Assembly (NCBI GenBank): GCA_963965975.1
Contig: OZ014416.1
Coordinates: forward strand, 6,014,001 to 6,078,000
DNA length: 64,000 bases
Direction: 5' to 3'
Origin: Xestospongia bergquistia
Taxonomy: Eukaryota; Porifera; Demospongiae; Haplosclerida; Petrosiidae
The notes beneath the pieces are model-generated. The model saw only the letters and a list, made by a program, of their open reading frames with translations, was not told the origin of the DNA and did no database searches. Below are positions 1-64,000 of the stretch, piece after piece; position 1 is the stretch's first letter, and every line of letters starts with the position of its first letter. Both the position numbers and the translations under genes were made by a program.

Positions 1-2440
1 CATATGAAGTTTACACATTTTGTATACTAGTGGAATCAAGCTGTGTCAGTACACTACATGTAAACTAAATGTAAACCTCAAGTATTGTATGTGGTAAATT
101 ATTGATGGTAAATCTATGTTAATGTATTGTAAATTTGAAGTTTACATATTTTGTACACTGTTGTTTACTACTGCATTTGGAGCTGTGTATAGTCTAACAT
201 TTAGATAGTACATTAGAACATAGTAAAGTATAAAATTGTAATGTTACATTAAAGCACAGTATAGTATATTATTGGTTACATTAGGACACATTACAGTGTA
301 CAGTATAATTATGTCATAACACAGTATCAACTAACATTGGGACATTATAATATTATTAATAGACAGTAGTAGGGTAAAATTAAGATGTTTCTTTTAGGAA
401 ATAGTACAAGGCAAAGTTGTGATGTTACTTACATTAGGGCACAGCAGGTTAACACAATATAGGTAACAATGGTAACATGAAGACACAGTAAAGGGTGACA
501 TTCATATATTACATTAGGATACGAGATAGGGTGTCATTTGTATCTTACAACTGACATAAGGATTCAGCAGGATAACATTGAAAAATATGGTAACTTTGGG
601 ATATTAAAATAGGACACAATAGAGTAACATTGGAACATTACATTAGGACACAGTAAGGGTAACATTTATTACATTAGGACACAAAATAGGAACAGTAAAT
701 AGAGAGCACAATAATAAAAAAGGTTGCATTAATGCATTGGGACATAATGATCAGGAGACTCAACATTACAGAGAAATATTGAATAGTAGGATTACTTATG
801 TATTAGAATAAAGTTAAGAGGAATGTTATATAAGATAACAGGTTAGGGAAGACTGCTCAATGCATATAAGACAAATCAAACAAGAGCAGACATACATTCT
901 TGGATTATAGAGTACCATAAAGATGAGGATTAAATTAATGACACTACAATGCAGTAAATTATGAAATGAGGATTATATCATAATGAAGTGGACATTATCA
1001 TGCCATGAAAAAGAGCATTACACTCATTCTGGGCCAGTGATAATACATTAGAACATTATGACAACTGGTATATTGAGGGTAATGGATAGGAGAGGTACAT
1101 TAACACACATAGTAAAATACATTGGATAGCATTATGACACAACTATTATGAGGATTATATTAAAGGAATAGGGCTATACAAGGACAGAATAGAAAGGAGG
1201 ACTATATTATGGCTATGGTATGGACAAATGTAACCAACATGTTTTCAACAGTGAATTACCATATGACAATAGATTCTACCTTGGAATAATGCGAATATAA
1301 CAACAGTGATATTTTTTGGGACAGTGAACAGGAGGATTGTATTGGGAGGAACACAGTGACCAATATAATTACACTAACACTCACTGGATCACAGTGAGCA
1401 GGAGGACATACTAGACAATACATGTAAATGTGGTTAAGTAGACATGAGGTTACATTATAAATCAGTAGAAAAAGGACTACACAAGTACATAAAAAGAGAG
1501 CGGATGTGTGGATTTTACAATGGAAGAGTCGAAAAAGAATGATATTAAGGGACAGTGTATGGGAATTAGAAGTGAACAAATAAGAGGATATTATATTATT
1601 ATGTAATAATAAGAAGGGTCACATTAGGAAAAAGAAAGAAATATTACATATAGAATAGTGGATAGGAATGCAATGCACTGTGCATAAAGGAAACACAGTG
1701 AACAGGATAATTATTTTATGACAATGTTATATTAAAAACACAACAGCTTTACAGATGTGAATGAGAGCTGGGGTCATATCAAAATAAATTGAAAAAGGGT
1801 CAAAGAGAAGTACAGTTGTTTATTACTATTTGTGTATCGTCATAACATATTATAGGTTATATATAACACATAGGCAGTAGGGAATATACTACTTAGTAGA
1901 TATATCACATACATACAGAAGGTCATAGGGAAAATAATTTACATCAGAAATACATGTACTTGTATAAGATGTGCCTACTAATAATACAAAACTACAATGC
2001 TAAATGTAGGTGATTACAAATACCTGTTGTTAAAATTACTCAAAAGACTCCTAAGCTAACTAACTTAAAAATATATTGACTAAGCAGTTTTGTACATACT
2101 ATTAAGAGCTTTTTTCAGTAGTTAAACTTCAATCACTCAGTACATACAACAGAGATACCAATGTGCTATTAACAAAACTTCTAAACATAAAGGCTTATTC
2201 CATATTCTAAACATGTCAACTAAACTGTAGAGTATTCATATGTGTACCAACTCAAATAAAACTAACAAGCTCCTTAAAAGCTGAAATAAGGCTTTGTTGT
2301 TAATCCATGCATATATAATTGAGACTACAGTTACTATGGACAAACTAGTAACTGTCTGTCGTGTAGACAGTACAACTTTGTTTCTACTGGCATCTTTGTA
2401 GTGCAAAATATCCTATCAGATCTTCGGTAATAAATAACAC
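1..2440. repeat. AT-rich non-coding stretch with degenerate minisatellite
   Basis: No gene is supported. From about 190 to 1760 variants of a short unit around 'acattaggacacagtaa' recur irregularly every 20-60 bases, with insertions and drift, so this is an old, decayed minisatellite. A 107-codon minus-strand open frame at 1256-1579 is a by-product of this purine-skewed repeat, with no recognisable domain. Positions 1800-2440 hold no clear repeat and no coding signal that I can see. Confidence 0.55.
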
Positions 2441-2448
2441 TTTATTAA

Positions 2449-5400
2449 TAGTCTGTAAGTGTGATATATTATAATGTAAATTTTGAGTGTTTTGAATGCA
2501 ATTTTGTCATCTTATATTGTTTTTGGTTACCACATTTATTGCCCTGTTATTACTAATTCTTTAAATGTGTGTCCTTTACAATATAATAGTCTGTAAGTGT
2601 GATATATTGTAATGTAAATTTTGAGTTTATTAAATGTAATTTTGTCATTTTATTCACTCTCTTCCTTTTGTTTCCACATTTATAATGCTGTCATTACATG
2701 TCATCTGAATGTGTGTCCTTTACAATATACTAGTGTATGAGTGATATATTGTAATGTGAATTCTAAGTGTTTTGAATGCAATTTTGTTATTTTATATTGT
2801 TTCTAGTTACCACATTTATGGTCCTGTTATTACTGATTATTTAAATGTGTGTCCTTTACAATATAATAGTCTGTAAGTGTGATATATTTTATAATAAATT
2901 CTGAGTGTATTGAATGTAATTTTGTCATTTTATATTGTTTTTGGTTACCACATTTATGGTCCAGTCATCACTGACAGTCTAAATGTGTTCCCTTTATGAT
3001 ATAATAGTTTGTAAGTGTGATATATTGTAATGTAAATTTTGAGTTTATTGAATGAAATTTTGTCATTTTTTTTCGGTTGCCACATTTATGGCCCTGTTAT
3101 TACTGGTTGTCTAAATGAGTGTCCTTTACAATATACTAGTCTAAGTGTGATATATTTTAATTAAAATATGAGTGTTTTGAATGCAATTTGTCATTTTGTG
3201 TTGTTTTTGGTTACCACATTTATGGTTCTGTTATTACTGATTATCTAAATGTGTGTCCTTTACGATATAATAGTCTGTAAGTGTGATATATTGTAATGTA
3301 AATTTTGAGTTTATTGAATGTAATTTTGTCATTTTACTCACTCTCTTCCTTTTGTTTCCACATTTATGATGCTGTCATTACTGATTATCTAAATGTGTGT
3401 CCTTTACGATATAATAGTCGTTAAGTGTGATATATTGTAATGTAAATTTTGAGTTTATTGAATGTAATTTTGTCATTTTACTCACTCTCTTCCTTTTGTT
3501 TCCACATTTATGATGCTGTCATTACTTGTCCTTTACAATATACTAATATAAGTGTGATATATTGTAATTTAAATTCTGAGTGTATTGAACGCAATTTTAT
3601 CATTTTATATTGTTTTTGATTATGACATTTATGGCCCTGTTAAGTGTGTCCTTTATGATATAATAGTCTGTAAATGAAATATATTGTAATGTAAATTCTG
3701 AGTGTATTGAATACAATTTTGTCATTTTATATTCTTTTTGGTTACCACATTTATGGCCCTGTTATTATTGATTATCTAAATGTGTGTCCTTTATGATATA
3801 ATAATCTGTAAGTGTGATATATTGTAATGTAAATTTTGAGTTTATTGAATGTAATTTTGTCATTTTACTCACTCTCTTCCTTTTGTTTCCACATTTATGA
3901 TGCTGTCATTACTGATTATCTAAATGTGTGTCCTTTACGATATAATAGTCGTTAAGTGTGATATATTGTAATGTAAATTTTGAGTTTATTGAATGTAATT
4001 TTGTCATTTTACTCACTCTCTTCCTTTTGTTTCCACATTTATGATGCTGTCATTACTTGTCCTTTACAATATACTAATATAAGTGTGATATATTGTAATT
4101 TAAATTCTGAGTGTATTGAACGCAATTTTATCATTTTATATTGTTTTTGATTATGACATTTATGGCCCTGTTAAGTGTGTCCTTTATGATATAATAGTCT
4201 GTAAATGAAATATATTGTAATGTAAATTCTGAGTGTATTGAATACAATTTTGTCATTTTATATTCTTTTTGGTTACCACATTTATGGCCCTGTTATTATT
4301 GATTATCTAAATGTGTGTCCTTTATGATATAATAATCTGTAAGTGTGATATATTGTAATGTAAATTTTGAGTTTATTGAATGTAATTTTGTCATTTATAT
4401 TGTTTTTGGTTACCATATTTATGGTCCTGCTTTTACTGATTATCTAAATTTGTGTCCTTTATGATATAATAGTCTGTAAGTGAGATATATTGTAATATAA
4501 ATTTTGACTGAATTGAATGTAATTTTGTCATTTATATTGTTTTTGGTTACCACATTTATGGTCCTGCTTTTACTGATTATCTAAATATGTGTCCTTTACG
4601 ATATAATAGTCTGTAAGTGAGATATATTGTAATGTAAATTCTGAGTCTATTGAATGCAATTTTGTCATTTTGTATTGTTTTTGGTTACCACATTTATAGT
4701 CCTGTTATTACTGATTATCTAAATGTGTTTCCTTTACGATATAATAGTCTGTAAGTGTGATATATTGTAATGTAAATTCTGAGTGTATTGAATGCAATTT
4801 TGTCATTTTGTATTGTTTTTGGTTACCACATTTATAGTCCTGTTATTACTGATTATCTAAATGTGTTTCCTTTACGATATAATAGTCTGTAAGTGTGATA
4901 TATTGTAATGTAAATTCTGAGTCTATTGAATCCATTTTTGTCATTTTATATTCTTTTTGGTTATCACATTTATGGCCCTGTTATTACTGATTATCTAAAT
5001 TTGTGTCCTTTATGATATAATAGTCTGTAAGTGAGATATATTGTAATGTAAATTCTGATTGTATTGAATACAATTTTGTCATTTTATATATTTTTTGGTT
5101 ATCACATTTATGGCCCTGTTATTACTGATTATGTAAATGTGTGTCCTTTACGATATAATAGTCTGTAAGTGTGATATATTGTAATGTAAATTTTGAGTTT
5201 ATTGACTATAATTTTGTCATTTTATTCACTCTATTCCTTTGTTTCCACATTTATGATGCTGTCATTAATTGTCATCTGAATGTGTGTCCTTTACAATATA
5301 CTAGTCTAAGTGTGATATATTGTAATGTAAATTCTGAGTGTTTTGAATGCAATTTTTTCATTTTATATTGTTTTTGGTTATGACATTTATGGCCCTGTTA

Positions 5401-6515
5401 TTACTGATTATCTAAATGTGTGTCCTTTACAATATAATAGTCTGTAAGTGTGATATATTTTATAATAAATTCTGAGTGTATTGAATGTAATTTTGTCATT
5501 TTATATTGTTTTTGGTTACCACATTTATGGTCCAGTCATCACTGACAGTCTAAATGTGTTCCCTTTATGATATAATAGTTTGTAAGTGTGATATATTGTA
5601 ATGTAAATTTTGAGTTTATTGAATGAAATTTTGTCATTTTTTTTTCGGTTGCCACATTTATGGCCATGTTATTACTGGTTGTCTAAATGAGTGTCCTTTA
5701 CAATATACTAGTCTAAGTGTGATATATTTTAATGTAAAATATGAGTGTATTGAATGCAATTTTGTCATTTTATATTGTTTTTGGTTACCACATTTATGGC
5801 CCTGTTATTATTGATTATCTAAATGTGTGTCCTTTATGATATAATAGTCTGTAAGTGCGATATATTATAATGTAACTTCTGAGTGTATTGAATGCAATTT
5901 TGTCATTTATATTGTTTTTGGTTACCACATTTATGGTCCTGCTTTTACTGATTATCTAAATATGTGTCCTTTACGATATAATAGTCTGTAAGTGAGATAT
6001 ATTGTAATGTAAATTCTGAGTCTATTGAATCCATTTTTGTCATTTTATATATTTTTTGGTTATCACATTTATGGCCCTGTTATTACTGATTATGTAAATG
6101 TGTGTCCTTTACGATATAATAGTCTGTAAGTGTGATATATTGTAATGTAAATTTTGAGTTTATTGACTATAATTTTGTCATTTTATTCACTCTATTCCTT
6201 TGTTTCCACATTTATGATGCTGTCATTAATTGTCATCTGAATGTGTGTCCTTTACAATACACTAGTCTAGGTGTGATATATTGTAATGTAAATTCTGAGT
6301 GTTTTGAATGCAATTTTTTCATTTTATATTGTTTTTGGTTATCACATTTATTGTCCTGCTATTACAGATTATCTAAATGTTTACTCTTTACAATATAATA
6401 GTCTGTAAGGTTGATATATTGTAATGTAAATTTTGAGTTTATTGAATGTAATTTTGTCATTTTATTCACTCTCTTCCTTTTGTTTCCACATTAATGATGC
6501 AGTCATAAATGTGGA
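2449..6515. repeat. Satellite array 1, monomer about 138 bp
   Basis: About 30 tandem copies of a unit that begins 'tagtctgtaagtgtgatat' and ends near 'gtgtgtcctttacgatata'. Successive starts at 2449, 2587, 2867 and 3005 give a period of 138-140 bp. Variant monomers carry either a 'ttggttaccacatttatgg' or a 'cctttgtttccacatttatg' middle, and they are interspersed. The array ends near 6515, where 'tttccacatt' is followed within 25 bases by its reverse complement. The frames open within it (for example 5171-5383 and 6132-6398) are copies of one monomer pair, not genes. Confidence 0.9.
3277..4386. repeat. 531-bp higher-order duplication in satellite 1
   Basis: The stretch beginning at about 3277 recurs 531 bp downstream almost without change, including the rare variant 'tagtcgttaag' at 3417 and 3948. 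Since single monomers elsewhere differ by many bases, this block of four monomers was duplicated recently. Two further long-range copies exist: about 5085-5380 recurs 961 bp later, and about 2840-3150 recurs about 2571 bp later. Confidence 0.8.
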
Positions 6516-6806
6516 AACAAGTATATGTTCTATTCTATAGATTACTCTACAGTAGTATTAATAACTTCACGGATCATTGATGAAATCAGGTCTTTACCAC
6601 TCTCCTCCAATGATGATAATAAGCCATCTTCTGTTGGAACAGTTACTTAATCTACTCAGGGGCTTGTCCACAACCTATTAATTAACTGCCTTTATCATCA
6701 AATGAACAGTCTTCAATAAATAAACCAGTAAAAGTATCACAGCATACATTATGAGTATTTATACTATATTGATCTGATCACTATATATAGAGAAGTGTTT
6801 ACTCAG

Positions 6807-7620
6807 TAGCTCTCCTGATAACAAGTACACATGTCAGGTGGCATATGAAAAATGTATTATGAATGAGTGGAAAATGCACTTTATGGCAGCTAAACATCTT
6901 AATGCTCTATTGGAGGTAATTGACATTACAGCCATGTAGTATTAGAAAAGTTTACATTATTTCAAAATATAAAAAATCTCTCATCTAATACTGAGAGAGA
7001 TGCTCAAGTTTACTTCATGTTTCAACTTCATCCTGGAGTGATTGAATTAGTCCTTAGTGAAGAACAACAGCAATCTTATCATAAATGGAATATTTATCCT
7101 CATTTAAATCCCACAGTGGTATGTATGATATAATATATGCAATTGTATTCCTATATGTCAGATCTATCAAACTGATGTGGACATATTTGGTGTTCAAACT
7201 CCTGCAAGTGTGCCTTTTATATTGATCACAGTATCTGCAGATGATGGACCTAAGACAGTTGCTAGATTAAATTATCATGTACCATTGAGAGGTATCAAAC
7301 CTGAACAGGAGATACTATATGATCTCTTGGTAATGATAGAAACAGTAAGTAATCCATTATATTTTATATAGTCATGTTCTTTTATAAGAAGGTACACAAA
7401 CTACAACATCAGCCAATGTCAGTACTTCTACTTCACAAGATATAAGTATGTTATAATGTAGTGTTTTTTATTAATATATAGTAAGTGTAATGAGTATATT
7501 AATTCAATTGACAGGTCACTCCACTCCAGAAACATACTATGCTGAGTTATCAATTTCTGTCTCTGATTCCGATAACAGATTATCTCTAGCAAATGAATTG
7601 TCTAATACTTGACTTACTAC
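6807..7620 (+). pseudogene. Exons of an unrecognised gene, probably decayed downstream
   Basis: Three consecutive exon-like segments fit together. The segment 6807-6915 ends in a GT donor after '..AAKHLNALLE'. The segment 6951-7118 runs through 'RDAQVYFMFQLHPGVIELV' to 'NIYPHLNPTV' and a gtatgt donor. The segment 7162-7344 starts after 'tgtcag', reads 'IYQTDVDIFGVQTPASVPF', and ends at gtaagt. The last two are whole-codon exons (168 and 183 nt) in phase 0, and the first also ends on a codon boundary, which is strong evidence of past or present coding. Further coding-like pieces at 7391-7445 and 7515-7610 ('HSTPETYYAELSISVSDSD') do not join in phase and meet a stop, so the copy may be broken or the 3' exons different. 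No start exon is visible; the satellite lies directly upstream. I do not recognise the family. Confidence 0.55.
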
Positions 7621-8640
7621 ATTTCAGTGTTATGATAGTGCTACAAAGACTGATATGGAAAAGGTCTCTACTACTAAAGGTTTAAGGAGTATTATCAACA
7701 CACAGCCACAGTCCTTGCCAAAATTAATGTTCTAATGGAATTAAAGTATTTAGATCTTTAGTTGAGCGTGATACTTTGTAAATAAGTAACATTGTTATCA
7801 TTTAATTATTTATATTTATTTAAAGGGAGAATTTTATTGCAGTCAAATTAAAGTGTTTTGTAGTTACAACTTATCTTTAATTATTATTTAATTATTTACA
7901 TGTTGTTTGGGTCATTAGTGAATTCCTATAACTATCATTTTATGTTAGTTTTATCATTACATATCTATAGCCTCTCCTACATACTGATGAAGTCACAGTA
8001 AAATTGACAACAGAAAATGACTAATATTTTAGGCAATGTCTCCTTGGAGATCATTCCCTCTATTAACAATGTGTATATTACTTCAATTGGAAGAGAACTT
8101 GGCAACTGTTTTTTAAAAAATTCTGAAAGCTGCTAGTGCTGGACTGGACAAATTATTTTAGTTTAAAAGTAAAGATCACCAGTAAAAGATTACTAATATC
8201 ACACTCAGTGATTCTGTTATTGTTATGACACTAACTACTACTTTCTCAAATGTCACAACTAAAGAGTTCTATGTAGGACATTTCTAATTACTTTCATTAA
8301 ATATAATTATTTGTCATAATTAACTTATTAATATTTTCTCTATTCTATTAGTTAAAACAATAGTAATACTGGTTATAAAGATAATAATAACTTGTTACCT
8401 TATGAATATATCTCTAAAGGTATATGTCCATTTAGTTATCCATGTATCTACTTCATATATCTATTAACTTATTTTTATATATCCATTCTCTATTAGTTTT
8501 TTTCTAAGAAAGAGGAAACAATAGCTAATGAATTAAGAGATGTTTTATACTTTTAATAGTCACAATGACACTTTTATATTATAAAAATGACTACTGAGAC
8601 ACAATTTTAAGTTACTAGCAAAAACTGTTTCCTTAACATA
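7621..8640. other. Intergenic or intronic stretch, weak coding traces
   Basis: A coding-like trace at 7625-7730, after 'catttcag', has the motif 'ctactaaaggtttaaggag', which resembles the 'aaaggtttagaaagagac' exon of the three divergent loci further right. It may therefore be a distant member of that family. The rest is AT-rich sequence without an exon I can defend. Confidence 0.35.
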
Positions 8641-9240
8641 ATTTTGTATTTTCTGTGAGGAGATACCACACCCACTTTTACAGTTGCCACGGCAACATTC
8701 CTAAGACTAGAATAGCCATAAAATAACTATTAAGACAACTTTAAACCTTAAGTTACCAGCCAAAAATTATTTCTTTAACATATACCTTGCTATTATTGGA
8801 GGAGACACTACACCTTGTACAGTTGCCACAGCAACATTCCTAAGTATAGAAAAGTCATAAAAATGGCTGTTAAACACAACTTTAAACTTTAAGTTACCAG
8901 CAATTACTGTTTCTTTAACATATTTTGCCATTTCTGGGAGAAGATGCCATATCTACTTATATATTTGCAACAGCAACATTCCTATGTATAGAACAACCAT
9001 TAAAAAAACCTATTATGAGAACTTTAATCTTTACGCTACCAGCCAAAAATTGTTCTTTATCATGCATTTTGCCATTTCTGGGAGGAAAAACCACACCCAC
9101 TTTTACAATTTCCATGGCAACATTCCTATGTATAGAAAAAGGTCATAAAAATGGCCATTAAACAAAACTTTAAACCTTAACTTATCAGCAAAAATGTTTC
9201 TTTAACATATATATTGCCATTTCTTGGAGGAGTAAATACA
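8640..9240. repeat. Satellite 2, outlying group of about five units
   Basis: Four to five degenerate copies, about 140 bp apart, of the unit that makes up the 16.4-20.6 kb array. Each contains 'ccacacccacttttacagtt' followed by 'gccacggcaacattcct' and a 'taaaccttaacttaccagca' segment. These copies are more diverged from each other than those in the main array. Confidence 0.8.
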
Positions 9241-9269
9241 AATATGCAGTAAATACAAATAGAGGTAGA

Positions 9270-9660
9270 GTTTTAAAAATAGGATAGTTACATCATAAAC
9301 AAATAAATGTGTCAATAGTCTTCTTGTTACCTTGATCAAGATATCAAGAAATTCAGCTTTTCAAAGATTGAGGAAGTTAGAAATGGACAAAAATAGCCAC
9401 AAGATTTGTGAAATTATTAAACAGAATCAATCAGCCAAGAAAATTAATTATCTCCAAGTTCAATTATATCTATAAATAATAACAAATAGAATGTAAGAGC
9501 TCAGAATATACAAGACACACATTATGTAACAGAATGTTACATGAAAGCTATATGATTGTAAAAGTATGTGTCATGACTGTGAGTGTGTCCACATGTTTAC
9601 ACATGTACACATTTAGATACTACTCTACATGCTACACTATATAAACATATATATTTTGAA
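9270..9660. repeat. Duplicated block, copy 1 (partner 28480-28860)
   Basis: About 390 bases match 28480-28860 with moderate divergence, from 'aatgtgtcaatagtcttctt' to 'gatactactctacatgc'. In the plus frame around 9350-9465 both copies read a similar peptide ('LRKLEMDKNSHKICEII' here, 'ELRNVEIGKNSHRICEIM' in the partner). That suggests a shared ancestral exon rather than plain spacer. Confidence 0.7.
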
Positions 9661-10101
9661 AATCTACACACTGATTGCTGTAATAGAATTATAAGTAAAT
9701 TTACATGGTGATACAAATCTATTTGCAGGTACTATTGCAGTAAACATGACAAGTAGGTAGTTGTACTTTAGGTATTTATTATTATTTCAGTATCACTTCT
9801 TTTAGTTTTCTACCTTTCTAGTTAAGAACCTCTTTTCTATTATATTTTGCCTTACTTATCACATTTGTGAACCACATTACTTATGACATCAGCTTTATAT
9901 ATATATAAATGATAAACTTACTGTAGATTCTTATGAGAGTCATATTATGCTGCTATGATCCTTTTAGTAAAGAAGTAATTGTTCAAAATGCACTCAGGGT
10001 TATATAAAATTGTCAATTCAAAATGTATAGATTATAAAGTCATAAGATGTATCTCATTACATACATATATAAATACTTATAGACACAAATATCATACTTA
10101 C

Positions 10102-10225
10102 ACAGTTTGGAATTACCTGATATTATCTTCTCATCAATGTGACCTGCTTCATTGCTAGCGCTTTCTTCAGGTGATGATGCTGGATTTGAAATATCACGAT
10201 ATTCTATGTCTGCCATATCTCTCAA
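10102..10225 (-). CDS. First exon of an unrecognised minus-strand gene, locus A
   Basis: The minus strand reads from an ATG at 10225 (or the second ATG three codons on) through 'MADIEYRDISNPASSPEESA' and 'EAGHIDEKIISGNSKLC', then a consensus gtaagt donor just left of 10102. Diverged copies occur at 20890-20995 and 29780-29895 with the same donor. In the second copy the peptide is kept ('EFRDISNPPSSPEESNEAGH') but no ATG is in frame; the third has lost the frame in the middle. No signal peptide, membrane segment or known domain is visible. It lies head-to-head with the plus-strand exons that start near 10280, so a shared promoter is plausible. The downstream exons were not found. Confidence 0.4.
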
Positions 10226-10278
10226 AAGAATATTATAATGATAATAATGATAATTAAGTCCTGTTTAATTTAAAATGT

Positions 10279-11790
10279 GTGATTTGGCAATTGAATTTTA
10301 GGCTTTGGTGGTTACTATGTGGCGTTCAAAAGAGAAACTGTGCTATCACTATGATTATGAGAGTGAAAGACGAATACATCACTACGTGCAAACTTATAAT
10401 GTTTGGCTTTCTCTACCGAGAAGAAAGAATAGGATATCTTTGTTTCCGTATCCAAAGCTATTGGTAATGCTAGTATGTTAGAAGAAACAGACTCTCAATC
10501 AGATCTCTATACTAATGTCATTCCAAGTCAACTATCTCGGCTGCATCCCCTGACCACACAATGCAATACTGGGTGAACTCGATATATGCATATACATTGA
10601 AGGCAGTGTACTTTCTCCTTGTCTTTCAGAGAAGAATACAATTCTATTTGAAAAATAAACTATTATATTATACTTATTGTGGTGAGTGAGCCTAAGACCA
10701 GTGGGACTGATGTTGTAGTGACAATCACAAAAGCAAATTTTGTTATGAAGTTCAATCAACGAATATCTAGCACAACATTGCTTACCTTCTCAATTCAACA
10801 GTTACTTGTAACACTTTACAGTTCAATAAACTTATAGTGACTACCCACAATATACAGTTTGCTTTATTATGAGATTAAGTAATTGAGGTAATTATAGTCA
10901 ATTGATTCAATTTTTATTATATAATTTGAAAATAAGATACAATTACCAAATTGCCATTATTTGCATTTCATTTGTTACTATTACAACATCTCTATATTTC
11001 ATATGTAGAATACTGTATTCCTTCCTTAACCAATAGATATTCAGGAAGAGCTACAAGAAATTAAGACTAGTAGTAAAATGTTAGAAGACAAGTTTGACAA
11101 AAGCTATGTGATGAGAACTTTATAAATGGTTTCTAGGACTAAAGGTTTAGGAAGAATCAAAAGTTTTGTCAGATGTTAAACTAAGTAACTAAAAATAAAG
11201 TTATTTTAATTATTAAATAATTGTTGGAATACCATCAGAAGATTATATAAAAAATTATAGGACAACAAACACATTGAATGGACATTTGAGTATGTCATAT
11301 TCTTTCATTTATATAATTGATGTAGCTTTCCTTATTTTCCAAACCATTCAATGATAAAGTCAAAGTGAACATTACAGTGACAGTTATTGCTGAAGTGAAA
11401 TTATTAGTACATGCTTTTATCACTGAAATGAAAGGTATAGTTTTCTGAACAACTATATTATTTATATTTTAATTAATAGGGGCATATCGTACATACTTTC
11501 AAAGGAGAAGAAATAGACTTACAAAAGTAATCTTTGATATGCTTCATAAAGCATTAATATAGGCATCTAATAATATAGAACTACTTGTTTACTGCAATAA
11601 TTATTACTTCCTCTTTTTCAGCCCCAGTCATTTAAATAACTTTCACAGCCACTTCCATATGCCACCCCATACCTCTATATACATTACTAAATGTATCAGA
11701 AGCGATATGTTCTGTTATGGATATTTATGATAAGGATATAGAGAAATTAGCTAATAACTCAACATAATTATTTAAAATTATCATATACTC
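10279..11790 (+). pseudogene. Plus-strand gene copy of divergent locus A, broken
   Basis: Exon-like pieces follow the order seen in loci B and C. A segment near 10310-10590 carries 'VSKAIGNASMLEETDSQSDL' and meets a stop. A segment at 11040-11200 corresponds to the 'KMLEDKFD' exon of locus C, here out of frame. A segment at 11335-11435 reads 'DKVKVNITVTVIAEVK' and ends near a GT. A final piece near 11697-11767 reads 'VSEAICSVMDIYDKDIEKLA'. Conserved peptide wording in three diverged copies shows that this was protein-coding; the shifts and stops show this copy is dead. No domain is recognised. Confidence 0.5.
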
Positions 11791-12885
11791 CTAATCATCT
11801 ATATCATCATCATCATGTTGATTGTCACTAGTACAGTAAACTATGTATTTCACATAAAGTTACTAATCACTGAATGTGTAATAGACAACACAGTAAATGA
11901 TTATTGTAGAATAGACCACATGACGATATAATAGACCACAAGACTATAGGACAATTTTCCAATAGACCACATCACTATAGGGTGATCCTCATATAATCAT
12001 AAAATGCAACCTACCAGGCCATCACATAAGGTACAGCATAAATCATGAGTGCTTTTTTTCTAAACTAGACAAAGTTATTACTTTCTAGTGTCAGTAATAA
12101 ATACAGCAATAAATTGTATACCAAAGCTATATACAGTATGTACCATATTGGAATCAAGATTTTATCTCATCTGTATGAATTTCTATTACATTTGCACTAC
12201 ATCTAGAATATTGATCATATGTAAGAGTTCCTAAACAAACAGATATACTTCACAATCAGTAAAATTTTCACTTCATTTAATTTGCTATTACTGGAGTATT
12301 CCAGATGAAGATAACAACAATGTAATAAATAACGTGACAACATCCTGTATTTATAATTATATTGTTAATAATATTCATAGTGCTCTATATTACAATTAAG
12401 AGAGCTGTTAGTGTATATTTTAGCCTAATCATCAGCTCTTCAAGTGCCATAAAATTACACAAATGGAATAGATTATTGTAACTGTAAAGTAGTCAGAATA
12501 CACCAAGGTTTTCATATACAGAAGTCCAACTTTTTATGGAGCACTTGCTTCTACATGTAAATGATATAAACTAGAATGGCTCTTGCTGATTTGTGATTTT
12601 AACAGCTAAATCTGTCATTGAAACTCTTTACAACTATCAATAACAAGGTCATGACTTAAGTGCACTGTCTAACGTGCATTCTTAGTCTTTTCTTGACTAG
12701 CAGCAGATGTTAAACACCCCACCATCCACTGTTTAGTGACTGTTTGAAGAGAAATCTTCTGTATAGTCTACATGTACAACAAAATAGTAGAACTCAATAT
12801 CAACATTATAGCACTGTTATGTTTAGTTGTGACTTATGTTATATTTGGTATCTAAGAGGCTCTAACTCTTATAATTAAATATAAA
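11791..12885. other. Non-coding stretch
   Basis: No exon is supported. It includes a small cluster of 'atagaccacatgac'-like repeats (11880-11970) and an interspersed repeat whose inverted copy lies near 31.1-31.3 kb. Confidence 0.4.
12043..12165 (+). repeat. Interspersed repeat, inverted partner at 31140-31258
   Basis: The sequence from 'tctaaactagacaaagtt' through 'gtcagtaataaatacagcaa' to 'atacagtatgtaccatattgg' recurs as its reverse complement at 31140-31258 with scattered changes. No coding frame is common to both copies, so this is a dispersed non-coding element of unknown class. Confidence 0.65.
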
Positions 12886-13640
12886 AATTAAGTCAAATGT
12901 ACATGTACATTGTTCCATGTACTTCAGGAAACAAGTTTCAATATCAGTAAATTTACCAAATGTCATTAATTACAATCCTGGTTATTACACTACTCCATAC
13001 CTGTTCTAGGTATTCTCATAATGAATACTATCAACATCATCTATGTATATACTCTTAATAGAAGGAATTTATCTTTTATTAATAAATAAAGTGACTTACA
13101 GTGATGTTTGTTAGAGCTCATAAACTTTATATTATTATTGTTTGATATTAATTTTGTTCCATTAATAAATAATAATTTGATTACAATAATTTATAATTAG
13201 TTTATTATATTTAGAGGAACAGTATAAGATCATTAATGGACATAATCTACTTCATCTGACAGGAGTGGTGGATAATTTAGGACCTCTTTCCTTTTGAAGC
13301 AGTGAATGAAGACTTACTACAATATTATCATGGATCATAATCAATGGGAAAGCAAGTATTCTTGTATTAAAGTACCAATTAAATTAATATTATCATAATT
13401 ATAGGTTGTCAGGTAATGCTCTCATGTACTCTTTCAGTCTTCAACAGCAGACAATAACTCTGTGTGGAAGTATCTCTGAGAAATGTGTGTTAATAATCTA
13501 CAAGTAGAGCTTAATATTGCGTTTGACAGCAGGTTATTTTAAAATTATATTATAATAAGTATTATATAGGAACTCTGTTATTGACTTGTAAACCATATAT
13601 GATGTTGAACAAGAGCTATGAATGATTGATTATCTATGAT
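12885..13640 (+). repeat. Exon-bearing duplicated block, copy 1
   Basis: Matches 15740-16400 and 23850-24350. The core is an exon-like segment after 'tatttag' at 13215 reading 'EQYKIINGHNLLHLTGVVDN', then a frame change into 'EAVNEDLLQYYHG'. About 100 bases further on all but the third copy have an acceptor 'ctctttcag' followed by 'tcttcaacagcagaca'. This copy keeps the splice acceptor but not one continuous frame. Confidence 0.6.
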
Positions 13641-13679
13641 GTAGGACAACATTACTATATACATGGATAGTTATTAAAA

Positions 13680-13870
13680 AGTCTATTACAGACAACTTCA
13701 AACCTTAACTTATCCTAATATTCAGTTTAAAGACATCACACCTACTTTTACAGTTGCCACAACAACATTCCTATGTATACGATAGTTATAAAAATGACTA
13801 TCACAGACAATTTCAAACCTTAACTTACCAGCAATAACTCTTTCTTCCTAATATTCAGGGTAAATTGTGT
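13680..13870. repeat. Satellite 2, two units
   Basis: Two copies of the 133-bp unit, recognised by 'cagttgccacaacaacattcc' wording trimmed by drift, 'gactatcacagacaatttc' and 'accttaacttaccagcaat'. They sit directly before the exon at 13909. Confidence 0.75.
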
Positions 13871-13908
13871 CTAATTAAGCCATCTGTCATTTCTCACTTC
13901 AACTGTAG

Positions 13909-15603
13909 GCAAGAATGTTAGGTAAAAAATCCTTCACTAGTCCTGCTGTGAAGGAGTATGAAGAAAAATCAGAACAGGAAAGATTGATGAATTTGAAACA
14001 TTTGTTTGCAATTACAAGACTACATATGAAGGAAAAATATCAACAGTAAGAAAGGACATCAGTGAGTAAATGAGTGATTGTTGTAGATGAAAGAAGAGAG
14101 GGAGAAGGAAAGAGAGAAGAGAGATAGAGAGACGAGGTAGGAGGGATAGAGTCTAAAATGCAATAGGAGGAAGAAAAGTAGTAGTAGTAGATGTTATTGG
14201 ACAATAGTTAAACAAGTCATTGTAATTTCAATATTTTCTACTTATTTATAATGTAGTTAATAATAACAAAAATTACCATCTGGTACTAGTTTCAATGTAC
14301 TAGTTAAATTGTTTACAGATGATGTAGTTCACACTGCTGATGAGTTAATATTAATGTTTTTTATGAAGTACATTACTATGATAATTCTATAGGTAACTTA
14401 CTTGTCATTTAGCAAAAATTAATGGTCTACTGGAATTATTTGAGTATATTTATCCACTCATATGTCCTATTATTTGTCAATTCATTTACCCACTCACTTA
14501 GTCCATCAAACTAGTATCCATTCATTCGTCTGTCAATGTCTTTCTGTTTCCATCCATTCTGCAGCATTCTTTATCAGCAATCACATCAACCTTTCACTTT
14601 TAAAGAGAGTGCTAATCTTGACAATGTCTTATTGACTACACAACACGTTTTATCTGGTGTAGTTACAACATAATAATCCAGAAATGTTTGAAGAGTAAGT
14701 ATTGTTAACTACCACATATGATTAAACAACTATATTCTATTCTTAGAGTATAAAAACAATCCAAGAAGTACTAGTTCAAAAAAATCACATGAGAAGGTGG
14801 ATATGTCACTATTGACAGTTTTTATCATCCATTGTTTCATTCTTCCATCTCTTTATCAGTCCATCCATCAATATTTCCAATAATCCATCAATCTATCTAT
14901 TCATCCATCCATTTATTACTCATTAATATTCATCAGAAAATATAATAATCATTGATGTTATTAATAGTATCCTGTTCACATACATATCACTTTCAATCAT
15001 AATATTTTTTTACAGGTCATGTTGTATTTGGTACATCCTAAAGATGTAATAGCTGTCCAAGTTTTAATTTCCTTTGAGTTCTACTTTATTTTGGATATGA
15101 TTTTGTTAAGAATGAAATTGGTAAAGACATTTAGAGAAATTTATTTTTATGAAATTTCTCATAAGTCAACTGACAAAACATTGCAACACTAAATTCTTTA
15201 TAAGAATTAATGAACTATTAGAGAGTGTTATATCAAGTATTGGACAACCTTTATCAAGGTATGGATAAAATGTCTAGATAGATATATGGATTGATAGATA
15301 GATGGATGAATAGATAGATGAATGGATGGACAAATGGATGAATAGATGGAGACAGTTGGACAAACAGATATACTATGTATCAAATCTTTATTGAAATTTC
15401 CAGGAAGTCATCAGCACATCCAGAGAGACACTTCCTCTTCCTTCACCTCCTGCTTCACTCACTCAACTAATGATAGATGAGGTATACACATAATGTTAAT
15501 TATAATTACAAAAATTACTATACACTTTAGTGATTAATGTTTATTGTTTTTTTGGTTTGTTTGTTTAGACTTTCTTCTCAGAGTCAGCACAACATGACCA
15601 GGT
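13909..15603 (+). pseudogene. Group of short exons, unrecognised gene
   Basis: The best exon is 13909-14045. After 'aactgtag' it reads in phase 0 'ARMLGKKSFTSPAVKEYEEK', then 'LFAITRLHMKEKYQQ', with a gtaaga donor; it is charged and probably helical. Weaker candidates follow: 14319-14395 ('DVVHTADELILMFF'), 14563-14680 ('YQQSHQPFTFKESANLDNVL'), 15405-15480 ('STSRETLPLPSPPASLTQLM', then a gtatac donor) and 15570-15600 ('TFFSESAQHDQ', gtagga donor). Not all phases match across introns, so either exons are missing or the gene is broken. A purine-rich run near 14090-14180 lies between them. The function is unknown. Confidence 0.4.
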
Positions 15604-15739
15604 AGGAGTGAGTGCAGACATTTATTTTATAGACACATATTATTGTTATTTGGTATTTATCATATTTAATGACAAACACATTAGACATTTGATTGTCATA
15701 GCTACAATTATGTTCTGTACAAATGGTCCCTTTACAACA

Positions 15740-16400
15740 GATTGAATTGAACAGAAAGAATTTATCTTTTATTAATAAATAAATTGACTTACAGTGATGT
15801 GTGTTAGAATTCATTAATTTTATATTATTATTGTTTGATATTTGTTCCATTAATGGATAAGTTGATTATAATAATTTATAATTAGTTTATTATATTTAAA
15901 GGAACAGTATATGATCATTAATGGACATAATCTACTTCATATGACAGGAGTAGTGGATAGTTTAGGTCCTCTTTCTTTTTGAAGCAGTGAATGAAGACTT
16001 ATTACAATAATTTCAAGACTCATAATCAATGGAAAAACAAGTATTCTGGAAAATCAGGTATTCTTGTATAATGATAGGCTGTCAGGTAATGTTCTCATGT
16101 ACTCTTTCAGTCTTCAACAGCAGACAGTGTGGAAGTATCTCTGAGAAGTATATGTTAATAATCTACAAGTAGAGCTTAATATTGTGTTTGACAGCAGGTT
16201 ATTAAAAACAATTAAAGCTGACAAATTCATCATTTTTTGTTCAAAGACAAATTTTAAAATTATATTATAATAATTATTAAATAGGAACTCTGTTATTTGA
16301 GCACATGTTGATTGTATGATGTTGAACAAGAGCTATGAATAATTGATTATCTATGTTGTAGGACAACATTGCTATATACATGGATAGTTATTAAAATGTA
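15740..16400 (+). repeat. Exon-bearing duplicated block, copy 2
   Basis: A diverged copy of 12885-13640. Here the exon starts at 15901 with the peptide 'MIINGHNLLHMTGVVDSLG', but the base before it is changed ('taaagg' instead of 'tagagg'), so the AG acceptor is lost. The following acceptor and 'SSTADSVEVSLRS' segment at 16108-16155 remain. This copy runs directly into the main satellite array. Confidence 0.6.
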
Positions 16401-19400
16401 TATTATGGACAACTTTAAACCTTAACTTACCATCAATAACACTTTCTTCATAATATTCAGGGTAAAGACACTACACTCAATTTTATGGTTGCCACGAAAA
16501 CACTCCTCATAATTATAAAAATGACTATTACAGACAATTTTAATCCTTAAGTTACCAGCATTCGGCAATAACTTTCTTCTTAATATTCAGGATAAAGACA
16601 CCACACCTAATTTTACGGTTGCCACAACAACACTCCTAAGTTAGAAAAATGACTATTACAGACAATTTCAAACCTTAAATTACCAGCAATAACTCTTTCT
16701 TCCTAATATTCAGGGTTAAAAGACCACACCCAATTTTACGGTTACCATGACAACACTCCTATGTATAGAATAGTTATAAAAATGACTATTACAGACAATT
16801 TCAAACCTTAACTTACAAGCAATAACTCTTTCTTCCTAATATTCAGGGTTAAGAGACCACACCCAACTTTACGGTTGGCACGACAACACTCTTATGCATA
16901 GAATAGTTATAAAAATGACTATTACAGACAATTTAAAATCTTAACTTACCAAGAATAACTCTTTCTCCCTAATATTCAGGGTTAAGAGACCACACCCAAC
17001 TTTACGGTTGCCACGACAACACTCCTATGCATAGAATAGTTATAAAAATGACTATTTCAGACAATTTCAAACCTTAACTTACCAGAAATAACTCTTTCTT
17101 CCTAATATTCAGGGGTAAGAGACCACACCCAACTTTACGGTTGGCACGACAACACTCTTATGCATAGAATAGTTATAAAAATGACTATTACAGACAATTT
17201 AAAATCTTAACTTACCAACAACAACTCTTTCTCCCTAATATTCAGGGTTAAGAGACCACACCCAACTTTACGGTTGGCACGACAACACTCTTATGCATAG
17301 AATAGTTATAAAAATGACTATTACAGACAATTTAAAATCTTAACTTACCAACAACAACTCTTTCTCCCTAATATTCAGGGTTAAGAGACCACACCCAACT
17401 TTACGGTTGGCACGACAACACTCCTATGCATAGAATAGTTATAAAAATGACTATTACAGACAATTTAAAATCTTAACTTACCAGCAATAACACTTTCTCC
17501 CTAATATTCAGGATTAAGAGACCACACCCAACTTTACTGTTGGCATGACAACACTCTTATGCTTAGAATAGTTATAAAAATGACTATTACAAACAATTTA
17601 AAACCTTAAGTTACCAGCAATAACTCTTTCTTCCTAATATTCAGGGTTAAGAGACCACACCCAACTTTACGGTTGGCACGACAACACTCCTATGCATAGA
17701 ATAGTTATAAAAATGACTATTACAGACAATTTAAAATCTTAACTTACCAGCAATAACTCTCTCTCCCTAATATTCAGGGTTAAGAGACCACACCCAACTT
17801 TATTGTTGGCATGACAACACTCTTATGCTTAGAATAGTTATAAAAATGACTATTACAGACAATTTAAAACCTTAAGTTACCAGCAATAACTCTTTCTTCC
17901 TAATATTCAGGGTAAAGACACCACACCCAACTTTACGGTTGCTACGACAACACTCCTATGCATAGAATAGTTATAAAAATGACTATTACAGATAATTTTA
18001 AACCTTAACTTACCAGCAATAACTCTTTCTTCCTAATATTCAGGGTAAAGACACCACACCCAACTTTACGGTTGCTATGACAACACTCCTATGCATAGAA
18101 TAGTTATAAAAATGACTATTACAGACAATTTAAAACCTTAACTTACCAGCAATTCTCTTTCTGCCTAATATTCAGGGATAAGAGACAACACCCAACTTTA
18201 CGGTTGGCACGACAACACTCCTATGCATAGAATAGTTATAAAAATGACTATTTCAGACAGTTTCAAACCTTAACTTACCAGAAATAACTCTTTCTCCCTA
18301 ATATTCAAGGTTAAGAGACCACACCCAACTTTATGGTTGCCACGACAACACTCCTATGTATAGAATAGTTATAAAAAAGACTATTACAGACAATTTCAAA
18401 CCTTAACTTACCAGCAATAACTCTTTCTTCCTAATATTCAGGGTAAAGACACCACATCAAACTTTACAGTTGCAATGACAACAATCCTATGCATAGAATA
18501 GTTACAAACATGACTATTACAGACAATTTCAAATCTTAACTTACCAACAATAACTCTTTCTTCCTAATATTTAGGATAAAGACACCACACCTAACTTTAC
18601 GGTTGGCACGACAACACTCCTATCCATAGAATAGTTATAAAAATGACTATTACAGACAATTTCAAACCTTAACTTACCAGCAATAACTCTTTCTTCCTAA
18701 TATTCAGGATAAAGACACTACACCTAACTATACGGTTGGCACGACAACACTCCTATCCATAGAATAGTTATAAAAAAGACTATTACAGACAATTTCAAAC
18801 CTTAACTTACCAGCAATAACTCTTTCTTCCTAATATTCAGGATAAAGACACCACACCCAATTTTATGGTTGCCATGACAACACTCCTTTGCATAGAATAG
18901 TTATAAAAAAGACTATTACAGACAATTTCAAACCTTAACTTACCAGCAATAACACTTTCTTCCTAATATTCAGGGTAAAGACACCACATCCAACTTTACA
19001 GTTGCAATGACAACAATCCTATGCATAGAATAACATGACTATTACAGACAATTTCAAATCTTAACTTACCAGCAATAACTCTTTCTTCCTAATATTCAGG
19101 ATAAAGACACCACACCCAATTTTATGGTTGCCACGACAACACTCCTATGTATAGAATAGTTATAAAAAGACTATTACAGACAATTTCAAACCTTAACTTA
19201 CCAGCAATAACTCTTTCTTCCTAATATTCAGGGTAAAGACACCACATCAAACTTTACAGTTGCAATGACAACAATCCTATGCATAGAATAGTTATAAACA
19301 TGACTATTACAGACAATTTCAAACCTTAACTTACCAGCAATAACACTTTCTTCAGGGTAAAGACACCACACCCAATTTTATGGCTGCCATGACAACACTC

Positions 19401-20575
19401 CTATGCATAGAATAGTTATAAAAATGACTATTACAGACAATTTCAATCCTTAACTTACCAGCAATAACACTTCCTTCTTAATATTCAGTGTAAAGACACC
19501 ACACCCAATTTTATAGTTGCCACGACAACACTCTTTTGAATAGAATAGTTATAAAAATGACTACTACAGATAATTTCCAACCTTAACTTACGAGCAATGG
19601 CTCTTTTTTTCTTAATATCAAGGTAAACACACCACACCCAATTTTATGGTTGCCATCACAACACTTCTATACATAGAATAGTTACAAAAATGACTATTAC
19701 AGACAATTTCAAACATTAACTTACCAGCAATAACTTTTTCTTCCTAATATTCAGGGTGAAGACATCACACACAATTTTACGGTTGCCAGGACAACACTCC
19801 TATGCAAAGAATAGTTATAAAAAAGACTACTACAGACAATTTCAAATCTTAAATCACCAGGAATAACTCTCTCCTTCTTCCTAATATTCAGAATAAAGAC
19901 ACCACACCCATGCAATTTTACAGTTGCCACAACAATACTCCTATGCATAGAATAGGTATAAAAATGACTATTACAGACAATTTCAAACATTAACTTACCA
20001 GCAATAACTTTTTCTTCCTAATATTCAGGGTGAAGACATCACACACAATTTTATGGTTGCCACGACAACACTCCTATGCATAGAATAGTTATAAAAATGA
20101 CTACTACAGACAATTTCAATCTTTAACTTACCAGCAATAACACTTTCTTCTTAATATTCAGTGTAAAGACACCACACCCAATTTTATAGTTGCCACGACA
20201 ACACTCTTTTGAATAGAATAGTTATAAAAATGACTACTACAGATAATTTCCAACCTTAACTTACGAGCAATGACTCTTTTTTCTTAATATCAAGGTAAAC
20301 ACACCACACCCAATTTTATGGTTGCCATCACAACACTTCTATACATAGAATAGTTACAAAAATGACTATTACAGACAATTTCAAACATTAACTTACCAGC
20401 AATAACTTTTCTTCCTAATATTCAGGGTGAAGACATCACACACAATTTTATGGTTGCCACGACAACACTCCTATGAATAGAATAGTTATAAAATGACTAC
20501 TACAGACAATTTCAATCCTTAACTTACCAGCAATAACTCTTTCTTTCTTCCAAATATTCAGGGTAAAGAATACCA
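16400..20575. repeat. Satellite array 2, monomer about 133 bp, about 31 units
   Basis: Tandem copies at 133-134-bp spacing; the landmark 'cctaatattcagggtt' occurs at about 17102, 17236 and 17369. Each unit runs through 'gagaccacacccaacttta', a near-palindromic 'cggttgccacgacaacac', 'tagaatagttataaaaatga', 'ctattacagacaattt' and 'accttaacttaccagcaata'. The central units (about 16.8-18.4 kb) are most alike, with a two-unit pattern of near-identical pairs; the edges are more diverged. Four units near 19.4-20.5 kb form a further local duplication. The minus-strand frame at 19751-19990 is a shadow of the repeat. Confidence 0.92.
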
Positions 20576-20599
20576 CACCTAATTTTATTATTGTCTTCT

Positions 20600-20656
20600 A
20601 TTATATTTTGTGTTACTTATTACATGTTTGAACCATATTGCTTATGTTATCAGTTT

Positions 20657-20698
<42 letters not shown>

Positions 20699-21436
20699 TA
20701 TATATATTATAGACTTACTGTAGATTCTTATGAGAGTCATACTATGCTACTATGATCCTTTTAGTAAAGAAGTAATTGTTTAAAAAGCATTTAGAGCTAT
20801 ATAAAATTGTCAATTCAAAATGAGATGTATCTCATTATATATATACACATAGATATATACTTATAGACACAAATATTATACTTACACAGTTTGGAATTAC
20901 CTGATATTATCTTCTCATCAATGTGACCTGCTTCATTGCTTTCTTCAGGTGATGATGGTGGATTTGAAATATCACGAAATTCTAACGTGTTATGTCTGCT
21001 AAAAGAAGATTATAATGATAATACTGATAATTAAGTCCTGTTTAATTTTAAATGTGCGACTTGACAATTAAATGTTTAGGTTTTGGAGTGGCGTTCAAAA
21101 GAGAAACTGTGCTATCACTATGACTATGAGAGCGAAAGATGAATACATCACTACGTGCAAACTGATAATGTTCGGCTTTCTCTACCGAGGAGAAGGAATA
21201 GGATATCTTTGTTTTCTGTATCCAAAGCTATTGGTAATGCTAGTATGTTAGAAGAAACAGACTCTCAATCAGACCTCTATACTAATGGCGTTCCAAGTCA
21301 TCTATCTCGGATGCATCCTCTGACGACATAATGCAATACTGAGTGAACTCGATGTATATGCATAATGCATTGAGGCAGTGTACTTTAATTTCTCCTTGTG
21401 AAAAACAACTGATCGTAGATCACCTTCATTTGAAGG

Positions 21437-21473
<37 letters not shown>

Positions 21474-22360
21474 ATTACTTATTGTGTAATTAAAGGTGGT
21501 GAATGAGCCTTGTTTATTTTCCTAAAGTTATTAAACCAGTGAGACTGATGTTGTAGTGATTATTACACAAAAGCAAATTTTGTTGTGAAGTTCCATCAAC
21601 GAATATCTAGCACAACATTGCTTACCTTCTAAATTCAACTGTTACTTGTAACACTTTACAGTTCAATAAACTTATAGTGACTACCCACAATATACAGTTT
21701 GCTTTATTATGTCCTTTAAGTAATTGAGGCAATTATAGTGAAATGATTCAATTTTCATTAAAATAAGATAGAATTACCACAGAAATTGCCATTATTTCAA
21801 GCTATGTGAAATTGAGAACTTTATAAATGGTTTCAAGGACAAAAGGTTTAGGAAGAGACAATAGTTTCATCAGATGTTAAAGTAAGTAACTATAATAAGT
21901 TTATTTTAATTATTAAATAATTATTGTCAAAATACCACCAGAAGATTATATAAAATATTATAGACAACAAAGATTTTGAATGGACATTTGAGTATGTCAT
22001 ATTCTTTCATTTATGTAGCTTTCCATATTTTTCAAGTCATTCAATGATAAAGTAAAAGTGGACATTACAGTGACAGTTACTGCTGAAGTGAAATCCTTAG
22101 TACATGTTTTTATCACTGAAATGAAAGGTATGTTGTTATAGTTTTCTGAACAACTGTAATATTTATATTTTAATTAATAGAGGCATATCATACATACTTT
22201 CAAAGTTAAAAAATGTCTTACAAACAAAGATATAATGGAAAGTATGTACAAAAGAATGATATACAACAGAGAAGAAATAGACTTACAAAAGTAATCTTTT
22301 ATATGCTTTATAAAAACATTAATATAGACATCTATTAATATAGAACTACCTGTTTACTGG
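20600..22360 (+). pseudogene. Divergent locus B, second copy of the two-gene unit
   Basis: Paralogous to locus A over most of its length, from the stretch before the first exon of the minus gene to the 'acaacagagaagaaatagac' motif. The minus-strand exon lies at 20890-20995. The plus-strand exon reads in one frame at about 21140-21328 'LSLPRRRNRISLFSVSKAIG', then 'NASMLEETDSQSDLYTNG', and stops at TAA. An exon at about 22025-22127 reads 'SFNDKVKVDITVTVTAEVKS' and keeps its gtatg donor, which locus C has lost. The 'KMLEDKFD' exon is largely deleted here (about 21790-21880). Decayed, family unknown. Confidence 0.5.
20648..20710. repeat. (TA)n microsatellite
   Basis: About 55 bases of alternating TA interrupted once. 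It marks the left end of divergent locus B; the homologous place in locus A (about 9898) has only a short TA run. A second (TA)n tract lies at 21438-21470 inside the same locus. Confidence 0.9.
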
Positions 22361-23490
22361 CTTCTATTAAAAGAACAAAAGAAATATTGGAAGTAGAGCC
22401 TTGTTGTGGAATTGATGAGTAGAAATGAAACTGAAAATGAAGTAAATGAAGTCAATTTTTAGCTACTTAGCCTCTTCCATGGAGATCAGAAATAGTCACA
22501 TGACTATCTGTAGTCTAGACAAAAGGGAATATTTGTCAAAATCTACTAGAGGAAGAAATGTGATATTTAAAAGATGATAGCTTTGCCATTCAATTATCCA
22601 TTAGAGTTGACATTGAAGTAAATAACTTAGCAACATTTGACAATTACATTTTTTGTTTTAAATTGATTTTTAACGTGTTCATTTATCAAATTTACTGTTT
22701 TTTTCAACAAGTAAGTAGTATTTCAATATTGATTATACATCCATGATATACATGTGCAATTAGTATACGTAATTTAATGATTATGACTACTTAACTTTTA
22801 TATGACAATCTCAATGACAGTAGACAGTCATATTATATAGATGTCCCTATCAAGAGGAAGCAACAGATACTCTACCTTTGTTTATTACTGAAGTACAATA
22901 GAGACTACAATATAATAATATAGACTACATATATTTTGTTCATATAAAAGGTGACAATTACCTAACTAATGAAACATTACACAAAATCTTATATTTGTAA
23001 CAACTAATTAATTCTACAACAAATGAACTACATGACTTGTCATTAGTTTATTATTAATAAGAACAGTTACTACTTTACAGTATCTCATTATATGTTATTC
23101 AATAGTAAATATCATTTATTGATTAAATTAACTGATCAATTTACTATTCTAGTTGTTTTAATTATATATGAAAGATTCAATTAACAAACTAGCTTTATTG
23201 CATGGACTTTGAAACTGACAAATTATATTTCATTGGACAGTATTATTTATTTTCTTATGATTTATCAAAGTCAACATAATGTTTAATATTATGATAATTA
23301 TAATTAGGACATAATTTATAGGGAATAGTATGATGGTTCCTGACCAGCTGTGACACATACCACAGATATTTAGTGAAGTTCAGAATGCTTCTCCTCAAAC
23401 TCTTCACACTTTGTATTGCTTTAATTTTTCCTATTGTTCCTTTGTCTGAGACCAATCAATATCTTCTATCAATTCTGAAATTCTCAAAAA
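22361..23490. other. Non-coding stretch
   Basis: AT-rich, no repeats recognised from elsewhere in the window and no splice-flanked coding frame that I can support. The minus-strand frame at 23255-23455 has no recognisable features. Confidence 0.4.
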
Positions 23491-23499
23491 AATCAGCAC

Positions 23500-23812
23500 T
23501 TTGCTAAAAAGATGTGCTCTTGTAAATAGGACAGTGATTACTTGTCTCTTTTCTCAGCTTTTAACCTTCCATCCCTCTCAATTGGTTGCACCGTTTCTAA
23601 GTTATGCCTTCTCTTTAAAATTATTAACAACCTCCTTTATTTTCCTTTTGATATTTCATCAACAAATCTTCTCCAAGCATGCTTCTCGTCACTTCGATCC
23701 TCTCACCTTTATCATCACTTTATCTCACTCATCTGCTACACAAAACTCATTTGTCTCTTCTGTTCTCTCTCTGTGGAATGTCATGTCAATTATTTATGAC
23801 TCATATTAACTA
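23500..23812 (+). mobile_element. LINE fragment: C-terminal end of a reverse-transcriptase ORF
   Basis: The plus frame beginning at 23542 reads 'FNLPSLSIGCTVSKLCLLFK', then 'IINNLLYFP', which is the typical ending of non-LTR reverse-transcriptase ORFs (a 'LxLPSLxxRRxxxxLxLLYKIINxL' pattern). The later part fits in another frame, where 'DPLTFIITLSHSSATQNS' and 'LSLWNVMS' match the usual 'RSSH..FARTNSF..S.. LWN.LP' ending. So the fragment has at least one frameshift, and its two overlapping open frames are both parts of one dead ORF. Only the 3' end is present, consistent with 5' truncation. Confidence 0.55.
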
Positions 23813-23849
23813 AATGACATCATCATATAAAAGGTAATACGGACATCAT

Positions 23850-24350
23850 ATTAAGTCAAATGTACATGTACAATTGTTCCATGTACTTCACGAAACATAT
23901 AGTTTTAATATCAGTAAATTTACTACATGTATATATTAAGTTCATTAATTACAAGCCTAGTTATTAAATTACGCCACACCTGTTCTATATGGTATTCTCA
24001 TAATGAGTAATATCAATATCATCTATGTACTCTTAATAAAAGGAATTTATATTTTATTAATAAATAAAGTGACTTACAGTGATGTGTATTAGAGCTCATA
24101 AATGTTATATCAATATTGTTTGATATTTCTTCCATTAATAAATGATAAGTTGATTATAATAATTTATAATTAGTTTATTATATTTAGAGGAACAGTATAT
24201 GATCATTAATGGACATAATCTAATTCATATGACAGGAGTAGTGGATAATTTAGGTCCTCTTACTTTTGAAACATTGAATGAAGACTTATTACAATATTAT
24301 CATGGATCACAATCAATGGAATAGTGTTCTTGTAATAAAATTAAATTAAA
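23850..24350 (+). repeat. Exon-bearing duplicated block, copy 3 (best frame)
   Basis: A copy of 12885-13330. The exon at 24188-24324 follows 'tatttag' and is open throughout: 'EEQYMIINGHNLIHMTGVVD', then 'NLGPLTFETLNEDLLQYYHG', then 'SQSME' and TAG. In the other copies 'SMGK' continues instead. It is the only one of the three without a frame change. It is followed after about 50 bases by satellite 2 rather than by the next exon, so it is probably an orphan. Confidence 0.55.
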
Positions 24351-24369
24351 TTAATATTATCATAACCAA

Positions 24370-26800
24370 ACACATTCCTATATTACAAAAATGACTATTA
24401 CAGACAATTTCAAACTTTATATTACAAGCAATAACTGTTTCTTAACATATTCTGACATTTCTGGGAGGAGACACCACAACTACTTTTATAATTGCCACGG
24501 CAACATTCCTATGCTTAGAAGAGTAATAACAATATCTATTATAGACAACTTTACGAACCTTACCTTGTTAGTAAAACTGTTTCTTTAACATGTTTCACCA
24601 TTTCTGGGAGGAGACACACCACCCACTTTTGAAATTATCCTGATAACATTACTATGTACAGAATAAAACTTACTACTACAGACAACCTTAACTTACCAGC
24701 AATAACTATTTCTTTAACATTTCTGACATATTTGGCTTGAGAAACCACACCTACTTTTAATACCCACAACAACAGTTCTATATTTAAAAATGACTATTAT
24801 AGACAACTTTAAACCTTAACTTACAATAACTTCTTCTAGTCTTCCATTTCAGGGAGGAGACACCACACCTACTTACAGAATTGCCATGACAACATTGCTC
24901 TGCATAGAATAATCAGAAAAATGACATTTACAGACAACCTTAAAACTTAATAAGTTACCATATTTAACATATCATGACATAGTGGGAGGAGACACCACAC
25001 CCATTTTTATAATAACCATGATTACATTCCTATACATAAATAAAAAAGACTATTTAAAAGTATTCATATATAAATTAAAATCCAGTTTTCTCAGTTTGGT
25101 GTCAGGTCTGTTTACCACCCACATGACACTAAAATTTTAAATTCATAGTAATAAATGAAATTTTTTCAGTTTGGGTGCTAAAGACCACACAGTAGTAAGA
25201 TACACTGGGATATATCATAGATTTTTAATAACTGTTTGGTTTATAAGTTATAAAATTATTTATTGTATTTTTCAACTTGACATTGTTTCCTATAAGTCAT
25301 GCTAACGTCAGTTTGTTCCATTAACAATAACAACTATCAATAGTTACAAGTTACTAAATATTATAATTAAGTGTTGTTACTTTTCTAACAGCCTTATCAC
25401 TACCTTTATGACATCTATAATGATACAATGGAATAAAATTTCTACATGTATATATTAAGCTCATGAATTTAAAGCCTGGTTACTACACTACTCCCAGGGT
25501 TTTGTTTAGGAGGGGCAAGGGGGCATTTGTCCTCCCCTTGCCAGAGTCTTGCCCCCCCCCGGAAATTAGGTTAGCCAATTTTTTTACCCACTTCAACAGT
25601 TGCCATGACAACATTTCTACAAATAATGTAGTCATAAAAATGACTGTTACAAACAAATTCTAACCTTAATTTACCAATAAAAAATGTTTCTTTAACATAT
25701 TGACATTTCTGGGAGGATATACCACACCTAATTTACAATTGTCACGCCAAGATTCCTATGCATAGAAAAATCATAAGAATGATTACTACACCTTACATTA
25801 TTGAAACTTTACATTATAATATATTCTGACATTTCTGGGAGAAGACACCACACCCACTTTTGAAATTGCCACAATAAAATTCCTATGTGTAAATAGTTAC
25901 TATTACAGACAACCTTAAATCTTAAGTTACAAGCAATAATTGTTCTATAACCACTTCTACCATTTCTGGGAGGACACACCACACCCACTTTTAAAATCAC
26001 CATGACAACATTCCTATTCATAGAATAGTCATAAAATGACTATTACAGACAATTTTAACCCTTAACTTACCGGCAATAAATGTATCTTTAACATATCTGC
26101 GTTGAGACACCACACCTACTTTTTAATAGCCAAAACAACACTTCTATATTACAAAATGACTATTTGTAGACAACTTTAAACCTTAACATACCAACAATAA
26201 CTGTTTCTTTAACATATTCTTCCCTTTCTGGGAGGAGACACCACACCTATTTACGCAATTGCCATGACAACATTCCTATGTATTGATCAGTTAGAAAATG
26301 ATATTTACAGACAACCTTAAATCTTAAGTTACCAGCAAAATATCCTTCTTTAACATATTATGACATATCCGGGAGGAGACAACACACCCACAACTATATT
26401 CCTATACATAGAAAATCATAAAAATTAGTACTAAAAAGAATTCATCTAAATTAAAATTCATTTTGGTGTTAAATTGTCAATTCAGATCTAGCACCCACTT
26501 GACACTAAATCAATGAGTCATTTTAAAATTCATAGTAATAAATTAATTTTTTCACTCTGAGTGCTAAAGACCACACAGTAGAAAGATACATTGGAATATA
26601 TCATAGATTTTTAATAAGATTGTTCTGTTTGGTCTATAAGTTGTACAATTAGTTTTAGCGTTTTTCAACTTGACACTCATAACATTGTTTCTTACAAGTC
26701 ATGTTAACGTCAGTTTGTTCCATTAACAATAGCAACTATCAATAGTTACAAGTTACTAAATATTATATTTAAGTGTTGTTACTTTTCTAACAGTCTTTTC
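24370..26800. repeat. Satellite 2 groups in two about 1.3-kb higher-order blocks
   Basis: Block one (24370-25391) has five to six diverged satellite-2 units followed by a single-copy-like segment from 'cagtttggtgtcaggtctg' to 'gttgttacttttctaacag'. Block two (about 25590-26797) repeats the same arrangement, with the segment at 26447-26797. The same junction in both shows that the satellite group and its neighbour were duplicated together. Confidence 0.75.
25495..25570. repeat. GC-rich hairpin with poly-C
   Basis: A GC-rich stretch with inverted arms 'ggcaaggggg' and 'cctccccttgcc' around a short loop, followed by a run of ten C. It interrupts the boundary between the two higher-order satellite blocks. 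A related C-rich run occurs at 35930-35955 in the first intron of the ankyrin gene. It looks like the remains of a small dispersed element. Confidence 0.45.
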
Positions 26801-27190
26801 TAACAGAATAGTTATAAAATGAGTATTATAAACAATTTTAAACCTTAAGTTACCAGCAATAACACTTTTTTCAACATTTTCTTATATTCTGGGTAAAGAT
26901 GCCACACCCACATTTACAGTTGCCATGACACCACTTGTACGTATAGAATATTATAAAATGACTTTTGTGGACAACTTCAAACCTCAACTTATCAGGAATA
27001 TCCACTTTTACAGTTGCCACAACAACATTCCTATATAGGAATGTTGTTGTGGCAACTGTAAAAGTAAAGTTATAAAATGAGTATTACAGACAATTTCAGA
27101 CTTTAAGTTACCAGCAATAACTGTTTAACTTTTTGTTATTCTGGGTGGAGACACCACACCTACTTTTAGAATTGCCATGACAAGTTATCT
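26800..27190. repeat. Satellite 2, last group, with palindrome
   Basis: Three diverged satellite-2 units. The middle one is replaced by a perfect inverted repeat at 27004-27065. Confidence 0.7.
27004..27065. repeat. Perfect 62-bp palindrome
   Basis: Left arm 'acttttacagttgccacaac' plus 'aacattcctat', then its exact reverse complement with no spacer. The centre is 'cctatatagg' at 27030-27039, and I checked all 31 base pairs. The arm is the X-box-like part of satellite 2. Confidence 0.95.
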
Positions 27191-28480
27191 GTAAAAAAGA
27201 TGTTATCATAAAGGCAATGGACCTTAATAAGAAACATGTAGAATACTTTGACTCGTACAAAGGCTCAATTCAATCTTAGTGTACAAAATTGAAGTATAGA
27301 AAATACAAGTAAATTAATTCTACATGTACAAACAGATCATTTATGGAGTCTTGTTGTAAAGACCAGAACTTGTCTGTGCTAAAATGGGATCAGTGGTAAT
27401 ACATTCATAGAACAGTGAGTAATGAAGACCATATAGTGAGTAGGTTAATTAAGTCCTGACAGTATTAATATGAATGTTTGGCAGTTTGACTTTAAAATGT
27501 TTGCCAATAATTGAAAATAATCAAATTAAATACTTGCAAAATTTTCCCACTGTTTATGATGATATAAAAAAATTGTTTATACAGGACCAACCAATTCAAA
27601 ACAAATAGACATGATTGTGGGATCATTGTGGCTCAATTGACATACTGTTATGTGTTTGAAAGACCTTGGGATTTCTAAAAGTATATATACATATGCTAGA
27701 AAACAAAACATTTCACAACATTGTAATACTTAGGGTAATATGGGAGTTAATATTGATAGAGGAACTACTTAACAGCAATTATCATAAGTACCACGTACAC
27801 TCCTAACTAATGATAAATTTTCTTAGAATTATAATAATATGAGACAAACGTTGCTAAACTCTCCCATCCCAGAAGGCTTTAATTATCAGCCATTTTGCTA
27901 AATGACTACATGTTCCCACTATTACTGAAGATATAACCTCTAAGTTGTCCCATCAAAACAACCTATTAATGTCACTACCTCAATTAAAAAAACCCCAGGT
28001 ATCATAATTATTAGAAAAACAAATAAAATGATCAATGAATATTAATATAGGATCTAAAACTTGATTATATCTCTACAAATGAAATCACTATCATTGAAAA
28101 AAGTATTACAACTACAATAACTTCAGGTTAGAATTCTTTCAATGACAGAACTAAGAGCAACAATAATAGATTGACTAGTCTCCACTTTCCAATCAAAATG
28201 AAGTAATAACAATGACAGACAACAATTAATCATGTAAACAATTAAAGCCCTTCTTACTTAGAAGTAATCAAATGTTGACAACCTTACCTGTTCTTTTTGC
28301 AACAAGACCTATCCACATAAGAGTACAAATTCTTAACACACATTTACAACAATTATGAGAGATTTCCACTTATTTTAACACAAACTATTGCACAAGGTTA
28401 CAACATTGGGCTACTTGCTATAGAGTGGGATCTGCAGTAAATACAAATACATTTTAGAGGCTTTTCATAGAGTTTAACAA
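27191..28480. other. Non-coding stretch
   Basis: No exon, repeat family or RNA gene recognised. Confidence 0.4.
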
Positions 28481-28965
28481 TAGGAAACTTACATCAAAAC
28501 AGAATAAACATGTCGATAGTCTTAATGTTGCCTTGATCAAGATGTACGGAAATTCAGCTTCTTAAAGAATTGAGGAATGTAGAAATAGGTAAAAATAGCC
28601 ACAGGATTTGTGAAATTATGAAACAGGATCAATCAACCAAGATATTATCTCCAAGTTCAATTATATCTTTAAATAATAACAAATAGAGTGTAAGAGCTCA
28701 GAATATGCAACACGCACATTATGTAACAGAAAGTTATAATTGTAAAATTATGTGCCATGACTATGAGTGTGTCCACATGCTTATATGTGTACAAGTTTAG
28801 ATACTACTGTATATGTTACTATATGTAAACGTATACATCTAATATACATATGGAAACTAGTGACAACATTGTCTGTAAAGACAGAACATCAGCAGATACT
28901 GACTATTCATATTTTATTGATGAAACAAAGAGAGACAACTGAGAAAGAAATAGACTTACAAGGGT
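28480..28965. repeat. Duplicated block, copy 2 (partner 9270-9660)
   Basis: Homologous to 9270-9660 over about 380 bases. The part after 28930 has the 'gacaactgagaaagaaatag' motif also seen at 11505, 22265 and 30902, each followed by 'acttacaa' and 'gtaatct'. Four copies of that motif therefore exist in the window. Confidence 0.65.
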
Positions 28966-29590
28966 AATCTCTACATAAAGTTGGAGCCAGAATGGAGTCA
29001 TTAATAATGAACAGAAAGCTGTTAACACATAAGTTGTTATTGTTTTGAAGCATAATGGGTAGAAGTTAAATCTAACTGTTGAAGCCAAATTATGCTACAT
29101 CTATTAATAATAACTTGAACTTATTGTTAATAAATTATGACTTTTAATATTATTATGCATATGCATTTTAGATATATCATTATTACCATATTTAACGTAA
29201 CATTATCATTTAATGGCAAAATCTATAATCTGTAAATATAATTAAGGAGCAATAACTTACCATGTCATCCATTGTTTAGCAGTAAAACCTTTACTTTGTT
29301 CAATACAATTTGGTAGTTTTAGTATTCAGTACTCTACAGAGATAGTACATATATGCCAATCACATAAGTAATAAATACAACATGTACAGAGAATATGTAT
29401 ATATTATGTGTACATATGCAAATAAAGATATAAAAACTCAAATCAAGTTACTACAAAATGTGACATTGGTTTTGAACTATCAGAAGTGCTAGCATTTTTA
29501 TGTCCCAACAATACCAGTATGTACTTCAAATAGGTGTATGTTTCTGGTGTGAAACCTCAAAGGAAATTATCAAACTATATTGAAAAAACA
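28966..29590. other. Non-coding stretch
   Basis: Nothing recognised; no splice-flanked frame. Confidence 0.35.
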
Positions 29591-29594
29591 CTAC

Positions 29595-31010
29595 AGGCTG
29601 ATTGCTATAAGAGACTTACTGTACAATATTTTGTGTCTATAAGTATTAATATTATTTATGTAATAAGGTACATGTTATAATAACTTTATAACCTATAAAT
29701 TTGAATTAGGCAAATTTATATAGCTTTGAGTGCTTTTTGAGCAATAGTAGCATAGTATGACTGTCAGAGAATCTACTTACACAGTTTGGAATTACTTGAC
29801 GCTGTATTCTCATCAATGTGACCTGTTTCATTCCTTTTGTGATAGCGGATTTGAATAATCATAAATTCTAGCGTTTTCTGTTTCCCCATCTCGTTCAAAA
29901 AGACACTATAATTATAATAATAGTAATTAAATCGTATTAACTTAAAATATGCAATTGGCCAATTATATTTTTAGTGTTAACGGATATCAAGTAGCACTCT
30001 AAGAGACACTATGCTATCACTGTGACTTTGAATGGAAAAGGAAGACACATCACGCAGAAATTGATGATCTACGGCCTTCTCCACCTAGTAGAAGGGCTAG
30101 GAGATCTTTTTTCTCCATATCCAAGGCTATTGACAATGCTACTATCTTTGAAGAAACAGACTCAAATCAGATTTCTAAGGGAATGGCGTTCCAAGTCAAC
30201 CACGTGTCCTATTGGCCGAACTCGACGCACGCATTGATCGCAGTGTACTGCCTTCTTGCCTTTCATAAGAGGATACAATTCAATGACAAAGACTTCAATT
30301 GGTATTATCATTAAATAGAAAAATAGTTCAGTATCATTAAATAGAAAAGTTAAATGAATAGAAAAAAATTTCCACAAAATCCCTTTTCTCTATTGCATAT
30401 ATAAAATACTGTATTCCTTCATTAATCAACAGGCAGAGCTACAAAAAATTAAAGCTAGTAGCAAAATGTTAGAAGACAAGTTTGACAATGCACTATGTGA
30501 AGTTAAGAACTTCATATGTACTAGTGGTTTCAAGGTCAAAGGTTTAGAAAGAGACAAGAGTTTCACCGGATGTTATAGTAAGCTAAGTAAGTAAAATAAG
30601 TTTATTTTAATCATTAAAATACCAAAATATCATTGGAAAATCATATAAAACACTAAAGGACAGAAGATGTTTAATGGACATTTGAGAATGTCATATTCTT
30701 TCATTCATATTTATATAGCTATCCTTATTTAGCAAATCATTCAAGGACAAAGTGAATGTGAACATTACAATGACAATTATTGCTGAAGAAAAATCCCTAG
30801 TAGATGATTCTATCACTGAAATAAAAGATATGTTCTTGTTTTTTTCTGAATAAACTTCATTTTAATTATAACTAACAGACATAATTTATCATATACAAAA
30901 AAAATAGACAACAGAGAAGGATAAAACTTATAAGGATAATCTTTGATATCCTTTATAAAAACAAAAATATAGCTAACTATTGACATAGAAAAAGCTGTTT
31001 GTATGACCAA
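29595..31010 (+). pseudogene. Divergent locus C, third copy, least decayed plus-strand exons
   Basis: The minus exon counterpart is at about 29776-29895. The plus-strand part around 30055-30275 reads 'PSPPSRRARRSFFSISKAID'; a neighbouring frame continues 'QPRVLLAELDARIDRSVLPS'. Exon 30433-30577 follows 'caacag', is open for 48 codons ('AELQKIKASSKMLEDKFDNA', then 'LCEVKNFICTSGFKVKGLER') and ends at a gtaagc donor. The segment 30719-30825 reads 'LFSKSFKDKVNVNITMTIIA', but its donor GT is changed to GA. The GC content is higher around 30170-30245 than in its surroundings. A coding history is clear from conservation across three loci; an intact product is not. Confidence 0.5.
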
Positions 31011-31139
31011 ACACCATAATAATAATTGTCCATTAATTTAGTTACATGACAAGATTATGAACTATATCTATTTGTTTAGGAACTTGCTGATATAATCAAT
31101 CTAGTAGATGTAGAGCAAACAAAATACAGAAAAAAAACA

Positions 31140-31258
31140 TCTCAACTCCAATATGGTACATACTGTATGTAGCTTTAATATACATTGTATTGTTGTATTT
31201 ATTACTAACACTAGCAAGAGACAACTTTGTCTAGTTTAGAAATGTAGTAGTCATGATT
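31140..31258 (-). repeat. Interspersed repeat, inverted copy of 12043-12165
   Basis: Reads as the reverse complement of the 12.0-kb copy from 'ccaatatggtacatactgta' to 'aactttgtctagtttaga', with about one difference every six to eight bases. Confidence 0.65.
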
Positions 31259-31259
31259 T

Positions 31260-33320
31260 ATACTACTCTTGTCACTTGTCAACATGATTCTGTTATTTAC
31301 ATGAGTTTCCATGTACAACTATATTATAAGGACTAATTGTTTGCTCAAATTTATTCAGCTGTGGTAGTGACATTCCATGTACATGAAAACATGCTAAATA
31401 AAAAAAGATAACAGAGGTTGTTTAGAACAATGCAATATCGTAATATCTATGAAAATATGCAAATTATAATGGCAACTATATCACAAGTGTGACAATTGGC
31501 AATGTAGTTTAACTGCAATGGATATGATATACCATAAAGGGTATACATTTTTGTGAGAGATTTATTTCGCTGTATTTGTCGGTTGTTGTTTTATCACAAA
31601 TTTTAACTTTTATTCCACCCACACATACCCACGTGAACAGCTGCTGCAAAGGGATCATGTCAGTCACTTCTTTCTCTTTTACACTGACGTACTTCTCCGT
31701 CAACTGCCTCCCAGATTTCCTTGTATGTATAATACCTTCTTACCATGGATTCATAGGAATAGCTAGTCATTCTTTGCAAAAATCATGCTATTATTAACAG
31801 TAAACATGTACAAACTCAATTAAATCTTATTGTTTATGTTGTTACACATCAAGACCATATGTAATAAATCTCACTTAGCTTGTTCATTTTATTGTATTGT
31901 TTTTCTCTCTAATTATAGCAATAATAAAGATGACAAAATGTTTAAATAATGTAGTGATCAGTGATTACTTTTAAGAATATTTTTTTAATCTGCTCATAAC
32001 TGTTATTTTTTCTATTCAAACAAAACTTAATTGTTTATATGTATTTTTTCTGGTGATATAATTTTTAAAGGAAATAAGTATGACATATGTTCAAAGTCAT
32101 TAATCCTAAACTAATAGTCTTGACATTATCTTATATAGCTGAGTTATTATTAAAAAGTTTTCTACTTTGATGCATGTATTTGTAACACCTTTATAGTGAG
32201 GGCGTGCTACCATACATTAATTGGTGTGTACCATGACAACACTCCACTGATAAAAGTTATGAATATATTCACTTGTGTTGGTGTGGAAATATGTGACATA
32301 GACCTAATAATTTGAAAATCATTTACGTTCCACCCATATTGCATTATTAAGGCATCATGTGATAAATTCTATACCATATATGGTATACTTTTGCGGAGAC
32401 AACAGCAAGGAAGGTTCTGAATCAAAGAGCCTTTGTGATTTAGTTGTTGATATAAGTAAGTAAACTACTATTTCTTATTATTAACTGTATTGATATTTAG
32501 ACAAAAATATAAATTATAAGATTATATTATATTTATATACTGCATGTGTCAGCTTGCAGGTGGTTCATATGTATTGAGCCCTCCTCCTAGTAGTAGAGGT
32601 TTTGACAGTTTTGACGGTACCAAGATAATATAGTATGTGATTTATATATCAGACCAGCCTTAGTGGGACAGCTTAAGATTAGATCCCTAGCGCTAGCGCA
32701 TAAACCTTAAATGTTCAATGTTAAACTATATTGTCTGAATGACGAAGATCCAAAGCTTGTGCTATCTTGCTTGATTTCAATCACTGCTTTAGATATACTG
32801 TGCCAATGTTTGTCCATTAAGATTGGCTTATTAGCATTAGCTAACATACAGAAAGACAGACATTTTCTTTGCAGTGCAAGAAATATATTATGCACTTGTC
32901 TACAATACACAACAGTATGAAACTCAATGGGATCTTTCATGCAGTGGGACAGTCCAAACGTTTGAGCACATACTTTAATGCTAAATGTTTAGTATTAGGG
33001 AAAAAAGATGGAGGTCCCTATAGGTCACTGACTGGACTGGAACTAACCCTAGCATTGGATGTTATCCAGATTCTGGAAGAAAACTTGCCACAATAATTTG
33101 TCATCAAAGTGATCTGTGCCTCCCTAACCTTAAAATTGTACACTCTAATTGTTAGAGCAAACTTGAGATCCAGTCATGTTAATGAAGGAGATTATCATAA
33201 AACTTCATGATGTTCCATTAGTAACAACATCAAGTATCTCTGTATGAGTGTGTACCTAGGCTTTAGGAAGATTTAGATGTGGGGTTAGGAAATCTTTTAA
33301 CACAATAGGCCCACTAGCCA
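31260..33320. other. Non-coding or unresolved stretch
   Basis: Two imperfect MITE-like motifs ('ataccataaagggtatac' at 31530 and 'ataccatatatggtatac' at 32372) lie about 840 bases apart in the same orientation and may be ends of related elements. A coding-like minus frame at 31509-31720 and overlapping frames on both strands at 32707-33096 match no family that I recognise and lack splice-site support. Confidence 0.3.
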
Positions 33321-33399
33321 ATGTACGGCAAGCTATCTGTAACAAAACTTAAATATCTCATTGATGTTTTGCAACATCTAAGGTACCGCGGTCCCTCTA

Positions 33400-33530
33400 C
33401 CTGTGATATATCACTAACGGGACGTTATACACAGACCCGCCGAAAGGGCCCAGGGCAATGTGTACACGTGCGCTTGACGCGCAAAGCGCGCCGCGCAAAT
33501 TTAGTTTTAAGGAGGCGTGGTTTTCAACAA
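33400..33530. other. GC-rich island
   Basis: A sharp rise in GC within AT-rich DNA, with 'gcgcttgacgcgcaaagcgc' and 'cgcgcaaagcgcg', which can fold on itself. It is probably the remnant of a dispersed element. The 115-codon frame crossing it (33321-33668) owes its length to the low stop density of this GC-rich piece. Confidence 0.45.
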
Positions 33531-33689
33531 GTCATTAATTATCACATATTTCACGTTTTTCAAATCGTTATTACAACCACGTGTGAAGTAACTAGAGGTA
33601 AGTTGTTGTCAAGTATGTCAATTCTTTTACTTACATGCCTCTGTCTGGCTGTCTTCTATATGGATTAAACTTTTAATAACAAACAATAG

Positions 33690-34960
33690 ACATTTCTACT
33701 CTGGATCCTCCTTTGCAGTTCCTTCATGTCACTATGATATATGTTAACAAGCACTACACATCAATGCAATAGGCACAAATGAAGAATATTACAAAGAGCA
33801 GCTGTCAATTTAAAGAATTAAAATTATTGGAGGCATCCACCAATAAAAGTTTCTCCTTATCTTCAAACTCAAACATTCTCATAATACAACAGATGACAGC
33901 CTCATAATGAAAGTTTTGATATTCACAAAGTTGTGAGCAGCCAGCCACATTGACAATATTGTGTTTAATGACCAGTAAAATTTCTTTACTTATAGTATAG
34001 CAACAGATCTCTCCAATTTACCTACAGAGTGAACCCTGGGGCATTTATTGAGGGCAATTAACTAACACACAACAAGGGATGAGATTCCAATTTGGTGATG
34101 AAGATATGTCACACATAGTCTTCTAGCAAGAATAGAAAGAGATTCATAGAGATTGTCAGATAGAGATGCAAATGAGTTCCAGAGATGTTTCAGCAGGCAA
34201 AATCCAAGTCAAAAAGTCCTGTTCCAAGATCCAATTTCCGAGCAGTATGTTTCACAAGAAGGCTATCCAACTGTTGAAAAGGAACATGATGAGAAATCAG
34301 ACCAGGTTCAGGATATGTTTCTTTGAAGATCATCACAATGATGATTCCTCAGTAGATATCAATGAATTCAATGACAAAGGACTGTCACTATTCCTTCCAG
34401 GCTTGTTAAGGAGTCTATGAGCTGGATGCCTTAACTCTTTCTCAAGCATTAAACGAGACAATGAACATAGAAGAGTGTCCCCATTAAAATTATTAGGCCC
34501 AGCTGATATAACCTTTTTTTGGATAGAGCAACATTGAAACAAAAGTTCATTAAAGGTACTGTTTACCCCAGAGCTATATATATTGTTAACAAGAGCAGAA
34601 CTCTCAATATATGCTGAAAATATTTTGAAGAATTCCTTAACAATGGTTTTATCAACACTACCTAGGGAACCTTGAATAGATTCCTTGTTGAGTAAACAGC
34701 TCCAGCATAACAAGATTAAATTGAATCAATACTCATCACTTGAAAGTTCTACCATAATGAAAGATGGCTCAGGACAAAAGCAGGACCAGCACTGACAAAT
34801 AACTCACTGTTAATGTTCCATATCTGACAAAAGATTAGATTATTTCTCACCAAAAATGTCTGGAGAGTGTCCAACAACATGTTCATTAGAAATTAAGCAA
34901 GTATCATCAGAGACAGCAGCTGTTCAAGAAGAGTCAGCAAAGCCATTATCTTGAACAGTA
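33690..34960 (-). mobile_element. Fossil reverse-transcriptase element, minus strand
   Basis: The minus strand shows two blocks of one old retroelement. The upstream block (about 34330-34715) is a 126-codon frame ending in the 'LRHPAHRLLNKPG' region. The downstream block (about 33790-34130) contains 'LIALNKCPRVHSVG' and 'LLLVDASNNFNSLN'. Both match the pol protein of a family common in marine invertebrates, with 'LIALDKxPGVRPIG' and 'LLVDASNAFNSLNR' at the corresponding places; the second is reverse-transcriptase motif A. I think of this family as DIRS/Ngaro-like, but the class is uncertain. No terminal repeats or recombinase were found. The copy is broken, with several breaks, and is old. 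Confidence 0.6.
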
Positions 34961-35653
34961 GAATTGATAATTGCAGGACAGAGAACACTAGAGTTAGATA
35001 TTTGTGTAATAGAAGCAGGAAGAAAAACAGCATTGCAAAAGCATCCACTTAGCAGAAACGGCCTTTATATAGCCCTCTATTTTTGCAGGTGCAGCAAGCC
35101 GTTATCTTCATCTCACCATCTTACGCATTTACCCATTATGTGCATGATAAGAGCTGTAAATTAGGTGCTCCCCCACAGAGAGAAGTAACCTGTATTAGCA
35201 ATAACTCAGGAACAACTAAGTAACTAATGTAAATTAAAAATTAATATCTGATTTCTGAGGAAATTTAGTCTTTTTAGTAATTTAGTGTATCGTTGAGCTA
35301 ATTCTGTTGTCTAGTCAGTTACAAAAATAGTGTAAATTTATTCAGGTTATATCTTTTGTTTTCATTACCATTTCCAACTTAACGAGCAATGTTGAAAAAG
35401 ATAGTACTTCCAGCCACTATTTGTTTTATTGTTCAAATTATTGATCTCATGAGATGATATTTGAATTATTGTCATGAGAATGTTGTATATGATTTTACAA
35501 CAGCAATAAATAAAAACATACAGTTTATTCTCTTTGTTACATAAACTGATATATTATAATACATTATAATATAACTGATATATATACATTAAGATCTATA
35601 AAGAGCTAGATCAAGTGAATAGTACCAGCCAAGGGCTGCTAGCCCTCCTGGCT

Positions 35654-37460
35654 ATGGCTTCAAAGAAAGAGCAAGAAAGAATTGTAAGTATATTATCAAG
35701 TTATGCAGTATACTACATGTGTTAGTGTACAATTAATATATTACTTTTTATATGATAAATATGATGATGTAGTAAATAGTGTAGGGCCAAAATTAATATT
35801 CATAAATTTATTATTCATAGCACACTTTTAGTGTTGCTATGAATATAGTTAAAGTAATAATTATATACCATTGGGTGTGACCTGATGATTAACCATGAAT
35901 ATTATTATACAATAATAAGGGTGGCTGTGCACCCCAGGCACCCCCCCCCCCTTAGACCCGTTAGTGGTGAGTACTCTAACTCTTATAGTAGACTAGTGTC
36001 TGGTATTGTTATTACTAGTTGTATCCTTTGTTGTCTAGTTCAAGTGTTACGAAATGAAACTACTGTACAAATATTGTCACTTTGTGTATTTGACCTGTCC
36101 TATAGTGTTATTAGTCTCATATAATACATGTAGTTGTGTATGATTTACTATTTCTAAATGTAATGACTTGTTTTATTATTATATAGGACAGGGAACTTTG
36201 GGAGTCTGCTAGAAAGGGAAATGAAGAGGAAGTGAAACAATTAGTCCAGAATGGAGCAAACTTCAAATCTCGTCGTCATCATCATTATAATGTAAGATCT
36301 CATTAGTTTATTATCTAGTATGCTATTATTTGTATATACTAACTTAGTAATTAATTCAAAATATGTAGATTTAATGAGTATTAATTGTGTTTAGCTGTGT
36401 TTGTATTGTGTATACACAGATATGTAATTGGATTTATTTCATATATTAAAATGTCTTTGTTCATCATATAGATTTTTATTGAACCTCCTACAACACCTCA
36501 TACTATAGCTTACATCAATGGTCATGACATAATAGTAGACGTTCTTGAAAATGCAGGAGCTACTCCTGATTATGTAAGTGTATACAAGTATAGTATGTAG
36601 TTGATGTCGATATTTATAATTACTAGAATACTTGTTTGTTACATTCATATCATGTACATGTACATACTTGTATACTACATGAAAATGTCTCCTAGTTATT
36701 ATCAAGTCCTAGTACACATATCAATACATATATTGTTTATGTCTAGTTTTTACCATACTACCTTTCTTATTACTAGCTACTAACTATAGTATTAGTTTAA
36801 AGCATATTATGTCACACTAATGTACAGTATACAGTGTCAATAATTACCTTCATATAACACTTACAAAAAAAATGTCGCTGATTGACTAAACAATTACATA
36901 TCACAGTAGGCAAACCCACATTCATTTCTCACACGTATTTTAAATTATAGCTATAATTCTACTAACTTTAATGATATATTGGAGTACACAGTAAACATGC
37001 TTTGTTACCTTATCTTACATCTTGTTAGAAGACTAAATTTATTCCACATCGTTATCAGGAGCTGTTCGTATAACAGACACAATATTCATTTTAATAGAGA
37101 TCCTATCATTCCATCTACATTTAGAATAATATATAGTCATCTTTGAGATTTAGTACAAAGTATTCAGTAAAGCTGATAGACTTGTGTCAAACATTTATAC
37201 AATAATTATTAGAAGAATACATGTATATATAAAGAACTGGGAAATTAATTAGTGGTTTGTTGTACTAGTCACAATTATATGTAATTAAACTCAACACTTG
37301 TATATACTGTTGTATTTATTATGATGTATATTATCTGTATTTACTTGTTATGATTTATTAGAATGAAATTATGCTAGCAGCTGCTGAAAGAGGACTAGTA
37401 GACATAGTGAAAGAAACTATTCAAAAGAAGGCAAATGTAAATTATCAGGACAAAGATGGA
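35654..37460 (+). CDS. N-terminal exons 1-4 of the ankyrin gene
   Basis: Exon 1 is only ten codons (MASKKEQERI) before gtaagt. Exon 2 reads 'DRELWESARKGNEEEVKQLV', a typical first ankyrin repeat with the 'ELxEAAxxGxxxxVxxLL' pattern. Exon 3 has 'TTPHTIAYINGHDIIVDVLE', a degenerate repeat. Exon 4 reads 'NEIMLAAAERGLVDIVKETI' and ends in 'NVNYQDKDG', a good capping match to the next unit. Each internal exon is a whole number of codons (35, 34 and 33). A 'tata' and 'tataa' rich stretch at 35550-35600 may hold the promoter, but AT-richness makes that weak. Confidence 0.8.
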
Positions 37461-40400
37461 GTAAGTTATTATCTTATAATAATGAATGATTGTTTACTAG
37501 TAAATGATAGTTTTTCTGTCATTAATTTGATAATTACAAGTTTTTAGATAATTTGTTAATTGTTTAGTTTAGATAAGTTTTAGTTTATTAATTATTTAGT
37601 ATTATTTATTATTGAAGTTTTAGGTATAGCTATACATCTACAAAAAAGTAAATTAAAAAAAAACATTTTCTAAAAATATAATAAACTTAGTGATGAGTAA
37701 CATCATTCCAATACAGAGAATACAAACAAGACAGTAGGAATGACAATTGTATTTTCCCTACATAATATCACAGTCATAGAATACAACAATGCATCACTGA
37801 TATTATTTAAGTAATTTAAATATTGTTGGTTAATATCCTAAATTGTTTGTGCCAACTATGTAATTATGTAAAGATAATGTAATTGTCTTTGAATGATGCT
37901 AGAGTTCTTGCTATGAACATTCTATTGTTCCCATTACAAGGTTAACAAATATTTCAGATGTTTCCTTGCTATATTGTACATAGAAATTTGGACATTTGCC
38001 TTGTCCACACAGATAAAAATATGTTAGTACAGATTTCGCTGTATATTCATAATACACTTTTTAAAATTTACCTATATGTTACAGCCCACAAGCCATAAAT
38101 GCATTTTAATTTTATCAGTTATTTCCATATATGAAAATACATATAGCTGTAATTTCAATAACAGTTAGTTATGAAGTTAGATGTTCTTTCATGATGCTCA
38201 TGTACTCCTAATAGTACACAAGAATCATTCTCAATGTCTACTATTACAATATGAATATTATCAGTCATAGTTTTAATAATATTCCTAGTAATATAAAGAA
38301 AGTCAGTGGCTAATTAGGTTTTGAGATAGTCATTGTATAACCACAATGTAAAAAAAGATGTATTTCTAGTAAAACAAACTGTCATTACTGTAGCAAGTAA
38401 TTTGTAATTTTGTTATGATATAAATACTGTCACTATGATGTAACTGATTGAGTTTATATATTTATCTACTGTAGTATTGAACAGTTATTAGTAATTAATT
38501 TTTAGCCACATTATTTAATGTTTATTCTTTCTATAGGATCATCAGACTGCTTTGCATTATGCTTCAAGGGCAGGACACATTGAGACTGTCAAGTTACTCT
38601 TAACAGCTAAGGCAGACCCCAATATTTGTGACAAGGTTTGTATTATGTCTAGAGATGGTAGTTTATACATTTGTCTACCTTAGTATTGAACAGATTTTGG
38701 TAATTATTTGTAGCCACATTATTTACTGTTTATTCTTTCTACAGGATCATAAGACTGCTTTGCATTATGCTTCAAAGGCAGGACAAATTGAAACAGTCCA
38801 GTCACTCTTAACTAATGCAGACCCCAATATTTGTGACAAGGTTTGTACTATGTCTAGAGATGGTTTCTTATTCCATGTACTTGTGTATTGTGTTCATTCC
38901 ATGTACATGTACGTAAAACTACTAGTATGTATTATATCAGTAAAGGATTTATAATAATATACATGTACATGTACATCACTAAACATTATACAGATAACCT
39001 AGCTAAGAGGTTATAGCACATAAGCTATCACAACATAAAACACTTATCAGTTATATCCATATATGGAAATAGATATAGCCTTGATTTCGATAACAATTGC
39101 ATACCGTATTTTGATATTCTTTTACGACAGTAATGTGTCCCGATAGTACACAGGGCAAAACCAACCCTACTATCCACTATTATAAGATATGAATATCATC
39201 AGTCATATTATTATTAATATTAAATATTGGGCAGGTATGACATCTTGACTGTCTTGTCTTGACATTTTTAGACATTGAGCTATTATTTTAAAAAGTAAAT
39301 ACTTTAAACAGTCTAAGGATATAATTCTAAATCAACTTTGTTTTAGATAATAAAAGTAGCAAGGGCAAGTATTTTGAAACTTAGACTATATGTAGTCAAT
39401 ACTTGTTTTTCTTACAGTTCCATTGTTAAGATTTACAAGTACTGTATTATCAAAGATACATTAGTATAATGTGTGTATATGGAGTGACTACATCACTATC
39501 TCATAAAGGGTTTTTAGAAACTTTTGTTTACTAATATCTTAATGATTATCAAAGTTGTATATGAACATTCTTTAAAAATTGGCACACAATGACTATATAT
39601 TTCAAAAGTTTTTACCACAAGAAGTGGAAAATGTAGCAAAACTATACAGATACAACAAAGTCATGACTTTATCTCTGTACTCATATATTTTTAAATTGCC
39701 ACTAACTTCATTACAAGCACATACAATTCTACGTGTACCATCTATGAATAATTTCCTTCAATATTCTTTACGTAACACTACTAATGTGTGACTATTTGTA
39801 ATGTCAATTTTATAGAATCAGGAGACTGCATTGCACAGTGCCTCATAACAAGGTCATCTTATGATGGCCAAGTTATGTTTACACAATGATATGATGCTGA
39901 TCCTAATATTCATGTATTGTGTATAGTTTGTATTTTATTTGGTGTCTCTACTACATGTACATATATGTAGTACTACCTGTCTAAGTAAGATGTGATATAT
40001 GTAATGATAAAAGGCCAGTTTGTTGGGAACAGTTGAAATAGCTTTAATAATACTTAATAATGTTATGGAAACATAAATTATAACCTTCTATAATATTGTG
40101 TTTATTTTTCTCTATATTTTGGTAATGTCAATAAACTTCTCTAAATTGATGATTTTAATGCCATTGACCTAATCAAGATTATATTTGATACCTGTAGTTT
40201 GATTACCTCTCCTTGTTTGACTTTACTACTTACTATATAACGTATTCCAGTATTTTTATTGTCAGTTCATTTGTGATAATGGGAGCAATATATTAGCAAT
40301 ATCTCTATAGTCTAGTTGATGTGTTATTGACACTCACACAACAACCATCCAATTTATAGTATATGTAACTTATACCATATATAATGATTGCTTTACTTTA

Positions 40401-43400
40401 ATACACTACAGTTACAATTTATAATAGAAGTTGTAATTCTTTTAATAATGATTATATGTAAGTATATTCTATAAAATCATAGTATGAAATAGAAATCCTT
40501 TAAATGTTGTAGTAATTGTTAAAAAATATAATCTCATTTTATAGTGGGGACATAGTCCACTTCATATAGCATACTGGAATAATAATCATAACATTGTTAA
40601 CCTCTTGTGCTCTTTTGGAGCAAGAGATATGGACCAAGTTAGAAATGTAAGTGATAAATATAATAATATATTTACTGTATATGATGATATGGATCTTACA
40701 TATTATGATATATTATAAAAATAACCTAATTATATGTGGGTACATTATATACATATACATTATTTAACAGGATGACTTACTTTTGACTTCAGCTGAAAAT
40801 AGTGATATATATAATGTAAATGTAGCACTTACATCAGGTGCTAATGTCAATGTTCATCATGGTCGTTTATTGAAGGTTAGTATACTGATTATTGTATATG
40901 TATTGTTAGTAGTACATGTGGTCTGTTAGTATATACTTTAAAGTACTACTGTAAAGGCTGGTTCACAAAACTACACTTGTATATGTGTTGTGTTGTGTTG
41001 TGTTCTTAATGTTGTGTGGTGTTGCATAGCATAATATCATTTCTGTTCATATAAATAAGAGGAAGAATGTAAACTAAAACTCCACCATTGTCAATAGAAA
41101 CTCTATTAGTGCGGAATGGTGACTAAAGTGTAATTGCTTGCTTTTTTTACAGATGATAAAAAAGTCAACAGAAGTGAAGAACATTGTGGATATGTCCTAT
41201 ATTTACTTAACGGCTGCAACAAGGAGAGTTTCAGATTTGCTATGCCTGGCTGACCATTTTCTTCCATGCATTTTGTCTTACATCATTGTAGCTTTTGCTA
41301 GATTCTTGCCACAAGTAAAGGAAACAGCAAACAGCCTCAATAACTTTTTCATTTGCTAGAGAGGTCTCTATGTTAGAAATTGTAAAATAAAATGTCACCA
41401 ATGCTACCTACTATTATAGTTATTTAAATGATTGATAAGTTTTACCTTTTTCATTTTAAACAAGAAGAAATTAGTGTCCTACTAGTTTAAAGTTTGTTCA
41501 TTAGTAACAGAAAACATTGGCTATTGTCTACTATCAGAATTTGAATATTATAAGTCATACCTTTAATATTATTAATAGTACAGTTAGTGACTTAGTAGGG
41601 TTCAGTTTTTAGATAGACATTGTCTATTATAATAACCACAATGTAAAAAATATCATAGTAAAACTTAAAGCTGTCATTACTGTAGCAAATAAATTGTAAT
41701 GTTGTTATGATTTATATACTGTCACTATGATATAACACATTGTCTTCATAAATTTATCTACTGTAGTATTAAACAATTATTAGTAATTAATTTCTAGTCA
41801 TATTATTTACTGTTTATTCTTTTTATAGGGTCATCAGACTGCTTTGCATTATGCGTCAAGGGCAGGACACATTGAGACAGTCCAGTTACTCTTAACAGCT
41901 AAGGCAGATCCCAATATTTGTGACCAGGTTTGTATTATGTCTAGAGATGGTAGTTTATACATTTATGTACTGTAGTATTGAACAGTTATTAATAATTAAT
42001 TTGTAGTCACATTATTTACTGTTTATTCTTTTTATAGGGTCAACAGACTGCTTTGCATTATGCGTCAAGGGTAGGACACATTGAGACAGTCCAGTTACTC
42101 TTAACAGCTAAGGCAGATCCCAATATTTGTGACATGGTTTGTATTATGTCTAGAGATGGTAGTTTATACATTTTTGTACTGTTGTATTGAACAGTTATTA
42201 ATAATTAATTTGTAGTCACATATTTTACTGTTTATTCTTTTTATAGTATTATCAAACTGCTTTGCATTATGCTTCAAGGGCAGGACACATTGAGATAGTC
42301 CAGTTACTCTTAACAGCTAAGGCAGATCCCAATATTTGTGACAAGGTTTGTATTATGTCTAGAGATGGTAGTTTATACATTTATGTACTGTAGTATGAAA
42401 CAGTTATTAATAATTATTTTGTAGCTACATATTTTACTGTTTATTCTTTCTATAGGATCATCAGAATGCTTTGCATTATGCTTCAGGGGCAGGACATATT
42501 GAAACAGTCCAGTCACTGTTAACAACTAATGCAGATCCCAATAATTGTGACAAGGTTTGTATTATGTCTAGAGATGGTTCCTATTCCATATACTTGTGTA
42601 TTGTGTTTATTCCATGTACATGTATGTAATACTACTAGTATGTATCATATCACTACAGGATATTATAATAATATACATGTACATGTACATCACTAAACAT
42701 AATACAGACAACATAGCTAAGAGGTTATAGCACACAAGCTATGACAACATAAAACACTTATCAGTTATATCCATATATGGATGCCTTAATTCAATAACAA
42801 TTAGATATGGTAGTTTGATATTCCTTTACGACAGTAATATGTCCCTGATAGCACACAGGGCAAAACCAACCCTACTATACACTATTAGGATATGAATATC
42901 ATCAGTCATATTATTATTAATATTAAATATTGGGCAGGTATGACATCTTGACTGTCTTGTCTTGACATATTTAGACATTGAGCTATTATTTTATAGAGTA
43001 AATACTTTAAACAGTCTAAGGATATAATTCTAAATCAACTTTGTTTTAGATAATAAAAGTAGCAAGGGCAAGTATTTTGAAACTTAGACTATATGTAGTC
43101 AATACTTGTTTTTCTTACAGTTCCATTGTTAAGATTTACAAGTACTGTATTATCAAAGATACATTAACTTAATGTGTGTATATGGAGTCAATACTTCACT
43201 ATCTCATAAAGGGTTTTTAGAAACTTTTGTTTACTAGTATCTTAATGATTATCAAAGTTGTATATGAACATTCTTTAAAAATGGTCACACAATGACTATA
43301 TATTTCAAAAGTTTTTACCACAAGAAGTGGAAAATGTAACAAAACTATACAGATACAACAAAGTCATGACTTTATCTCTGTACTCATATATTTTTAAATT

Positions 43401-46400
43401 ACATCTAACTTCATAACAAGCACATGTAATTCTACATGTACAATTATGAACAATTTCATTTAATATTCTTTACATTACACTACTAATGTCTGACTATTTG
43501 TAATGTCAATTTTATGGAATCAGGAGACTACATTGCAGAGTGCCTCAAAACAAGGTCATCTTATGATGGCCAAGTTATGTTTACACAATGATATGATGCT
43601 GATCCTAATATTCATGTATTGTGTATAGTTTGTATTTTATTTGTTGTTTCTACTATAAGTACATATATGTAGTACTACCTGTCTAGTAGGACATGATATA
43701 TACTCCTGACAAAAGGCCAGTTTGTTGGATACAGTTGAAATAGCTTTAATAATAGTTAATGATGTTATGGAAACATAAATTATAACCTTCTGTAATATTG
43801 TGTTTATTTTTCTCTATATTTTGGAAATGTCAATAAACTTCTCTAAATTAATGATTTTAATCCCAATGACCTAATTAAGATTATATTTGATACCTGTAGT
43901 TTGATTACTACTCCTTGTTTGACTTTACTACTTACCATATAATGGATTCCAGTATGTTTATTGTCAGTTCATTTGTGATAAAGGGAGCAATATATTAGTA
44001 ATATCTCTATAGTCTAGTTGATGTGTTATTGACACTCACACAACAACTGTCCAATTTATAGTATATGTAACTTATATCATACATAATGTTTGCTTTAATT
44101 TAACACACTATAATTGTAGCTTATGATAGGAGTTTTAATTGTTTTAATAATGATTATATGTAAGTTTATTGTATGAAAACATTGTATGGAATAGAATCCT
44201 TTAAACATTGCAGTAAATGTTAATACATTACATTTTATAGTGGGGACATACTCCAGTTCATATAGCATACTGGAATAATCTACATAACATTGTTGACCTC
44301 TTGTGTTCTTTTAGAGGAGATATGGACCAAGTTAGAAATGTAAGTGATAAATATAATAATGTATTTACTGTATATGATGACATGGACATAGTGATCTTAC
44401 ATATTATGATATATTATAAACATGACCTAATTATATGTGGGTACATGTCACAGTTATAATACTATATTATTTATTTTAACAGGATGACTTACTTTTGACT
44501 TCAGCTGAAAATGGTGATATACATAATGTAAATTTAGCACTTACATCAGGTGCTAATGTCAATGTTCATCATATATTGAAGGTTAGTATACTTATTATAG
44601 TACATGTATTGTTAGTAGTACTTGTGGTCTGTTAGTACATACTTTAAAGTACTACTATAAAGGTGAGTTCACAAAACTACACTTGTATATGTGTCATGTT
44701 GTGTTCTTAGTCTTGTGTTGCACAGCATCATTGCTGTTCATATAAACAAGAGGAAGCATTTAAGCTAAAACTCTATACAGATTTGCTATACAGATGATAA
44801 AGAAGGCAATAAAAACGAATAACAATGTGGATGTGTCTTATATTTACTCAATGGCTGCAACAAAGAGAGTTTCACAATTTGCTTTAAGAAATGTGCCTGC
44901 CTGGCCATTATCTTCCAGCCATTTTCTCTTGCATCATTGTAGCTTTTGCTAGATACTTGCCACAAGCAAAGGAAACAGCAAACAACCTCAATAACCTTCT
45001 TATTTGCCAGAGAAGTCTCTATATTAGAAATTATAAAGTAATATGCCACCTGCACTACCTATTATGATAGTTATTTAAACAGTTGATAACTTTTACCTTT
45101 TTTCATTTTAAAGAAGAGGAAATTAATGTCCTACAAGTTTAACGTTTTTCATTAGTAAAAGAAAACTTTGACTATTGTCCACTGTCAGAATTTGAATATT
45201 ATCAGTGATAGCTTAAATAATACTAAATACTGTTAATGACTAGTAGGGTTCAATTTTTAATGGTCATTGTATACTATAATAACCCCAGGAACCCATGAGC
45301 ATCGCGAAGCTAGTCGAAGGAGCGTCAAACTGCCATTATATTTGTATTCTAACCATTGTCGAAACACAGTCATGGATTATTCCATATAAGGAAATACACT
45401 AAGTAGCATAAGTACTGATAAGTATGTGATAGAGCAATGAATATTATTACAATCATCAATGGTGAGAAAATAAAAAAATTAAAAAAGAAGTTATGTATAT
45501 CGAGAAACGTTTAAAAGAACTAGACTTGTAGGTTATGGAGGCTTTTGTCATTAAAGAGGTGGAAACAGTTGAACAACATATTTCTTTATTCACTTGTGTT
45601 ATTAAAACCTATTAATTATAAGGTTAATATTATCTGATATTATAACATTATTAATAGAATGAACAGTCAGTACTTCTTTCGGTTGTATAATGTACGTTTC
45701 AAATCATGTTTTTATATAAAGAGTGGTGCACTTCTATAGCCTCCACATTGACACCTCAGCTTGCCATGAACACTTACTACTGCATCTCTGGCAATAGCAT
45801 ATTTCAGAGATGATAATTGGCCAGAGGTGGCATGCTTGACCTGGCTAAAGAAGGTCTCAACTGGACTACCATTGAGATGTACTGGATATATTATGTACCC
45901 AGAAGTGAAATCAGCACATAAGTTCTTAAAGCCATAATACATGAGCCTGAGTAAGTCCCAGGTTTACCAACAGTAAGCCTGAAATGTCCCATTTGTTCAG
46001 CCATTCTTTGGTCCATTGACAGAGTCAGCCGCTGTTTTCGCAAAGCAGGGACTTCCGTGTCTTCAGAAGGTCGCTTCTTGACTTCTCTTAAATTTATCTA
46101 TTTAAACCACACCTAACGAAGAGGTTACAGCCCAGAAGCTATTAAAATGCAAAACACTTTGGAGTTATGTCCATATATGGACATATGTTCTAAGCCTTTA
46201 TTCGACAACAGTTGGTTCAGTGAGTTTGACGCTCCTTCTCGTCGCTCATGACGCTCATGCGCTCTTGATAACCACAATGTAAAAAATGTACTATAAGTTG
46301 TCATTATTGTAGCAAATAATTTGTAATGTTGTTATGATATAAATACTGTAAATATGATGAAACTGATTGACTTTATATATTTATCTACTGTAGTATTTAA

Positions 46401-49400
46401 CAGTTATTAGTAATTAATTTGTAGCAACATTATTTACTGTTTATTCTTTCTATAGTATCATAAAACTGCTTTGCATTATGCTTCAAGTGCAGGACACATT
46501 GAGATAGTCCAGTTATTCTTAAGTGCGAAGGCAAACTCCAATATTCGTGACCAGGTTAGTATTATATAGAGAGATGGTTTATATTCCATGTACTTGTGTA
46601 TTGTGTTCACTCCATGTACATGTATGTAATACTACTAGTATGTATTATATCGGTACAGGATATTATAATAATATACATTTACATGTACATCACTAAACAT
46701 GACACAGACAACATCAACCAACAATCTTACACAACTCTGCCCTGAGTGTTGAAAGTAAATGACAATTTTCAATGTATTTTATTCAAGCTCTGTACTTTTT
46801 CGAAGAGAGGTTTTAGATAGTGCTCACATTCTTCATCAGTAAATCCGGTTTGAATATGGTGATAGCACCATCAGACCCCACCCTTACCCAAATCACAGCT
46901 ATGATGCTTACAACCTCAGCAATCCTTTTCAGTTCAAACCTAGTCACTCTCCATGACACTCCATCCCCAATATGTCTGGCTGTCCACTTCCTTTCATGCA
47001 TTTTCTATTGTTCTTGAATCCTTGCAGCTTTGGTTAAGTACTGGCCACAAGCAAAGAAAACAGCAGACAGCATCTATAAGTTTCTTTTTTGCCAAAGAAC
47101 ACATTGAAATTTAAGAACATTGTTATTGAAATCTGATTGGCTAAATGCATTGTTTGAAATTTTGAGATGGAAACCAGTTCTGTCCTCGTGCTGTGACTCA
47201 TCACATTTGTGCATCATGTATGTGCTTTGGTTATAAATTGAAGTATGTACACAATGTGATATGACACAAAGCTTTGTGTCATTATGTGAACCATTCTTAA
47301 GGCCCTGAATATTAGAGGGTTCAAATTTTGTGTTTTGGGACAAAACTCTATTATTCATGAGACTCTATTTGCATATGGGAATTTGAGATGGTAAGGTGAA
47401 GCTAAATTACTTTGCAAATAAACAAAAAACACTTACTTTATTGCACATTAACTTAAAGATTTAATTTATTGATACTAATCTATATAATTATAATACAAAC
47501 TAATGTAAGAAGTAATAGCAATGGGATATTGTAATGTCCTAATCACTTTATTGACTGACTAGAATTTATTATCATGAAAAACTAAGAAAGTGAACAACTT
47601 AAATAGAAGTAGAGCAAATGAGAACTAACTTAAATAGAAGTAGAGCAAATGAGAACTAATTTACACATGAACAAAAGCTATACAAGAAAAGAACAATGTA
47701 ACAATAACCTAGCATAAAAGATATTAACACGAAGTAATCAACACAAACCATAATTGTATAATCCTAAATTTACACTAATTAACAAACTTAGGTTAGTTCA
47801 CAACAGATATTATCTGTTATTACTATAATATTGAGTCATCATGTGTGATGACTTGATATATAGAGTCACAGAGATATATAGCAATCTTTTAATACAACTT
47901 TGATAACACTTTAAAAACTACTTTTAAATAATACATATAACATATATGACATTTATATAGCATACATAAGATAGCATTATAGTGGGACAGGGCAGATAAT
48001 TGTATTCATAATACACATAATAATAAGACTTATACAACTAAAAATAAAATCAAATAGTATTATGATACCAGTCTGGAGGATTCGTTCGATGAGAGGATCT
48101 ACGTAAAGGAACAATTTTGTTCATTCGATCGAGGTTCAGGGAATTCGCCTCCCGTCTGAATTAGGTCATAATTAATTGGTTCTTGACTTGGCTCAGTTTG
48201 AGCAACTGGTGTTTGGCTGAGCTCTATTTCTTCTCCATCCAAACGAAATCTGAGATGATCAACATGACGTTTTAACTCTCGTACATCGGTCACCTTAACT
48301 ACATATGATACCGGACCATTTACTCAAAATACCACTCCAGATAGCCATTGTTCTCCCCTATAAAAATTCTTCAAGTACACATTATCTCCAATCTTAAACT
48401 CACATAACTTAGTACCTCTATCATGACACTCCTTTTTCCTAACCTGTTTTGTTTGAACCTTCCTATTGAGGTCTGGGTGCAAATGATCTAATTGAGACTT
48501 TAGTTTATGACCAAACATTAACTCTGCAGATGAGTGTTCTGTCACACTCGAGAGGTATTACGATAAGTAAATAAAAACCTTGAAATCCTCATGTTCAAAG
48601 TTCCTTCAGTCTGGTTCTTTATCCCTCATTTGACAATTTGTACTGCTCTTTCTGCTTGGCCATTGCTAGATGGATGGTAAGGTGCTACTCTAGTGTGCAC
48701 AATGCCATTGTTGTCCATAAATTCTTTAAATTCATGACTAGAAAAAGATGTACCATTATCAGAAACCACCTTGTCAGGAATTCCAAAATTTGAAAACAAA
48801 TGTCGGAGCTTCTCTATCGTCTCTGCTGATGATGTTGAGTTTACGGGCATCGCATCTATCCATTTCAAGTAAGCATCCATCACAATTAATAGTGTATGAC
48901 CCAATACCGGACCCACATGATCCAAGGGCTTGTTGGATACTCCCACGGATGTAATGGTGCTAGTGCTGGAGATTTTCTATTAGATTGACATACATGACAC
49001 TCCCTTACTTTCAATGTCAGTATCCATCTTTGGCCACCAAACATATGACCTTGCTAATGCCTTCATTCTTGATACTCCCGGGTGACATTGATGAAGTTCA
49101 TCTAAGACTGCCTTCCTGCAATGTGGTGGAACAACCACACGAGATCCAAACAAGATACAGTTGTCTAATACACTTAGTTCGAATTTGTGCCTAACATATG
49201 GTTTTAGGTCTACATCTCCATCAATATTTTCTGGCCACCCATGTCTTATCAAGTGCCTCACTCTCGATAGAGTTTTGTCTCTATTCATCCATTTAATGAT
49301 TTCAGACACTGATATTGTTGTGGAGTTCAAATGCTCAATCAAATTAAATAGCTCCGTTGATGTGGCATCTTCAATACCACTTTAAAAACCACTTTTAAGT

Positions 49401-52400
49401 AATACTTACATGATAACATATATGACATTTATATAGCGTACATAAGATAGCGTTATAGTGGGACAGGACAGATAATTGTATTCATAATGCACATAACAAA
49501 CACATTATTACTACATCATGTCAAGAGATACAGGTAAACACAATATTCAGTGACTAACAACAAATCTACATTCTGTGACAATTGATTGACATGATTGAGC
49601 AGTACTAGTAAACACTGTAACAAGCAATCACTATAAATGTTATGTGTTATAATTAAACAGTGTGATAAAGATCATTGTTTCTAAAAAGCAGTATATAGTT
49701 AATTATATTAACTTTAATTAGATGACTGTGTTTTATGTAGTCATATAGATTTATTAATTGTCATTGGTTTTGAAATCATTAAATTTAAGGTAAACTAATA
49801 CCTTTTGATATATTCTATGACTGGGTAGGTATTTAACAGAAACATCATCATAAACAATACATTGATAAGACCAAATGCCACAAATATCTATGAAGTGCAA
49901 GGGCAAGTTGAATTTTAATACTAATTAAGTAATAATTAAATTAAGTATTAATACTAATTGATGATACACACCAAGCTTGAAGAGAATTTTCTTCTGGTGG
50001 AATTTTAAATGAATAGGCCTGAAAGTGAGCTAGTGAGTGAATTTGGGTATGTGTTAGACAAGTGTAATGATATCTGGTAGCAGCTCTTACAGTTACTCAA
50101 ACTATATTATAATAACCACATAGTAAAAAATGTACTAGTAAACTTAAAGCTATCATTATTGTAGCAAATAACTTGTAATGCTATCTGATAGCAGCACTTA
50201 TAGTTATTCAAACTATAATGATTACATTTTGTCCGCCAATATCCCGGAAAGACCCTTTATAGGATGATAGTGGGGTGGGGTATTGAATGTAGAGCCCAAA
50301 GAGAAGCCAGATAATGGTGCTAGGCCGATTTTGGCCACAGGGTCACTGTAGACTTGAAAGAGAGTCAGGTGTGACAGTCACAGGGGAATGTGGTCCTATA
50401 ATTTAGTAAATTAAGCAAACAGAGAAAAAGACACAAAAAAAATAAAGGAGTGTGGCAAGCAGCTTGTAACTAATGTACTGACTGACCAGAAGATCTGTTG
50501 GTATTTGGGACTGTTGGTCCTTCAGTTCTGATGCCACAACAGTGCAGATTGGTGCACAACATTCCTCAGCTCAGAGCTTCTCTGAGTTACAAGAAATGTT
50601 ATGTAGATTATCTGTCTCCTTGGATCCTGTTAGTCCCATCAAATAGTTGAAAGTGAAAAAAACATCAAACTAGAAAAAAAAGTGGCAATTCAGGCTCATA
50701 GGTTATCTTGGCACACTAGCTAGACTGGCCTTGATATATGTGAGGTTGAACTTTATAGAAAGTAGACAGTAAACTATATAGTCAATGTAACCAGTCATCA
50801 GTACACATCATCATAACATTTGTATCACATTGTAACAAGTAACAAACTGTAAAATTGTTAAATGAAATTGGACAAGCTGATATCAACACTAAGGATGAAG
50901 TAAGTCACTATAATTTTATTACAAGACATATCATTGCAACAAATTATGACTAACTAAGTAATTCTAATTACATCATTTAAGGTTAATAAATCAATAAGAC
51001 GCATGATTTGAGGTATATTACTGATTCGATAAGAAACCTGTTCTCTACAACAACAGTTCTTTACCAGTTCATAATTCTTTTAATAAGTTTTATAAAACAT
51101 TTCACTGATAATGCTAATGTGTATTATTGATGAATTCAATTAGCAAGTGTGCAATATTAGAAACCATTTTTTGCAGTAACTATTTCAAATTTCTCTCATA
51201 AATAATGCCAAATGTTTTTAGGTATTAAATTCATTATTCGTCAATCACCATGAAAATGTTGCAAAAATTTCTTAACTAAATGTATTTATGAAATCATAAA
51301 ATCCAAGGTATCATGTCATCATAGAAGAAAGCAATAGCACATAATTTAATATAGCAACAGCACATATGTCAACAGTTACTAAGTAAAAGAAAGCATGTCA
51401 CCATAACATGAATTGCTACAGCTGCTGCCTATGTGTCACCATAGTAACTGTTACTATAACAACAACATTGTGTGTAACGATAAAAACTATTACCTTGGTG
51501 ACTGTTGTCATTATACGACTATAGTATAACAACAATTAACAATGTCTTAGTTACCATAGTAACATTGGTATAGAAATTACGTATGTATCATAATAGCAAT
51601 GATTTCTATTGTAACTGTTTCATAACATCATTGCATTATGAACTATTGTATAATATAAATATATCATTGTTGATTGAGAGTATACTCATACAACAAAGTA
51701 CATGTACATATAATGTTCCAAAGATATTCTTATACAATCTGTACCTTGTAATGTTCTCATTATTGTGTACAGCTTGTTTGAATAGAAAATCAGGATTACT
51801 TTCTTTAAAACTACAGAACAGTGAAGTCATTTAAATAGTGTACATTTGTATAATATATTATGATTGATGATGTGAACAATTTGCTGACATAATAATGATG
51901 TAATGATGTTCCAATAGTACACTAGCCATACATTTCACTTCTTCCTAGTGTCTGTGATATAAAAGAGGATAAATTATCTTTGTTTCTGGTGTGAACACAG
52001 CTGTGAAACTTGAAACACTTAATTAAACTTGTACATGCGTATGGATTTATTGTGTGATGTAATACATTGCAATTAATAGTTTTGCAATCCATAATCCACT
52101 CGCAAAAGTCACTTGACTTAAATACACACAAAATATATCGGAAATACAGTATTTATTGATAACTGGTTATATTGACTGTATAGTTTATTATCTAATAGTT
52201 GTTGTCTAATATTTGTTCTTTTGTAATTAAATAAACTTGTCTATTTTGTTCCTAGAGAGGACGTACACCTGCACATCTTGCAGCGGAGAATGGATATACT
52301 GACACAGTAAAACTGTTAATTGAAATTGGACAAGCTGATATCAATACTAATGATGAAGTAAGTCACAGTAATTGTAATACAAGACATATCATTGTACCAA

Positions 52401-55400
52401 ATTATGACCAATGAAGTATTTCAAATTACTTCCTTTGAGTCTAATTAACCAATAAGACATATGATTTGAAGTGTATTAGTGATTCAATATGAAACCTGCA
52501 CTCTACAGCAATTGTTCTTTTATAAGTTTTATAAAACATCTCAATGATAATACTAATGTGTATTATTGATGAATTCAATTAGCAAATGTGCAATATTAGT
52601 ACTCTCATTATATGACTTGTGACATGGCTATTATATTTACATATGTATATAACATAAGAACTAACAAATAAAGTTCAAAGTTTCTCTCTGTTAGTCATGA
52701 TGCTTTTAATCATAGCCATTTTTCTAACTACATCAGAAGCTTGTTTGCTTGGCAGGCAATATTTGTTTTCTTTGTACTACAAGACATTGCATTCATTTAA
52801 GTAGTTTACATTAATATAATATATTATGATTTATGATGTCAACAATTTGGTGTTATCTACTGTTATTTTTGATGCTCTTGCTATCTTATTCTTTTCAGCC
52901 TCTGTATTTGTTGATCAAAGTTTTCATTAAATTTATCTCTTTTTCTTTTCTTCTCTTTCTCTTCTTTTTCTTACTAAATGTTGTTGACAGTCTTCAATAT
53001 TCTTCTCACTATATATGCGTTTCTAGTTGTACTTGTGCAGCCACACCCACTAAACAATATTGCCAATGGTCATTACTGGGGAACAATTAGACTAATAGCA
53101 ATAGCATTGGATTGGCCTGACAAAGTCACTAACAGGACTCAACCTTGTATCCTTTTGATTTTGCCTTCATCTGATAAAAGACTGATATGTTGCCACCTTG
53201 ATCTTTGGACACACACCCACTAAACAATCTTCCCAATGCCCATTACTGGGGAACAATTAGACTCATAGCATTAACAGTAGATTAACCTGACAAAATAATT
53301 AACAGAACACAACCTTGTATCTTTTTAATTTGCCTTTATCTTATATGTTGCCACCTCCTTCATCTTTAGACACACACCCACTAAATAATGCCCATTACTT
53401 GGGAACAATTAGACTCATAGCATTAGCAGTAGCTTGGCCTGACAAAGTCACTTACAGGACACAACCTTGTTTTCTTTCAATTTTGCCTTTGTCTGATATG
53501 TTGCCGCCTCCTTGATCTTTGGACATAGTGTAGTCTTCTTGATATCAAAGGCATAATCCGCCATTTCTTCTGCTACTTGTTCATCATAGTTGTTCTTGAT
53601 CAACTTTACTGTACTTCTACTAAAGGTTTGTTTCAGCTTCCTTGTAAAGTAACATGCTAGTGATGATGCTACAGCTGAAGTATTATGATGATTGGCATAC
53701 TTTCCAATATCAGTGTGAAGTTCTGGACTGTACGTGTTATAGGAGCCTCTTCCTTTTTCCTTGCATTTCTCTGCACCAAGAGATCTTGCTGCTGTGAAAT
53801 GGTTTCTGAAGAAATTGAAAAATCACCTAAAGTTTTCTTACTCTTTGCTGTAGTTGCTTTCTGTTGAACAAAATTAATCCTTGCAAGTAGAGACTTCACC
53901 CAGTGTCTGCTAAGTTCAATGTGTCTACCAAATTCAATAATCTTGTTTTTAGCATATTTCATGTTGAAGTCACAAGCAGTTGACACAGCAATTCTAGTAT
54001 TCACCACTCCTCCACACTCTTCTAAGGTATAATTGTACCAGAATATCTAAATTTTGGCTTCTTCACTCACTTCTCCCAACCATCCAGTACACTTTCATTA
54101 ACTGTTTTAATAATAGATTCCCAAGTGTAATAATTTGTGATTAATAGTTTTGCGATCCATAATCCACTCACAAAAGTTGCAAGACTTAAATAGATGCAAA
54201 GCATACTGGAAGTACGGTATTTACTGATAAATGGTTACATTGACTGTATAGTTTACTGTCTAATAGTTGTTGTCTAATATTTGTTCTTTAGTAATTAAAT
54301 AAACTTGTCTATTTTGTTTCTAGAGAGGATGTACACCTGCACATCTTGCAGCAGAGAATGGATATACTGACACAGTAAAACTGTTAATTGAATTTGGACA
54401 AGCTGATATCAATACTAAGGATGAAGTAAGTCACAGTATTGTAATACAAGACATAATTATCATTGTACCAAATTATGACCAATGAAGTATTTCAAATTAC
54501 TTCATTTGAGTGTAATTAATCAATAAGACATATGATTTGAAGTGTATTAGTGATTCAATAAGAAACCTGCACTCTACAGCAATTGTTCTTTACCAGTTCA
54601 TGATTCTTTTAATAAGTTTTATAAAACATTTTAATGAAAATGGTATTGTGTATTATTGATGAATTCAATTAGCAAAAGTGTAATAATGCTGAACAAAGTT
54701 AATACTTGCAAGTAGAGACTTCACCCAGTGTCTGCTAAATTCAATGTGTCTACCAAATTCAATAATCTTGTTTTTAGCATATTTCATGTTGAGATCACAA
54801 GCAGCTGACACAGCAATTCTGGTATTCACCACTTGTCCACCCTCTCTAATTTTTCTATGGTATAATTGTACCAGAATATCTTATTTCTAGCCTAGAAGAG
54901 GTGGCTTGCCACAATGCTTCTTCATCAGTAGTTTCTTCAGCAGAGTTGCTCAGCCATCTGGTATTTTTTTGCTGATCCAACTCTTCATCATAGTTGTTCT
55001 TGATCAACTGTACTGTACTTCTACTAACAGTTTGTTTCAGCTTCCTTGTAAAGTAACGTGCAGCAGCTGAAATATCATGATGATTGGGATACTTTCCAAT
55101 ATCACTGCAAAACTCCAGACTGTACTTGTTAAAAGAGCCTCTTTCTTTTTCCTGGCATTTCTCTGCTCCAAGAGAGCTTGCTCTCTTCTTTGTTGTGAAA
55201 TGGCTTCTGAAGTAATTGATGATGATAAATCACCTCTTGGGTCTTGTAACCCATCAATTGGCTTGTAATATCAATAAATAGTCATTACTAAGCAGTAAGC
55301 ATTCTCATGTCTCTGTTACAAGGTAACACGTTTCTCTAAATCATAAACTTTAACTACTATAATTGTTTATACTAGTGCAATTTTTCATTCTGCAATAAAT

Positions 55401-58400
55401 TTCAAGAGTTATTTTTCATACAATCCTCAGCTGTACAAAATTTATTTACTTATGAAAATATTCCCCATATACAGTTCAACACAAGGACTAACAAACAAAT
55501 TTCAAGATTTCTGTCTGTTTGTCATGATAGCATTTGTTGAAGCAGTAGTGTAATGTAATCATGAGTGAGATCCTTGCTTTGCTTGACTATTATTCTACTT
55601 GGATTAGCCACAAAACAAATAATATGGCACAACCTTTGTGATTAACTTTCATTGATCCCATAACGTGCTGTAAAAGTAACACAGAATGTGTCTGTTCTTA
55701 CTGTAGAGAGTGAAAGAAGACTTCTTTTCAACCATATTGATTACAAAATACAATACAATTACATATGCACTGTGTGGTACAAGCAAATGACATTAAATCA
55801 TAAGCCTAGTTATAATAACAAGTGTCAGCACTATTACATTTAAAAGGTGTTTGGTTGTCACAGTTACATTTGCTCTTGTGATAATCTTCAAAGATTGATT
55901 CAGACCATTTAAATAGAGAGTTATATGCCATAGATGTCTAACTCCACTTGTCATTGCTATTTCATCTTTTACTGTTCCCAGAAAAGTGTTCTTTTCAACT
56001 TCTCTGACCCTTTTGAGTCAATGACACATAACCTCATAATGTCCCCATCTAGAGCACATTGACAAATGCTTTGCTGAGCTTAGTATATCATTCTGTTGTG
56101 ATTAGAGGTGACATTTCACACCTTGTACATCTACACGACTAGAGTCCACTGATTCTTTCCTTTTGAGTTTACTTTGAAAAAGAGTTTTTTATCTTGACTG
56201 GGTGATACAATTTTACTAAGAGTTTTTGAATCTTTTCCGTGAACAATGGTCTGTTGTTTTTTCACAGGTTTACTCTGTCTAACTTTGATAATAGCTGTCT
56301 ATAACTTGAGTTCAGCATCTAACTGTTTTGTTCTGACAGTTTATAAATTGAAATTCTGACTAAAATCTAATCTCAAGTCATTTTTTCTCTGAGATCACCG
56401 TATCTACAGTGCTCAGAGAAAGAGTATATTAACTGCCTCTGGCCTTACTGATTAAACCTGGCTCTTTCAAACATTACATTCATTTGCTTCATGAAATGAA
56501 GCTGTGTCATATTTCCTTGCTTCTTCCACATTAGTCATCAGTTTCCTCACCCATAGTATTATAAGTGTCTTTATTTGACTCTCTTGTGCCTTCATACTAA
56601 GACATGATCCCCGACAGTATCTGTCAAAACATCAAGTCTATCTTTTTCATTTTTCAGGCTCAGTAAAAGTAAAGCTTTCAGGCTATATAGAAAATAGCCA
56701 TGTGGCAGTTAATGTGCCCCAATCCATTCTATTTAAATGGTAAAACTAATGTACTTTCAATATGTGACTTGTAACAAGGCTATTCTGTATATGTAACACC
56801 AACAAAATAAAAAATAAGATGTTCAAGGTTTCTATATGTTAGTCATGATGCCATTCATAATAGCCATTTGTCTAACTGATAGAGTATTGTAATCATGTCT
56901 GAGATCCTTATTTCTTTAACCATTATTCCACTTGAGTTAGCCACCAAAACATTAAACATTTGCTGTTACTATTCCAAATTTATCAGAAACAATGCCAAAA
57001 TGTAATAGATATTCAATTTATATTTATTAATCACTCTCCATTAAAATTTAAGAATCTCAAAGCCAATCATACCAAGGAATCATTTAATCCATAGAAAAAA
57101 GCAACAATACATAATTAACTATAGCAACACTGTGTATCTCACCTTAGCAACAATCACTACAGCAACAACATCTATATCAATATAGCAACTGTTACTATAG
57201 CAAATAATTTGCCACAACCTTTGGAATTATTTTTCATCAAATCCCACAACCTTCACTAATAATAATACAATAGCAAGCCTATTTTCACTATAGAGAGAGA
57301 GTGAAGAAAGACTTCTTGTCAACTATAATGAATAAAAATACATGTTTACTTTGTAGGATAATCAAGTAATATATTAAATCACAGTTTAGTTACAATAAGA
57401 ATTCTCAGCACTATATCACTAATTATTCATATTAGCAAGTACAGTTAAGGATTCAGTTATGATTCAATACTTGTATGTACTAAAATGTTTATTTTTCACA
57501 TTAATGTATGTAGTAGTATAAATAAATCATGTTGTATTGCATATAGTTGACTGTGAACCCACAAGCATTATGAACTGTTGTATGATATAAATATTTCATT
57601 GTTGATTGAGAGTGTATTCATACAAACAAAGTACATGTACATATGATTGCCATCTGTACCTTGTTAGGTTGTGATTATTGTCTACTACATAAGCAGCTTG
57701 TTTGCATAGAAGATCTAGATCAGCTCTAAACTTCATTAAGTAGTGTACATTTATATAATATAATATTATTGATAATATCAAACAATTGTTTTGAAGTACC
57801 AAGTCATGGTTTGTACATTATTGCTGATGTTTACAATATTGTTGATAGTTTTTGTTTGTTTATAGGATGGATAATAACAAATTATTACAATTAAACTATG
57901 TTCACTTAGTTCATTATTACAGACATTGCATCGTGAAGCAAAAATCATATCATGACAATCAATATATTCATTAATCATGCAATGATGGTTAAATTGGTAA
58001 TTGGCAGTACATTTCACCTCTTTGCATACTATCAAGGGAATATGTTACAAAATTGTATGTGTTACTCACCAGTAGTAGATTGAGTAGCAGATATACCATT
58101 TCTTGAGTACTTATTCATGTTTGTCAACACATCATAACATTGTACCTTGTAATTTCTTACAAGTATTTTTGTTGTTACCATGGTGATCAATACAGGAGTT
58201 AAAAATTGGTAATATAAGTTTTGAAAGATAGTTCACCTTTTGCTGCATATTTTGCTATGTATCTACTACAAGTATTTACATCAATAATTAATTCAATATT
58301 AACATTGGTTCTCTAATGTGTATTAATAGTAACAGTAATTTTAATATTATTGATGGCAATAATGAAATAAATTCTGTACCTTTCTACATACTTTGTAGTT

Positions 58401-61400
58401 CATTGTCAGCTGCTGAGATGAAAAATATTTAGAAATGGATCTTTAATTATACATTTATTACATCATCAGTGCTTTAAATATGTACTTGATTGAACAAATG
58501 GTTGTCTATGCTACATGTTCAAAGCATAATGAGAAAATTAAGTAGGCCTTGAATGTTGCAACTTCAATCATTTTTTCTTTGAATAAATTCCAACAAATAT
58601 TTAATTTGCATTCTTCACTTTGTTGGTTACTAGAAGTGAAAGTTATGAACAGTTCTTGACTTCTAAATCATCATCATCATCATTTGCTATTCTTTCACTT
58701 TCAGTATTGTCAGTATTTCTTTGTATACCATTGACTAGAAGGATAGCAATAAACAGTTGGTAAATTGAAATATCTTTGATGGCAAATTCATCTGTTTCAA
58801 CCAATATAATTTTCCAGAACGGTGTGTCTTTTAACATGGGAGTCATGATGAGCATTCTTTCAAATAACATTGAATGTTATGATGTTATTTGTAAAGTTGA
58901 TTAGGAACTACATCTTTCAGATTCTTGGAGTCTTTCGTGATCTCCTTGCCCTGTGTTTTAGTCTCTGTGATCTAAAGAGCAAAAATTTGTCTAATATTTC
59001 AGATATAGTCATATCATAAACTCAATGCTTTATGAGTAATAGAAATGTGACAATGCCTCCAAATTGTTGCTAATATTTAACACAGAATGAATTTTATTAA
59101 CAAGCACTTCATAAGCTTCCTAGCCACCACCTTATTAGTATCACATCAAGACAATGTAAACATTTTACAAAAATGCCTTCTTTGTTGTTCACTGAAGTGT
59201 TTTTCAATAAATGTTTATGCATAATAATAACACATACTAAATTTTAATCATAAGTAATCTTTGTAGCAACCAGTAACAAATTCACGGCATAATGGTATTA
59301 TGAGGCTCATAATGGCTAAAGGGTATTTTTGTGTGTGAGTGGTGTTTATGACATGTGTATTTTTACTATTTTACTTGTTTAATGATGAATTTCAGTGTAT
59401 TGATGTCCTAGCTTGTTTAGGAAGAACAATAATCTAAATCATTCACTGTTAAGAGAGAAAAGCAATAACCTAAATTATTCGCTGTTGAGAAGGTACAAAA
59501 CCAAAATTAAATATATATATATGTTACAATAAGATTATGTATATAGGGATTTTCAGAAATCCCTGAAACTTTCAGGGAGTTTGTGAAATCACTTTTTCAT
59601 TTAGGGACTTCATATAACCCGAAATCCTAAACCTTAAAACCTAACCTGAAGTCCTTAAGTGAAAAAGTGATTTCACAAACTTCCTAAACCCTAAACCCTA
59701 ACATGAAGATTCTAAGTGAAAAAGTGATTTCACAAACTCCCTGAATGTTTCAGGGATTTCGGAAAACCCTTATATACACAATCTTACTGTAACATATAGA
59801 TAGATAGGTAGGTAGGTAGGTTTTCTTTCTTTGATAGCCAATGTAACACATTTTTGCTTTTACATCTTAAATGTTCAGATAACCAAATTTTCATTCTATT
59901 TGGTAATTACATAATATTATGTACATTGTAATCTAGATTGCAATAATAATGAATAAAAATATAATTTTATTCTTCACAGAATGGGGACTCTCCATTACAT
60001 CTTGCTTGCGCAAAAAGTAAAGTAGATGTGATTTCATATCTACTTCACACAGGAAAAGTCGATCCACTTGCTCATAACAATAATGGGAATAAACCACTAG
60101 AAGAAGTCCAACTGAATGATCCAAACAGATTTGAAATATTGAAGATGTTTGAGCCATTTGAGAAAAAACGTCATGACTATCCAGTTGATTCATATAGAAA
60201 AGTAATTTTTTGTGGGAACATGTCAGCTGGAAAGAGTTCATTAGCCCAATGTATTGTATATCGTGCTGATAAACCTGCTGATTATCACTACGACCCCTTA
60301 AAATGCATTGAAGGTGTGCAATTGGAAACTGCTGGTATTAGTTATAATAATGTTCGTAGTTATGAAGTTGGCAATATTATTCTTTATGATTTTGCTGGTC
60401 ATCAAGAATATTATAGTAGTCATGCAGCTGTGTTGGAGAATATTATGTTGAGAACTCCTGCAGTTTTCACGATAGTGATAGATTCAACCAAAGGTCTTGA
60501 CTACTTCAAGAAACAGTTGTATTATTGGTTTAACTTTATTGAAAATGTGTGCACTAATTTAACCAAACATTCTCAAGTGATTGTTGTTGGAAGTTATGCT
60601 GATCAATTTACCAGTAGTTATGATGAATTCAAGTTGAATATTGATTTTGTTGTCAAAGATGCCATTCGTAAACAAGAGTATAGAGGTTTTGTTGCCATGG
60701 AGTGCCATCGCCCAGGTGGAAAAGGTTTCCCTGAATTCATTGTTCACCTTCGTGAAAGTTGTGAAGCTGTTCTTGATAAGTCAGATACCATTAGTTATTA
60801 TTGCCACGTGCATTATGCTTACCTCCAAACACTACAGAAAGTAGCCATTAGTCTTGATGAGCTTAATAAAATTTTAAAAGATCTTAATGATCCATCTCTC
60901 CCTTCAGATGAAACAGTTTTGCATGACTACTTGTCAACTCTCAGTGACAAAGGTCTTGTTCTGTTTCTGAGAAATGAAATAGTATCTAATAGTTGGATTG
61001 TAATTGACAAATCAAACCTCCTTGCTGAAGTTAATGGTGTTCTTTTTAATAAGTACATCAAGCGTCTTCCTATACCAACCTCTAGCAACACTGGTATTGT
61101 CCATGTTTCTGTTTTACAAGAGCTCTTTCCAGCCTATGATACAAGTATGCTTATTGATTTTTTGAAAAGCATGGAATTTTGTCATGTTTTTGATTCAGAA
61201 ACAGTTAATACTATTACAACCAACCTTTCTTCATCAGATCACATATCTAATGTTGACATTCTTTTTTTTCCAGCTCTTGTCACCACAGAGCCTCCTTCAG
61301 ATTTAAATGAACATTTCAAAAGTGGGTTTGGTTGGTGCTTATACTGCCCTAATCCATTACAATTCCTCTCTGTTCGCTTCCTTCACATTCTTTTGCTTCG

Positions 61401-63671
61401 ATTAGCATATTCTGATTATTGTCCTATTCATAAACCTATTGCTGGTGAATTACAGTCTCTTATACAGCAGTTGAATCGTTATTGTACAGTCTGGAAGAAT
61501 GGTATTTTTTGGAATTATATCAATGATGTAGTAGTAGAAGTAACAGATCATAATAGATGTGTCACTGTATTTGTTTCCAATGTCAAAGGAGTTGAAAGTC
61601 AAAAAATATGTTGCTCTATTATAAAACTGGTTCTTTCTCTTCAAAAGCAGTTTTGTCCATGTAAAACCAATGAGTACATCATCCCTTCTGGATCTTTAGC
61701 TGATATTCGTAGTAAGGAAATTTCAAAACGAGTACTCTATCCATTAAGTGCTGTGGCTCAAGGAATAGTAAGTAACAAAGAAATCCTTGACCATAATGGA
61801 GTTCAAGGCAGTATTGAATGGATTTGTCTACATGAACCGTATATCTCCCTTGCACCAGCAGTTATCCATGCCTTATTTTCCAATAGTAAAGCCAATCAAG
61901 TTGTTCCAGATAGGTTTCTTCAACACATAAAAGAGTTTGCTCCTAGTATAATGTCATCTTATAATACATCCAAAGATAGCACCTTTTATGCTGTTGCCAG
62001 TCATCTCAATGACTATAGCTTTTTCACTGGAAGAAATCCATTGGTAAGTTACAATAGTATATTAAAATTAATAGTTAATACTTGTCTTCATTAGTATATG
62101 ATATATGACCCTATACATCTTCATATATAAACACAGTGAAATACTGTAATTTATATTTTATGATTACCCTTTAGCCTCTTCATTTCAAATATAATTATAT
62201 TTAATTGACTTTTAGGATCTATTGACTCAACCTTTAACATGTGATATGATACTGAGTATCTCAAGAGATTGCCTTCAATCTAGAAATATTTCAACTCTAA
62301 AAGGTTTGTTTTTCATGTTTGTTTGCATATCTAAAAACACTATATATACTCTATTTTGTTCTCATTGTTTTCTTTTTGATTATTCTATGATAATTTGTTA
62401 GAAAATGCTCCTGAGAAGAGTGACCTCCTAAGTCTAATGTCTGGAATTCATAACAGGTGGTACACTATTGGTATATGTCTTGAAATTGAAAATGGAGAAC
62501 TTGACTCTTTGTATAATTATCAGTATGATGATGTCAAACTTTCTAAAGTACTACAACTTTGGATGGAGAGAATGACTAAACCTGTTACTTGGAATACCAT
62601 TTTAGAAGTAATAGGAAGTCCACCTATCCAAAATAAATCTGTTGTGATGGAGATTGAGAATTTTTTAGAATGTGAGTACTTATATAATAATTATTACTAG
62701 TAATCCAAGGTACTTGAGCTTTTGTTAAATTGTGTATTTATGGCTTCACTTATAAAGACAATGATACGTAAAGTACCACTATTAAGCAATTTCAAAATCT
62801 CTTATTAAATATCACAAAAAATGTATTTTTGTATTTTTTAAGTGAGTAATCATCATCGCTATTTTATGCTATTATTTATGTAGCCATGACAAAGGAAAGT
62901 AGTGATATTTATGGTGATCTATTGGAGCTATTGACCACTACTGGTAAGATATTGTTAAAATATACTGGTTCACTACAGATCCTCCACATATAGTGATGAC
63001 TTAGAAATACTCAGCCAAAACACTTTGTCTGATAAATGCTCAGATATATACTATATCTAATAATTAGTTTATTAACAAAGCAATATATTCTTTTATACTA
63101 AAGTTTAAATTTAGTTATTAGATGTACTGTATAGAGTTTAGTAATTTTCTGATCCACTTTAGTATCAACATAATAAAGGTACATATATATAGTATAATTA
63201 TTGTAATTATGTATATTTTTGTGTTATAATTTTATAGAAGATGTAACACAAACAGACAAAAACATAATTGAGCAGCAAAGTGATGGCAAATAAATATTAC
63301 TTAACCTATACATGATTACACAATGATTGTTAAATGACTAATTATATCCTTTACAATATAGATGTGAATGAAAGTGTTAATGAGACTTTTACTGATACTA
63401 TTAATTGTAAGTTCATTATGACTATAATTAGTGGAAAGATGATGTATATTAATTTTATTTTATTAAATTTGTGCATACTTCATTCCAATATATTGTATTA
63501 AATTTAGCATTTTATTAAAGCCAGACCCAAACTGACTTGATATTTTTATTCATAACATTAAACTTTTAGGGCTTATTATGATAGTTAGTAAATTACTAGT
63601 TATTTTATGCCTTTCACTTACAGCAGTTACCCTGGAAGAAAATAGAGGTGACAGTAGTAATACTATTACTG
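35654..63671 (+). CDS. Ankyrin-Roc-COR-Death domain protein, DAPK1-like without kinase (runs off the window)
   Basis: Exons by GT-AG sites and phase: 35654-35683, 36187-36291, 36472-36573, 37362-37460, 38537-38635, 38745-38840, 40545-40646, 40771-40875, 41829-41927, 42038-42136, 42247-42345, 42456-42554, 44241-44339, 44483-44581, 46456-46554, 52256-52357, 54324-54425 and 59980-62043 (all phase 0). Then come 62216-62303, 62402-62671, 62884-62943 and tail exons. About 1,370 residues are predicted before the tail: N-terminal repeats 11-112, ankyrin repeats 113 to about 590, Roc about 615-800, COR about 800-1230, Death domain about 1268-1350. It is likely a cytosolic switch and scaffold, since no signal peptide or membrane helix is seen in the main body. 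DAPK1 has the same domain order after its kinase; no kinase lies upstream here. The start is chosen at the first ATG opening in phase with exon 2. An unseen 5' exon remains possible. Confidence 0.8.
38537..38840 (+). CDS. Ankyrin exons 5 and 6
   Basis: Two exons 208 bp apart encode near-identical repeats of the form 'DHQTALHYASRAGHIETVKL' and 'DPNICDK'. The second is one codon shorter (32) through loss of one residue in the 'TAKADPN' loop ('TNADPN'). They are the first two units of the family amplified again at 41.8-42.6 kb. Both have the unusual donor gtttgt shared by all members of this subfamily. Confidence 0.88.
39816..39915 (+). pseudogene. Decayed ankyrin exon, duplicate unit 1
   Basis: After an intact 'tttatag' acceptor the sequence reads 'NQETALHSAS', then a TAA stop, then 'QGHLMMAKLCLHND' and, after a frame change, 'DADPNIHV'. 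It is clearly an ankyrin repeat. If it were included, the protein would end, so it is presumably skipped. The flanking exons are phase 0, so skipping keeps the frame. Confidence 0.7.
40545..40875 (+). CDS. Ankyrin exons 7 and 8
   Basis: Exon 40545-40646 reads 'WGHSPLHIAYWNNNHNIVNL' and 'LCSFGARDMDQVRN', a canonical repeat with the 'G.(S/T)PLHIA' signature. Exon 40771-40875 reads 'DDLLLTSAENSDIYNVNVAL' and 'TSGANVNVHHGRLLK', a repeat that opens without the TPLH signature. Their near-copies at 44241-44581 differ by a few residues, including loss of 'GR' and 'FGA' changed to 'FRG'. Confidence 0.85.
41136..41385 (-). mobile_element. MADF-like coding fragment, copy 1
   Basis: The minus strand reads 'LANEKVIEAVCCFLYLWQES' then 'SKSYNDVRQNAWKKM' before a stop. 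The spacing of 'VIEAV', 'LYLW', 'Y' and 'AWKKM' fits the MADF (Myb/SANT-like) DNA-binding domain, often found beside Harbinger-type transposases. Two related fragments lie at 44793-45055 and 46830-47110. The plus-strand frame 41138-41359 is its shadow. Confidence 0.45.
41829..42554 (+). CDS. Ankyrin exons 9-12: exact 209-bp exon-intron tandem array
   Basis: Exons start at 41829, 42038, 42247 and 42456: three steps of exactly 209 bp, each 99 nt of exon and 110 nt of intron. The repeats share 'QTALHYASRAGHIETVQLLL' and 'DPNICD' with one to six changes, some in the first-loop residues (GH, GQ, YY, DH) and the last codon (Q, M, K, K). Introns begin gtttgtattatgtc and end in 'tttattctttctatag' variants. 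All exons keep sites and frame, so all four can be translated. Confidence 0.9.
42720..42870. repeat. Remnant of the right end of the 45.3-kb transposon family
   Basis: The stretch 'gaggttatagcacacaagct' to 'tatccatatatgga' resembles 46110-46215 inside the 983-bp transposon. Equivalent stretches occur at 39003-39165 (duplicate unit 1) and, more diverged, at 38088-38235. They look like older non-autonomous copies already present before the segmental duplication. Confidence 0.5.
43518..43617 (+). pseudogene. Decayed ankyrin exon, duplicate unit 2
   Basis: Paralogue of 39816-39915. Here the frame reads through the place of the stop ('NQETTLQSASKQGHLMMAKL'), but the acceptor 'tatag' has become 'tatgg', so it cannot be spliced in at the ancestral site. 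Two independent lesions thus disabled the two copies. Confidence 0.7.
44241..44581 (+). CDS. Ankyrin exons 13 and 14
   Basis: Copies of exons 7 and 8 from the 2.7-kb duplication. Exon 13 (44241-44339) reads 'WGHTPVHIAYWNNLHNIVDL' and 'LCSFRGDMDQVRN', one codon shorter. Exon 14 (44483-44581) reads 'DDLLLTSAENGDIHNVNLAL' and 'VNVHHILK', two codons shorter. Both stay in phase with intact sites. Confidence 0.85.
44793..45055 (-). mobile_element. MADF-like coding fragment, copy 2
   Basis: The minus strand reads 'LANKKVIEVVCCFLCLWQVS' then 'SKSYNDARENGWKIM', similar to copies at 41136 and 46830. This copy keeps the longest open frame (89 codons). It was carried along by the segmental duplication and is not an independent insertion. 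Confidence 0.45.
45279..46273 (-). mobile_element. Inverted-repeat DNA transposon with transposase remnant and 6-bp target duplication
   Basis: The element at 45285-46267 (983 bp) is flanked by ATAACC on both sides. The paralogous intron at about 41625-41640 has the uninterrupted site 'tataataaccacaatg'. The ends are degenerate inverted repeats of about 50 bp sharing 'gaaggagcgtcaaact' and 'catgagc'. Internally the minus strand codes 'KKRPSEDTEVPALRKQRLTL' then 'MAEQMGHFRLTVGKPG' (46080-45950), followed after a frame change by 'HLNGSPVETFFSQVKHATSG' (45942-45712). The latter has the 'LNxxxVExxFSQxK' look of THAP9/P-like transposase C-termini, but the family is uncertain. The coding part is truncated, so this copy is non-autonomous. 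Confidence 0.75.
46456..46554 (+). CDS. Ankyrin exon 15
   Basis: A member of the 'LHYASxAGHIE' subfamily: 'YHKTALHYASSAGHIEIVQL' then 'FLSAKANSNIRDQ', 33 codons in phase 0, with donor gttagt rather than gtttgt. It is more diverged than the four tandem units, consistent with being an older member or free of recent exchange. Confidence 0.85.
46830..47110 (-). mobile_element. MADF-like coding fragment, copy 3
   Basis: The minus strand reads 'LAKKKLIDAVCCFLCLWPVL' near 47090-47030 and, after breaks, 'GFTDEECEHYLKPLFEKVQS' near 46840-46780. It is less similar to copies 1 and 2 than they are to each other. The second part suggests the original protein extended beyond the MADF-like region. Confidence 0.4.
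47120..47890. other. Intron sequence, nothing recognised
   Basis: Intronic AT-rich DNA between the MADF-like fragment and the LTR-bearing remnant. A short direct repeat 'aacttaaatagaagtagagc' occurs at 47597 and again 30 bases later. Part of this stretch may belong to the left LTR, whose outer edge I cannot place. Confidence 0.35.
47900..49492 (-). mobile_element. Fossil Ty3/Gypsy-type LTR element, minus strand, incomplete
   Basis: A partial Ty3/Gypsy retroelement in the 5.7-kb intron. Minus-strand parts in order from right to left: an H2C2-type zinc-binding region ('HQCHPGVSRMKALARSYVWW'), the integrase core ('VVSDNGTSF', 'YHPSSNGQAERAV') and a C-terminal region ('FKIGDNVYLKNFYRGEQW'). Gag, protease and reverse transcriptase are absent. 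Direct repeats of about 115 bp at about 47905-48022 and 49378-49492 are LTR portions sharing 'tatgacatttatatagc' and 'agtgggacag'; the right one looks cut short. The two repeats differ at several positions, so the insertion is not recent. The copy is broken, with a large loss and a few further breaks. Confidence 0.8.
49500..52255. other. Intron with truncated ankyrin exon and duplicated spacer
   Basis: Mostly non-coding. Spacer at 51620-51850 matches 57555-57760, and 51240-51420 is a diverged match to 57010-57180. The 51900-52255 end matches 54110-54323. So the intron preceding exon 16 shares blocks with the introns around and after exon 17. No further ankyrin exon is seen apart from the 50849-50899 remnant. 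Confidence 0.5.
50849..50899 (+). pseudogene. 3' half of an ankyrin exon
   Basis: Reads 'VKLLNEIGQADINTKDE' followed by a gtaagt donor, matching the second half of exons 16 and 17 ('VKLLIEIGQADINT'). The first half and its acceptor are missing, replaced by unrelated intron sequence. One codon is lost next to the break. It shows that a third unit of this exon family once existed here. Confidence 0.75.
52256..52357 (+). CDS. Ankyrin exon 16
   Basis: Reads 'RGRTPAHLAAENGYTDTVKL' and 'LIEIGQADINTNDE', a textbook ankyrin repeat of 34 codons. It differs from exon 17 (54324) by only a few residues. The flanking introns are alike for about 200 bases on each side, so exons 16 and 17 arose by duplication of a unit now about 2.07 kb long. 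Confidence 0.9.
53040..53520. repeat. Three tandem units of about 165 bp
   Basis: Units at about 53040, 53211 and 53371 share 'cacacccactaaacaat', 'cattactggggaacaattag' and 'cctgacaaagtcac', ending in 'ctgatatgttgcc' variants. The minus strand of the last unit runs into the transposase fragment at 53530-54020, so the units may be an expanded part of that element. The plus-strand frames at 52978-53223 and 53315-53515 are artefacts of the repeat. Confidence 0.7.
53530..54020 (-). mobile_element. Transposase N-terminal fragment with modules in swapped order
   Basis: The minus strand has a 112-codon frame beginning 'VNTRIAVSTACDF' with 'FGRHIELSRHWVKSLLARIN' and 'FVQQKATTAKSK', which matches the region before the catalytic core of a large sponge/cnidarian family of jerky/Tigger-like DDE transposases. 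Downstream on the same strand follows 'QRNARKKEE', then in another frame 'YSPELHTDIGKYANHHNTSA' and 'TRKLKQTFSRSTVKLIKNNY', which in the family comes before the VNTRI part. So two partial copies are joined, or the modules were rearranged. No DDE core is present. Confidence 0.6.
54324..54425 (+). CDS. Ankyrin exon 17
   Basis: Reads 'RGCTPAHLAAENGYTDTVKL' and 'LIEFGQADINTKDE' in phase 0 with clean sites ('tttctag' and gtaagt). It sits between the two transposase fragments, which shows that the fragments were copied or inserted around a duplicating exon unit. Confidence 0.9.
54690..55265 (-). mobile_element. Transposase N-terminal fragment, family order kept
   Basis: From 55265 leftwards the minus strand reads 'EQRNARKKKEA', then in other frames 'SDIGKYPNHHDISAAARYFT' and 'RKLKQTVSRSTVQLIKNNYD', and finally 'VNTRIAVSAACDLNMKYAK' with 'HIEFSRHWVKSLLASINFVQ' near 54700. 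The order matches the jerky/Tigger-like family. Several stops and shifts are present and no catalytic domain follows, so it is a dead 5' fragment. It is closely related to 53530-54020. Confidence 0.6.
55266..59515. other. Long intron, duplicated spacer and coding-like minus islands
   Basis: Spacer at 55550-55840 is repeated, diverged, across 56880-56960 and 57196-57420. Minus-strand islands look coding but match nothing that I know. About 55805-56020 reads 'VREVEKNTFLGTVKDEIAMT'. About 56145-56330 reads 'KKQQTIVHGKDSKTLSKIVS'. The segment 58643-58870 has 75 codons with an acidic end. They may be remains of inserted elements or processed gene copies. Confidence 0.4.
59522..59794. mobile_element. 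MITE with about 80-bp terminal inverted repeats and TA target
   Basis: Left end 'tgttacaataagattatgta' and right end, reverse complemented, 'tgttacagtaagattgtgta' continue as inverted repeats for about 80 bp through 'ccctgaaac' and 'agtttgtgaaatcacttttt'. The element is flanked by TA on both sides, as in Tc1/mariner-type insertions. The middle holds two tandem copies of 'taagtgaaaaagtgatttca' and a short 'ccctaaaccctaac' run. No coding capacity. Confidence 0.85.
59795..59822. repeat. GATA/GGTA microsatellite
   Basis: A 'tagatagataggtaggtagg' run directly at the right end of the MITE; a short (TA)n run abuts its left end. Confidence 0.85.
59980..62043 (+). CDS. Large exon 18: last ankyrin repeat, Roc GTPase and COR domains
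   Basis: A 2064-nt phase-0 exon (688 codons). It opens with an ankyrin repeat ('NGDSPLHLACAKSKVDVISY'). Roc follows: P-loop GNMSAGKS at 60214-60237, switch-2 motif DFAGH at 60388-60402 and 'VVGSYADQ' at 60583-60606 in the place of the N/TKxD base-binding motif. The COR part covers about 60790-62000, with winged-helix-like segments such as 'LSDKGLVLFLRNEIVSNSWI' and 'VIDKSNLLAEVNGVLF'. The S-x-A-D form of the fourth motif is also seen as T/SHAD in DAPK1 and MFHAS1, so the domain probably binds nucleotide with weak base contacts. This exon is uninterrupted, unlike the rest of the gene. Confidence 0.88.
62216..62303 (+). CDS. Exon 19, linker to Death domain
   Basis: Reads 'DLLTQPLTCDMILSISRDCL' and 'QSRNISTLK', 29 codons plus one base. 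This exon switches the gene from phase-0 to phase-1 introns, so everything after it belongs to a separately exchangeable 3' module. Confidence 0.8.
62402..62671 (+). CDS. Exon 20, Death domain
   Basis: About 90 residues after 'ENAPEKSDLLSLMSGIHNRW'. The helix pattern fits a Death-fold domain: 'WYTIGICLEI' for helix 2, 'LSKVLQLWMERMTKPVTW' for helices 4-5, then 'TILEVIGSP' and 'EIENFLE' at the end. The W followed by IG, the 'LQLWM' and the 'TW..IL..I' spacing are typical of Death domains in ankyrin-ROCO proteins. The exon is phase 1 at both ends, a symmetrical exchangeable domain exon. Confidence 0.8.
62884..63671 (+). CDS. Short C-terminal tail exons with alternative endings
   Basis: Exon 62884-62943 ('MTKESSDIYGDLLELLTTT') is phase 1 on both sides. 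Three candidate followers share that phase. The first, 63238-63293 ('EDVTQTDKNIIEQQSDGK'), ends in a TAA that overlaps an AATAAA signal. The second is 63362-63406 ('DVNESVNETFTDTIN', gtaagt). The third is 63624-63671 ('SVTLEENRGDSSNTIT', gtaagt). The first would end the protein; skipping it leads into the other two and past the window edge. The tails are acidic and rich in S, T, N and D, likely disordered. Which path is used cannot be told from sequence alone. Confidence 0.6.
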
Positions 63672-64000
63672 GTAAGTTGATGTCATTATGTTTGGTTAAA
63701 TATATAATGTATATGTTAGAGAAAGAGGACTTTAAAGCAAACTTACTACATTTAGCATAAATAAAGCATTCAAGTTTAGTATGTACTTGTAACATTGTTT
63801 CTTATCATACGCACCAAAGTAAAAATATATACTGCTGGATTGAGTGTTCCAGTTACAAGGTTTGATAACTAATAAAACCTGTACATAGTGAGGTGCATAA
63901 CCAGTTTATATCGTAATGAATTGGCTTTATTCTTCAGAATGTTGCACAACATTTTATTGGTCAGTAATCCTTTCCTCTTCTTACAACAGTAGTATAGTTA

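Follow-up and report, generated by a model that had tools for sequence, protein, structure and literature searches.

We analyzed a 64,000-nucleotide stretch of the Xestospongia bergquistia genome (here referred to as the window), which corresponds to positions 6014001 to 6078000 of contig C6 in the 146.5-Mb, 21-contig genome. All of the parts described below between 35654 and 62700 lie on the + strand (Table 1), and we infer that they could form a single gene with one transcript running from 35654 to about 62.7 kb. The exons from 35654 through A, B, C, the first D array, F, G, and H are all phase 0. The probable first coding exon is identical in a paralogous stretch (L032) and was found by pattern in 2 of 21 stretches. 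A DNA search with the 91-bp first-exon region gave matches at 15 places on C6, one of them in the window. Exon A was recovered in 11 rows including the window, one of which has a stop near the projected exon end. No Pfam match was found for exons A, B, and G. Exon H contains a stop, so the second array must either be reached by skipping H or go untranslated; judging from its sequence, H may be an alternative last exon that yields a short ankyrin-only form. The start of this exon, MIKKxxE, recurs in many paralogue rows. Elsewhere in the window, positions 16639 to 20587 hold a long tandem array in which a 133-bp unit is present about 30 times (89% matches), and positions 2446 to 6506 hold a 138-bp unit that was reported in two overlapping rows (25.2 copies at 3076 to 6506 and 7.5 copies at 2446 to 3480).

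Table 1. Coordinates of the features at the ankyrin exon locus, as positions in the window
Feature	Position	Strand	Remarks
Probable first coding exon, MASKKEQERI	35654-35683	+	Phase-0 donor GTAAGT; putative start
Exon A	36187-36291	+	105 nt, phase 0; ankyrin-like by position and home-made HMM
Exon B	36472-36573	+	102 nt, phase 0
Exon C, ankyrin repeat	37362-37460	+	99 nt; Pfam Ank 19.8 bits, below the cutoff of 21.1
First block copy (array plus F, G, and H)	38451-41640	+	87.5% identical to 42161-45287
D exon 1, first array (2 units)	38537-38635	+	99 nt; profile and splice sites
D exon 2, first array	38745-38840	+	96 nt, one codon less
Decayed ankyrin exon E	39817-39927	+	In-frame TAA, frameshift
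Exon F, ankyrin repeat	40545-40646	+	Pfam Ank 26.5 bits
Exon G	40771-40875	+	Phase 0
Exon H with stop	41153-41359	+	Alternative terminal exon or skipped (candidate roles)
D exon 1, second array	41829-41927	+	99 nt; Pfam Ank 40.6 bits
Intron from D exon 1 to D exon 2 (110 nt)	41928-42037	+	Equal length at 42137-42246 and 42346-42455
D exon 2, second array	42038-42136	+	99 nt
Second block copy as aligned	42161-45287	+	Start lies within the second array, ahead of unit 3
D exon 3, second array	42247-42345	+	99 nt
D exon 4, second array	42456-42554	+	99 nt; placed apart from units 1 to 3 in the tree
Exon F, second copy	44241-44339	+	In frame, 3 nt less
Exon G, second copy	44483-44581	+	In frame, 6 nt less
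Exon H, second copy	44794-44952	+	Shorter frame, 52 versus 68 codons to the stop
Single D-type exon	46456-46554	+	Profile match
Ankyrin-like phase-0 exon candidate	52256-52357	+	Home-made HMM, E 2.6e-6
Ankyrin-like phase-0 exon candidate	54324-54425	+	Home-made HMM, E 1.1e-6
Open frame: ankyrin repeat, Roc GTPase domain, and long C-terminal part	59965-62094	+	Pfam
C-terminal Death-like stretch	62380-62700	+	Overlap of one listed relative with a Pfam Death match

An initial annotation of this DNA had placed ankyrin exons every 209 bp from 41829 onward, together with a related pair 208 bp apart at 38537 and 38745. The four exons of the second array bore this out exactly in coordinates, length, phase, and splice sites: each is an open, phase-0 exon with AG before it and GT after it, and the exon starts are spaced at precisely 209 bp. 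Tandem Repeats Finder returned 41748 to 42578 as 4.0 copies of a 209-bp period (92% matches, 0% indels), with a score of 1382, on which we rejected a chance repeat as the origin of the array. For the first array it returned 38451 to 38864 as 2.0 copies of a 208-bp period (88% matches; score of 661), in agreement with the predicted pair, whose second exon is 96 nt long. The exon at 41829 to 41927 matched PF00023 (Ank) at 40.6 bits against a cutoff of 21.1 and thus qualifies as an ankyrin repeat; by eye and by an HMM built here, all four second-array exons are one-repeat ankyrin sequences, and the repeat type of the 41829 exon aligned to DARPins without gaps in the alignments shown. Units 1 to 3 are identical to one another at 91 to 95 of 99 exon positions and at 101 to 105 of 110 positions of the following intron (coordinates offset by one base). 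Unit 4 is less similar to them (85 to 87 of 99 exon positions) and is followed by a different intron, which is identical at 44 to 46 of 110 positions in an ungapped comparison. The second array therefore consists of three complete exon-plus-intron units and a terminal exon, rather than the four complete splice units proposed originally.

The two arrays belong to a duplicated block, in the alignment of which units 3 and 4 of the second array pair with the two units of the first. Exon E, decayed in the first copy, has a second copy near 43525 that lacks an acceptor AG; exon decay therefore does occur at this locus. The second array (41829 to 42554) could itself be a dead or noncoding 3' fragment of the block duplication, with the first array alone translated, to the end of exon H. 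Such an account fits the stop at 41359, the resemblance of the sequence from 41525 onward to the intron before the first array, the shorter frame of the second H, and the missing acceptor of the second E. In addition, no second start exon was seen ahead of the second array, by pattern or by DNA search, which together with the stop in H means that the second array may be unexpressed or expressed only by exon skipping. Against it, the D exons, F, and G of the second copy are open and retain splice sites, with length changes in multiples of 3, and three further stretches that carry two arrays (4 and 7 units in L013, 6 and 9 in L015, and 2 and 2 in L019, compared with 2 and 4 in the window) keep both of them open. 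We regard a dead second array as doubtful, though a serious contender, and it would be compatible with our preferred reading (below) for the remaining family.

The Roc-containing frame begins 17.4 kb downstream of the second array on the same strand, with a transposon integrase in between. The latter is a retroelement-type integrase fragment (Pfam rve, 46.7 bits) at 48626 to 48976 on the - strand. Within the frame, Pfam Ank (25.5 bits) and Roc (PF08477; 31.5 bits against a cutoff of 27) both scored above their cutoffs, and at least 63 places in the genome match the frame, its own locus among them (best 63 of 355 candidates scored). No Pfam match to a COR domain was found after Roc at E values up to 5, though the length and position would fit one. 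The initial annotation had spoken of a Death-domain protein, a description that applies here to a Death-like stretch at 62380 to 62700, which lies outside the array and has no Pfam Death score. This stretch matched no Pfam family, Death included, at an E value of 5, and a PDB search returned three chains, all unrelated (best E of 0.51). A single-sequence AlphaFold model made with no alignment was helical but weak, with a pLDDT of 54. A relative at C1:25995761-25996060 (39% identity) overlaps a Pfam Death match at C1:25995785-25996027; this was 1 overlap between the 150 relatives and the 150 Pfam Death matches listed, compared by eye. At the level of sequence we therefore call the stretch Death-like, and not a Death domain recognized by Pfam. 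The genome as a whole has at least 150 places above the Pfam Death cutoff (150 of 983 candidates scored), a very large Death-domain repertoire. DAPK-type proteins have the order ankyrin, Roc, COR, and Death, and the Pfam Roc family is named after DAPkinase. The order of ankyrin, Roc, and Death-like part at this locus is similar, but unlike in DAPK-type proteins, no kinase was seen in the parts scanned here.

To place the arrays in their family, we examined 20 further stretches that were picked because they matched, which with the window gives a sample of 21 rather than a census; in the genome search with the D exon, 150 of 1728 candidates were scored. A profile run over the 21 stretches gave 84 D matches, of which 76 were strong and 8, mostly decayed exon E, were dropped (E above 1e-20). 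With exon ends projected from the 99-nt query, GT followed all 76 strong units, AG preceded 73, and none contained a stop, a figure that is valid for strong matches only because the weak ones had been dropped beforehand. Two of the three units without AG are the first units of L021 (position 4710) and L017 (position 4445), which have tg and ac, respectively, in its place and a frame that is still open. The unit is found repeatedly along C6, and the 76 units occupy 42 places: 30 hold a single unit, five hold 2 units, two hold 3, two hold 4, and arrays of 6, 7, and 9 units occur once each. Across these arrays the intron is 110 nt long in 22 of 34 cases, and the D units share one repeat per exon, a single phase, and a tandem arrangement. 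On contig C13, four equal-scoring D-type exons (3407810, 3629266, 3819024, and 4029306) stand 190 to 221 kb apart, each with a further match 17.9 kb away on the opposite strand, which suggests large repeated segments or assembly duplication.

We then considered how the repeats differ. Exon residues 1, 3, 11, 12, 24, 31, and 33 are, by our mapping, what we take to be the binding-face positions varied in DARPin libraries. A first contact set (1, 3, 11, 12, and 33) was our own choice, made after the exon alignment had been inspected; the full set was in use before the alignment to DARPins, which then bore the mapping out. In designed repeats, surface positions are randomized (excerpts of PMC8683736). 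With our own implementation of a codon model, applied to 75 of the 76 exons (the 96-nt unit was omitted) on an exon-plus-intron tree that is affected by recombination, omega was 2.09 at the seven mapped positions and 0.69 elsewhere. The two-omega fit was better than a single omega (2 delta lnL of 73.0) and better than omega fixed at 1 (25.5), and an intron-only tree gave similar values of 2.18 at the contact positions and 0.69 elsewhere. A three-class mixture of the M2a type, which is given no positions, picked out sites 1, 3, 11, and 12 with posteriors of >0.9 on the exon-plus-intron tree. On the intron-only tree it listed nine sites, adding 17, 19, 21, 23, and 28; we place less trust in this list because site 21 has mainly synonymous changes (15, versus 7 replacement changes).

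Tree-free comparisons gave a compatible picture. In five overlapping designs of 37 or 28 disjoint pairs, aligned with gaps, the ratio of contact pN to intron rate was 1.35 to 2.44 (lower bounds, 1.02 to 1.94), and replacement exceeded synonymous change at contact positions by 1.74- to 2.58-fold; the segments for choosing and for measuring pairs are separate in the first three designs, and the last two choose on exon letters. Random sets of seven sites reached the value of the contact set in 14 of 20,000 draws with 37 pairs and in 27 of 20,000 with 28 pairs, in a test whose intron rate comes in part from the segment used to choose the pairs. An ungapped intron control, from which rows with gaps were dropped (leaving 1 pair for exon F), gave contact pN close to the intron rate (0.223 versus 0.215 and 0.195 versus 0.183). 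We tentatively put this null result down to misregister at indels and to the different downstream intron of terminal units; with a gapped alignment in place of the ungapped one, the near-equality was gone. Finally, seven hand-picked young pairs of single units, with one unit used twice, differ at 28 of 693 exon positions and at 10 of 735 positions in the 105 nt upstream (Fisher P = 0.0017).

These results bear on a rival account of the locus, namely, ordinary tandem exon duplication in an expanding cluster of ankyrin genes, in which an old segmental duplication set the unit numbers and the variable sites reflect relaxation and not selection. For the D exon as a whole, pN/pS is 0.96 and the one-omega fit gives 0.98, both about 1 as such an account would have it. 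Exons in arrays of at least three units are also as alike between arrays (88.8%; 500 pairs) as within them (88.7%; 90 pairs). Among the other exons, all with few changes, pN/pS is 1.13 for A and 1.75 for B, so that values above 1 are not unique to D; it is 1.52 for F (1 pair) and 0.58 for both C (6 pairs) and G, and from these ratios C and G look constrained while A and B do not. Relaxation predicts an omega of 1 everywhere, though, in conflict with the elevated value at the seven mapped sites and the reduced value at the rest, and it is likewise at odds with young pairs that differ more in the exon than upstream of it. We consider relaxed duplication unlikely, and the codon comparisons point to diversifying selection on binding-face sites. 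That selection makes credible the original suggestion that the arrays serve to change a binding surface. It also qualifies the statement that exon and intron are equally alike, which holds for units 1 to 3 and for the array averages but hides a difference within the exon: the identities are equal because the exon value pools rapidly changing contact codons with slowly changing framework codons.

There has been recent change in unit number. Two segments of C6, 6367277 to 6385538 and 6752001 to 6770519, share 98.72% identity across 18,228 aligned columns, and their D arrays have two and three units. The alignment contains two gaps of at least 15 bp, one of 215 bp that corresponds to one unit in the array and another of 28 bp. 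Of the differences, 41 fall in the 750 columns of three adjacent 250-column bins that cover the array and its upstream side, compared with about 193 in the 17,478 columns outside them, where three other bins reach 11 to 12. The initial annotation had proposed that gain or loss of units would leave the frame open, and the paralogous arrays of 1 to 9 units and the near-identical duplicates with 2 versus 3 agree with it. The first units of the duplicate partners L021 and L017 are 93.6% identical to each other and 93.6 and 94.9% identical to the window unit at 38537, although in the downstream flanks the two duplicates share 99.3% identity, compared with 90.5 to 90.8% to the window. Being as close to the window as to the duplicate partner despite these flanks, the first units suggest exchange between loci. 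Divergence is also mosaic along the gene: window positions 33408 to 36158, which cover the upstream and first-exon region, differ from L032 (C6:6742000-6744750) at 14 of 2750 positions (99.5% identical), the next bin differs at 5 of 250, and from 36409 onward the difference is 135 of 2195 (6%). The abrupt change near exon B is a mosaic boundary between the window and L032.

In the tree of units, second-array units 1 to 3 group together with an SH-aLRT support of 94 (below the 95 mark), and unit 4 is placed in a seven-member group (support of 90) together with unit 2 of the first array. The remaining members are two single units, the last unit of one further array, and the first units of two more arrays; because of these first units, a "last-type" label for the group is not clean. 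The grouping of units 1 to 3, together with the placement of unit 4 beside its sister unit 2, indicates that the second array probably grew from two to four units after the block duplication (87.5% identity).

We also asked whether the difference of 2 versus 3 units, or the array itself, could be partly an assembly artifact of collapsed or split haplotypes. The 18-kb segments are 98.7% identical on one contig, and C13 has four repeats of similar content, as such an artifact might produce. The duplicates are, on the other hand, 385 kb apart with loci L015 and L016 between them, and the units of their two arrays differ by 4 to 15% and so cannot be collapsed copies. Were the segments alleles after all, the difference would be an allelic change in unit number. 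An artifact of this kind therefore seems to us very improbable.

The initial annotation had further described the unit as behaving like a satellite. The units do stand head to tail at a constant period, as in a satellite or VNTR, and introns are slightly more alike within arrays (90.8%; 61 pairs) than between them (87.8%). When array labels were mapped on the tree, 26 changes were needed, compared with a mean of 33.3 for shuffled labels (as low in 0 of 200 shuffles) and a least possible number of 11, so that local clustering is present but incomplete. The ends of the arrays differ from the interior: the first units of all 12 arrays fall in one of two main tree groups, and the last units of 7 of the 12 fall in the other (support of 84). 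Within the 9-unit array there is a partial four-unit pattern, with units 2 and 6 at 99% and units 4 and 8 at 96%, while units 3 and 7 (93%) and 1 and 5 (86%) are not outstanding. The description thus stands for the period, the clustering of labels, and the introns, and fails for the exons, which are no more alike within arrays than between them, and for the array ends. The arrays appear only partly homogenized, and they are a satellite in geometry and only partly so in evolution. A true homogenized satellite that happens to be translated has the exact spacing, the label clustering, the slightly closer introns, and the partial four-unit pattern on its side, but the exon identities, the excess of label changes over the least possible, and the divergence of contact codons against conserved framework codons led us to reject the simple form and make the idea very improbable.

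In our judgment, the simplest account is that the array probably forms the variable portion of a large recognition gene of the ankyrin-Roc-(COR)-Death-like type, one of a diversifying, clustered family. In the mechanism that we propose, the genes form a multigene cluster on one chromosome; each exon specifies a single ankyrin repeat, with every junction in phase 0. Unequal exchange between homologous introns would add or remove whole repeats, and given one repeat per exon and phase-0 junctions throughout, it would keep the frame intact. Exchange between loci would carry repeats from gene to gene, and selection favors amino acid change at binding-face residues. The product may act inside the cell as a recognition protein, with an ankyrin surface that would bind changing ligands (self/non-self or microbial) and with signaling through Roc and the Death-like domain. 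As a more tentative extension of this reading, the family could be an animal germline-variable receptor locus, independent of those of brown algae and fungi, in which single-repeat ankyrin exons and their introns are reshuffled both inside and among Roc/Death-like genes, so that individuals, or even cells, would differ in their ankyrin surfaces and the locus would serve to recognize self/non-self or microbes; we consider this possible rather than likely.

Two described systems resemble this arrangement. According to the excerpts of PMC11378527, brown-algal LRR-ROCO genes encode one LRR per 72-bp phase-2 exon, with positively selected concave sites and alternative splicing. These LRR-ROC-COR genes share with the sponge family one repeat per exon, a single phase, shuffled or duplicated repeat exons, large family size, diversifying selection on a (there concave) binding face, and a Roc domain (excerpts of PMC11378527). 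They differ in the repeat, a 72-bp phase-2 LRR there and a 99-bp phase-0 ankyrin repeat with a Death-like C terminus here, and in that repeats and Roc lie in one gene there while their linkage is predicted from genome sequence here (same excerpts). In the passages of PMC4986451 on Podospora NACHT-ANK NLRs, repeat number is polymorphic between isolates and the selected sites lie on the concave face, with one exception. The highly alike ankyrin repeats, the change in their number, and the selected sites of the concave face and beta-hairpin/loop are similar to what we see here (PMC4986451, same passages). Unlike in the fungus, the switch is Roc rather than NACHT, and the number differs between paralogues of one assembly rather than between isolates (PMC4986451, same passages). 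In the sponge arrays, every repeat sits on a separate exon with an accompanying intron. A looser parallel is found in excerpts on the SRCR repeats of DMBT1, an innate-defense gene in which the number of binding domains varies (PMC4851238 and PMC4946147); unlike the protein predicted here, DMBT1 is a secreted SRCR protein, and its copy number is reported to vary between people. Among the matches listed in the open-license literature, none described ankyrin exons in tandem in a ROCO-type gene of an animal.

The locus thus appears to be an animal counterpart of two nonanimal systems, with ankyrin repeats as in fungal NLRs and an exon-wise layout near Roc as in brown-algal ROCOs. The 209-bp units offer a compact, countable marker for the pace of surface change. 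If transcripts and population data agree, the same variable-receptor solution would have arisen again in an animal without antibody-type immunity.
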